Shown in pieces: positions 1 through 64,000 of a stretch of DNA of 64,000 bases. The notes under the pieces were generated by a model, which had not been told where the DNA came from, did no database searches, and was given only the letters and a program-made list of their open reading frames with translations. A program made the position numbers and the translations under genes. Positions within the stretch are counted from its first letter, which is position 1; the number at the start of each line of letters is the position of its first letter. Source of the stretch: Pomacea canaliculata (lineage: Eukaryota > Mollusca > Gastropoda > Architaenioglossa > Ampullariidae); NCBI RefSeq assembly GCF_003073045.1, contig NC_037592.1:9824007-9888006 (forward strand), written 5' to 3'.

Positions 1-422
1 ATTGAAAAAAGACATTTTTAGTGTTTATTGATATTTGACATTCTAATAGATACAAGTCCCAGAATAGAAAAGCAAGTGATACCTGTTTATTTGCAAGAAG
101 ACTGGAAATGAAATGAACATTAGGTTAATTTATGGTTTCATCAAACAGGATGACAGTGTATGCTGATTCATGTGAGGCTAGAAATAAGCCAGCTTCTTAT
201 GAAAGGAACAACTAGTACCAGTGGACTAGCATAACAGTCAATGGGTATCTGTCTAGAAATGTATATATGCATGTAGCAAACTATCCTGTATCAACAAAAT
301 TGATGGACTTTATGCTTTAAATTTCATGTTTTTAAAGACTTAAAACATCCTAGAGATGATGCTTAGTTCAATTTCAGTGTCTAGGAGTGAAGCAGTTGGT
401 CATGAAAATTGTTTTCTTGCAG

Positions 423-1506
<1,084 letters not shown>

Positions 1507-2050
1507 CAGATTACTAATGCTGCTCTTTCTTTGAAGCAGAATACAGAGATGATTAGAATGAAAGAGACTGTAACAACAGCATTATAAACCTGAGAATTCA
1601 AGTTCCAAACAAATTTAATTGTCCTGTCTTAATCAGTGGGTGGTGGCTGTGTAAGATTTTAAGACCCTCTTGTTGCAGAAGGAAGGCAGGCAGGAATATT
1701 GTGTGTGTGGATAAATTCAGAATTCTCTATGAATTAGACACATTTTTTTGTGTTTGTATAAGTGCTCAGTATGTTTTGCGTGGATGCTTGTCCGTGTGTT
1801 TTATGATACAGGAAGATCTGAAAAAGAATGCTTGTTTCTGAAAGTATGCATTTGTGATGACTGATGTTTAAAACATTAGAAAATCATTAAAAGATTATTT
1901 ACCTAATTGTTTTTGCTGTGTGGAATGTGTATGCAGGCTAAATTGAAACAAAAAATTTTTCATCTAGAAGGCACAAACATGCTGGTACCAAAAAAATGCT
2001 TAAACACATTGTGTATTGATACTGTAAAATAAACAAAACAAAAATACTTA
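1507..2050 (+). other. CNOT11 3' UTR (probable)
   Basis: AT-rich, non-coding sequence follows the CNOT11 stop codon. A canonical AATAAA hexamer at about 2028-2033 is the best candidate for the poly(A) signal, giving a 3' UTR of roughly 530 bases. The end is inferred from the hexamer only. Confidence 0.5.
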
Positions 2051-2292
2051 GCAATGCAGTTTCCTGATGTAAAATTTGAAGAATAATGCAAAAGTGATGG
2101 GTTGACCAGAGGCTATATACTTGTAGGTTGATAATTTTCCTGTTTTGCATGCAATTAAAAGCAAATATAGGAATATAATCTTTGAGGTTTAAGACTTTAC
2201 ACCCTCACATGCTCTTCCAGGGGCTTCATGCGACCTTTGACTTTTGGCACAGCCAGTGGCTGGTTTATAACTATTCATTGATCTCCCTGAAT

Positions 2293-2545
2293 TGCTCGAC
2301 AAGCTCCAGGGAGTTCGAAACAATGCTGCTCGCATTGTATTCCACAAGGGGGACAACTGAACATGTCCCACCACTTGTGCGAATGCACTGGCTGTTGGTT
2401 TGGGCTCGCATCTAATACAAGATTGTCCAAGTCTGTTATTGTGTTCATGGCCATTCCAGTGTCTAAGCTTGTATTGTCACACCAGTTCACTCTACCTACG
2501 TCGGTTTCCTCACTGTTCCATGTATCAGACTGAAAAGGTTTGGCC
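2293..2545 (+). mobile_element. Degraded LINE (non-LTR retrotransposon) ORF2 C-terminal relic
   Basis: The + strand reads LLDKLQGVRNNAARIVF and then, after a one-base frame change, TTEHVPPLVRMHWLLVWARI, a stop, and YKIVQVCY. This is the familiar tail of LINE ORF2 proteins downstream of the reverse transcriptase (pattern KLQ.VQN.AARL ... LHWLPV..RI.YKI). In-frame stops and the frame change show it is dead. The clade (CR1, L2 or RTE type) cannot be assigned from this fragment. The 5' and 3' ends of the insertion are not visible. Confidence 0.6.
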
Positions 2546-4529
2546 TTTCGCTCATTCTTTTTCAGAGTGAACATGCAAAACAAAGCAAAAAAATGTTCAT
2601 AACCACTTCTATCAATCTTTAGCACATGAGAGATCTCTCCACACAGTTTGCAAAATACGTTCTACGTGGACTTAATCTAGTGTATTGTTTTGGAAAGTAT
2701 ATTATAAAAGGTATGCATCCTATGTCATTTGCTTGTAAATTTTCACTAGTGTATACCTTTATTTAAGAGACTAAATTGTAAGGGAGATAAGCAATGCTTA
2801 TTGCAAACGGTAAGTAGTCTCCCCGAGTTAAGCAGACTGCACAAAACGCGATCTCGAACCCGTGTTCATACATTCAATTTCAAAACGTCTTATAAATGTA
2901 AGTTCGAAATATTTTGCTGTTGAAAGGGGAAAAAAAGTGCTCGGGAAGAATATATGTTTGTATTGAGCAAAGAGCAAACGTTTAAACGAAGGCTAAGATC
3001 GAGAGTAACATCACAAACTTGTCTTACTGGACTGCTCGCAGACGATTTCTTTTTCAGTTAACTACTAGAACGATTTTTGATATATTTATTTCATATTGTC
3101 TGCTTTTGTTTTGTATTCTATTACCCACACCTTTTTTAAACTTAGAATTCCGCTTGTGTGTGTTATTTCTCTCATCACCGTCAATGAAAAATTTGGGTTG
3201 ACTAAAAGGATTTGTGTCCAGAGCAAGTATGAAATACTCTTCATTTTGACCACTACCGCAATTTCACTACAAGTAACAGTAATTAACATAACATAGGTTA
3301 ACATATGCATGTGTTTTCTATCAGTATTTCAAATTTGAACCAAATCTGTTCAATAGATTAAAAACTACAGATATTTTAAGTTCGTTACACTTAAGACTTG
3401 TCATTTTTCCACCTGAAAAAATGATGATTTTGTAATATTAAGTAATAGCTGCACATTTCACAAAAGAGATCTTGCAAGTTTGTAGAAAAAATTAGTACAA
3501 CAATACTTAATGATTACTTTGAAAAACATGTTTGAGTTGTATTTAGTAAATTAGTATTTGAAATGGAGTACTTGAAATATGATGTCCTAATGCAAAATAA
3601 CCAAGCGCACAACTTTTTTTTTTCAATTTTCGATGCATTGTTTCCAGTAGGTCTTTTGCAGATTAGTTTTTCAGTCACTTGAGTACAAAGTCAGTGTTGG
3701 TAACTTCCCATACAAAGTACTTGGGACTTCTACGGTTTCAAGATGCTACTTATGGAGCATATGGTCCAAAATAGAGTACATGTAGTTATAGCTGTGGTGC
3801 AAATCGCAATATCTACAAAACTAATAATAGAGACTCAGTTTTTGCTTTGTTTTGTTTTTCTTATATTTTCTTGTACTTTCATGAACATAAAAAGTACTCG
3901 CTATAAAAAAATAATTTTCGTGCCGGTACCTACCTCTAGTTACTCAGTCGGCTATCCTTTTCATTCCAATGGTAGCTTTGGATCCTAAGAACCTATACAC
4001 TAGTCACTAATCAAACGTGGGGGAAAAAATGAGTGTTAAAATAACTTTTCAAAACTTTCGAAAAAAAAACAACAAATGAAGCTACATTGTGTGATTGCTC
4101 ATTGTACGTTCATTGATAATTTTGTCTGCTTTATTCACATTTTTGACGCTTAAGGCGGCGGAAAGTAGAATGGGTTAAACAGTTTAAATTTAGCCAAAAA
4201 TGCAGACGCATAGCTCGTTAAGTCATTTAAGATTCTTTTAGCTTGTTTTCACGACTCGCTACATATGGTTAGAGGTTGCGAATAAAGAAGAAACGCACAG
4301 TGTGCTCATTCTCTGAGTCTTTTTTTGTTCTTTCGCTTTTCAAGAGCCTGACCATGTAAAACCAGACTCTAGCCAGCGGCAACTGTACAGAAGGTGACAA
4401 GTCTGTTTGCTACATGTGACGCAAAACTGGTAAAACTTGACGTACTGTCATCTTTGACGTAACTGACCCAAATGGATTCTGCTTTTGGTCTGGGAGGGTG
4501 TGTGCTAATATCCTCGAACACTGACCAAG
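2546..4529. other. Intergenic region without a recognised gene
   Basis: AT-rich sequence between the LINE relic and the receptor phosphatase start codon. Open frames are short and have no recognisable homology, splice context or composition shift. The promoter and 5' UTR of the downstream gene must lie in the right-hand part, since its ATG is at 4530, but no TATA box or initiator can be singled out. Confidence 0.5.
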
Positions 4530-4563
4530 ATGTTTCTCACAAGTCTGGCATTGCTTCTGATGA
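4530..4563 (+). other. First coding exon with signal peptide of the receptor phosphatase-like gene
   Basis: ATG at 4530 opens a short hydrophobic run, MFLTSLALLLM, and ends at a good donor (A|GTATGA) in phase 1. Joining to the acceptor at 4757 gives ACC and continues TGYTGGAHVTV into the Ig domain. The start is chosen because this is the only upstream exon with a signal-like peptide and the right phase. It is too short to appear as a stand-alone ORF. Confidence 0.75.
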
Positions 4564-7500
4564 GTATGATTTTGTAACAAAATATTTTTCTGTTTTAGAT
4601 TTGTTTCTTTTTTTTTTATTAGCGCTTTTTGAGGAAAAGGTTACATGAAAATGGAAGAAGGCTCAGTCAATTATGTTTCTTCGATACTGCAACAGTCCAA
4701 AACAATATTGATATTACCTTTGTGATGTTGCCTGTTTGAATGCTTTCCTTTGTGCAGCCGGCTACACTGGTGGCGCTCACGTGACGGTGTCTCCGGATGA
4801 TGTTCAAAATGGCATCAGTGTCACGCTGACCTGTGGTGTGTTGGACATCCCTGCGGCCGGAGACCGGTGGGAATGGTTCCTAAATGACTTAAGCATGAAT
4901 CAGCCTCAGCAAAGCGTTCGCTATTTCTTCCTTCGACTTCTCGACTCATGGTGGGGACTATAAATGCAGCTTCTTCAACAGCACTACCAGTGTCACAGAA
5001 TTCAGTCCCCCGGTACCGGTATGTCGTAACGGTAAGTCTGTGGAGAAGTTTAGAGGGAAGAGTTATTTCGTGAAGACGACTACAACATGAATATTCTTTG
5101 CCACGTACCTTACAATGCTCGTATGTGGACATAGTCGAAATTATCGCTCGACGAACTCAACAGTACTTTCACCAGCAGTCCCACCTTTTTGTTCCAGCAA
5201 GCAAAAGTCATTGCATGGACAAAGCAGAATGCGCTACAGCATTGTGTCCACATAAATGTGCGTATGGCTACACCAAACCTCCCAGCTGCGAAAACCGTAA
5301 GAACAAGTTGAAAACTATTACCATCAAACGTATTATAACATGTGCTGCTGCAACTGAACTGAGAGAGAGAAAAAAATTGAAGGAAGCGGAGACATTTTAT
5401 TGTCCACAGTTTTAGTCGAAGAGCTATCGTCACTGTCTATTTTACTCTGCTTCCACACACTTCATTCATTTTCAACTCTCTATAGCTTCTTTGTCCACGC
5501 CAGTCCCAGTGAACACAACAAAAATTTGTATCAATTAATCAATCCATCTCCGTCTTAACTTAGTACAGCATAGAGATCATTTCACTGTCTTCGACGTCGT
5601 CGTCGTTGTTGTTGTTATTATTATTGTTGCTGCCAACAAGTGGTAGACGTGTCCTGTTTTAAATTTCTGACAGAGGGAAAATCTCCTTCTTTTGACTCGG
5701 TTGAGCTTTTTCACGTCCAATTGAATAACACTTTCGTTAGCTCTTGCATGCAAGAAGACTAGCGACAGAAGGAGCTTTAAAAAAACACGCTGACGTCACG
5801 AATAGATGTAGATACGAACTGAACTCAGCTCAGTCAACAGAAGAAATAAAACAAAAAAGAAAAAACTGTTGGCCCCTGAAAGACCTTTGAGGCCTCAGCG
5901 TATTTGTTGTATGTACAGCATGTCCTGCCAACAAATTCGGAATGGACTGCACTCAGACGTGCCACTGTTTGGACCCTCTAGAAGTGTGCGACGCTGTGCA
6001 GGGTGTGTGTCCTAGTCACCAATGTCACGAAGACTGGGAAGGCACTGGATGCAGCCAGCGTACGTCAATGCGTGCGTGCGTGTGTGATATCTAAGTCAAT
6101 CTAATTGTTAGGAGGAAATATCCATGTGTGCGTTTTTTTAAAAAATATTATTATAACAAATGAACATTTCTTAATCTTGTATAATTTTGCCTTTATGCAG
6201 ATAACCTTGGTGAACATCGGGGCAATGGTTTGGGGACTTGTGCCCGAACCACCGCCCCCATTAGTAAGAACTCAATATTTGCAAGTACATTTGAAACAAC
6301 TTTAACCCTCCATCCTCATCCACTCCTCCAACAGGTCTGCCCAAGCTGCACGACGGACCTAGTGTTATTTCTAGCACGTGTACATCCATCACCGTGTCAT
6401 GGGATGCATGGGATTCTCGGCACGACTTCGGAGACTTCCCCAGCGTCTGGGCTTACAGGTCACTGAACCTACAAAGTCAGGCCGCCACGTGTTGGGAGAC
6501 AGCTCTTCCTGCTATAATTCTCACTGTATCTTTTCTCGCTTTTGGAAGTTCCAGTGGTTACAAATTATAAAATAAAATTGCTTTTAATTTCGTTGAAAAA
6601 AAAGAGTGGGCAAGAGATAAACGACGTCCTCGAATAGTGAGATTTTTTAAAATGCTTTTTGTTTGTTTGTTTTTGAGTGGAAAGGGATGTCTGGTTGGAT
6701 AGAGCTGGGTTGGAAGATGATTTCCTTAGAGTGCATTTTGGTGACATGTGAACTTTGTGGTTTTGATTCTATGACCAGTAATGTAATCATTAAAACAAGA
6801 GGGCTAATACGCACATAGTAATAGTAATGATGTTTACTAATACTGTGAAAGTTTGGAAGGATTTGCAAGAAACTGCTGATGCGACACACAAGTATCAATG
6901 TCGCACTGCCGAGCCCCGCCAAGATAGTAGAGTGCATGGGCAGCCCGGGTTTTTAATTGTGCATTGCATCATGGTCCTGTTTCCGTCAGCGTTACTGGTG
7001 TTTTTTTCTGATGACACAGTCTGCTGACCTTGTCGGACGAAAGCCCAAACCACTCTCAGTGGACGCTGGTGGACACCTTGAAGCATGACGCGCTCAAGAA
7101 GATGTACACGCATACGGTGCCTGTGAATACAATCGCACGCGGGGTGATGCACAGGTTTCGCGTGGACATCTTTTACAATGCTTCCGGCAAAATGGCTGCC
7201 CGCTCTAGCCCCGGCTTTTCTTCTGTGCCAGTCTATCCGTGCGATCGTGAGTATGGTTCTAAGATCGATAATGACAATGACAATAATAAATTTATGGATC
7301 ACCACCAGAGTTCGTCAATAATAAAAGTCACATAAACATTGCCAATTACTCACTGAGTCAAAATAACAAATGGTAATAACAAGCCAGTTTCTCATCCGCT
7401 CACGAGATGGCACGGGGACAGACGACCTCTCTGGACCCCTTGTAACTGCAATAGTAAATTATTTTCCCGGTATGTAATAATATTCTTACTATTCGAGTGT

Positions 7501-8237
7501 CAACATCTACATTTCATTCAGTAACGTAATACCGATTGCAAACATTATCAAGTGATCTAAGATCTACATCCCTACTTGAGCATGGAGTTGTTTACACGTG
7601 AGTGGTTAGTAAATGAGGGAAATGACATTAAAGGATCAAACTTGTAGTACCCCTCTAGAAAAAAATCCCCAGAGTGAGGAATGTTACGTCAACTTTTCTT
7701 TAGAAGAAAAGGAAAAGAAGGAAAAAAAATCCACCGACTTTCACAGCCATGGGCTCGGGTACACCAGGTCTTCACATTTAATGGTGCCATGTTATGATGC
7801 AAGTTTCTTTAAAATGCTCATTCAAGCTGAAGGTAAAAGCAGTGAATTTGTTAACTTTCTAAAAAAAATTCTTTAATTGAAAAAATAATATCAATAGAAG
7901 TAGCTCACTACCACAATAATAGCAGCTCACCACCCCAACATACACAGAAAGTTAACAAAAAAAATCACAGATTCCTTCATTCGTGCGAAAGCACGGGGTT
8001 TTTTTTCAGCCATGTAAGCAACTAAAGAGAAAAGATAGTGTGATAATTGTAGATTATTTGAAGGTTTGTTTAAGGAAAAAAATTATCAGAAACTAATACT
8101 ACATACATTTTTAGTTCCAGCAAGTTTGAGTGCGGACACACCGGGACAAGGTGAGTATTAAGTGCGAGCCATTTTAAAATGCTATATATATATATGAGAT
8201 TCTAGCTATATCATTTCACTTATTTTTCTTTGCTTAA

Positions 8238-8306
<69 letters not shown>

Positions 8307-11300
8307 TTTTTCTTTCTTTTTGAAAGAAGGTAGGGAAGAATGTGGACGCATGTTTTATCGTTATTCTATCATTAGACTTCTCGACTTGCATGGTTTTAGA
8401 ATTTTCAAGTAGGTCCTGAAACCCAGCTCGGCAGTCAGTCATAAAGTTAATCTTACACCACCATTGTCCTGCTGCAGCATATAGTCCAAAGACCAATAGA
8501 CACATCGAAGAATTCTTTTGCGTATTTAAGTACAGAGAGGGCAAACCGTGGCTGAGCTGCGTCATCTGGTTCTGAATATGGAGGAGGTGAAAGTCAAATG
8601 GACCTTGTCCGCCAATCTGGGCGCCTCGCCACCCGCTGACCTCCGCCTCGTGTATGTCTACCGCAAGCAGCGTCGGGGCATATGTCCGCCGCTGAGCCCA
8701 CCTGACTCTTACATCAGGTTCGACATGGTTGCGGGTACTAGGGGCCTTCTCCTGCATCACCTCTTGCCAGGCTACGACTACGAGTACATCTTCACTGTCG
8801 AGTCTGCCACCGTCACTGCCATTAAGGAGACACTGAACGGGGAATTTTCCACCAAGCCTAATGGTTGGTCCCAGTAACATTAGTTGTCAACCCCATTTGG
8901 TAGAGCCACTAAGATAGCATCAACAGTTTGTCATTTTTTTTTTCATGTTGAATATCATCGCAGATATCATCGGCGTCAACAGTAATATTGTCATTGTTGT
9001 CATCGATGTAAAAATGTAAAAATAAAAACTCTTCTGGATTATTTATCCATCGTCGGAAATAATGCAGCCCAAATAAAATTTAGCATACATCCAGGTTCTT
9101 GCTGACATCGGCGTATACGAGTAGTAGTGATCGTCGACGTATCAGAAACGGACATTGTCGAAATAACTACTAGAGAGAAACTAAAACACATTTATTAATT
9201 TAAAAACGTTTTTGAAGTAAATAAAACAAAAATTCAGGTAAATTAGCTTGTTGGTACAAATGATTTCTGCAGGTGTACTGTGCACTGCAGACAGAGACAA
9301 TTGATTGGTCTCAACACAGGTTTGTACTGCCTAGACCAGGGATGGGCAAAGTTTTCTGTTTTCGGGCCGGTCTCCAAGTTCTAATCTATGCGGCGGGTCG
9401 GAAAACTACATAAAACCCACGCCAGGTGGCTACACAACAAACCTAATGATAAGGAAATGGACAACAAATGAGTAAACAACGGCGTTCTCTTAACGAATTT
9501 ATTTTTTAAAGTGAAGATGTTTAAATTCTCTCACAATAAAACTTTAAACCAGCCTTTCCTTTGAAGGCAGCCGCCCACGATGCTCTCTAACGACTCCATC
9601 AGACATGTCAGCCATGTTATTTGTTATCTTTTGACCTTTTCTGTGTTAGAATGTGGACTGACGATTTCTAATGCTGTTGTGCTTGATAAATTAAATTTCA
9701 ATCAGCCTACATTGAAAAAAAAAAAAAAGAAAACAGGTGGACTTTACAGTTTGGCAGATAGGCCGGTCCAAAGACGTCCGCGGGTCGTACTTTGCCCACC
9801 CCTGGCCTAGACCCTGGTCAGGTTTTTATTTATTTTCTCCTGCTCAAAAGTGCGTCATTTACTCTTTTCTTTCTGTGCTAACACTTGCCATCTTTTTCAT
9901 GCAGCACCCACTAGTACCATAGACGGGTTGTCGCTTCTAAACGTGTCAGCAACAGAAGTCACTGTCGGGTGGGTTGCCCCTCCGTGCGAAGAGCTGGGAG
10001 GCCCCGTCAGCCGCTATGAGGTGGAGTTATCAAGCCTGCAGATGCCGACCAACATTTCCTTCTCCGACAGTCTACAGGTTAAAAATATGTTCAAAGAACT
10101 CATTTTTCCGAGAATGTGATTTTTTCAGTTTACTTTTTTAGGTGGGGGAGAAGAGGGGAAAACAGATCTTGTTTTTGAAGGTTGCTGTATGTTTAAAAGT
10201 GCTCGAAGACTTTGAGCTGTTTATTCGAAATTCCTCGGTGGTGAGGGGAGGACATTTAATATTAATTCTTCATTCTGTCAGACTGTGTTTTCAAATATCA
10301 TTATCTCTTTCCAAGCATTTAGACATTTACAGAGTGTCGATTGAGGTCGATAATGTCGTGCTTCACTCCCATCCCCCATCGCACTAAGTGAGACTATAAT
10401 ATATATTATATTATGTAATATAATATTATTTCGAAAAAAGAGAACAGTTATGATCTCAGAAAGGAGCAACAATCAAAATTTTGTGTACGAAATGACCCAG
10501 ATGAAAGCTAAATAAATTATTCTTTGCGTATCTGCATTTCCCCATAGATTCATAAACAAGTTTCTTGTTTAATATGCAGCATATTAATCGAGTTCTTTTC
10601 GCTTCTTGATATACTGTCTTTATGAAAGTAAGTCTTCAGGAAATATTTCCGACACATTCTCAGTCACTAGAATTTTTTAATTTTTATTCGTTATTTTTAT
10701 AACTTTTTCTCGTTGCAAAAAATATTTAGATTCATTTTGACTCTGTAAATATCTTCTCTGGAAGCGGCCTTTCAACCAAGTGAGGTGTTTGACATAAGCT
10801 TGGAGACCGTCACCTTTTACGCTTTGGCACTACAGTGATACCTCGGTTCTCGAACATAATTCGTTCCGGGAGGACGGTCGAGAACCAAATTGTTCGAGAA
10901 CCGAAGCAATGAAACCCATAGGAAATAATGGAAACTGGATTAATTCGTTCCAAGCCCCAGAAAATGCCTATTTACTGGCCTAATTTGTATATAATATGTA
11001 GAAAAACATGAGTCTCAACAGAAATAAGAAATAAAAGTGTATTTATTAAAACAAAAAAAAATAAATAAAATGTACTGTACAGTACAGTAAATTGTGTTTC
11101 ATTTACTGTACCTCTACCAAACTTTATGGCAGGAGGGAATGAATGTGGAGGGAGGAGGGAAGGGGATGGTTATTGTATTGAAGGGGAGTCCTCTTCAATA
11201 AAAACAGAGGGTAACTGCTCTTCGGGTGTTTCTGTTCTCTGTATCTTTTGCTGAGGAGAATCAGAATCTTGCTCTGCAGTTGCTTGTCTGATTCTTTACG

Positions 11301-14300
11301 GAAGAATTTGTCAATTGTTTGCTGTTTTTTTCTCCTTTGCAAAATTTGCGGAAAGTGGACATAACATTGTCATTAAAAATGTTAACTGCTCTATTTGCTA
11401 CCACTTTATCAGTGTTGTTCAACAAAATTTGCGATTTCTGCCCATTTTGCACACATTTCATGACTCTCTCCACAAAACGTCACTCTCTCTCTCTGCACTC
11501 ACACTGATGACGCAAGCAAGGCGCGCTGGGCTGAATCAGAGATCTGTAGGTCCCTACAGATCTCTGGCTGAATGAACGCCATTCGGCTCAACTCGGCTCA
11601 TCTCGGACGTTCGGATGTTCGAGTTCCAAATATTTGTTCGGATTCCAAGACAAAATTTTCTCGAATTTCCTGGTCGAATACCGATTTGGTCGAAAACCAA
11701 GGCGTTCGAGAACCGAGGTATCACTGTATCTGTATGTTCCCCAGGCAACGCTGGTTGCCCTGAAGCCGTCCACCCGTTACGAGATCCGCGTGCGATATGC
11801 CAATGACATTGCACCGGGACCTTTCAGCGCCCCTATTATATTTGAAACACCCAGCGATGTCCGTAAGTTTATGCATTGCAAATGTGCATTATTTCAGAAT
11901 AGTCGTGGGACTTGATCCTCTTGACCAGACCTGGGCAAACGCCGGCCCGCCTCCTGTCTCTGACCGGTCCGCCCGCCCACCCGCCAGTATACAATATATA
12001 CAGTATTGTGTAAAACTGAGTTAACTATGTTAGTCCGGCCCTCGAAAACCATCCCAATGTCTCATGCGGCCCCTTGGGAAAATTAATTGCCCACCCCTGC
12101 TCTTGACAGTGAGTCACGGTCAAGTTGATGAAACTTGTAAAATTTATTACTTGGCAGCTCCTGCTCCGTCTCCACCCTTACGGGTGCGTCAAATATTTCG
12201 AGAGCTGCACTGTGTTGGACTGAGTTGGGACCCTGGACCAGAAAACGAAGAAAAAGTGATCAGCTTCGAGGTGGGCTACAAATGTAATAACCAGGACTTC
12301 ATCTGAAGCCTGCTTTGACGACAGTTCTTAAATAATGACAATTCTTTATTTACGAGCGTGGTAGAATAAGCAGAACTGTTTTTTTTACCTCTAGCCATCT
12401 CATTAAATAGGGATAAATACGCTAAACTGCTAATTTACTCAAATAATCGCAGATATGTCATCACAGAGCCAGCGAGATGCATGAAGTTGACATAAGGCGA
12501 TTCTCTTGGACAAACCTCTGTCATGGTGCAGTTCTTTTCGGCAGATATTTAACCTGGCCATTGCCAACACCTCGAAGAACTTGAAGGGGCACTGGTCGGC
12601 CCCAGCTGCTGCACGACAGACGCGCGTGTGCGGCCTGCAGCCTGGGCGAGAGTACTCGCTGGGCGTGGCGGCTCGTGGCCAACTGGCTCTGAGCTTGACC
12701 ACCAAAGTCGTGGTATTCACAGACCACTACGCGCCTCCTCCGCCCAGTCCGCTAGTGGTACGTCACACCCCGAAGTTTGCCCGCAGATCAGAAATAATCT
12801 CCGGGCTGTACCCTACCCTGCCTCTGACCTTTTTTGTAAATAAGTTCGCAAAAGATATACGTAGACAATGATCGTGTTAGGTACTTGTCAGAATGGATGA
12901 GTACAAGCCACAATCTCTGCAGATTGATGAATTTTATACTCTGTCTTGAATATTTCTTTGAGAGAAGATGAGAATTAAAATGTCCCCAAATTGAAGCAAG
13001 TGTGAACGTGAGACCAGGTACAAGTATTAAATGATAAAAATATAAGCTTATTAACATTATACACACACGAGAATGGGCTTACCGTAGAATTATATTAGAG
13101 CATGAAACTCTCAAGAGTGCAATAATATAAACATCTTGCGCATAAAACGTCAAGCAATTAAGACGAGGAATAAACGAGCATGCACTAATAGACGTCGTCT
13201 GCTACTTTTGTTCACTTTAATTGTTGATATTCATCACAGACAGACTGACATAATGCTATTTTCTGTTCAGTTATATATAATATGTTGTTTCTTCAGTAAA
13301 TGGCTTTAAAATAGTGATAATTTCTGTGAAAGTGTGATACACCTGAAATGAAGGTTTACTTGCATTAAAGCTAGTTAAGCGATTAAAAATGATGGGTGGG
13401 TGATTTATGGGACGGGGAGAGAAAGACATTCCTTCTATTCCTTCTTCACATGAGAAAGTCATCTTTGATTTTCCATTTCTTGTCTTATGCTTTTTACGTA
13501 CCACTTGCTAAAATTCGTTTTATTTCAACAGTTAAACAGCTGATAAAGTATGCATGTCTTTATCTGTAATTGTATCTCTCTCAAAAAATGACTTTAAAAA
13601 TGTTTCGGGTTGAAAGTGGAACATATTTTACCTGGCTCTTTAACATATCTTCCTCATAATTTCGATTAATAAAGCACTAATGTATCGTGTTTTAGAACAA
13701 GGCTATGAATTTTTCAAGGAATTTAATTTTGTATCAAGTTCTTTTGTGGTTTTTCTTTTTGTTTTATTTGTTTGTTTTTTCTTTTGTTTTTGTTTGTGTG
13801 TGTGTGTGCGTGTGTGTTTGTTTTTTTTAACCAGACCCAAGAAAGTTTCTGTTTTTGTTTGTAGTTAAGAAAATATCGGAAAACGCATGCAGTGTGTCGT
13901 CCCTAAATGCTGAATTCTAACCCGTCTTGAAAACAAATTAGATGGCTAATAGTGGCTAGTGAGTAATCTGGAAACTAGATTCCTTCGTTGCTGTAAACGT
14001 CATACTCCGTGTCAAAGGTGGTGTCGAGGACACTGAAAACGGTACTTGTAAAGCTTCGCCCCGTCGTATCCTCCCTCGTTGCCATCGCCTATTACTTGAT
14101 CTACGTGGCCGAGGGGATCCCGACCGAGCAGGAAAAAGCGGACGCTGGCATAGCAACGGGACCCAAAGGCATCGTCCCTTTTGAGCAGGCGGCGGAGAAG
14201 AAAGGCTCTGTATATAATCGGGTGAGGAGTGAGCAAGATTGCGCCATGCGTTGGCGTGCGTCTGTGTGCACACAGGAAAGGGTCGGCAAGTGAGCGAGAC

Positions 14301-17300
14301 AAGAAAATGCTTAAAATGCCGATATTGTGTTTCCCTAACGAAGCCGCCATTTGCCTCCAACATTTCACAATATGTAATATATCATTTCTAACGCACGCAT
14401 TGTCTTCCAACTCAGTGACTGAAGCTGCAACTGTATAACGATAATGGATATAAACGCAAACGTATCATTGTATAAGATCGACTTGCTGCATTAACCTCTT
14501 GATAGCAATATAATCATTAATATGATTGTTCATTCCATAACAATAAAAGATAAGTTGAAGTACTTGATGTTCTCTTTCTGTCAGACTACTGCAGACGGTT
14601 CCCATTTCCATCTAGACGGGAGTTCTGCGAAAGAAAGAACCGCTCGCTACACGGATCACGCTCCCAGTCACGTGAACTACACCACCATCGCAGGAACCAC
14701 TACTTCACAAACCTTGTACAACACCTCACTACAAACCTTGTACAACACCACGCCACACATGAACAACGTCACTTCACAGACCTTGTACAACATCTCCTAC
14801 AGACCTTGTACAACACCACTCCACACGACATGTACAATGCCACTTCACAGAATTTGTACAACACTTCAAATATCTTGTACAACAACACTGTACAGACCTT
14901 GTACAGCCCAACTCCGCACGTCACAAAGGTCTTGAGGAGCGAACCAGTAAGTGGACAGGCGGCAGGAGACGCGGGTGGAACGCACAGCCTGGCAACGGTC
15001 AGCATGCTGGACGTCGAGTCATTGGAAACCTGGAGTAGGTCCCAGGCCAATGTTCCCGTTCTCGCCTTAAAGCTCCAGAGAAACCTTCGCACTGGCGCTC
15101 ACCTGCAGACGCATGCTCGCTCAACAAAACGCAGCCATTTGGTTGGGTTGAACATTATGACGACGTATCTGGAGCTACAGTCGGACTCCATATCAAGATT
15201 CTTGACCGGACGTGGTATGTTAAACTTCCAAGGTGCCAGTCGACGCCAAACTGTATTGAGAACGGCTTTAAGGGCACACAAAGCTCGATCCAGCTCCGGA
15301 AGCAATGGCAGGTCTCGTCAGGATCAGGCAGGAGTTTTTAGGACTTTGGTGGCGGCGAGGAGGACGGCAGGAGTGGCACTTACGAGTGCCCGGCGGAGGA
15401 GGCAAAGTGAGGTGTTGTGGAACACCTCCCAACCTCCGGGAAGAGAGTATATGAAGCTGGAGCCCTCCGAGGTACATGACGAAATCTTGGTCATCATAGG
15501 CACCGGGGATGTGGTAGGCGGCGTCTACAATGAGCCGCTGGACCCCAGTGGCCGCTACGACTTGTATCTGGTCAGCTGCAGCGTGTGGGTGTCTGTCACG
15601 AAGTGCTCGGCCAGCACCAAGTCTACGGTGCACATGCCGAATGAGCCTTTCAAGTCCGGAAAGATGGGAACCGACTGGCGTACGGCGAACATCATCGCCG
15701 TCGTTGTCTCTGTCCTGCTGGCATTGGCAGTGGCGGTGACCGTGCTGTGCTTGCGGATATTTAACAAAACGCCTCGCTGGTACTTACGCAGAAAGATATG
15801 TCGCCTTCCGAGACCAACATCGCTTTTGCGCTGGCCCCGAAGTCTGGCATCGAGAGACACTGGAGCGATATCTCCCAGTTGGACCAGAAGCGTCATATTG
15901 TCACGGGCAGAGAACTGCTTCCAGCTGACCAGGTGACTGCTTTGGAGTCTTTTTTATGAAAAGTTTTTTCCACGATGTACATACACCATGGACATTCATA
16001 AACAGACAACAGACGGAGAAATACAATCTTTGACATCGTGGAAAAAAATTAACAAAATTAAACAAAACAAACCCCATACACACAAGGCACCGGATCGCTT
16101 TCAACAGCAAAAACAAGCCAGTTATCACAGTATTTTACGCACACTTTCTGGTCAAGATCAGGCTAATGCAAGAAGAGCACTGATCTTGACCCTGGAGCAA
16201 AGTAAGCAGTAAGAATGTCTCACAAATATGTAACGTAACCCCTCCCCCAGTTTTGGAGTCTTCTTCGCTTCCAATCGTCGTTTGCTAAGTCTTTGGTGAA
16301 TAATTTTAGAGTTGCAACAAACTAACAACATTTGTATGTTCTGTTGACTTTCTAGCATTCGTTGGCTCCACGTACGACACAGGTAATCCGCCGACTCAGG
16401 CCACAAATATTACATTCCGTGACGAGTTTGACAGTCTGCCCACCTACTTCTCGGGGACGGGCTACCACAGTATTTACATCAACTACTCACCCTCCGGCAT
16501 GCTCAGCGAGGCAAACGGGATGAGGCCAAACAACAACTCCAGCCTAGGCACTTTCATCAACGCAAGGTATGAGCACACAGGGCTTCACGATTAGTCTTCT
16601 TCATGAGTAGGGGGTGAGAATGAGAGCGCGTGTGTGCATGCATGCGTACGTTTCCCTACGACCCTCCATCCCCCCAAAATAAAGTGAATGAAAGAAAGAT
16701 AAAGTCAAGAGAAAAAAAAAAAGAGGACACGTTTGTCAGATTAGCACCACGTAGTGTTTCTCAAACTGTTTGTTCCTATCGCTGTCTTCCCGTCGTAGCT
16801 TCATCACAGGCTACGAGCAGAAGAAGCGCTACATCGCAGCCCAAAGTCCCTGCAGCGCGGAGAGCGCCCTCGACTTCTGGCGCCTCATCTACCAGGAGCA
16901 GGTGCATACCGTGGTCCTGTTGTCCAGCGTCGTGGAGGACGGCAGCATGCGGTGCTTTCAGTACTGGCCAGACATCGCGCCCGTCTATTTTGGACCCTTC
17001 AGGGTAACACGCGATGTCTTACACATTTCTGACTTAACGGTCACTTTACCATTGTCTGATGCGCAAATCGTACATACCGTCAATTTATTTACACTACCAC
17101 TCGGTGTCTCGGTGACTACACTAAATGACATTTGCAAGCTCTGACTATAATGTTTCATATTAATGGCGGTCCAAACACATACACACATATATGATACAAG
17201 GCAAATTGAGCACAGGTATAATTCTTCTCTCACTGTCCTAGAAGAGGAATATTGGCTTTCTTAATTTCCCCCGCCTCACCAGTCGCTTTGTTTCCCCTTT

Positions 17301-17762
17301 CTTTTATGAGCTAGCTGTGAACTATGACCTAAAATAAACCAATTTTCATGCACGCTTGGACAGATCCGACACGTGAAACAGCAGACAAGCTTCGCCGATT
17401 TCTCAGAGTACATGCTGGCGCTGAGCCTGCACAGAGGCGAAAGACGAGGCGGGGTCAAGGGTGGCGAAGAGCACCAAGTGCGCCTGTTGGTCTTCACCTC
17501 TTGGTACGAACCACAACTGTCTCGCGACCCGCACCCCTTGCTGGAACTGCAGCGCCGCCTAGGGACCCAGAGAGAACCGTACAACGAAACGCTGTTGGTC
17601 CACTGCGAGAACGGCTGCGGACGCACTGCCGTCTTCATCGCCCTCGACATCCTCATGGCTACCTACGCCAGCAAAAGGGAGGTAAGTGGTTCGGCCGTTA
17701 CTTTCTTTAGGATTCAGATTCTCAAGACTGCTCCACCTTTTCTTGAAGGGAGATTTAGCGTT

Positions 17763-17807
<45 letters not shown>

Positions 17808-20800
17808 TTGTCAAAAATCAAACAAATAAGACTGGGTCATAGCGAGCTAGGCCAACCTTAACAAATAAAGTGCAAGAAATGCCCGTTTATCAGAACGATT
17901 TCTAACATCATATATCAGACGTAGTTTCTTCTCATTACATTTACCTAATAATCTTAATGTGAACCTTTATTGAAGGTCAGTTTTTGTATGTTCATATACC
18001 TACTTCCGTTGACGTCCGAAAGGTGTCAGTTTATGAAGTTGTGTCCGGCATGCGGCGGGAGCGGCCCTACATGGTACACACCTTCGTGCAGTACCTGTTG
18101 ATCTACATCGCGCTTTTCGAGGATAAACACGCCGGTAACACCTTTTTGGACCTACAGCTGCCCACCTTCTACCACGACCTGCTGCGTAAGCAGCCCATCA
18201 CCAAACGCACCGTGCTGTACGATCAGTTCCAGCTCCTGTCGCTCGTCACCGAGGCTTACGTGCCGCCTCCGAAAGTGGAAAGCAGCGCGCCGCAGGTGGA
18301 GCAGCCCCAAGAGCTCCATCTGGGGAGGGGCGACGAGGAGGTCAAGCGGCTGCGACCGGAGGGCCCCAAGGTGGAGGATAGTGTCTAGGATGCCACCAGT
18401 ATGGCGTGGTCTTCGTGGACAGCTACAAGCGCCGTGGGCAGTTCATTCTGGCACCGTCGCCGACAGAGGCGAGCCTGGAGGAGTGCTGGCACCTCGTCTG
18501 CACTAACGATGTGCGCTCTGTTATCATCCTCGACCTCGTCAACGCAGCCAAGGTGAGGTTGACGAATGGATGTTTCCTGACACGGCCTGGCAACAGGTTT
18601 ATAGATTTATAAGGTGTGAACGCTCGCTAGTGCTGTATTAATCCGATGTCTGACTGTCAGCTGAACGATGGAAACTCGGCAGCATTCTTCTCTGTGGACC
18701 TCGGCTTAAATAGATATTTCATTTCGGAACGGTATGACGAACACAGATTTACACTTCCCACTGTGAGAAAGCCCATGGCAAGATAAGCACTGTGCATTTT
18801 TCGTTTCAATAATTGTATTTTGCGAATGCATCGTCATCAGTAGTAGTAGTTGTACATGATTCAAACTTCGACGTATCTGTCTGAACCCTTTTGTCTGAAA
18901 TTTTGTTGGTCATTGTGGCTGTAGAAGCCTCACCTTCCCAGACACGTCAGCATCTGTACAGTAGTATCTCGGTATTTGAAAAACGAGATCGTGAACACAG
19001 CACCAGGACAGGTCTTTACTGCTTGAAATCGAGGCACAAAATAACGTTTTCCCCTTTGTTTCACCCATACGTGTCACGAGTATGCGTGGTGTCTTATACA
19101 AGTGTATTATACGATGGTCGAGTGCCGAGAAAATTGTCAAGTAATAAAACAAAATTCTCTCGAAAATATCAGTCGAGGACCGAAAATGTTCTAGCACAAA
19201 GTAGTTTTAGTGCCATAGTACCATTATTACTGTAAAGTGCATATGCAAATTATTCGTCACCTTTAATTAACAGCTTTGACTTATTATAGGTTACAGGTGT
19301 CGTGGCATGGACATGCCTACTTGGTGAAGAAAGCGTGTAATATGAATCTTTATTCCCGCATTGATGTCATACATATGCCCTCTGTCTGTGCGGCGATGTA
19401 GAATGGCAGTGTTTTAAAGGATGGTAATCTAATGGAAAGGTTACTCAAGAGTTCAGAAGCTATTATCTTACAATAAATTCCAGTTAGGTTTTTTATTTTT
19501 AAAGTGGCGCTTGGACAGATCTTTTAAAATCCGAGGTAAGAACGAAAAATTGGAGCCGGCAGGCATAATCTCTCCCCAGCTAGTGATAGAGGTCTCATGG
19601 CTTCTTCTCTGCGGTCATTTCAAGAGAAACGGTAATGAACGTGGTGTGCAGAAACCACTGTACTGGCCCAGGATGGACGCTCGGCGTCTGGCATCTTTCT
19701 CTGTACATCGTCATGGCGCCTTCAACATGGACAGCACGGTTACCGTCTACACCGTCCAAGTGAAATGCAGACACCTTCCCGTCGCTAGCTCAAGGTAAGT
19801 CGACATTTGACAGCTCGTCTTTCATCTGACGAAAGAGTTCGTTCAGAACCGATCCTCCACCTCCTCCGCCACTCACACCTATGACTTGAAGATTTGTAGA
19901 AGGTTGACTGCTAATCTGTGGTCTGTCTTTAGACTAGTCCGTGTGTATCATTGCCGTACGTGGCCAAAGATCTCCCACAAGCCTCATCGCCTGGTCAAGA
20001 AGAGAGACGATAAGATCATCCCACATACCGACCATTTCAGAAGCTTGCTGCGTGTACTTGAACAGGTCAGGGCCAGTCAGTGCACAGGCATGCACATCCA
20101 CACACATTTTCTCTCACAATCAGATCGGGACGTACACACAATTCTCTCCTTCCTCAGAGAAACATTGGAAATTTTATCTCTCTCTCTCACACACACACAA
20201 TTCTCTCCTTCCTCAGACAAGCAGAGGAAACTTTCTTACAAATTTTTAGATGTCAAAGACCAGATTCATGCACTTCAAGCAAGACTTGTCCTTTGCATCC
20301 CCATACAGGTGGTGGCCTGGCAACAGGAGACCACGCACGAAAGCACGCCAATCCTGCTGCACTGCAGTGATGGCTTTTCGCGAAGCGGCCTGATGGTCGC
20401 AATAGCTCAGATGATCTGGCGAGCAAATGAGGAAGGCCGAGTGAGCATTTATCGTGTGGTTCGTCGACTCAGGATTTGCTGTCCCAATGCTGTTGCCCAC
20501 TACGTAAGTCTGACGCCGAATTATAGTTTACAAATTCAGGGTAATTTCTCTTGCGCACTAAGTACAAATTCAGGAAAGAGAGGAGTTTCCATATATAAAA
20601 CAGTCACTACCCGTTTCAAGATCACTTTTTCGTCACGATGGCCACAATCTAATTCTGGTCAGGGTAATGAAGCTACATACTTTTTTATTTAATGCTGGAC
20701 AATTTATTTCTGATAAAGCTTGACCCATTGCTGCCATTTGCTTCCTCGCTCATTGCCATACATAAACCTTTTTGCGACCCCATGCGCTTCAAGGAATGAA

Positions 20801-21641
20801 CTGTATATAAACCATTTCTGATCTACATGAAAATGTTTTAAAAAACTAACCCACCCTCTCCTATTTCATACCAGTTTTTCAATAAATTTATCTCCATTGT
20901 CTGTACATCAATGAGCTGAACAAGTTTTCTATCAGAACGGACTTTCATCAATGGCGAAATGTAAAGCAGTACCTATGTGTATGACAACTTTACCTACAGG
21001 TGCAGTACAAGTTTCTCCACAGACTTCTCTGGGTCTACACGCGAGGTGTTGTGGAGGAAGTACCTTCAGATGGCGCAAAGCCTTGCACTTACAACATAAC
21101 GGACGATGACAATCCCAAGACATCACCGGAAGTTGCTAACCCCCCTTCCTCGTAAGATAATTAGTTCAAGGCAACTATTGCTCAAACTGATGAAGAATGC
21201 GTTATTCTATGTCAGCCTTAGTGGAATGGCTTCGTCTGTAGTACCGATTGATCCTCAACCCCACGAAAAAGTCAAATATATTTTTAGATCACGTTATGAA
21301 AGTGTGTAGCAACATGGTCTGATTTTGCTTATGCTCGTTTCTTCTTTGTAAGGTTGTCAGTTCGTTTCTAGTCTTTCGTGCACAGCTCATTAAAGGTTGT
21401 CTCCAAACGGGAAATAAACATAACAAATTTTATTATTCTTCTGCTTCCTTGCATGCACACATGAACACGTCATGCACACCTGTCTCGTCTGTATTTGTAA
21501 TGTGTCCTAGCCGGTATGGCAGATTTTATCGCTGATCACATATTTTCTTTCAGTGCGGAAAGCGATACTGTTCACATGTCCATCGTGCATACAAGTGAGG
21601 AGATCATAGCGCACGAGAGTGAGTCTACGGAAATCAACTGA
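4530..21641 (+). CDS. Receptor-type protein tyrosine phosphatase-like gene (Ig, EGF-like, FN3, TM, two degenerate PTP domains); four frameshifts
   Basis: Exons: 4530-4563, 4758-5031, 5198-5296, 5919-6059, 6201-6263, 6335-6458, 7020-7246, 8121-8150, 8531-8863, 9905-10077, 11745-11862, 12158-12270, 12545-12757, 14018-14221, 14585-15932, 16400-16566, 16799-17003, 17364-17681, 18023-18552, 19652-19794, 19933-20065, 20309-20503, 21000-21151, 21554-21641. About 1,808 residues once four one-base shifts are allowed for. Order: signal peptide MFLTSLALLLM, Ig domain (WEWF ... GGDYKCSF), cysteine-rich EGF-like exons 3-5, FN3 domains (exons 6-14), membrane-proximal domain with minisatellite (exon 15), TM helix (15691-15750), PTP D1 (exons 16-19) and PTP D2 (exons 19-23). 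D1 has HCENGCGRTA and WYEP; D2 has HCSDGFSRSG and WPK. Family role: cell-surface receptor dephosphorylating phosphotyrosine, but altered motifs suggest weak or no catalysis. Shifts lie near 4897, 14797, 15765-15795 and 18375: recent pseudogene or assembly errors. The exact subfamily is uncertain. Confidence 0.82.
8238..8304. repeat. (TCTG)n microsatellite
   Basis: About 16 uninterrupted TCTG units inside an intron of the receptor phosphatase-like gene, between exons 8121-8150 and 8531-8863. Confidence 0.97.
9337..9804. mobile_element. hAT-type non-autonomous DNA transposon (468 bp)
   Basis: The ends are imperfect inverted repeats, CAGGGATGGGCAAAG at the left and CTTTGCCCACCCCTG at the right. 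The flanks are a perfect 8-bp duplication, GCCTAGAC, at 9329-9336 and 9805-9812. Terminal CAGGG.TGGGCAAA and an 8-bp target duplication are the hallmarks of hAT elements. No transposase frame is present, so it is a MITE-like copy. It sits in the intron before exon 9905-10077 and ends 100 bases upstream of that exon. Confidence 0.88.
10833..11726 (-). mobile_element. Tigger/pogo-type DNA transposon, internally deleted (894 bp), TA target duplication
   Basis: Terminal inverted repeats of about 24 bp start CAGTGATACCTCGGTTCTCG at 10833 and end in the reverse complement at 11726. TA dinucleotides flank both sides (10831-10832 and 11727-11728). On the minus strand, 11261-11473 encodes a relic that includes ANRAVNIFNDNVMSTFRKF, followed in another frame by TIDKFFRK. 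This resembles the C-terminal tail of Tigger/CENPB-like transposases (pattern R..N.FND....FR ... LD.F). Only this tail remains, with frame breaks, so the copy is not autonomous. It lies in an intron of the receptor phosphatase-like gene, with its right end 18 bases before an exon. Confidence 0.85.
11926..12099. mobile_element. hAT-type miniature element (174 bp)
   Basis: Begins CAGACCTGGGCAAAC and ends TTGCCCACCCCTG, with a perfect 8-bp duplication CTCTTGAC at 11918-11925 and 12100-12107. Its ends resemble those of the element at 9337-9804, so both probably used related hAT transposases. No coding sequence. It lies in the 295-bp intron between exons ending 11862 and starting 12158. Confidence 0.88.
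14700..14915 (+). repeat. Coding minisatellite in exon 14585-15932 (TLYNT-type repeat)
   Basis: Imperfect units built around ACCTTGTACAACACC recur about eight times and encode variants of S-Q-T-L-Y-N-T/N-S/T, many forming N-x-S/T glycosylation sequons. The units run through a one-base frame change near 14797 and continue in the new frame, which shows that the repeat was once in a single frame. It falls inside the region expected to form the membrane-proximal extracellular domain. Confidence 0.8.
17763..17806. repeat. (CAA)n microsatellite
   Basis: About 14 to 15 CAA/ACA units in the intron following exon 17364-17681 of the receptor phosphatase-like gene. Confidence 0.95.
20135..20217. repeat. 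Short direct repeat in an intron
   Basis: The 24-base string from 20135 to 20158 (core TTCTCTCCTTCCTCAGA) recurs at 20194-20217, with a period of 59 bases. Both copies contain a splice-acceptor-like TTCCTCAG, but neither is needed for the coding phase. Confidence 0.85.
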
Positions 21642-23478
21642 AGTTCTGCAATTTTGAAGCCAGAGAATGTAAGGACTGAGAGATAACGCTGTGTTGTTGA
21701 TGATGGAGGTAGCAGCCTTTTTCTACAAACTTAGACTCTGCATGTCTGAGTCGTAACTTTTGAAAACAGCTGGCAACATCACCTGTATTTTCTTTGTGCT
21801 TAATTTGACTTTTTTGATAAAGCATATTTTGTAATTTGATACTAATGGGCAACATCAGAAGCTGAGATGACTAGCCCTAATATTTGAATATATATTTTAA
21901 TACAGAAAATACACAAACTATATCAGTATGTGCTATTCATTGAATTAAGAAAAGGCTTTGATTTTATGACATCTTGCAATTGCCTTACCCAATTTTACTT
22001 TTAACGGACTCTTCTAAATTGTAACAAAGACCTATTTGCACTGGCATCCTAGCTAAAATGTATCGAAGATTTAAGTCACATTAATAGCTCAGCGAAATGG
22101 TAATAGTTTAAACTAGGTTCCTATCTCTTTTATTAAATTTCTAGGAAATATTTTATCAATGTTTCTACTACCAACAAATGTAATATCACATTTTAAGATC
22201 AAGTCTAACACTTAAAACACTGTGTATAAAGTGAAATAAAAAAATTTAGCCTTAAAAATATAAAAAGCAAATATAAACCAAATAATTAGATTCTAGCTTA
22301 TCCAGAAGAAAATTGTACAATGATTTTCAGATGTGTTAACAATGATTCTAAAATACTCCAGCAATAAGTTACTAGTATGTTTTGTTATTCTCTGGTTCTG
22401 CTATATTTCCAACACAACTACTTTTCAAGACCTAGTGGCAGCTTGCTGATCATTTGTCACAGCTTACTTAACCACCTACTACTACTTCTCAAGACTGGCT
22501 GATTATTTGTGACTTGCAACTCAAGGACACAAGTCTCTCTTAGTGGTACATCTGAAATTCTTACTCATATCCCCAGGGTATCCCAAGTTGGTAGCCCCTG
22601 GTTTTAGTTGGGAAAAAACACTTTATTCTGTTGTTCGCATGCAACTGTTGAATTACAACCAAGAAGTTTTACTTGATGCACTTACTTGATGGCCCCTAAA
22701 ATAAATTATTAATGCCTTCTTTTGATGCAATGGGACAAAGTGTTATGCAGAAATTCATACACTGAGGCCATACTCTTTTGCATCCATTCCCCAAAAGGAA
22801 AATGTGTACTCTTTTTTCCATGTTCCTGCAGATGGCGGTCAGTATTTAACTCATGTGCTAGCAACACACAATTTAAGTGCATGACTGCCACCTTCACCTT
22901 CTCATCCAACTTTTTAAAAGGTAAGAAGATGCAAACTCTTGTAAGCAGTATATAACACTGTTTAATTTTTGGCGAATTTTTCCATTTACTGTCCTCAACA
23001 AGTCAGCATGCTACAACAATATCACACGATACTTTTGTTTTTATACCAGTATGGAATGGCACAGAAAAAGCAAGTGATTTAGATGGCAAGGACCTGATAA
23101 AGGTAATTTGATCCCATTTATACAAAGAAATTCCTTTATATTTTAAAATGAAAAGTGACATTACCAACATTAATACATCCCGCCCCAATTCCCTGCCCAA
23201 AGAATCTTTTTGTAAATTAAGCCCAAATCACTATATATATATATACACAATACTAAAGAAAACCACCTACCGTGATTATTTTCTGATGGAAGTCATACAC
23301 AGACATAACACATTTTATGATAAACTTTACAGCATAGCAACCATACTAAATAACCAGTTTGGTCTGAGAGATGACTTTAGGTCAGTCAATGAAGTCCTAC
23401 TGCTGACAATGTTTGAGTTTTTCTCCCTTTCAAATGGGACTATGCACATTTTACAGTTTAATCTAAGGCAACATATTA
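21642..23478. other. Convergent intergenic region: 3' UTRs of the receptor phosphatase-like gene (+) and NUP50 (-)
   Basis: AT-rich, with no recognisable coding sequence. On the + strand, AATAAA at about 22235-22240 is a candidate poly(A) signal for the phosphatase-like gene. On the minus strand, TTTATT at about 22622-22627 (AATAAA in that orientation) is a candidate for NUP50. If both are used, the two transcripts end about 400 bases apart without overlap. The right-hand part carries one copy of a short dispersed repeat (23321-23412). Confidence 0.5.
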
Positions 23479-24256
23479 TCAACCTGCAGATTTTGTCTCT
23501 TCTAATTTGGCCAACAACTCATCAGCATCTTCAGATGTCTTCACACGAATAAGCATTGGCACTGGGTCTGTGCTGGGTGTTTTTTCATCTAAAGGTGGAT
23601 TTGGCACACATACAATAAACACATTATTCTTGCCTTGCTTCTTTGATGGCATAGCTTGTGATAGAAGAATATTCAGCAAAATGTTACCTGGGAGGAGAAA
23701 AAAACAACACGTGAAAGTGTGAATGTCACTGATAAGGGTAGTCTGTTTTCATTTAAATGATCAAATTGAATGTCACATTTGTTCAAAATGTGCAAGCTTA
23801 CGTGGATTTGCATATTCATTCACACACACACACAGTAGAGATTTTTACCTAGATTGGTATCTGCCCGGATGATAAGCTGGAACCGCCCATCCACAGGTTT
23901 GAGGTGTAGATTACCAACACCTTTGTCTACCCACTGACCATCCTTCTGAAAGAAGAGTTTGCATCTGGCAAAAAAAAAAAAAAAAAAAGGTTTTAAATGT
24001 GGTTAAAGATTAAAGGCAATGTTGTGTCCAGAAAAAACTTATGAAAAAAATATTCTCCCTTATACTATGCAATATCTGCTAAAGCCATGCAGATAATGAG
24101 AACTCTCCATGAAACACTAAAGAAAAACTGATGCCCAATTTTTCCTTCCTTTCAATTTGCAATAAACATTACAGCATAGCAACAGTACTAAATAATCAGT
24201 TCAGTCTGAAAAATGACTTTGGGTCTATCAATATGAAGTCCTATTGCTGATAATGT
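23321..24256. repeat. Pair of ~93-bp dispersed repeat copies
   Basis: 23321-23412 and 24163-24256 align along their whole length (both contain TTACAGCATAGCAAC, ACTAAATAA.CAGTT, ATGACTTT.GGTC, GAAGTCCTA.TGCTGA). They differ by about one base in six. One lies in the NUP50 3' flank and the other in the intron between its last-but-one two exons. The repeat family is not recognised. Confidence 0.7.
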
Positions 24257-27200
24257 CAGAAAAATGCTACAGGAATTTTAAATGATAATACTGTAAACAG
24301 CACAGACTAGGTCTGCAGTAACTCGAGGATAGCTGAAAATTTTATTATGCTTAAGCATAGCTGGCAATTTAAAAAATACTTTAATTAGCTATAACTGTCA
24401 AGTCCTGTAGGCACCAGATGCCAAAGAAAGAAATATTTAGTCTTTGTATAACTTTTCAATTTTCCCAGCTGCCAAGAAATTTTTTAAAAATTCGTCAAAA
24501 AAAGAAAATGGAAAATTCCTCTGTAGATACCTAAATAAGTTAAAATGCTAAAACAGCAACATACAATTCTGACATGGACACCTGACTATGCTTATTAATG
24601 TAACAGTTTTGCTACTGAGACCCAGTTTCGGTGATTTTTAATCAACCCAACAAAGATGGTCATACTCTACATATTCTAATGACTGAACATTCAACTTCCC
24701 CACTCAACAAATAGTCTTCATGTAAAGTTTTAAAGAACATTGAATAAAATTTTTGTTAAAACATTCTTTTGAGGGACAGTAGTGGAATGCAATTCAGTTA
24801 AAACTACATACTTCTTAGCTGTGCAGCAAGACCTCATCATTAAGACACGTTTTGTGATCCCCCACTCCCCTGCCCAGATACAACACAAAAAGTTTAAATG
24901 GATGTATTTCACCATATAAACATTATCCCTATTATGACTACATCTCCAGCATGACTTGCAACTGACAGTTTGTGCTTCATTACAACCTTTTAGCAAAAAT
25001 CCCACTTTGAAAAAGATGTCCATTTTAAAATGGACTGCTTCTGGCTGGCTGCTTGCCCAATATTACGATTTTCTAGAAAAAATACAAGGTAAATTAAGTA
25101 CATTTTGAAAGAGACTATTTGTTCCTCAGGTCACCAGTTATTTCCACCCAAAACCATTGTCTCAGCATTATCAACCATCAATCCCAGTTATATTTACCCT
25201 ACCATGACCATAATCATTCCCTATAAGACTACACCACAACACCGGAAAACGAATCAATGAAGAAAAGAAGAAAAAAAAAAAAGAAAACACCAATGACAGT
25301 TACATCAACGTCAGTTTCAACCAACAGAGCTATGCAATTTGAACATATTTATGTTTCACTGTTATATCTTTTTTTCACCAGTGTACATTAGTCAATTGTG
25401 CTTCCCCAATGACCTTGCTGCCAAAGTCACCTGTTTATAATTCTTGTGGCCGACGGTGCTCTTTTGCTTTTTTTTTTTGCAGCAATCACTTTTGAAAAAA
25501 TCATATATAGTGCATTGAAAAGAGCATCTTTGTCAACCACAGTGCAGTGCTTTTACCTGGATAATTGTAAATAAATGAACTTATGACCTGATCTGGTGGA
25601 TTTTTGTAAGTCTTAACAGGGAGGATTTATGTATAAATAAAAGGTTAACACCAGCTTTAGCTGGTTACATTCTGGACAGTTCTGTCAGCTGTTTTTATGT
25701 TTGTTTTTATACAAGATTTTTAAATACATTTAAAGGATGAATCCATTCCGTTACTGTCAACATATCCAGACTTTTTAAAATGTAATTCCTTTCCGAAAAC
25801 AGAAGCAAAGCATATCAATGGAGACTGATGTTCTATGTATTTTCTGACAGTTTGGTGCAGTACAGTCCACAAGGTCAATTGTGATTACCCTTACTCTGGC
25901 TAATCCCTATTCAATTTATTCATGATGAGACAGATATCCCTTCACCCAACTGGCTAGAGGGTGACGGCTTTTCCGTCACTTTTTATCTTTGCCTGTTGAT
26001 CTGCAAATTTTGTGTCTAATAAATCTATGCATTTGTTACACAATTTGCGATGTTCCTGGATTTATGTGTCTGTATCCTTTTTTTTCCTGGACCTTTTTGT
26101 TTCTATTGTCTGCGCAATCTTCCCATTTTAAAGCTGTGCATCAGGTGTCAATTTCAGAATGATTCCCTTTTCTGGAACTGCTCCTTTATGTTTTGATGTT
26201 GCAATCACAGCATATGGCTGGCAATGTGTATTTCTTTAAAGTGACTGTTAGCGTGATCATCTAACAAGAGTTTTGTGTATAGAATGATATTTATGTCTGA
26301 AGTTAGGCCACTGCTCCTAACATAGTGAGGAGAGCTTCACACAAATGTCATAATAAGTTTGTGACTTAAATGGAAGTTTTTATACACATACCAAGTTTTC
26401 AATGTGGCCCTATTGCAGATGTTTGAACAGCACATTCAGTAAAATGATAATGGAGATTTTGTTTGGGGGGGGGGGGGGGAAATCACCAAAAGGTCAGAAT
26501 ACTTAATTTCCCTCCTAAATCTGATAATAAAAATTCCTTCAAAATTATAGTTGGTTTAGAAAAAATAGTCTAAATGTAGAAGACAGTACACAGACATTAA
26601 AAAAATAAAGACAGATGATGAGTCAGCAAAGATATCATTTCAATAAATTTTACCAACTCACCCACCTACCTGATCAAAACATTCAATGGGTTTGAAGCGT
26701 TGTGATCAATGCAAAGTGATAAGATATTAAGTGGATTTTAGCAAGTCTTAATGGAGGTTTTATGCATAAACAAAAGGCTGACAAAGCTTTATATAAGGTG
26801 TTTTACTGGCTACCCACATTAAAAGCTGAATTATCCTACCTCTTTGAAAAGATAGCTCCTTCCTCCTTGATCTCGCGAACTTCAGGTTGTGGCGGAACAT
26901 AAGGAGCATTTTCGTCATCACCATCCACTGTGAGCAATAAAATTACATTTTATTTGGTTTACAAGATTGTTTGCAAAGAAAAGTAAGAGCCAACGTTAAT
27001 AGACCAATATAAGCTTTGTTTACCTGCCAATACAAATTATAAGGGGCACATGATGAGATATAGCGGTGGGGAAGATGCGCCAACAGGTTTAAAATTAAGT
27101 AGCAGCTACCTCTGACAAATAATTGATTAATAATTTTTATGAAAAAGCTGACCCTTAGATATTTTGAAAATCATGTAATAGTCAAGCACCAACCATTAGT

Positions 27201-30200
27201 TTTCTCTTGTGAGTTGATGGTAGCTGCATTTTGTGAGCTTTGCTGCCCAAAGCTGAAAGATGGAGCAGTTTTTCCAGAGCTAGATGAAGAAAGAAAGCAT
27301 CCATTGCTAGATTGGCCAAACTTGAAACCTTCAAAAGCAGGAGCTGTAACAGAAAATAATCCAACATTTTTAAAAGACTTTGATGATGAAACACACATAT
27401 CTTTTAAATCTCCCTTTTCTGCAGGCAGCATAATGTGAATTTTGTAGCTCCAGTACTGTTATAATGTACTGGCTACATTTTTAACTCTGTACATTACGGT
27501 TACCATGCCAGTCATAAACAAATTATCAACAAAATTGTTAATACTGCAACACAGTATTCCAAGGTAAATTTAAGTAAACAGTTCAGGGTGTCTTCATGAG
27601 AAAGAACTATTACTTGCAGAAATGCTAATTTTCTGTGCATCTTCCAGCCATCACTATAATCAGTTAAGTAAAATAGACTTAGTAATGGACTCAAAGGATT
27701 CAATACAGTTAAAACTTTATATGCTGCACCATTAAAATTACACATGCACAATCATTCTGTATCTACAAACATTGCTGATTCATCTTCCTGTAGAAACAAT
27801 ATGTGCTTCTTAGCACTGAAAAGGCATCTAATGCAGGCACAGACCTGAAATTGGACGAACTTTTTTTTTTAGCCATCTTGAGATTATGGCATATTGTGAA
27901 TGTTCAACAGGTCCTCTACCGACTCCTTGAGAGGTTTTTCATAAGCCATGTAGAAAATAATGTAAACTTTGTCAAAGTGAGGCAAAGGACGTCAGAACCA
28001 TATAGGCCCAACTGAAGGGGGCTGCCCAAAACCGGGTTTGCTGGCGAGGTATTTTTGTGGCCCTATGCTCCTCGGGGAGTAACGAGGACTAAACTGTGTT
28101 CATTTTATGCAGGAAAATATTAAAAGATGGCTGTATTTTCCATTAAACACTTAAATTGCCTCCTGGGATGAATAAAGTATTTTTTTAAATTGGCTGTTAG
28201 GCTTAGATGAAACAGAACAATTTTTAACTTTAATAACTTTTCTCAGTTTCTTTTTTTTTATATTTGTTCATTTTAAAACCTTTATACTGGCATGTGATGC
28301 AGGCCTAAAACTTTGTTAATCTTTCTCTCTATGTCTTTAAACATTTTAGAGTTGTCCTATCAATTTAGTAGTTAACGTTTCAAATAATTTTTTTTCTGAA
28401 ATATAACGATTTCCAACAAAATTCATACCAAAATAACTAGTTTTTACTGATTTCCAAACTTTTACATGTAGATCTTTCTGTCATTTAACTATTTTAGAAA
28501 GAATTTAGAGTTTATTCAGTACAGGGAAAAAAGTTATAAGCTTTTGAAATTGTTTAGGCCCATCTTTGTTTCTTGGCAACTCATGTGGCATGTCAAAACA
28601 AAAAAAAGCACAAATGATTCCAAATTAATGCATTAAATTTTTTTTTAGCAGTATCTAGCCAACACTTATTTTTTAATCCACATAACTTTTTAACATTCAA
28701 TATTTTGATGCAATTTGCTGTATAAAAAAGCAAGTGAGAAGATCTGAATAATTTGAGAAGAGCACAGGCTAAAATAAAATTGAAAAATACCAAATACTCC
28801 TGTTATAGGTTGTTGATGCAACAGCTAAAACTCTTCACTTTGTGAGAATTTGCTATCATGAGTTTGGATCTTGGCTTTGTCACTCTTTTCTGTAAATCTG
28901 ACACCTGTTTACTAAGCTTATCATCAATGATATTCTCAGATTTCCCGTCATGTATGTGTGTGGAATATGCTGAATTTTATTCTACCCCTAAGTGTACCAC
29001 AAAACAAGATGTATCAAAAATACTGTTTGCAAACTATTAACTATCTATAAACACTTTTGTAAATTTTTTATACAAAATTTTATGATATAAAGAGTTATCA
29101 ATAAACACGCATAAATAATTAGCCTTGGAAAATGATAAAAAAGTCCCAGGGGGCCTAAATTTGATCAATGACCACAATTTAGAACTACCAAAAAAAGTGC
29201 CATGTCACTTAAAAAAACCCTATGGCATAAAATAGGCACCTTTGCATTTTCTTTATTCTCGTACTGACAGAATAAATAAAAAGTATCAGCCACATAACAC
29301 ACTTTGTCTAGCCTTAGACACTATATATTAGACCCTAAATTGTGCATTTTGGGAAACTAGGTATGGAAATTATTTTCTACCTCCCACCCCCAAGAAACTA
29401 AATAAAAACTTTAAGGACAACTGAAAAATAACTGCTAGTTTGCAAGCAGCTTTATCCCTGTTTAATGCATACAACATTTAAGCTCATAACTGCTTTTCTG
29501 ACCACACCAACCACCACTGGTAAAGCAGCAGTTTGTCAGCATGTGAACGTTTCCTCTGTGAAATTCTCTAAAACAAGTAACACAACAATCAAAAGTTTAC
29601 CTTTATTTTCCATCTGCTTAGTGAGCCCTTCAGACTTTTCAGCACTGCTAGACTGGGAAGCCAAGCTAAATGAAAACCCTGAAGCTGGCACAGGACAGGA
29701 AGGCACTGCTGTTGAAGGCTTGTTTAACTTAGTGGTTGCTTCATTTTCACTGACTTTGTCTTGTTTTCCAGGATTTTTTCCCTGGTATTTTTCCTCCATG
29801 CTTAAAAGGTGTTTTTCATAGTCTTTGAAAGATGGAGTAAGGATACAATAAGGATTCTCGTTAACATGCTTTTGGATCCAAGTCAAAATGTTCTCGTTAA
29901 GTGTCTTCAGCTGTCGCAAATATTCAGGGTGATCTTTAACTTCTTTCCCATTGCTGTGTGTTGAGCAGCTGGACTGAGCTGTTGTCAGACTGTTGTTGAA
30001 ATTCAAAGGAGAACTTGTTGTGGATGCTCCCGATGGTTTGAATGAAAAACTGCTGAACAGGCCTGCCTGGAAATTATTTAGAATGGCAATTACCTCTTAA
30101 ATTTTCTTCTCTTTGAATGATATTTACCTGTTTTCAACTTGCTATTTCAATGGTCCCTATTTTTTGTAATTTTACAGACCATATATTACTAAGATTATAA

Positions 30201-30949
30201 CTAAATCTCAATAAGTCACATAACACACTACGATCAAATATAAAGTCCACAATAACAACAAAATTTCTCATGCTTACTCCACTTCCACCATCTCCTTGTA
30301 TTGTCCTCTTAGCTTTTCGAATTACTCGCGTCTTTAAGACATCCTCATCTGCCAGCACAAAACTCCCTGCCTGTGCAAAAGATTTGGGGGTTAAAGCAGA
30401 AGGAGAGAGATCATAATTATTCCCTACTCACAAATATCAGAAGTAAAAACATGCCATGTTTTCACTAATCATGTTAACAGAGAACGTTAACTCAATGGCA
30501 AACATCTGAAATATCAGATTCGCTACTAATAGCTTTAAGACAGTGCACAGTGTAGTATTTATATGCAGATTTCCACATTTTAGGTGGATGCCATGCTCTA
30601 GTGACTTTTGGCATGGCATATAATGATGATAAAGGGAATTTACATAGTACATTTCTCTACTTAATAAAAGATTCAATGAACTGTAAAAGAAAGAAAAGAA
30701 AAAGGCCAATACACAAATAAAGGAAAACACAAAATTCAAACAGTAAAGAAAACCAAAGCAAGCACAATATTCTATAGATGACAACAGCGGACTCCTGGTG
30801 AATTCTGGATTTCTAGAAAATTTATAAGCAATATGGAAAAAATATATGTGTATTGTACGGTGTACTATTCAAGTGCTTACTTCCTCAGATTCTTCCTCCA
30901 CATTCCAGTTTTCATGGTTTAGCTCTGTTGCTGCGTTTCTTTTCGGCAT
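23479..30949 (-). CDS. NUP50: Nuclear pore complex protein Nup50, complete
   Basis: Nup50 is a mobile nuclear-basket nucleoporin that binds importin-alpha through its N-terminus and Ran through a C-terminal Ran-binding domain, speeding cargo release and recycling. Coding exons in transcript order: 30949-30881, 30370-30278, 30066-29601, 27343-27194, 26927-26840, 23964-23849, 23687-23479. They sum to 1,191 bases (396 residues plus stop) with every phase matching. It starts MPKRNAATELNHENWN and continues EDVLKTRVIRKAKR, both typical of the Nup50 N-terminal importin-binding segment. The middle has FG-type motifs (FSFGQ, FKFGQ, GFSFSLA) and LRQLKTLNENILTWI ... NPYCILTPSFKDYEKHLL. The end, RCKLFFQKDGQWVDKGVGNL ... 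FQLIIRADTNLGNILLN ... VFIVCVPNPPLDEK ... LIRVKTSEDADELLAKL, is the Ran-binding domain. One donor is the unusual GTTGGT (after 27194), supported by phase. No frame damage. Confidence 0.95.
25596..26812. repeat. Pair of ~75-bp diverged repeat copies in the large NUP50 intron
   Basis: 25596-25668 and 26731-26812 share an order of blocks: GTGGATTTT, CAAGTCTTAA or TAAGTCTTAA, GGAGG.TTTATG.ATAAA, AAAGG.T.AC and CTGG.TAC. The copies are direct and clearly diverged. Family unknown. Confidence 0.5.
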
Positions 30950-32560
30950 TGCTAGAAAGGACAAGCAATTATTTGATGCCAACTAAAACCTGTATACTGG
31001 AGAAAAAACATTTTTGCAAGTTGCTTTTAACAGTAAATCCTAAGGAAAACTTCAGTATTCCCATACAGAGGATGTGTAAATCACGTGAGAAAAAAAAAAA
31101 ATTCTGGAAATAGAATTTTTCTAGATGGTCTAATCTCAAAACAAATGATCTATCATCAGAAATCTGAAAATGCAGAAGAGCTTACATAAGACATTTTGTA
31201 ATGAATCAGACCTAAGCAAGCGATATTTTATCTTCACTTGTTATAAGCGTTAATGACAGTTACATGTATATAAATATTACACTAATAAAACAGTTTCTTG
31301 ACACATGATCACAACAACAATGCAGATTCTTTTGTACTTTTTTCCTACGACTGGTCAGTGAAACCCCATGCAATTTACCTGAACATCTTCAACGAATTTA
31401 ACTTAGTGGGTCTGAAAACTGTTTGCCTTTTGCAAGATGTAAACACTAAAATGTGTGAGCTGATGTTGTAAAAAAGAAAACATCTATTGCAATTTTATCT
31501 TCCACGCGCATGAGGAAATTGAAGAATGGACTTGAACAGTCCACTGAAATGCCTATCAATATGCGAAAACAAATAATGAAATATTGCATATTTTGTGACT
31601 ATTGTGGTTTAAATACAACCCAATTACTACTAAAAAATGTTCTTAATGAAAATGTATTATCTATTTACAAGCAATTTTCTACATGAAAAAATATGCACAC
31701 AAGTTGTCACATTTTAGCTACTTTGCCCCTTTTTTCAAAATAGAGGATCAACTTGAGCATTACATATAAATCTGCTGTTTCTTCATAGCTTCTTTCTCCA
31801 CTAAGTTATAAAAATTGCTTCAATAAACAATTAAATTAATCCAATTATGTGTACTAACATTGTTTATGTTTCCAAAATATATGGGCCCATTCACTGTATG
31901 TACTAGTGGGTAGTACTTTATTGAACGAGGTAATAAAATTTAACATGTTAGTAGATAAACGTTCGTATTTGTTTTCACTGTACCTAAATTTTCTGAAAGA
32001 TTGCCATGTAAAATGTGGCAACGTATACGGCCACTTCTACCTACAATTACGCAATAACTGACAAAACGCTATAAGGACTAATCTTTTATTTTTTAAGCTT
32101 TTTTAGACGTTCTGTGTACATCGAACTTCCAAATTTATCATACAGTATTTCTAAAATGGAAATAACGATGAACTGTTTATTCATCAAAGCAGTTTCCCCC
32201 TACCTCCCCGTCCCACATCAGGGTAGCAACACGAAATACATGGACACCGATCGGTTATGGATGTCATAGTTTATTTCGGACTTGAAGCATCAACGACGCC
32301 TACGCCATTCGTTGTTCTCGTTTCCAAGACAATTTACATTTCAAGTTTTTCGGCACAGTATATACCAGTGTCTATTATCCGACGAATAATTGGCTTTAAT
32401 TTTAGTACAACTGCACGCCGCAACTAGTTTCACTACAGAATATATTAAAATCAAGCAAAACTGCGTCATACGCCAGCTGACCGAATAATGTTGTTATTAA
32501 TATAGATTTATATCACTTGAATGTGCTGCTACTTTATAAGAAGATAACAGAATCATACCT

Positions 32561-32700
32561 GTACGGGTGTCGGCAAAATAAACTGTTTACCCCCCCTCAC
32601 GATTCAACCAGCGCATGGAATCGCCATGTAATATCACGTGGTGCAAGGATAAGCATTGAGTAGTGCCATTAGTCGGCTTTAAATTGTGAAAATGAAACAT
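32561..32700 (-). other. Probable non-coding first exon of NUP50
   Basis: On the minus strand, CCCGTACAG|GTATGA gives a good donor, with the exon edge at 32561. The first coding exon has an acceptor (TTTCTAG) two bases before the NUP50 ATG. Joining them leaves the ATG as the first in-frame start. The 5' limit of this exon is a guess. Confidence 0.45.
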
Positions 32701-33217
32701 CAGTGAATACTACGTGTGTCTGAATGACGCCAACACAAATGGATAAGATGAGAAAACTTGAAAATAAATGTATCACCTTTACTTTAATTGTTTCAAAACA
32801 ATTGTCGAAGACAACCGTCCGTACTGAAACTTTCTGTGAGGAGTTGCATCCGGGCAAGTCGGAAGTGCCCATAGAAAAAGCTCAGTATCGTTATGCCGCT
32901 GACAGAAAAATAGTTCTCTATAAAATTGCGTTATCAAATGGAGATAACTTAGATTATAACAAAGAAGTGTTTAATACCTACAGAAGCTACATATTCAATG
33001 TCAATGTTTGTACTGTCTTTAATTTTACGTCGTACAGATAACTGATTTCCATAATCAGGAGCGATCGCGGATGAATGTGAAGGGAGTACGGTGTTGTTTT
33101 ACTCTCAGCGAGTGCAATAACAATTTGATTACAGTGGTTGACCGAAAGGTTAGAAATACCTGAGGCGAAAGAAAAATATTACAGCTTATATTTGAAGCAT
33201 TTAGCAGCGTCGTAAAA
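32561..33217. promoter_or_regulatory. Divergent promoter region between NUP50 (-) and PHF21A (+)
   Basis: The two genes are head to head, with the NUP50 5' exon at about 32.6 kb and the PHF21A ATG at 33218. The palindromic E-box CACGTG sits at 32635-32640, and the strand-opposed transcripts must initiate nearby. No TATA box stands out. That it works as a shared promoter is inference from gene arrangement. Confidence 0.45.
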
Positions 33218-36200
33218 ATGTCTAGAGCAGATTTAGACGCTATCCAAGCCAAGCTTAAGGCCGCTATCCAAAGCCATCAGGTAAGCACTGAGAAAGTTTA
33301 TCGGTTCCCGCACTACACCCATTATCGATCACTTGTCCATTATCAACTTTTAGATGCCGAAGTTAATGAAGTGTATTTGAGTGCGAATTGGCAAAGAAGA
33401 AGGACTGTTACTGTTGTTAGAAAATATCCTTGTATATGTAACTGTCGTGCTTTAAGTCTGGAAACGTGCGACCAGTGCCGGAGATTCTTTTCTGTTTTCA
33501 CATATCTCTTGTGCGACAGGTCCACGAAAGGAGTATCATCTTAGTCACCATTTGGATATTTTTTAGATAACCAGATAAAACTTGCAGTATATTCTTTAAA
33601 CTCGGCTTCTGATCCCAGGTCAACTTCATTTTTCATTTCAGATGCTGGTAATGAAACTGAAGAGTGAACCACAGGTAAGTCGAACGAAGAAACCGTTTGT
33701 TCCTTGCCCTATCACTCCACTTGCAGCAACACCCTCCCAGCGCGAAGCTCGCACAGAAAATATCGATTTTTGTTGTAGAAACTTTTCGTGCGGCCATTTT
33801 CTCCGAACTAAGTCAGATTTATTGGACTTCATGTAGCCTTGTCTTTATTTTGCAGAACGCAACAATGAAGGACAAGTTGCATGAACTTCAAACTGAGATA
33901 ATGAATCTAAGTAAAGAACAGGTATGAAATAAAAGGAGTGGGAAGCGAGAGTGGTGCATCTGTTTGTAGCATGACTGTAGTTGGGCAGCGCAGGCATTCA
34001 CCTTGAGAGATGCCAGGGAATGGTAGTGTTGTGTGACCTGCTATGCTAATGCTTTTATTGATTTCTCTGTACTTCTGTAGTTTTTTCTTTCTTTGCTACT
34101 GCGTGCAGGATTTCATGTTGTCATACTCATCAGCAGCCTGGGACGACTGCCCACAGTGTTACTAATGATTGTCCAGCAAATTAAAATATCATATTCATAA
34201 TTGTCGTTCTTATTTAAAATTTGCTTATGGAGCAGTATTGTTTAAACTCTTTAAATCTTATTGTAAACAATATTACTACCAAATATCATTAGTCACAGTC
34301 AACAAAATCTTTTTATTTTGTGTGTGCCTTGTAGCATTTATTTTCTTAATTGGGCAGGAGCCGTTAGGTGGGGTTGGTTATATCATTTAGGTTTCGAGTA
34401 AGTTTTTTTTTTTTTAACATTTGAATATGTGTAGATATGCTTGTTTTCATGAAAGTCTGCATTGTTTGGCAACTAAATATTAATATTATTTATCACTATC
34501 AGATTTTATCTTATGTGTACCTTATGCTACTTTTCATTTCTTTCTTTCTGTTCATACCAGTGTTAAAAATTATTAAAATTTTGAGGAACAACCAGACCTT
34601 TATTTTTAAAACAGCATAATAGGTGTTTAGTTTGAATTTGTCATTGGTCAACAGTAATTGTTAATTCATTCAAGCTCTTTAATTCCTATAAGCAATGAAG
34701 CTGATAATATCTTGTTAATGCTTAAATGCTTGCAGTTTTAAAAATGGCCTATATTATTTTATGTAAGATTTAAAATATGTACTTCTAATTATCTGCTTCA
34801 GTATTTATGGTCATGGACACAAAATAATGCCAAACTTGAAATTTGCTCTTGAACGATATTGAAACTGACAGTTGAGAAGACATATAAATGTAGAATTTTG
34901 CAAAAGGGGATTATTATGATATCAGATTGCATTTTCTACTGTACTATTGAAAGCTATAAATGATGTAGATGTATTTTGTTTAGGTTGTTTTGCACAAACG
35001 TGCATTCCAGATTTGGGTTTTTATTTTCGTAAAGTGAGTAGTTGTAGTAAAATGTGAAAAGCGAGTATGTATTTTAAATAGAGGAATAAGATATTATCAA
35101 ATCTGTAATGGGGAAGTAGGTGTAAATCTTCATTGTAATTTGTGAGTATCCAAGTGTCTAGTTTTATCATTGGAAATGTTTTCTGTGTATTATTGTTGGC
35201 ATTTTTTTCAGTATTCTATGAAATGATTGTTGTGAAATTTTATACAAAGGGAGACTAGTATAAGGTTAACAACTATTTGCTTCTGCATGATCGTTTCCAG
35301 CCTTGTTATTTTATTTTTTTATTTATTTATTTTGCTTTTTTTTTTTTTTTTTTTTTGGTGTGTGTTCCAAAAGCATATCTTGATTAAAAACATATAATCT
35401 TCATTTAAATATTTTTCTGTGTACAGCTGTGTATAAAACCCTTGGTTTCTTTTGACATTTCCATCAACCTAAAGTAATGTAGAATATTTCAGGAAATAAC
35501 GTTGGCTTTAACATAGCTTGGACTAACCAAAAAACTGCTTAATAATACATCTGCATAAGGGGAATTTTGTGTCTTTTTATAGACAATAAAGTTAACAGAA
35601 ATTTATCAAGTGGTTCATACTCAAATATAAGTTGAAATATGCATACTTAATTACATGGATAGTTTTGCTACACTCTGTGCCAAGGGCAACTGCTTGATAG
35701 TTTGGCCAATATCCAATCTTTGACATAAGAAAAACTGTATCTGACGCCATATCAGTCTTCTTGACAATAATTCTGAGGTAATTTAAACTTTTTGCAATTT
35801 TAAATTTTTTTGGCAAATTTCAATATTGTACTGTTTAAAAATACCAAGTTATTTTAATTTATTGAGATGAATGCATTCCATGAGGTTTATTTTTGTGCCT
35901 TGCTAATTATCACAGACTTGAATATTTATATCTGTTAATATTCAGAAAGGTCCCTTAATAATTTAGCACTTTTCCCTATCGTCAAAGGCAGGTTCAAAGC
36001 GCTTTACAAAAATAAAATCACATAGGCATAATAATAATGGGATTTGAATGAATAATCTGGAGAAATGAATCAGAAGTGGAATTAAACTAAATAAATAGAA
36101 ACATTGTCTTTCAAAGATTAGATCTTTATCCTTCTGCTAGGTAAATTAATGTTAATGAGGCATGTTAACTGTTGCTTTTCACCTGGAAGTCCATTTTGAA

Positions 36201-39200
36201 ATATTGAAGAAAGAAAGGGAACAGGATCACACACACTGGATAGACACTTGATTTTAATTTGGTGAATATGTAGAAGTAGGAGGTAATGCCTTTCAGAAAT
36301 AGAATCCTTGTCTGTAGAAATGCTTTTACTCTCACAAATTGTGCTGAAGTGACTGCAGCAGCTAAAGTAGGAAATCAGTTTTGAAACACAACTGCACCCT
36401 GATATGAGGAGCTTCGAGTGTTTTTATCATGAAGAAATGTAAGAAAAGTTAATGATGATGGATATGCAACAGAGGATATGATTGCAAGCAAACATGGCAA
36501 ATGAAAGAGGTGATATCTAAAAGAAGAAGTTATGTATGTGGTGAACACAGAAGAAAAGGCAGAAAAAAGGGATCTACTTAAAATAACTGGCAGCAGTTTT
36601 TCATTTTGCTTTATACATAATTTGAAGTTTGATATCGTTTCTTCGTCATATGATATTTTAACTTTATAAGATAATGAACTTAGAGATTAACCCACATATA
36701 TAGTTCACCCTTCGTGTGACTGTGAAATTTTGTCAATCCCAACTACAAAGACTGTAACATATAGAAAGTGTGTGGTCTGCTCCTGCACTTCTAAAAAAAA
36801 ATATTAGGCTTTCTTCCATGCCAATTAGTGAATCAGTCTTTAGCGACAGCATTTAAAAGCTCATGGGTAAATTACTTATTTAAAAATATTTTTTGTCCAT
36901 TATATAAAGCAAGTAATATTCATTATAGCAATTTTCAATATTTAAATCAGTCAAGTACTTTAATACATTTCCTGTTTAGTTAATTGAAGTTTGTTGATCA
37001 TTTAGTGACCAAGTGTATTTTAGATCTGGTTTTTTGACAGAAGTATTCATGTAAACTGTAAAGAATAAATATGACTGCAATGTAGGAAGAAATCATGGGA
37101 TCACCTTAAAATTCTACATTGGCTTATTTGTAGCTTCAAGCATCTATCAGAATCTGGTTTAGCATTAAGAACAAGCAAGAATAGATAAATCTTGGTGATG
37201 ACATTACTTACACATGGCTACTATTGTATATTTCAGAAAAACTTATTTAATACTTGTAAAACTATTATAGTCATAATATCTAGTAAAGGTATTTTGGAAA
37301 GATTTTAAAGACACGGACCTATAAATTTCAATCTCTTATTATGGCTTATGCAACCGCTTTGTTCAAAAACAAAGTTTTGTGTTCAGTGTAATCATGTTAA
37401 GAGTGGCTTTTTTTTTTTTGTACTGTGGGATAATACTGAAGGATGCTGCAAATCACTTGTAATGAAGTGCAATATTTTTGTATATAAAAAAGAAAAGTTT
37501 CATTCTTGCATGGGGTTCAAAAGAATGCTGCAAAATTTGATTTGTGGAAATCAAAGTATAAACACAACACACACTTGCTGAAGGAATTGCTTTGGCTTCC
37601 AATACACTACAGTAATCAGTTTAAGATAGCCACTCCTGCCTATAATCACTTTGAATTTTGTCTTCCCCAGCGTTTGTTAACTTCTTTACCAGCCTGCCTG
37701 CACTCTCCAATCTGCAGCAGAAAAACTCCACAAAAGTCCCCAAAACTAACCACAATACATTTGGACATCATTGCTTCAGTTTTGCTGCCCTGTGTGTCTG
37801 GAACTTTAAACTGAACTGAGAAATGCACCTACACGCAGTAGTTTCAAAACTCAGCTGAAAACTTCTCTTTTGTCTGGCTTTTCCTTAAAAGATTAGATAT
37901 TTCCTTGTTCTGTAGTGTGTAGATTTACATGTTTTTGCTGTGCAGTTGAGGGATTATATGTGGGGATTTAATTCTTGTGTATGTTTCTGTGTGTTTATGC
38001 GTGCACACTTGCTTTATGTGTGTATCCCTATTGTAATGCATGTTAAACCTTAACAAGAACTGCACTATATAAGAGGGATTTATTTCCATCAGAGACCTTA
38101 TTGATCTCTGGGAAAAGAAGTTGGTGGGTAGAAAGTTTGGGTAAATGAATTGTTGATCTAAAAACAAATCCTGACAAAGCAAAAGTTTCTTTCTTTGTTC
38201 TTGAAAAAGGACATGGCATATAATTTCGACTATTTCAGAAAGTGCTAGTCCAAGAGCTTCGGCAAGAATTAATGCAGAACAGCAAGAAGTCTTTTGTGAC
38301 CTCTACTGGCCTGGGCTCTATTGTTCCTGCTGGTGAGGCGGTGTCTTCTGTGCCCTCTAATTCTGCAACTGCTAGTCAAGCAAGAGTGCTGACCCTTCCA
38401 TCTCAGGCTCTCCTTCCAGTAGGTGTGATGGTTCCCCTTGCCCATGTACAGGTAAGTGTCTTTTAAATTTGTCAAACTTAGATGAGGTCATGTTGCATTT
38501 GAATGACCCAGTCACTGCACCATTTCAGCATTATTTGCTTAAAGTATGATTGAAAGATTTTGACCAAGTTCGATGTTTTAAAATGATTATCTTTCTGAAT
38601 ATGATTAGAACTGTTTTAACTAAATGTATTTACTTGCAACAAAGGCAACATGATAAGGCTGACAGAAGAATTTGGCTTGTCTCTTTACTTTCTTTTGTAT
38701 CGATAACAAGTTTTCAGGAACTGTTTATATGCATAACCTCAGTGATGTTACAAAGGCATAGGACATTTGTATTAAATAGTTGTTAATATCCTAGAAAGCT
38801 TTTCTATTTGACTGATAAACATTGGTATTTCAGGCCCATTCTACACTTTTGGCTTTTCCTGGGGTCTTGAACCAGCCTGGTGATTTGGCATTCCGAACAG
38901 ATGGTCAGGACCAGCGCCATCTTCTTCTTAACTTACAGACCTTGAACAGCACTGCTGTGACAGCTGCTGCTGCTGCCTTGCATAACAACAATAACAATAT
39001 TGCAACATCTGCTGTTGGTGGCATAAAGCAGCCACCATCTTTAGAACCTTCCATTCAGCCATGGAGGGGTTCACCACCAATCAAAGTACCTCAGTATCCC
39101 ATTAGCCAAGTAAAACCTCTTCAGCAGGTAAAACTGTTGTATTTTTAGACACTATTAATCACCTACATTAGGTCTGTAAGCAGTGAACCAATGTCAGGAG

Positions 39201-42200
39201 ATAAAACACTATTCTGTATCTGTGTAGTCCCCATTAGTGATTTAGGATTTTAGGCAGTGAAAGTAAAGAATGACTTGCATATATTTATTTTTCTCTGAAA
39301 TAAGTTGGGGGAAGGGTGGTCTGGTTAGTTTTTGACAAATAGAAGGCTCCGCTGGCATTTGGGTCTTAATACAGAACATTAATAAGTCTTTGAGACTATA
39401 GTGTTTTCTGTTCTCCCTAGTATTGCACTGGTCAAGCAAGAGTGCTAACCCTTACATCTCCCTTCCAGTCCTTTTATTGAAAAAACATGAACTTATTATG
39501 GCCAAATAAATTAATGTTTGATGAGTGCATATCTATGCAAGAGGGTTTTTTTTTAAAATTTTTTTTAAAGTTAGAAACAAAACTTAAGACAGATCAATTG
39601 GCAAATATGAAAGTGAGAGAGAGCAGTCACCCTCTAGCCATGAATGAACTTCATTTTTATACTCCTGTTGAAACACTTCTATTGGTATTTCTGAAATTGT
39701 AAGTTTTGCTCTGCTTCAGAGTTCCCACAACCAAGCATCCTCTGGTAAACATGATTCAGGCCAGAGCAATGGATTTATCCATAGGAGTCTCTCAGATTCT
39801 GGAACCAGAAATATAAAAGGATGTTTGGATGTTGAAACAAAAGACAGCAAAAAGGCAACTGCTGAAACTAAAAGTTTTTCATCTGAGGAAAAGAAGGTAT
39901 TCAAACTAGGAATGAATTTATTTCTCTCCTTTTATTATATTTTTAGATGCATCACTGTTCAGGGTTTGTAAAAATGTTGAAGTCATGGAAAAAGAAAATC
40001 TTCCAGAACTGGAAGATGTGGAATTTTTACAGCTTGGTGAAGAGGTCTGAAATTTCTTTGAAGTTAGGAAATCAGGATCATATACAATTCACAGGAATAT
40101 TTTCTGGAAATAAAAAGTGAGGAAAATATTCATCACTAGATAAAAGTTGGGATTACAATGAACACTTGCAATGAATAGGTTAGAGACTTTCAGTATGGCT
40201 ACATACATATTTATGTTGAAACTGTTCCTAGTGGGAAGAAAAGGGGTTTTTGTAAGGTCAGAGCTATTTAGACTTTAAAAATGTATCAGACGTGCATGAA
40301 GACCATGGGAAGATGAGAAAAATATGGGAGCAAATGTATTTGGTGCAAGTGGACGATAGGTTTGGTCACACTTTTATAAACCGGATTGCTTTTTTAGAGA
40401 ATAACGTTTTGATAGTTTTGTAATAGATGTTGAGTTTTCTGCTCAGAATTGAGTTATATTGAATTTTAAACATGAGTGTGTTTTAAAAATGTTTGGTAAT
40501 TTTAAGTCCTGTGAGCTACTTTGACTAGCAAACTTCTTATCTGTTGAGTATTCTTGGATTAATAAAATATACATTATCTTAAGTCTTATGATGGCATAAT
40601 GATCAAGGTAAAAGTTAGTACTTTAGTGGAAATTAAAACATCAGGAAGATGTTCACCATGTTTACACACAAATATAGTTGTGATGCAAACAAAATTTTTT
40701 TTAAACTACTTTTTATTAAACATCCTGCTTCAAAAAGCATGTAGATGAAAAGAAATACTAGAATTAACACTTTAAATTGTATCATTGCCATATTTGTAAG
40801 TTGACAAGTGGCATCTAGCTCATGATATTGTTTTTTTTTTTTCTCTCTCTCTCCCTTCCCATTAGAAAATGGACTTCATGGCATGTCTTGATTTGGTAAC
40901 TCCAGCTTCCTTGAAAGGCAAGTATTGACTAACATTAGATCGATGCATGCTGTTGATTTGATATTGTAATATTGCTGTGTGCCAGTGTGCATGTCTATAT
41001 TCTTGCGAAACTCCTTTAAATATTAATCCATTAAATTTGACATACAGTGTGCATAAATTCCATGCTGTTGTGCTCTTTGAATACAGATGCTGCATCTTGA
41101 TTGCTGGATGGTTATTTTTATTGTTTCTCTCCCAGTCAAGTAGTCAGAAAAGAAAATCTTTTTGGATCTTGAGTTTTTACATTATAGATGATATGTGTAT
41201 TGCATATCTACTTTAAACTGTGAAGTCTTACCTTTTTTTCTTTTCTCTTGATAATTCTCATCACTATGTTCACTTTCTTCCAACCTTGCCAAAAAATTAT
41301 ATTAGAAGGAAGTTGGAAGACAACAAGGTAGGACTTTTAAGATGCAAGTTTCGTTTTAGAAATATCGACGAAGCTATATGAAGTGCTTATTTCAAAAACA
41401 ATTTTTAGTGAGTGTGAAGAAAATTTAAATTTTAAAAAAAAACATTTTTTTTCGTTTAATATTATTTTCCAGTGGTATTCACAAATGATTTAGAGTTTCC
41501 TGACCTTCATAAGCTTACAATTGCTGTGTAGAGTCACATATTTGCAGTGGACTAGTTTTATAAGAGAAAACAACAGCTGTTATTAATTCTCAAAGAGGCT
41601 TGTTAGGAGTATTTCTGTTTTCTGCTAACATGCTGAACTGTCTGAAGTGATGAGCTTTACTTTATGTGATTTCCTATGGAGCTGCCTGTCTTAGTTATTG
41701 TTCATTACTAAGTTACAGCATTGCCAAACTGTGGGTAATAGGGACAAGTTGTTAAAAAAGGTTTTGTTGTTATTGTTTTCTTCTTTTTTAACTGTTCAAT
41801 CTTTGACAGGTTTACTTACAGTGGTAATCCCAGCACAAGGTGATTGCATTAGAATTAACTATCTGTTCGTGTTGCCATTGATTGGCCATGAAATATGCAT
41901 GTATCTAATTAGACATTGCCTTGTAGGATGCTGGTCTTTTCTTTATGGGTGTGTGTGATGACATGCCTTAAATGATTGGGAACTTACAAGAACTAGTGAG
42001 TACTCAGTGAACATTTGCAACATTTATAAACTGTTTTTGAGATGCTGCATTACTGGCAATGGTTAATGGATTCCCCGAAAACTGACTTATTAAATTACTC
42101 ACTCAGTAGAAAGCATGAACTTAATGTTCCATTGTTTCAAGGTAGCGATAGACGAGAAGAGGATCAAAACCCTTTTGTTGGGGATTAGAAACAATATATC

Positions 42201-45200
42201 AGCAACTAAAACTATGATTGTGTTTGACATTTATAACATTGCTTGAAACTTGTAAGGAGCAATAATTATCTTGATAACCCTGCAAAGATGTATAAATCCT
42301 TGCAATACGTATGATTAAACCTCTTATGTACTTCAGAATCAAGAGACCAAATGCTTAAAATCCTGAACAGCCAGTCACTGAACTCAGAAGTTTTCTTAAG
42401 ATCTCTGTTGGCAAAACTGTTTAACAGTCTGTGATGACAATAACTATGATTTCTTTTAAATTTTGGTTTAATGAAACATTTTCAAATATGACTAAAGGTG
42501 TGTGTGTGTAGATGGGTGTACAAGAAAGAATCAGTTGTGATGTGGGCCTTTACTTTGGCAAGCTTATTAATGATTTAAGTTGAAGCATGCATAAAGTTTG
42601 TAAAGTTATGATAAAGTGTTCACCAAGAGAAAATATCTGGCAATGCATGATGCATGGCATGGTTAATATGTGTCCCTTATTCTCCATCAGTATTTAAGTA
42701 TAAATTTTGATCTGCTGTTTTGTGAAGAAATGTGAAACTCTAACAAGAAAATTTTGACAGGAAAAGGATTTTTGTCCTTCTTTGTCAAAGACAAGTTAAA
42801 TACAAACCCTGGAAATTTTTTTTTCATCTTCCTTCATTTTTCTCTTTTTGTCTTCAGGTGTACTTAGTGATGTCAGTATATTTGGAGCAACATTTTAAAT
42901 ACTAACGTGAATCAAGCACAAATTCAAACTCAATTTTTCTGCAAATATGCAAATAGATTTATGTGAATTTTTAAATCAATTCTTAATGGGTTAAAGCACA
43001 CATAGATTGGCCTCAATTCCAATTTTAGGGCACCATTAAAGGCTTCAGCAAGTCCCAAGGGCTTCAGAGCCATTGCCATAGCTACAAGTTATCACAGTTT
43101 GTGATGTCATAGGAAATGAAGCCTTGATCTCTTTGATATAATGGGGGAGAAAAGAACAGTGTTAAAAGGCCCATTCTTGTAAACAAAGTACTTATTCACT
43201 TTTAATTATTAATTTGAGTATTAATACCTTTTTAATGAGCTCTACTCTCTTTTATTAAAATGTTTTATTTTGGGGGTTGTATTTATTTTAATTTCTTGGA
43301 ATTTGTAACTGTTCAGAAATGCAGACAAGGAGGGTGGAAAGGAAAAGACGCTCAACTGCAAACCCTCAGTTCAGTTACAATTTTGAGCCAGAGGTAAGGT
43401 GGAGAGATTTCTATATGAACATTACACATTATAGTTGTATAATACATTTTGTATTCCAAGAAAGGATAGATTGTCCCTTGTATAATTATAGATTATTTGA
43501 ACACAGATATTTTATTTTTACTTTGCCTGTACTGCAATGTCAGAAGTTTTCCAAAGCTAGAAGAAATAGAGTCATTGCTTGTAATTTCTAAATATACCAT
43601 CCTCACATCCTTAGGGATCATGTGAGGCATTGATCATGAAGCCTGTTAAACATTTATCAGAGTCTAGCATTAATTCTTGAACTATATAATTCATTAAAAA
43701 TTGTAGTTAGTACTCTAGTAATCTCTTCACCAAAACCCACTAACATTTTTTTTTCAATTTTGTGTGTGTGGTGGGGGGTTGTTTTTTTTTTTTTTTTTTT
43801 TTTTTTTTGTTGTTTTTTTTTGTTTTGTTTTGTTTTGTTTAGAGGCGGCGTGGCAACAGTGCATGGCTAAATGGATTACCGTCGGTAGTCCCTAAAAAAC
43901 CAAGAGGTAAACCTTTGCTGTTTTACAACAATAACTTTTTAAAATAATTTTAATTTTACTTGTTATGCTGACTTTCAGAAAGTTTGTATCAGCCAGTGGT
44001 GAATAATGTGTATGCAGTTATAAGTTTCATAATTATGGCATCTTTTTCATCATCGTTAGCCATATATTTTATGCATTACCTTATACTTCCTTTTTATTAT
44101 TTGTGAGAGAAGATGGAGGAGTATTTGGAGAAAATAATGCCCACATTGTTGCTTAAGTGGTAAAAACCCTGCAGAAACATCCTGCCCAGTGAACTTTGGT
44201 AACTAAAAAAGTTTAAAGAGCCAGCTATACTTCTTGTGTAAATATAGAGCAAAGAGGTGTTAACGACAGATCACTTTTGTAGAGGAAACAAATATAAATT
44301 TGGTGTGTTGTGATATTTACAAATCAACAAAGTGATAGTAATGTTTATGGATTATTGAACTTTGTATGTTACTTTTTTAAAAACCAAATATTTTAAAAAT
44401 TGTGTTTTCAAACAGGCAGACCATTTAAGCCCGGTCCTTCCCCATTAAACAGTCGTCCAGGCACACCAGACAGTATTGAAAATGCCGGTACAGAGTTTAG
44501 AAAACAGCTGGGATCTGAAGTAAGTTTACTATTCTAGTCATTCCTGATGATCTGGATTATGGTGAAGTCATTGTGTTGTGTTCAACTTAAAATCTTGACT
44601 TGCCTGCTTTATCAAATTGAAACCAAGAAAATGATGCTGAAATAAAAATAACGCTTGTAACTTTTCTTTTAAAGAAAATTTACAGCTGATAAATTTTCTC
44701 TCATTAAATTGCTAAATTTTACTTTAAAAAATGCTGATAAATTATTCAGTTTGTGTACTGACGCTAAAGTTTCCTGTCGCTATCATCTTAAAATTTGTCT
44801 GAGATGAGTAGTATATGTAGTTGTTTTTTGGGGATTTTTTTTTCAGTTTATTCTGGCAGAATAAAAATTCTGCATTTAAAGGCATTTTCATTGTTTCACA
44901 GGGTGATAATCATGATGATGTTTGTGCTGAATGTGGGAAAGAAGGCAAACTACTGCTTTGCTCTACCTGTACTCTAGTCTACCATTTGGACTGCCTTTCA
45001 CCACCATTGGCTACTGTCCCACCTGGTCCATGGAGTTGCCCTGGATGTATAGTGAGTTATTTATCTTTATTTTCATCCTTTTTCTCTTTATTTGGCTATT
45101 TTCCATTTGCTGTTACAGGGTTGATATAAATGTATTATTGCTAATCTCATATACATGGGAGAAGACAAACAGGTAACATTGTAAGAGAGGGTTGTGGGGA

Positions 45201-47081
45201 GCTAATTATTGAAGAAGAAGAAAAAAAGACATGTGTAAAAGATACAGGATTCTTTGCTAGCTCAGCATAGCGCCCCCCCCCCAAAAAAAAAAAAAAAAAC
45301 AAAAACAAAAGAGAGTAGGAAAGTTTCTATTTTCTAGAAAAGGGTTTCGACATATGGATAAATTTTTTTGTGCTTTAGTTTATGAAATATTTTGTACACC
45401 TATAATTGCTTGCATATTTGTTTGCTATTTGTAAATGTCAGGTATATTGCATTAAATGTATAGGTCATTAAATCATTCAAATACAAATTCCAGCTTGATG
45501 CTGCCTCAATCCTTGCCTTCCTATATCTGAATACTAGATTTTAATTTTAGATTTTTACAGCTTTGGAAAGAGAGTCTCAACAAAAGTCTAAAGCCTTTTA
45601 TTTTTTAATATTAACATGATTTCTAGTCCCATGCAATGTCAGCATTTGAAAAAAAAATTACAAAAAAATAAATTAGCTAAAAGTTTTATATATATATAAA
45701 AACGACGGTGCCTTTAAGGCTGGCATATTTCAGTCATTGCTCACAAATAGAAAGGTATTTTACCATAGTTGCAAGAAGTGCAGAAGGACAAAACAAGTTT
45801 TAGAGCCATTTTTGGCTGCAAGAATGGAATATCAAAAGTAGGTATTGATTCAGCATGTAATCATGCTGAAAATAAAAGGCAGAGCTTATTCTGGCTTAGC
45901 AGGACCTTCAAAATTTCGCAGAATGGTACAAAATTTACAAGAGCGCATGTATAGACAGGTAGCACAGAACTTTAAAACTCATGGTTGTCATTCTTTGAAT
46001 TGGTATTGAATCAACCATCTCGGTTAATGTTTAAATGCTTTCAAATAACTGTTCTCCACCAACCAGTTCTAACTTTTGGGGCAGAAAACTGGTGAACTAC
46101 TAGCACTTGCTACTGTCACTTCTCACCATCCTTGAAGGGTGGGCTAAAAGAGACATGAAGAGAATGTCATGAGTCTGGGGCTAAAAACCCTTTAAACTTA
46201 CCCACTTAGCAGGGGGAAATGTTTCCTTAGGTGCGCTTCTTATCATTTTATAATTGATTAAGTCTGTGTACAACAGGTAAAAGGAAATGGAATGACTGGA
46301 CTCAGCAATGGGGCTTTGACAATGGTTCACTCCTATATCAATGCAAAAGCAAGTAAGTATGTGTGTTTATGCACTTTTTAAATGGAGCTGGTGGATCTGT
46401 TAAAAGCTGTACCATGGAGCGTGCTAATTAGGTTGGTATGATGAACTGTCTTCTAATTCCCTTGTTAATGAATCCTGTTTTTGTGCTCATGCTGTAGATT
46501 TAATCCAGACTGCAGTTAGTCTTTCTTCCAGTCACTTGTGTGTATCGTTTGCTGTCACAGGCAAAGAAGAAGAAAAGCGAAAATTGCAGCGTAAAAGTAC
46601 AGAGCTACTTAGTGAGAAATTGTCACTTCAAGAAAAGACGAAGCGGCTTCAGGAGCAGATTGTGGTGAATTTTACATTAATTTCTTGTTTTTCTTTTCCC
46701 ACTTAGTTTTTGGAGAAACATAATTGTTTGCCGGTCTGTGGTTCCTGACTATTTTTCCTGACTATTTTCAATTTCTGTTTTATTCAAATGTCTTTGACAA
46801 AGAATATTTCAAAGACAATATAACAAAGGTAGATTTTTTTTTTCTTTTTGGTGGGTTCATTCTACATAAGATAGGATATCTTGTCACTATAAAAAATATC
46901 AAGATAGCAAAAATGTAACCTTGCACATTGTTTCTTGTCTGTGTAGGAACATAAAGAGCAGAAGCAAAAACTCACAGAAGTGACAGCCAAGACAGCTGAA
47001 CAGGTTGAGACCCTGACAAACTTCATTAAAGTGTTCCAGACGCCCACAACTTCTGTGAAACTTTCTGAGACAACAGCATGA
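33218..47081 (+). CDS. PHF21A: PHD finger protein 21A/BHC80 orthologue, complete
   Basis: PHF21A is the BHC80 subunit of the LSD1-CoREST histone demethylase complex; its PHD finger reads unmethylated H3K4. Coding exons: 33218-33280, 33642-33674, 33856-33921, 38239-38451, 38834-39127, 39720-39896, 40866-40917, 43317-43393, 43843-43906, 44416-44519, 44902-45051, 46277-46352, 46561-46664, 46947-47081. They total 1,608 bases (535 residues plus stop), all in phase. The N-terminus is a short helical region (MSRADLDAIQAKLKAAIQ; LHELQTEIMNLSKEQ), followed by a low-complexity middle, MDFMACLDLVTPASLKEMQ, VERKRRSTANPQF, an AT-hook-like KKPRGRPFK, the PHD finger CAECGKEGKLLLC ... HLDCLSPP ... WSCPGC, ALTMVHSYINAKASKEEEKRK and a C-terminal coiled coil. 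Human PHF21A has the same order. The protein is shorter than human because the Q-rich middle is reduced. PHF21A and PHF21B cannot be told apart in an invertebrate. The donor after 40917 is GC rather than GT. Confidence 0.93.
37515..37890 (+). mobile_element. Degraded LINE ORF2 C-terminal relic in PHF21A intron 3
   Basis: The + strand encodes VQKNAAKFDLWKSKYKHNT, LLKELLWLPIHYSNQFKIAT and LLTSLPACLHSPICS, then in a second frame SSFKTQLKTSLLSGFSLKD. This matches the conserved tail of LINE ORF2 proteins (VQNNAAKL ... LLK.LHWLPI.YRI.YKI ... FK..LKT.LF). The stop and frame change mark it as dead. It is the same kind of relic as the one at 2293-2545 but a different sequence copy, so it is an independent insertion. 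Confidence 0.7.
43764..43842 (+). repeat. Poly-T and (TTTTG)n tract ending at a PHF21A splice acceptor
   Basis: A run of nearly pure T with scattered G, including several TTTTG units, leads directly into TTTAG at the acceptor of exon 43843-43906. It therefore serves as an extreme polypyrimidine tract. Confidence 0.85.
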
Positions 47082-50000
47082 CCTTATTCAGCCTGCTGAC
47101 ATTTGCTGTCTTTATCCCGTTGATAAAAGGGAGGGAGAGTTCAGGGGAGGGGGAGAAGAAGTAGGGGAAACAGGCAACATTAAAATATGGTTGACACTTG
47201 CAAGTCTTTTAGTTGAAGTTTGTTCAATCATGGACAAGAACAGGAAAAAAATTTACAGAATGGCGTGTCTGTAGAGGTGCCCAATAGCAAGGCCAACAGG
47301 AGAATGGCCTGCAAAGCTTGTACAGTAAGAGTGGTGACTTAGGCTGGAAACTAATATTGAAACCTTTTTTGGCAGCTAGGAGAGGCTTCTGCACTCTTGT
47401 TTTGAGACTTTGAACTTTAGAATTTAGGGTTTGGGTGGGGTGTCCAAAGGTGCCTGCATCAGGCATACTTATTCCACTGCTCCAGGACATGCTGAAGATT
47501 TGCTGAATAGACCTAGCTGACATTGTGACCATCCTGTGCACTTGTGGCTGTTAAGTCTTCATATTTTACTTGTTACTTAATAAAAAGACTGTCTTGCCTT
47601 ACATTTGCAGTTACCCGAACGCCTTGCTAGATTTTACTGCATTCATTCTGTCAACAGCTTTTCTTTAAAATACATGACAGTGGAGCTGAGATACCTTAGA
47701 GACTGTCAGTTCTTATTCTTGGCAGCTTACCTAGTGTTGGCAGCCTGTTTTTTTTTAGAAAAGCTTCTCAGTTCATTGGGTTCTCAAATGCTGAGACTAA
47801 GGGAACCCCACAAAACATTCCACAAAGATACATTATTTTTCTGTATGGCAAAGTTCATTTCTATAAATGTATAAATTTCTCACTTTTGCTGTTTGATGAT
47901 TTGCAGTCTTCAATATGTCTTTTGCTTTGCATCAAATGAAATTCTCCTTTCTGTCTTCATTTACAGACAGCTAGAAGTATTTCAAACTTTAAAAAAAAAA
48001 ATTTATATTTAAAAATAGTCGTCTTGTTGATGCCAAAAGCATTGTTAAACTTTGCCAAATACTTTCACCTGTAGAAAATTAACCTTTGTCAGTTGTAAAA
48101 CTACTGTATTATACATTGGCAAAGTATCAAATTGTGGCCAGTTGAGGTGCCACATCAAGCGTGTAGTCTTTCTTCAAACTATATTCCTTAGGGGCATATC
48201 GTTTTAATGATGGTGTGACATGGATGGCTGTATAAACTTTGCATAAGCCATTTTCTACAAAAGCCCACCCGGCATTAATTTACCTCTGTTGTTGATTAGC
48301 AAACACTGTACCAATTATCAGGGGAATCAATTGATACTAACAGTTGCTTCAGTCATAATCAAAAATATTGGCCTTTTTCAGAGGTCAGAAGTCATTGGTC
48401 TTTGGTGCTAATTACTCAAGTTTTCTAGTATTAGAGATCATTTCAGTTTATACTTTTCTACTGTATTGTGCCTGTCAGGATGTCGTTCATAGAATGTATG
48501 TTTTACACTCTCAACAACAACAAAAATCGCTTTATGCATTTAAAAGTGTTGAATGCTCACGGTGCATGACATGTTTGTATGTATATATGTAAAGATGAAT
48601 GAAAGTGTACTTAAAAGAACATAAGAAGGATTTAGCATAGGTGAACATGAGGTTTTGTTGGGTTTTTTTTTCAATAAGGACAGGCAGCAAATTAAAATGA
48701 TAAAGTGTTTTCATAAATGCTGTCTTCATTCCTGGTTTTGGCTGTGCACAAAGACCATTTACTACTGGCTTGTTAGCATTAGTTGTGTGCACCCTTTAAA
48801 GATGCTGAAGTTTTATTTTAATCTCAACATAAATGTTGTTGAATGGATCAGGATTTATTTTTCTGGTACCTGTAAAAGGTTTTGGTTGCCATTAAATTCT
48901 AGCTTCCACCATGAGTTTACAAAATGTTTCAATTAGAGGCAAGTGTAACCTTAAAGTATTAAGTCTATATGTTAAAACTGTTGTCTAAAGTTTGGGTATT
49001 TGTTCATAGCATATGAATTTTGCTAAATAAATGCTACTGTTTTGCCTGGCAGAGGCAACCATCCTGGTTGTGAAACCTTTGTGCACTTAATATTAGATGT
49101 TCTTTCACTCTTCCAATCATTTTTATGTGAACCTTACCTAATCACAATGCTGCTGTTGCAGAGTCTGTGGTAGAAGTGGATGTCATGTCTAAGACAGCAA
49201 GGTTTGGGAGAAATGATTGTTGTGGCTGGCAAGAAACAGGAGTCCACAAGACAATGTTATTGTTCTATTTCTAAGATTTGCTGCTGTATAATAAAGTATG
49301 AAATCAAACTGAAACTGCATCATGTTACAGAGCTTCCCCCATCCCTCCCCCTTTTCATCTTTTATTAGCTATGTTTACTAGCTCCAAAGATATTTTAGCG
49401 GAGCAAAATATAAATGATGACAATGGTGTTGGAAAATAGAAGTGGTGCAATCTTTTCCATAAGATTTTATTTTGCATGTACATTATTTCCTTGGACACTT
49501 TGTTTTAAAGGTTGAGAGGAAGTTTATAAAAGTACATAAAATATAAAGAAGTAAATAGACTTAAAAATTATTTTAACTGGTCTTACAAAATGATAGAACA
49601 GTGCTGCTTTCAATCTGAGGCCCATTTAGTCATCAGTTTTCTTGCATTTTGCGTGGAATCTAGTAAAGAAACTAATCCTATTACGTCTTTGCAGGCTAGT
49701 TGATATGATTCTACCCCATGGGTTAGAAGATATATTGGCGGCAGCCTTCACTAATTACTTCGGTGACAGTGTATCTATTGTAATATGAAATCTGAGTCAG
49801 TGCACGTGTGCTTAAACAATTTTTTTTAAAGAACAATTAGTGCATTTTCACAAAAAATGAATAACTTCTACTTTATTAACCTGTCAGCAATATTAATCTT
49901 AAGTTTTAAATGAACGACTAACAAGGCATTTTCAGGGACGCCATTAGCACAAGTTGCTTGCTTTTTCTCCCAACAAGTACATGAGAACTTGGGTATAGTA

Positions 50001-51900
50001 TAGAAACTGGGGACGTCACAGAGAAAATTCCACTTGGCCACCCCATGCATGCAAGAGTTTTTTTTTTTTTTTTCTGGTTGCTTCTAACGCATAATGGTTT
50101 GGGTTTGTTTTTTTTTCCATTATCGAGCAAAACCTGCATGTCAGCTCATTTTTAAATATGATGGTTGCTTGGCAAAATCTGCATGCCAACTCATTTGTAA
50201 ACATGGCGGTTGCTGGCCTCTCTCACTTGCAGCATCATGGTTTGGGTTTATTTTTTTAAAAACTGATCTTATTATGCAGTCTTTTGCCTTGCACAAGGTT
50301 GTGTACTGTCATATCCACTTGAACCCATAGCATGAATAACTATTTCGTTAAGCATCTAAGCTGTCAGCAGCAGTGGCTTTTTAATGGAATGTTTACTTCT
50401 TTCTAATCTGCATTATCCCTAACTTTAAGGAGTGCATGAAGACTGCCTGAATGGCCACACTGTTTATATGTACAACTTTTGTGTTATTGCAGGTGTGCCT
50501 GAAATTTATTTCAGAAATTTATGCCTCGTTCATGGGAATTTGGTGGTTGAGAAACTAGTTCTTTTTACAATGTCTTGTTAACTGAAAATGTAAAATAATG
50601 GTGTCTCTCTTTAATGATATTATTCTCAAACCACATATATTTGCCTTTGTGCAAAAATTTGTAAAATACCTCATGCACTTCCAACTACCCTTGCTGATAT
50701 CTAAAGGAAAGAGATTAAATTGTTAAGTTTAGGTACATCTTTTAATGCTTTATCAGCTATTTTTAATAAATGCCAAAGTTTTTATGTTTCAAGTTCATTA
50801 AAGGTCAACCTGAGTGTACATTTTTATTTTCAAAAGAGTGGGTTAAGTTAAACTAACTGCCCAAATCTGAGCAAATAACATTGTTAATGAGATGCTAGAT
50901 TTTGAAAATTACATCTCGCGCCTGCATTTTCTTTTCCTGTGTTGTCTTAAAAAAAAAAGGCTCACTTTTACGGCAACAGATTAGTAGCATGTGTTTGAAG
51001 CTGTGAATCGTCTGCAGTCTTCAGTGATGTCGGACGTTGAAATCTAGTCAATCGGTATGTGCATTTAAAAAAAATTTATAAATCAACATATTGTGGCAAA
51101 CTAAAGACAAAGGACTGTTGTGTAAACCAAGAAATTGAGCTAAATTTCATGTTGTACTCGGACTTTAAATCTGCACTTTTATAGCAATCAGTATTGGTCT
51201 AGGTTTGTCTAATTGCTGATTTTTTGTCTGGAAAAACTCATCATAAGATTCATTTGATATCATAAATACCTGAAACCATTGCAAATGCTATTTAAAAACA
51301 GCGCTGAATGAACATTGTCCATTGTTGCGATTTTGTGTTTGGTGCTTAATTAGAATTGTAAATTAAATGCTGCTGATTTCCTGATGAATGCATTCCAGTG
51401 CAGAAAAATTTGCCTTTAGAATTTTTTTAGCTTTAATGATTAGCACATCTCACAGTAAAGAAACTTAGTGAACATAACACTATAGTTTTAACAAAACATA
51501 CACCATCTGTTTACTCAACATGTATTTATACCTGCCTGAACTTTAATAGTCAAAACACTGATTGGATAAGTGTTTGAGCTTTGCTCAAATAATGTGTAAT
51601 TTGTGCTTTAAGATTGAAAACAGTAGATGCCAAAATCCCTTGTCAAAATTATTTCTTACGATGGCCATTTTCTGTTCTTGTGATGTTAATAAAACAATAT
51701 ATATGCAGGATTGAATGTGATCACTTGATACCGACTGTGAGAAATTAGGAAAAAGACATTATCTGTATGTTTTTTTTCTGTTGTGCAAGACTGAAGTAAT
51801 CTTGCATGAGATACATGATTGTGATGAATATTTACTATGTACAGTTGTGGATGTATGTGCATGACGATGTGTATATGAAATAAATTTTTAGCCGCAGTGA
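47082..51900 (+). other. PHF21A 3' UTR with several candidate poly(A) sites
   Basis: No recognisable coding sequence for about 4.8 kb after the PHF21A stop. AATAAA-type hexamers occur at about 47579-47584, 49290, 51690 and 51879-51884. The first would give a short 3' UTR of about 500 bases and the last a long one. The long form is inferred from the absence of any other gene and the continuing transcript-like AT richness; only RNA data can settle it. Confidence 0.5.
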
Positions 51901-54357
51901 GATTTGGTTTTATTTTTGGATACTTAATATGACAGTAGAGGATTTTGGTTTTGTATTTTCAAATGTCGATAATCAGCCTGTGATATTTCCAATAAAGCTA
52001 ACACGAAGCAAAAATATTGGGCAACAGTGGATCCACAGAAATGTTTGCAGAAACGGCCATGAACATTATTCTCGCGCTTTATTTAAATTATTCTCAAGTT
52101 TAGATTGACACAAAGTATGTATTGCCAATGTCAGATTGTATTCATTACGCGAGTTAATGTATTGCCTGTTTTACTTTTAAAAAAATAGCACGAAGGCATG
52201 CACGCAAACACAGGTCGACCCATCTGACTGCGCATGCAGTGGCGTAAGAACGTCGAGGGGCGGCTTCCTTTAAAAAAAAATACTGGTCAAGGGGCCAAGA
52301 ACTATACCTTTTTGCCCATCCACCCACCCACTGGTCCAGTGCTTGAGATGTTCTTCATAAAGTACTGAAAGGATGAATTAAGGAACCGAGAGAGAAAAAT
52401 GACAAATTAATCGTTTACGAGGGTAATGGAATAAGCAAAAGCTTATATATATATGTATTTTTTTTTTACATGCCCCATGATCTGAAGAAATGAAAACGAA
52501 ACACTCCAACAAAATAATAGCATTAATCAAAGAAGCTCTGTGCACACGTATACGTGACTTGCAAACCTTTAATTAATGTGATTGATATGATTACAAAATT
52601 TATCCATTGAATATTACGTACATCATTTATTGTGATAAGTTTGTCATTTTTCAGTGACTTTCATTTGCTTTGTCATTTAACACTGAACCCACTGTGTGTG
52701 AGCGTGGCTGCACTCACGCATCCCTTCCTTTTTTGGTAATGCGCGAGTGCAAATTAATGTCTTTGACGGTCAATATGGATCCATCGATCGTAAGAGTTTC
52801 CCCCTAAAAGACGATCGAGGATCTTCCTACGCCACTGGCATGATATTCCTATCATTAACGTGAAAGAGTGCAAGTTACCTTTAAAATAATGTATCTTCTC
52901 TATGGGCTAGATAAATTCATTCCATTATTTTTTGTCAAGAATTATATACTTTGTCGTATTTCAGAAATGGAACGGACACGTTGCGTATATGTTGCTTAGC
53001 TTCACTTTTGACAGTGTAACGTCTTCCGCCAGGGTGTAAGTGATTCCTTATAGGACGTATTCATATTTAATGGGATTGTGTGTATGATTTTTTTTTCGGC
53101 CCTCGGTCTCTGCGATACAAAATGCTGCGAGTACACAATGCGCAGTAACGGGAGCACGACATTGTTGACCTTGCCTACGTCACAGGTTAGAAAGGGAGGC
53201 AAGCCAGCTGACCCATTTGTTAAGATACAGACAATAACCAAAATTATTACTACCGGTTCGTCATTATTATGCTCTTTGTTGGTGAGTACATGATGCTTAT
53301 GTATTGTACATATTGTTAAGTATGATTAGTGTATTTGAACACAAAGAGGTAGCTGAGCAGAGACAATCTGCAAGCAACGCTGTCAGCTTTAGATTAACCA
53401 CGGACGTAGAGATTATCGACTCGCAGCTGATGCAAAATAACGTTTCCCATAACATCTGTTTCTGATTAGTTAACGTTTAACGTAGAATTATCAGAAAAAT
53501 TTGATCTTATGAAGTCACAAAGTTTTGTCATTAGACACATTTTTGTCAAATGTAACGGGGTTAGAAGCTGTAATGTAGACTTCCACTGAACTTGAAGCCC
53601 TCGGAAAAATGGCTGAAGCCATGAAGCGCAATACCACGGACGTAAAGAAGTTCGTGGCAATACCACGTCAGTGCATGAGCACCGTGCGAGTTGTATTGGT
53701 AGAGGCACATTTCTAACTCATACAAACGAATGAAACGTTTATCATGCTTTCTTTATTTATGGACATGATAATGGTTTATTGACGTATCTCTGTTAGATCA
53801 GCTGATCTGAGGATTTTACTGTAGTGTTGTACATTAGTATGCACAGCAGTTTTTTGCACTGACACTCTAAATATTGTAGTTGTTATGAGGAAAAATGATT
53901 TAAAGTTTAATCCATGCTTGTTGCGAATAAAAAGGTCGTGGATTTGGCGACGTGATTGGCAAGTAATGCGGACGAAAAATTCGGTCAAAAACGTTAAAGA
54001 AAATTGTATTTTTTAAAAGTATCAACTATCAATGAAATAAGTTATTACCCATTCAGCAAGTGTTATTTTGCTCTGATTCTAGGACAAGACGTAGGGTCTA
54101 TTTCGAATAACCTTGACGTACAACCTTCTTACCCTACATTGTATCCAATCGCGAAGAACCCTTGTTGACACACCTGCTGGCAGCTAATGTAAGACATTTC
54201 GAACTGGGTAATGCCAGTATATAGTCTTTAGCCCATCAAAGACGATATCGGCTCTGCGGGCAGTCAGCTGTTTGGGAAGTGAATATATGTGTGCACTATC
54301 AAAGTAATACCAACATTCAGATTGCAAAGACTGTGGCAACTCATTTAGTGTGTGAGA
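51901..54357. other. Intergenic region with one inverted-repeat element
   Basis: Sequence between the PHF21A 3' end and the next + strand gene. It holds the element at 52237-52837; otherwise only short open frames with no recognisable content. The final few hundred bases presumably contain the promoter of the unidentified gene whose candidate ATG is at 54358. Confidence 0.5.
52237..52837. mobile_element. Putative non-autonomous inverted-repeat DNA transposon (601 bp)
   Basis: Left end CAGTGGCGTAAGAA and right end TTCCTACGCCACTG are imperfect inverted repeats. The 5-bp string GCATG flanks both sides (52232-52236 and 52838-52842) as a likely target duplication. No transposase frame is visible. 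The superfamily is not assigned: the duplication length does not fit the hAT (8) or mariner (TA) pattern. Confidence 0.6.
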
Positions 54358-57300
54358 ATGGTTCAGATAGGGTAAGTATATGTTAGTGAGATAACAGGTT
54401 TTTAGCCTCTTATTTTACAAATAATTGTTTTAAAATTGAATTTGCCTAGTTTGCTTGTTTCTTATGAATTTCAGACTGCTTTAATTCTTGATAAAGTAAC
54501 CAAATTGTTGAATAAGGATGGTGGTAAAGTTCAGGGGTTTTTTTTTGTTGTTGTTTGTGAGGCAGCTGGTTGTGTGGAGTATTGTGGTAGTGTGATTTGT
54601 TTGTAGTGTTACTAACATAAACGTATACTACATATTTTGTAATATACATACATTACTTACTTGTACTGTTGTACATGAAAAAAACAGAAGAACTTTATGG
54701 TTAAGTCTTGAGTAGATATTTCTAGTCCAGCCAACCAGTCATTTGCACCTGGAGATTGCAAACTAGGATACATTGTCATTTAGTATTAGTTTATTTGAGT
54801 CTTGGAGAGAAGTTTTTTTCCACTCCAATGGCATTCAGTCTGACAATTTTAAAAAACCCAGGATGTTTGGTTGTGTCCTTTAATTGTTTATTGCCATCTT
54901 TGAAAAAGATTACCCATCTTGATTAAAGAGAGTATCTCAAGGTCATTGCTCAGAAATTCTGAATGGTAGTACAGTCTATACTCTATAGCAATCTTGTAAT
55001 CAATGCAAGCACCAACTGGCAGCCAACGAAGCTCACAAAGAAGGGGCGGAGCATGGTCTGCATTTTGCCTTCAGTAGATATAATTATCTCGAGCCATTTG
55101 AAATTGATCTAGTAGGCAGATCAGGGATTATTTATATTTTATAGAGTAGAAATGTTGCCACAAAACCACACAAGAAATAATGATCGAGTGCTTTTTCCAT
55201 ACAGGTTGCACTCTGCGCTTACCAGCGATAAGAAATTAATGTCATTACAAATACTTGCTATCAATAACATGCTATGTGTAAAACACATTCACCTACTGAG
55301 CCACAGGATAAAGAATACGCAGGTAATGAAAGTTAAGTTAGACATTTAAAAAAAAACATGACTAAAAATGTATTTGTGCTGATGCATAATGGTAAAAATG
55401 ACCACGAAAGATCAAGTATAATATACTTTATAAACAGAAGTTTTCAATGACCGATTGATTACTGCCTTAGAATCAGAATAGTGAATGTGATAGGGAAGAA
55501 GAGGTCCACTGCCTAGAAGCACAACATTAGAACATTTAATCTTCATTGCATTATTATTATTTAAAGCTGGGCTCCCAATGTGCCCCTGTCACCAATACAG
55601 TGAAGCCTGGCTGCCCTGAGTATATTTCTCGTCTCGGGCACGCTGTTCTTTCTATGCACGTGGCATCTGTTTACATGGCTGGCTGCCTTGCCGTAATATA
55701 GCCTCAGTTGCTGGCACGGCGTAAAACACCATGCAATCACCTCCCAATGTGCCCTTTAATGTCGACATGATCTTGGCAAAGTACGTTATGAGGACCCCCT
55801 CCCTACATTTCAGAGACTGCGTCCGTCTCATCTTACATCCTTTACCGTGCCAACAGATTTTTGTACCCATTTGCACAGAACCATTTTGTGGGGTGGGAAA
55901 CACGCCAAGCACCGAAATTGAATAGGTCAGAGGAGGGGACGTTTAGGTGTGTCGATTTGTGCGGTATGAGAGACGCATGGCTAGGACAAACCGTGGATCA
56001 AAATGTTGCTTTTGTGATAAGAAGAAAGCATTATTTTCTTTTTAAAATTGGTTTGGTTGATTTACTACTTTGTTTCCTTTTGATTATTCTTCGTTCGTCA
56101 GCTGATATTCAAGGGGCAATTAGAAATAACCCAATGTTAACGCCAGTAAAAATGAGATTTATACATAGCGCAATGCGCTTTACAAATATACTCTAGGACA
56201 GAGAAGACCTTTACTGTCCAAAGGTCTTTATTGTGAAATAACAGACATATTTTCCTATGACGATCGACTTGAAATCTGTAGAAATGTACGGAAAGTGTTG
56301 AACACCGGCCCTTCCATCACTTTTACGACAGACCGCTATATTATGCAACGCTCAACGGGGGACGACGCGGAAACCAGTTTTCTTGTGACGTTAGATGTTC
56401 GCGCGTTGGTAGCAAGCACAGTCGTGGGGCTCATGACTTATACAAGTTTGGTCAATGCTACCGTAATCGCCTACTCGGCCTCTTACAGACCCTCAGATGG
56501 GGGACACGCTCTTCTCACGTAAAAGCTGCGTGACCAGTCCATCTCAGCCAATCATTCTTTTTCGCTGTAGGAGTTGACCTATTGCCTTTTTTGGTGGCCA
56601 ATCCGCGGATCGGGAGGGGGATTATTGTTAGTAAACAAAAGTTCACCCCCACAGGCAAGGTTGCATCACCAACGTTTCTTTGTGAGTGAATAAGAGCGTC
56701 TTCTGATAGAGAAGAAATTCTGGGGCTGATAGAGGTGGACGAGGCACCCGAAAAATTTCTCGATGGGAGTCTCGGTTGTATCCAGCAGCATGAGCATTGT
56801 TTTAAGTAAACTCAATACGTAAGTAACACTATGATCGGTGTGTTCAGTTTGTGTCTCATGAAGCTGCACCAAATTGCTGAAAGGTGGCGATTGAAACTTG
56901 ATTTTAGCGCATTGAGAATTTTCGTTTAGATGTGTTATTTATTTTCATAAAAATTATTATGCCTTAAAAGTATTGTAATTAAACACTTGTTTAAAAAACT
57001 TGTTTTAGGTACTAATTAAGAAATCACAAAGTATCTTCACATTGTGAATCACTTAAAATTTTATAATGATGTTACTACTGTTTCTGTGGCCACTTCATTG
57101 ATATGCATAAGTGTAGTATGTTGAAGTCCCAGAACTACCAGGTAACCAGAATGACAACTAGAAATTAAAGTCCACAGTTTTTGTAGCATATTAGTGTGAT
57201 GTAAAACCCCAGCTTAAACATAGCAAGGTTTTGTATTGAATGATGCCAGGAACATTCATTACCATTCAAATTAAATGATGCCAGGAACATTCATTACCAT

Positions 57301-59019
57301 TCAAATTAATTACTTCTTTGGCCTTTTATCCGATTGACAAATTTCAGGGGTTTTTTGCTAAAGCCTGTTTTTATTTGCTTATTTTGGGGTTTAATTTTTT
57401 ATGTTTGGTGCAGTTTAATACTTTAAATTTTACAGAAAATCTTAATAATTAAAAGCACTTGTTTTACTATTCGGCAATGAATGCAATAAAATGGACTTTT
57501 TCCTTTTCAAATACAGCTTAAAGATTATTTTTCCAGGGAAGAAGTCATAGTGTTCATAGATTATGCAATATGCTTCTGTCAATCTTTGAGCAACTCCACT
57601 TTTTATTTTTATATTCTTGCAGTTTTCTTTTCTTCTATTCTGTCTAATGCTGTGGTGTGTTGTAAGTTTGTGGGTTTTATTTTTTGGGGTGGGGGGTTTG
57701 TTTTCCTTGTGGATACAATAAAATATCTCTAAGACTAAGAAGTAGATATACTTTTTTCAGAACTTTAAAGCAAGAGGTCAGAATGTCAAAAGAACTTCCC
57801 AGTACTCATGGAACCACAGGGACCTTTGGAATACCAATCGACAGATCATGGTATCGATACGAGCAGGACTTTAATACAGTTCTGTCTCCTCCTCCATTAG
57901 TTCCACCACCATATTTTCAGTTACCACCAGAAACTGTAGGAAAACTAAAGAAGAGTTACTCTCAGCCATCAATGAATGTTGGAGCCATTACTTTGACTTC
58001 ACGTGAGTATGTTTAGAGTTTACTTGGTTTTATCAAATGCCTTTTTCTTGGCCCAAACCAGAAGCTTTTATTTCTGTTTTGTAATGAGGTAAGTGTCAAA
58101 ATGATTTTTATATGTACTTTATAAAATGAGATTTGGTAAAATTGGTGAATGGTTGCACTGTTAGGTTAGCAGCTTTTATTTATATTTTTTGGATGCTTTA
58201 AAATGATTGTGTAGTTACATGTGTCTAGCTACATTTTCTGCTTGTCCCCTTATAAATTTCATTTATTGCAATTTTTGGGTTTTAAGCAGTACATAATGAT
58301 GTAAAATAATTGTCCTGTTTTTTTTTTTATTAAAAAATTTCTAAGTGATTTAAGAGATCCTGTTTTGATCAACAGATCTGCAAAAACAGAAAGGAAGGGA
58401 GGTCACCTCGACAGTGACTTCTTCTCAGCGACAGGAGTTAATGGTGACATCAGCTTTAATGCCAAATCATCCCACACAGAAGTTGTGCAACTCTACATTT
58501 ACTGATGCTTTGCAGGAAACTAACAGTTCAGCTCAGCGCTATGAGACTGGACCTGTTTACAGCAGCAGCAAGATCTTGTCATCCTTTCAGAAGAACTTAA
58601 GAGTTTATGGCCATGAGCTTAAACCACGGGAGATGAACTCACTGAGTGCTCCACCCAGCCCCAAACTTTCAAAGCGATTGGATAATGCTCTGGCAGAAAC
58701 TGACTGCATGGCAGTTCAAGAAAAAGAGCAGAGACTGTCGAAAGTAACAGAATGTGTAGACTGTTCCCCACAGAATGCTGAAACCAGTGTAAGTCTGCAG
58801 CTAGATAAACATGGGAAATGGGCTTCAGAAAAGTCACAAAGACTGGAAGACTGTCCAGATTTTATAAAGACAGAGTTTTCAAATTCATCTCAAGCAGGAA
58901 GTTTGAGAAAGGACATAAAACCTTTGTCAAGCCAGCTGATGGACTGGTTAAGCAGTCCAAAGAGTGATGTGAAAATAAATAAAAAAGAATTAAATGCCCT
59001 GACTCCAACATCTTTTTAA
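54358..59019 (+). CDS. Unidentified protein, about 331 residues, four exons (first two provisional)
   Basis: I do not recognise the family. Proposed exons: 54358-54371, 56710-56805, 57761-58002 and 58376-59019 (stop TAA 59017-59019). They total 996 bases with matching phases 2, 2 and 1, each bounded by AG and GT. The product starts MVQIGEEILGLIEVDEAPEK, then LGCIQQHEHCFKTLKQEVRM, then THGTTGTFGIPIDRSWYRYE and a proline-rich LSPPPLVPPPYFQLPPET. The rest is a long polar, probably disordered, tail rich in S, K, E and Q, ending LMDWLSSPK ... ELNALTPTSF. There is no signal peptide or membrane helix, so it is likely nuclear or cytosolic. Exons three and four are strong (long open frames, good splice sites). 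Exons one and two rest on phase and splice signals; a shorter form starting at the ATG at 57783 (287 residues) is the alternative. AATAAA at 59125-59130 is a plausible poly(A) signal. Confidence 0.6.
55458..55606 (+). repeat. 149-bp dispersed repeat, copy 1
   Basis: Begins ATTACTGCCTTAGAATCAGA and ends CACCAATACAGTGAAG. About 93% identical by eye to 59485-59633, in the same orientation. It lies in the first intron of the proposed unidentified gene. No inverted ends or poly(A) tail are visible. Confidence 0.85.
57239..57308. repeat. Perfect 35-bp tandem duplication
   Basis: Unit 57239-57273 (starting AATGATGCCAGGAACATTCA) is repeated without a mismatch at 57274-57308. It is in the intron before exon 57761-58002. 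Confidence 0.97.
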
Positions 59020-61340
59020 CATAAATTTTCATCACAGCTTAAAAGGAGCATCATAAAAGATGCATTTTCTTATTAGACATGATCAGGATACTTTTAAACT
59101 TAAGTATTTTCTTTACGTTGAGTTAATAAAGTTTTTTTGGGGAGAATAGCTTTAAATGTTTCATTATACAAAGTGGTGAGCAGTGCTTGACTTTTTGTTA
59201 AATGATTTGCCTGAGAACTATTTATATGGGCCAGAATGAAGTCTGTTTTGTATGTAGTTCAAGCATTTTTTATTTCATGCATTGTGCAGTGTTGAGGAAG
59301 TATATCTCAATTTTTTTTAGTAGTTTTATTTCTTTAAGATATTGATTTTTTTTTCTTGCAACTAAATATCGATGATGTTAGCTCAGGTTATCCCTACCTT
59401 ACTTACAATGTTTTAGTATAGAAAAGCTCACATTTAGCGGTGGTGGGACAAGCAGTGTTGTGAATCTAGAGCAGTCCTGAGTGAATTACTGCCTTAGAAC
59501 CAGAATAGTGAATTTGATAGGGAAGAACGGTCCACTGCCTAGAAGCACAACATTAGAACATTTAATCTTCATTGCATTATTATTATTATTAAAGCTGGGC
59601 TTCCAGTGTGCCCCTGTCACCAATACAGTGAAGGCTGTATTTCCCCAGAAATTTATTGACATATGCACACGTAGTACTTTTAAAGCAAACATTTTCTAAG
59701 GAAAGCTTGTTGAGCCAGACAGAAGTAATGAAGATAGGGTAGCCAGCATTGCAAGTGATTCTCACTCCCTTTCTCAGATAGAATCATTCTTCCCACCATA
59801 AGGTATAAGTTTGGCCTTTAAAACACAAGTTTATCAAATTGAAAATTGTTGTGATCTTTTAAGTTATGAAGTCCATTGATAGTGCAGTTAGAAATTGGTA
59901 GGACTGGCCTTGTCATATGCAGAGCATATAATATGAAATAATAAAAAAAAAAGAATGCCTTGAAACATTACAATATAAGGTAGCTGGCACAGACTAAGAA
60001 TGAAGGGCCAGTACTTGTAACTTTTCATTTGCAAAAAACACATTATGGAGCAAGTATATTCCTTGTAAAATTTATCACCCTTCCCACTTTTTTCTGATTT
60101 TGACAACAGCCTATTACATATAGTCCAGAAATAGTGTGGCGAGAATAGTTCTCGGAAAGATGCTTTAAAGTTGTCAAAGAATGGGTCTAATTTTCTTTTT
60201 TGTGCGTTTTTGTTTAGGAATGTCCTGTTTAGATGCACATTAAGCTAACGATACTTGTGTTGATAGTCTTTCCGAACTCCACCGTAGCTCGTGTCACGAC
60301 CAATACTAGTTGAATGTGTCCTTTTGCAGTCTGTGAGGGTCATGTACAGTGCTGGTGGGCAGCCAAGCATCCATTTAGTACCTGCTTACATGTGTGTTTT
60401 GGTTGACTCTGCAATGTGTGGGTCATGTCTAGTCACCGTGGGCTGTGTCTATGTCTGTGATAGAAAGGGAATGTGGAAGAGAGAGCAAGTGAGAAAGAGG
60501 AGTAGTATGTGCATATGTATAGGATAGGCCTGATTATTTTCTTTTATCATTCCAAGTGCAATGCCACGGCCACTAAACTAATTCTAATTATGTATATGCA
60601 AGCAGCTCCTTGTAAACACATAGCAATTTTTTGCACGAGCTTTGCAGTGATTGTCCATTTGTGACCGACTTAGGTGAAGACTTGATGTACCTCTTCGAAT
60701 GTAGAAAAATATATGTCCTTTATTGTGAAACCATATATTTTGTGTGTATGTGTGCGCACTTGTGCCTGGTTTTAAATACTCAAAATGCCATTAGTTATGC
60801 CTCAAGTATGTTTGCATCAGCATTGTTTTTAGTTTTGGATCAATTGTAAATGATTAGGCAGCTGTGTGTGCATGCACAGTTGCCTATGCATGTTGTTTCT
60901 TGCTTCTGTTACTTTATATTAGAGCGAACCTATGAACTGCTTGTAGCATTAATTAGAGAATAACAATAAACGTATTTTCCACAGTTATGCCTGTTTTTAT
61001 TACAGGTCATATGGAGGAAGCATTATTATTACAGATTTGGTTTTGTTGAGACCAAACAGACAAAGTCTGCCATCCCATGCAAGGGAATAAATAGTTTATG
61101 ATGCGCATGCACTGGATTAAGCTATGCACTCATCTTTTCTGGTTTTCCTTTAGTTTCCTTTATGAATGTTATTTTGCTGCTTTGCTGGGGCTAAAAATCT
61201 GAGGTTACATAAAATTATTCCCTTGAGAATTAGATAGGTATGGGATGAATTCTGTTATTTAATGCATTTCTTTCTAGTTTTAAATTCCTGATTAATATAG
61301 AAGCAACTATGATCTTCACTAAACGATGAGTGACAAAGCA
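59020..61340. other. 3' flank of the unidentified gene; no further gene recognised
   Basis: Contains AATAAA at 59125-59130 and another at about 60966-60971, so the + transcript could end at either. The 149-bp repeat copy 2 lies at 59485-59633. Open frames are short and without recognisable homology. Confidence 0.45.
59485..59633 (+). repeat. 149-bp dispersed repeat, copy 2
   Basis: Begins ATTACTGCCTTAGAACCAGA and ends CACCAATACAGTGAAG. Direct repeat of 55458-55606, with a small length change in the ATT run balanced elsewhere. Located downstream of the unidentified gene's stop codon. Confidence 0.85.
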
Positions 61341-61349
61341 AAAAAAATG

Positions 61350-63227
61350 ACATGAACATAAGCAACTTTATTCATTATTTGCGCAAATCTATTTCTCTTC
61401 AGTAAATTTACACGGTACTACCAAAATTTCCAGGGAGATCTTACAAGTAAAAATACAGAATGTCACAAAATGGAAAGAAAAAAAGGTTTTTGCCCTATTT
61501 CTTTCCCTTCCCCTACTGTGACGAAAAAAATGAAGAAGAAAGATATGTCTTCCACAGTGAACTGTTTTCAGCACTAGGGCCACAATATGCTACTGGTCAG
61601 TTAAAATACTTAATTTGTTGAATACAAATTACAGGGAACACTAAAAGACTATTATAACAAATAAATATGCTTATACTATAAACAAATATGGTGGAGTATC
61701 TGCTTAATAAACATTTCATTAACACTAAAGCTATAAAAATAAAATTAAAATATTCCTAATAATGCCCTTTCAATACGAACTGGTATGTTTAAAATGTCGT
61801 CACAAATGCAGTTCACCTTGAGGAATAGATGAAATTTTGTAATCTAACTATATTCTGTAGTCGAACTAGAAACTGCTGCTACCTGTCGTAAACACACTTA
61901 AACCTGAAAGTTAGCTTACTTGTAGAAAAATAGAATGTTTTCACTCAATCAAATATATACAATCTTTCCTTCAAGAACCAACAAATCAATAAATAAATGT
62001 TTGAGTTGGGGGAGTTATAGTAGTATTTTTGATACTATGAAATAAAGAATAAAGAAAATCTGTTTGATAACCAAATTTTGCAAGCATTTTATAAACACCA
62101 AGGAGAAAAGTGCTTCATAAAACAACAGTACATTCTAATTACATTCACATAAACCAAGACTCGCAAAAGTTTAGCACAACTGTGTAATTTTATTCCTGTA
62201 CTGCGCAATTTGCACCCCTTGGAAATATAACAGTTAACACATTCATGTCACATTTCTGCTCCACCATTTTCAAACTGAAAAAAAAGAAATAAAAAAACGT
62301 AGTAGCTAATGATTGCACACACACCCTTTGGTAATATGACATTTTAAACAAGTTTTGACCATCGAGCAGTTTCACTGTCATGCTGTAGTGGAAGAATCAA
62401 GGGAGAAGTTGGGCACTCAGGTGAGCATCACCTATAGCTCTCCTGCATGGAAACCTCCAATATTTCTAATGCCCTAACAATAACGAGATGTGCCTTCCAT
62501 TTCTATATATTTTCAGTATGTTTATGTCACGTGATGAAAAACCAAATAAATGCAGTATTTGCTCAAATGTAATTTGGTTGTGGGGCATCCTGAATATTAA
62601 AAAGACGCCCAACTGTGACCCTAACGTCACTAAAGACTGGAAAACTTATACCCACATAAAAAAGAAGACAAAAATGATTAATTTCAGCATGATGTCAGCA
62701 GCTCCTGAGATTTAGACCCTCTGCCTTAAAACTTAAGCATCATTAGTTTATGTAGACAGCCACATGTGTACCTTCATCAATCCATGCAGCTATACAATAG
62801 TACTCTTGTGAACACATGACAAGGTCTGTATGTGAAAACTTGTGGAAATGCAACAGCAGCAGCAACTTTTAAATATGCCTGTCTCCTCACCATAGAAGCT
62901 CCAAGTAAAATGACAAAAACTGGGCACATGAAAAATGGTAAACTTTGTCAAAAGTCATGTGGGTCAGCAAGAATGAAGGACAGAAAACTGCATTTTACAA
63001 AAGTTTTTCATGAAATAGTCTTTGGACTTCACATAATTCGTTGCAACCCTGACACATTAAAAAAAATTGCTTCTATGAGTATATGTATTTACTTAAAGTT
63101 TGCAGTATATACATTCTAAAAGTGGCTTCAGTCGTTTCCTTCTTTCCCACATAACAGGTTTAAAAACTGATTTATTTCCGATGGCAATCACCTTCTTCAG
63201 TTCCTTGTTGGAGTCAATAAAATGTAT
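61350..63227 (-). CDS. Possible minus-strand 3' UTR and terminal exon of an unidentified gene
   Basis: On the minus strand an acceptor (CTTTGCAG) at 63230-63228 opens a frame IHFIDSNKELKKVIAIGNKS through VFKPVMWERRKRLKPLLE to a stop at 63093-63095. AATAAA in minus orientation at about 61368-61373 could be its poly(A) signal, giving a 1.7-kb 3' UTR. The charged, lysine/arginine-rich tail looks protein-like, but I recognise no family. The rest of the gene would lie right of the window or in introns up to 64000. This is weak evidence. Confidence 0.25.
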
Positions 63228-63624
63228 CTGCAAAGATAGGAGCCTGAAGCTGTGATTACAATGCCAGGTACCGGAAGAAGCTTTTAAAAATATCATGCTC
63301 TCATATACAATCACACAGAAACAAATGTAATAAGAAGCTTTGAAAAAATTCTGTGGCTGTGACAAAAACATATAGTCACATGGTTTAGAAAGAAAGATAA
63401 ATGTGCAAACTGTGGAAAAACACAAGACATTACCAAACAATTACATGAACCCACTTTATATTAAATTCCATAAACATCCCAGTAATAAGACCATCAAAAC
63501 AAAGATTCCAGCATAAGCAATCATAAACTAAAGGCACATACAAATAGACTACAAAAAACACTGTGTTGACTTCCTTTAACGGTTTTGTGAAGGAGACATC
63601 AAGAATGGAAAAAAAGAGTAAGAG

Positions 63625-63957
63625 GTGTCCCCAAAACTCATATGCCACTGGAAGGTCAAGGAGGGACAAAGAGATGTGGCGGCCATTGAGAGCATGCCGT
63701 TGCTGGGCTTCGAAGTGACCAGGATGACCACTGATAATATTATGGATGAATTTGCTGAGGATTCATCTTCAAATGAAGATGTGAATGATCCCACACCAAA
63801 ATCGACACGGGTAACATCTAGAAAGTTTTCAAGAAGCCAGTTCATTTTCTTACATTTTCAGCAAATCACATCGAAATTGAGTGATGCAAAATTACAACGA
63901 TTGGAGTTTGAGATTCATAAATTGATCATGCAACATCTTGAGGACGAGTCAACATAA
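63625..63957 (+). CDS. Possible ORF with a BESS-like C-terminal motif
   Basis: The + frame reads DVAAIESMPLLGFEV, then an acidic stretch (MDEFAEDSSSNEDVNDPTP), then SQFIFLHFQQITSKLSDAKL followed by QRLEFEIHKLIMQHLEDE and a TAA at 63955-63957. The last part resembles a BESS motif (a roughly 40-residue hydrophobic-spaced helix pair), which usually follows a MADF DNA-binding domain with an acidic linker between. The upstream MADF part is not evident, and the true start or splice acceptor is unclear. It could also be a remnant of a transposon-derived MADF/BESS gene. It overlaps the proposed minus-strand gene's intron space. Confidence 0.3.
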   Translation: MSPKLICHWKVKEGQRDVAAIESMPLLGFEVTRMTTDNIMDEFAEDSSSNEDVNDPTPKSTRVTSRKFSRSQFIFLHFQQITSKLSDAKLQRLEFEIHKLIMQHLEDEST

Positions 63958-64000
63958 TAGAAATGTTCCTTGGATCCATTTTCAGCCTCAAAGAAAACAT

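Follow-up and report, generated by a model that had tools for sequence, protein, structure and literature searches.

A candidate receptor pseudophosphatase gene with altered catalytic motifs in both phosphatase domains and 2 frame breaks in Pomacea canaliculata

Organization of the gene

The stretch of Pomacea canaliculata DNA analyzed here (64 kb; hereafter, the window) carries on its + strand a gene whose phosphatase part comprises 9 exons (16400–21641) encoding 2 degenerate phosphatase domains, D1 and D2. All 8 introns between these exons are GT-AG and phase-consistent, with a G+C content of 0.37–0.46 and pyrimidine fractions of 0.40–0.80 at the accepted acceptors, whereas GC3 reaches 0.73–0.85 in the 4 D1 stretches and 0.54–0.85 over the scored exons (exon 9 was left out). 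The only in-exon stops are a TAG linked to a frame break (see below) and the terminal stop. The joined exon products of D1 (171.3 bits, 3.4e-50) and D2 (100.4 bits, 1.5e-28) both exceed the PF00102 cut-off of 20.9, revealing a tandem arrangement, and the closest PDB matches of the gene are PTPRE, PTPRA, and PTPRS. The GT-AG exons, consistent phases, and PF00102 matches exclude a chance origin of the motifs described below.

D1 is encoded by exon 1 (16400–16566), with a shortened pTyr-loop region followed by TFINA; exon 2 (16799–17003), with DFWRL, the equivalent of Glu115, the backdoor Cys (16953–16955), and YWP; exon 3 (17364–17681), with the WPD and PTP loops; and the first part of exon 4 (18023–18385), with the equivalent of R254, the Q loop, the last helix, and the D1–D2 linker. 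An acceptor before 16356 is a possible alternative for exon 1. D2 starts in the same exon in which D1 ends (18023–18552), its part spanning 18388–18552 (YGVVFVDSYKRR ... LVNAAK), and continues through exon 5 (19652–19794; YWPRMDARR), exon 6 (19933–20065; WPD loop), exon 7 (20309–20503; PTP loop), exon 8 (21000–21151; last helix and tail), and exon 9 (21554–21641; C-terminal tail, then the stop).

Upstream of the phosphatase part, the region 15445–15765 probably encodes a membrane-proximal domain and a transmembrane segment (ANIIAVVVSVLLALAVAVTVLCL), with hydrophobicity judged by eye. Over 15440–15780, the codon score is 40.1 in the transmembrane frame versus −22.2 and −42.8 in the other frames, and 15445–15801 gives weak Pfam matches to Fn3_PTPRU (0.021) and PTP_tm (0.17). 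A juxtamembrane coding stretch (15787–15932) ends at the donor GTGACT, the phase 0 of which is compatible with the phase 0 acceptor before 16400. Based on codon scores, the long open stretch 14554–15936 is not a single reading frame, and its reading as LYNTT is doubtful because of 24-bp repeats at 14698–14905. The ectodomain was surveyed only briefly, through Pfam scans of chosen open stretches. FN3-like open stretches lie within 9811–12868 (limits of open stretches rather than exon borders), with fn3 scores below the curated cut-off at 9811–10116 (1.9e-4), 11550–11912 (1.2e-4), and 12491–12868 (0.026); 12034–12306 is FN3-like by eye only and matched no Pfam family. An EGF-like open stretch further upstream (5903–6091; EGF_STAB1-2, 5.6e-5, 23.9 bits, under the curated cut-off of 27) probably also belongs to the receptor ectodomain.

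Active sites of D1 and D2

The earlier note on this DNA had described altered catalytic motifs in both domains, a description that is confirmed with a few refinements, all the motifs it cites lying at or beside the positions given. The D1 PTP loop HCENGCGRTA (17601–17630) lies inside a good exon and carries S216E, A217N, and a Cys at I219, with the His, Cys, G218, G220, and Arg intact. The WPD loop is indeed WYE (17502–17510; WYEP, 17502–17513), the rebuilt loop being WYEPQLS where the family has WPDFGVP, so that Asp is replaced by Glu and Pro180 by Tyr. The claimed replacement of NRY (GYHSIYINYSP, 16460–16492) stands for N44 and R45, which have no partner in the MAFFT alignment, and is uncertain for Y46, where a Tyr aligns; the pTyr segment from EF to INA counts 44 residues versus 52 in PTPRA and 51 in PTPRS. 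Similarly, the Q loop is altered as claimed (HTFVQ, 18077–18091; Q262H), but the first Gln alone is lost and the second is intact. Hence, none of the WPD Asp, KNRY, and QTxxQ of active classical PTPs is found in D1. Alignment bears out the retention of the catalytic Cys215 and Arg221, and Glu115, R254, the second Q-loop Gln, and a Cys equivalent to C121, which from its position would be the backdoor Cys, are intact as well.

The D2 readings were also borne out, with the PTP loop HCSDGFSRSG (20360–20389) inside a good exon and the WPD loop WPK at 19961–19969. D2 has further lost Glu115, K120-C121, Q262, and T263 in the alignment, and is thus more degenerate than D1 in key residues. Collectively, the motifs support a catalytic defect in D1 as well as D2, although each retains its Cys and Arg. 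The suggestion that substrate binding might persist is doubtful for D1, given the Glu and Asn in its PTP loop and its shortened pTyr segment.

Searches for replacement exons and further copies

An alternative exon supplying canonical motifs, which would have overturned the earlier reading, was not found for the part from DYINA to the Q loop; for the NRY, the search consisted of pattern matching and a profile that was weak. A profile of 6 PTP domains (DYINA to Q loop), run against the 2,143 open stretches of at least 20 amino acids on both strands of the 64-kb window, returned 5 stretches at E ≤ 1, all of them already modeled exons. A scan of 15933–21650 for strings resembling the WPD, NRY, PTP-loop, and Q-loop motifs revealed, in a phosphatase context, neither a canonical WPD loop nor a canonical Q loop, the sole WPD on the + strand being part of the YWPD that follows the E loop. 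One string of the form NRYx5YDx2Rx2L is present in the intron after 18552, within a possible 102-nt phase-0/0 exon (18661–18762); it occurs once in the window versus 0.02 times per mononucleotide-shuffled window (150 shuffles). It was rejected as an NRY exon, since the pattern had been relaxed post hoc, the open stretch reaches only E = 23 with the pTyr-loop profile, and its position is downstream of where an NRY exon would be needed.

Searches for other phosphatase copies in the window (tblastn, 8 queries) yielded only weak matches outside the modeled exons, the top ones being 0.016 at 6185–6331 and 0.19 at 6020–6115. The best E values over 20 mononucleotide-shuffled windows were 0.022 to 3.0, so that 0.016 slightly beats all 20. 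Both matches were nevertheless taken as chance, as their alignments lack any motif and include a stop or numerous mismatches, and 5903–6091 is EGF-like.

Two frame breaks

As assembled, no single open reading frame spans D1 and D2. The first break (15753–15786, best points 15765 and 15783), where the transmembrane frame passes into the juxtamembrane frame one base short, sits between the transmembrane segment and D1, and the codon score is 20.1 assuming a break versus 0.14 assuming none. The second (18379–18388), also one base short, separates the D1 and D2 frames inside exon 18023–18552: the D1 frame stops at TAG 18386–18388 and the D2 frame opens at 18382. If this break is real, the protein would end after D1. 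The earlier note mentions neither break. With its frame broken between the domains, the gene may not make a full-length protein.

Small unmodeled introns could splice out both breaks and leave the assembled gene intact, which we consider very unlikely. For the second break, there are 40 frame-keeping GT-AG pairs with a span of 40 nt or more, the best by eye being 18296–18399 (104 nt, donor CAG|GTGGAG), and its acceptor at 18400, with 0.53 pyrimidines, falls within the range of the accepted ones. However, the G+C content of this segment is 0.66, well outside that of the other introns, and 18296–18385 is coding-like, with G+C at 26, 10, and 25 of 30 codon positions 1, 2, and 3, respectively (Fisher 1.8e-6). 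Furthermore, splicing would shorten the linker from the last D1 helix to the D2 core to approximately 24 residues, compared to 52 in PTPRA and 54 plus 4 without splicing. For the first break, 13 frame-keeping GT-AG pairs are available, with donors that are poor by eye.

Alternatively, the gene could encode a normal receptor in a draft assembly, both breaks being sequencing or assembly errors and D1 being partly active or acting on other substrates, like PTPRQ. Both breaks involve one base and go in the same direction, and a run of 4 A lies where the first may fall; the second, for which an assembly error may be the source, is outside any homopolymer. Residual or other activity would be compatible with the Cys, Arg, Glu115, and second Gln of D1 and has precedents: PTPRQ, with a WPE loop, favors phosphoinositides (PMC7320164, PMC2638020), whereas PTPD1 (WPE) and PTPD2 (without the pTyr-loop Tyr) are inactive on phosphopeptides and yet equal CD45 in activity on DiFMUP (PMC2638020). 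Thus, an enzyme with altered motifs is not necessarily inactive. Nonetheless, beyond Asp to Glu, D1 has P180Y, Q262H, S216E, A217N, and the shortened pTyr segment, and PTPRU, also WPE, had no measurable activity on PI4P or PI(4,5)P2 (PMC7320164). We regard a normal receptor as unlikely.

Divergence pattern of D1 and D2

Selective loss at catalytic residues, sought in D1 as proof of a pseudophosphatase, was not detected among 19 catalytic and 54 other invariant positions: 9 of 19 are retained in the catalytic loops versus 28 of 54 elsewhere (p 0.79). Since losses are not enriched in the catalytic loops, D1 has diverged throughout. The nature of the replacements differs between the 2 sets. Outside the active site, 11 of 21 have positive BLOSUM62 scores versus 6.3 by chance (fraction 0.011) and the summed score is 13 versus −11.8 (0.0004), whereas in the catalytic loops, 2 of 8 are positive versus 1.7 by chance and the sum is −5 versus −6.0. 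The pattern of D1 is that of a fold kept and an active site released. The test is weak, however, in that it covers 21 of 26 lost positions, uses 4 reference sequences and a one-step mutation null, and misses the 0.05 level in each of the 3 human D2 domains tried, all of them known to fold. In D2 of the window, conservative replacements amount to 6 of 26, no more than at random.

These results bear on the main rival, a young pseudogene, in which receptor function has been lost, relaxed drift accounts for some or all of the motif changes, and both frame breaks are genuine lesions. We view it as a serious but minority possibility. It is favored by the second break with its D1-frame stop, the other break after the transmembrane segment, the domain-wide losses in D1, and D2 replacements that are no more conservative than random. 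A NUP50-like neighbor, with 5 matched pieces (one weak, E 0.33), has no break by eye, but this control spans a few hundred bases and decides nothing. At the end of one NUP50-like piece there is a stop, where the match is probably entering an intron. Against decay, all introns are canonical and in phase, exon GC3 stands apart from intron G+C, and the exons lack stops other than the break-linked and terminal ones, although stops would be expected, by reasoning, after long neutral decay.

A PTPRU-like reading of the gene

The reading that we prefer, at a probability of roughly one half, is that of a PTPRU-like tandem receptor pseudophosphatase with an FN3-like ectodomain, encoded by a gene that would be working or have been working until recently. 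The earlier verdict of a probable receptor pseudophosphatase therefore survives in part: the motifs indicate impaired catalysis and PTPRU provides a precedent, but the overlooked frame breaks leave a decaying gene possible. Under the PTPRU-like reading, phosphotyrosine hydrolysis would be abolished, or weakened by orders of magnitude. By analogy with PTPRU, the kept fold with Cys215, Arg221, Glu115, and the backdoor Cys could make D1 a docking or decoy module competing with active phosphatases, and redox control of D1 is possible; its Cys at PTP-loop position +4, the place of PTPRU T1089, is conceivable as a second disulfide partner. A bolder version, which we consider doubtful, would be an independently evolved, double-dead invertebrate receptor phosphatase with a selected fold and a released active site, in which the PTP loop (C-E-N-G-C), next to the kept backdoor Cys, has become a two-cysteine redox switch and the protein captures, as a decoy, substrates of its active paralogues; D2 might by now be shed altogether through the break.

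Receptor pseudophosphatases are an already known kind of protein. If the PTPRU-like reading is true and the gene evolved separately from PTPRU, this second case would suggest that loss of catalysis with the receptor kept is a repeated route, and would provide a natural test of which residues are dispensable for substrate docking or redox sensing; a decaying gene would be an ordinary case.

Comparison with known receptor phosphatases

No paper on a mollusc or annelid receptor pseudophosphatase was found among those listed by the literature searches, in which subscription papers were mostly outside coverage. PTPRQ, a single-domain phosphoinositide phosphatase, has an FN3 ectodomain and a WPE loop where D1 of the window has WYE, and D1 scores 94.7 bits against its chain 4ikc, compared to 122.7 bits against the single-domain PTPRE chain 6d4d. 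The D2 domains of PTPRA, PTPRE, and PTPRS resemble D1 of the window in having Glu for the WPD Asp and in the pTyr-loop loss, but keep 15–16 of the 19 catalytic and 37–43 of the 54 other invariant positions, against 9 and 28. PTPRN and PTPRN2 (IA-2 and IA-2beta) have a single phosphatase domain and an ectodomain of a different type; IA-2 carries Asp at the position of the PTP-loop Ala, as does D2 of the window. Both are described in PMC2638020 as receptor pseudophosphatases with a changed PTP-loop Ala.

The closest parallel is PTPRU, a member of the R2B family (PTPRU, K, M, and T), which has a MAM-Ig-FN3 ectodomain; in the window gene, the ectodomain is FN3-like, and MAM and Ig were not found among the chosen open stretches scanned. 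Unlike PTPRU, the window gene has a shortened pTyr segment and frame breaks, and its D1 adds P180Y, Q262H, S216E, and A217N, the PTPRU letters there having been compared for WPE only. PMC7320164 presents PTPRU as an exception to the human receptor phosphatases, in which D1 is active and D2 is not: its D1 has WPE, GSRQ for KNRY, and an unusual PTP-loop Thr, and is inactive yet binds substrates. The same paper reports that WPD-loop Asp to Glu lowers PTPRK turnover about 115-fold, that the side chain of PTPRU T1089 (C+4) lies 3.0 Å from the catalytic sulfur, and that R254, retained in D1 of the window, is Cys in PTPRU (PMC7320164). The window gene resembles PTPRU in its tandem domains, which lie behind a probable transmembrane segment, and in D1 features: the WPD Asp is replaced by Glu, the pTyr loop is divergent, an odd residue occupies PTP-loop C+4, and the catalytic and presumed backdoor cysteines are retained.

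Organisation of the receptor gene

Region 14000-22500 was read and 12000-22000 was translated in all frames, which placed the phosphatase part of the receptor tyrosine phosphatase gene in nine plus-strand exons (16400-21641), located at 16400-16566, 16799-17003, 17364-17681, 18023-18552, 19652-19794, 19933-20065, 20309-20503, 21000-21151 and 21554-21641. All 8 intervening introns are GT-AG, and the joined exons stay in phase on both sides of a break in the fourth exon, between the first (D1) and second (D2) phosphatase domains. D1 and D2 match PF00102 with 171.3 and 100.4 bits, respectively (cut-off 20.9). In the PDB, D1 best matches PTPRE, PTPRA, PTPRS, LAR and CD45, and D2 matches tandem receptors of the same kind more weakly. 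A D1 intron contains an (ACA)15 microsatellite (17763-17807), and a D2 intron contains a possible 102-nt phase-0/0 exon (18661-18762, plus strand; acceptor CAG, donor GTGAGA), which reads LNDGNSAAFFSVDLGLNRYFISERYDEHRFTLPT, with an NRY/YD/R/L spacing resembling that of a PTP pTyr loop and a non-significant profile match (E = 23).

Upstream, an EGF-like stretch at 5903-6091 (plus strand; Pfam EGF_STAB1-2, 5.6e-5, below cut-off) is likely to be a 5' part of the receptor ectodomain. Together with weak FN3-like stretches within 9811-12868 and a membrane-proximal domain weakly resembling Fn3_PTPRU, this weak match suggests a receptor of the EGF/FN3 type. Within a long open reading frame (14554-15936), codon usage gives no coding signal in any frame for 15175-15399. 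A 24-bp tandem repeat (9 copies, 14698-14905), LYNTT-like in two frames in turn, is located 5' of the transmembrane segment. Elsewhere in the window, a plus-strand PHD finger (44821-45126; PF00628, 4.5e-10) has wording that resembles PHF21A.

Frame breaks in the assembled sequence

In exon 18023-18552, the D1 frame closes at TAG 18386-18388 and the D2 frame opens no earlier than 18382. When this exon is left out of the training set, codon scores change frame at the same place. The linker from the last D1 helix to the D2 core comprises 54 residues up to 18385 and 4 after 18388. PTPRA has a similar number, 52, so no large piece has been lost. The break could be bypassed by a 104-nt in-frame intron (18296-18399), one of 40 GT-AG pairs that would restore the frame, but its G+C content is exon-like (0.66 vs 0.37-0.46 in the eight phosphatase introns), and its first 90 bases show coding-type codon positions (G+C at 26, 10 and 25 of 30). 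Another break, near 15765, separates the transmembrane segment from the juxtamembrane stretch (codon score 20.1 when broken at 15765, 0.14 unbroken). Each break leaves the frame one base short, and sequencing error and genuine lesion are indistinguishable on these data. A NUP50-like neighbour on the opposite strand (23485-30373), found by tblastn with human NUP50, gave five matched pieces, one of them weak; the best, at 23485-23688, matches at 68% across 68 aa. Except for a stop at the end of one piece, probably in an intron, no break is visible by eye, and the pieces are too short to decide the matter. Together with the receptor gene, this neighbour points to an animal source.

Divergence of the catalytic motifs

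The earlier note had described altered catalytic motifs in both domains and proposed a probable receptor pseudophosphatase; its motif spellings are correct on the window sequence and the joined exons. We aligned D1 and D2 with PTP1B, whose numbering is used here, and with both domains of PTPRA, PTPRE and PTPRS. The WPD loop, the aspartate of which is the general acid, carries P180Y, D181E, G183Q, V184L and P185S in D1. The D1 PTP loop retains H214, C215, G218, G220 and R221 but has S216E, A217N and Cys at 219; its Q loop has Q262H, with T263 and Q266 kept. Elsewhere, E115, C121 and R254 are conserved and K120 is Arg. The claim that NRY is replaced holds insofar as N44 and R45 have no partner; however, the loop has lost length as well as residues, since the EF-to-INA segment has 44 residues vs 52 in PTPRA and 51 in PTPRS, which also makes the alignment here, including a Tyr at 46, uncertain. 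D2 carries D181K and G183S (WPD loop), A217D and G220S (PTP loop), Q262A and T263H (Q loop), E115A and R257C, and lacks K120 and C121.

Among residues that PTP1B shares with all three active D1 domains, loss was not enriched in the catalytic loops of D1 (kept 9/19 vs 28/54 elsewhere; Fisher 0.79) or of D2, counted only from its start at position 66 (9/16 vs 16/46; Fisher 0.15). The human D2 domains of PTPRA, PTPRE and PTPRS keep 16, 15 and 16 of the 19 catalytic-loop positions and 37, 38 and 43 of the 54 others; thus, D1 has diverged throughout, beyond each of these three. Outside its catalytic loops, D1 replacements are conservative compared with random single-step changes (11/21 positive in BLOSUM62, expected 6.3, fraction 0.011; summed score 13 vs −11.8, fraction 0.0004). 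Within the loops they are not (2/8 positive, expected 1.7); gaps or the unalignable 53-56 stretch removed 5/26 and 2/10 lost positions, respectively. D2 gave no such signal (6/26 outside, with 4/30 dropped as gaps, and 1/7 inside). Its silence says little, because the test also misses human D2 domains known to fold (summed-score fractions 0.064 for PTPRA, 0.28 for PTPRE and 0.096 for PTPRS, with 17/17, 13/16 and 9/11 lost positions scored).

Comparison with known pseudophosphatases

According to PMC7320164, grafting the pTyr loop of PTPRU, a human receptor pseudophosphatase with an inactive D1, into PTPRK D1 abolished activity. PMC2638020 describes PTPD2 as inactive on phosphopeptides, likely because the pTyr-loop Tyr is missing. 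Against this, the same paper states that PTPD1 (WPE) and PTPD2 roughly match CD45 in DiFMUP hydrolysis, with cellular activity reported for both. In D1, several changes of this type occur together with Q262H and with a phosphate cradle that contains Glu and Asn, so that its activity on phosphotyrosine is expected to be strongly impaired. Phosphotyrosine binding may be affected too, because the ligand may be repelled by the acidic residue at 216 and the pocket wall is shortened.

D1 nevertheless keeps the fold core, the catalytic Cys, the Arg and the backdoor Cys (16953-16955), all of which serve redox-sensitive, non-catalytic work in PTPRU; unlike PTPRU, which has T1089 at C+4, it has Cys there (17616-17618). 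PTPRU binds PTPRK substrates and, in PMC7320164, is proposed to protect them. By analogy, the Pomacea canaliculata receptor would bind and protect substrates. PTPRU already provides a known tandem receptor whose D1 is dead, and this gene, if alive, would be a further such case.
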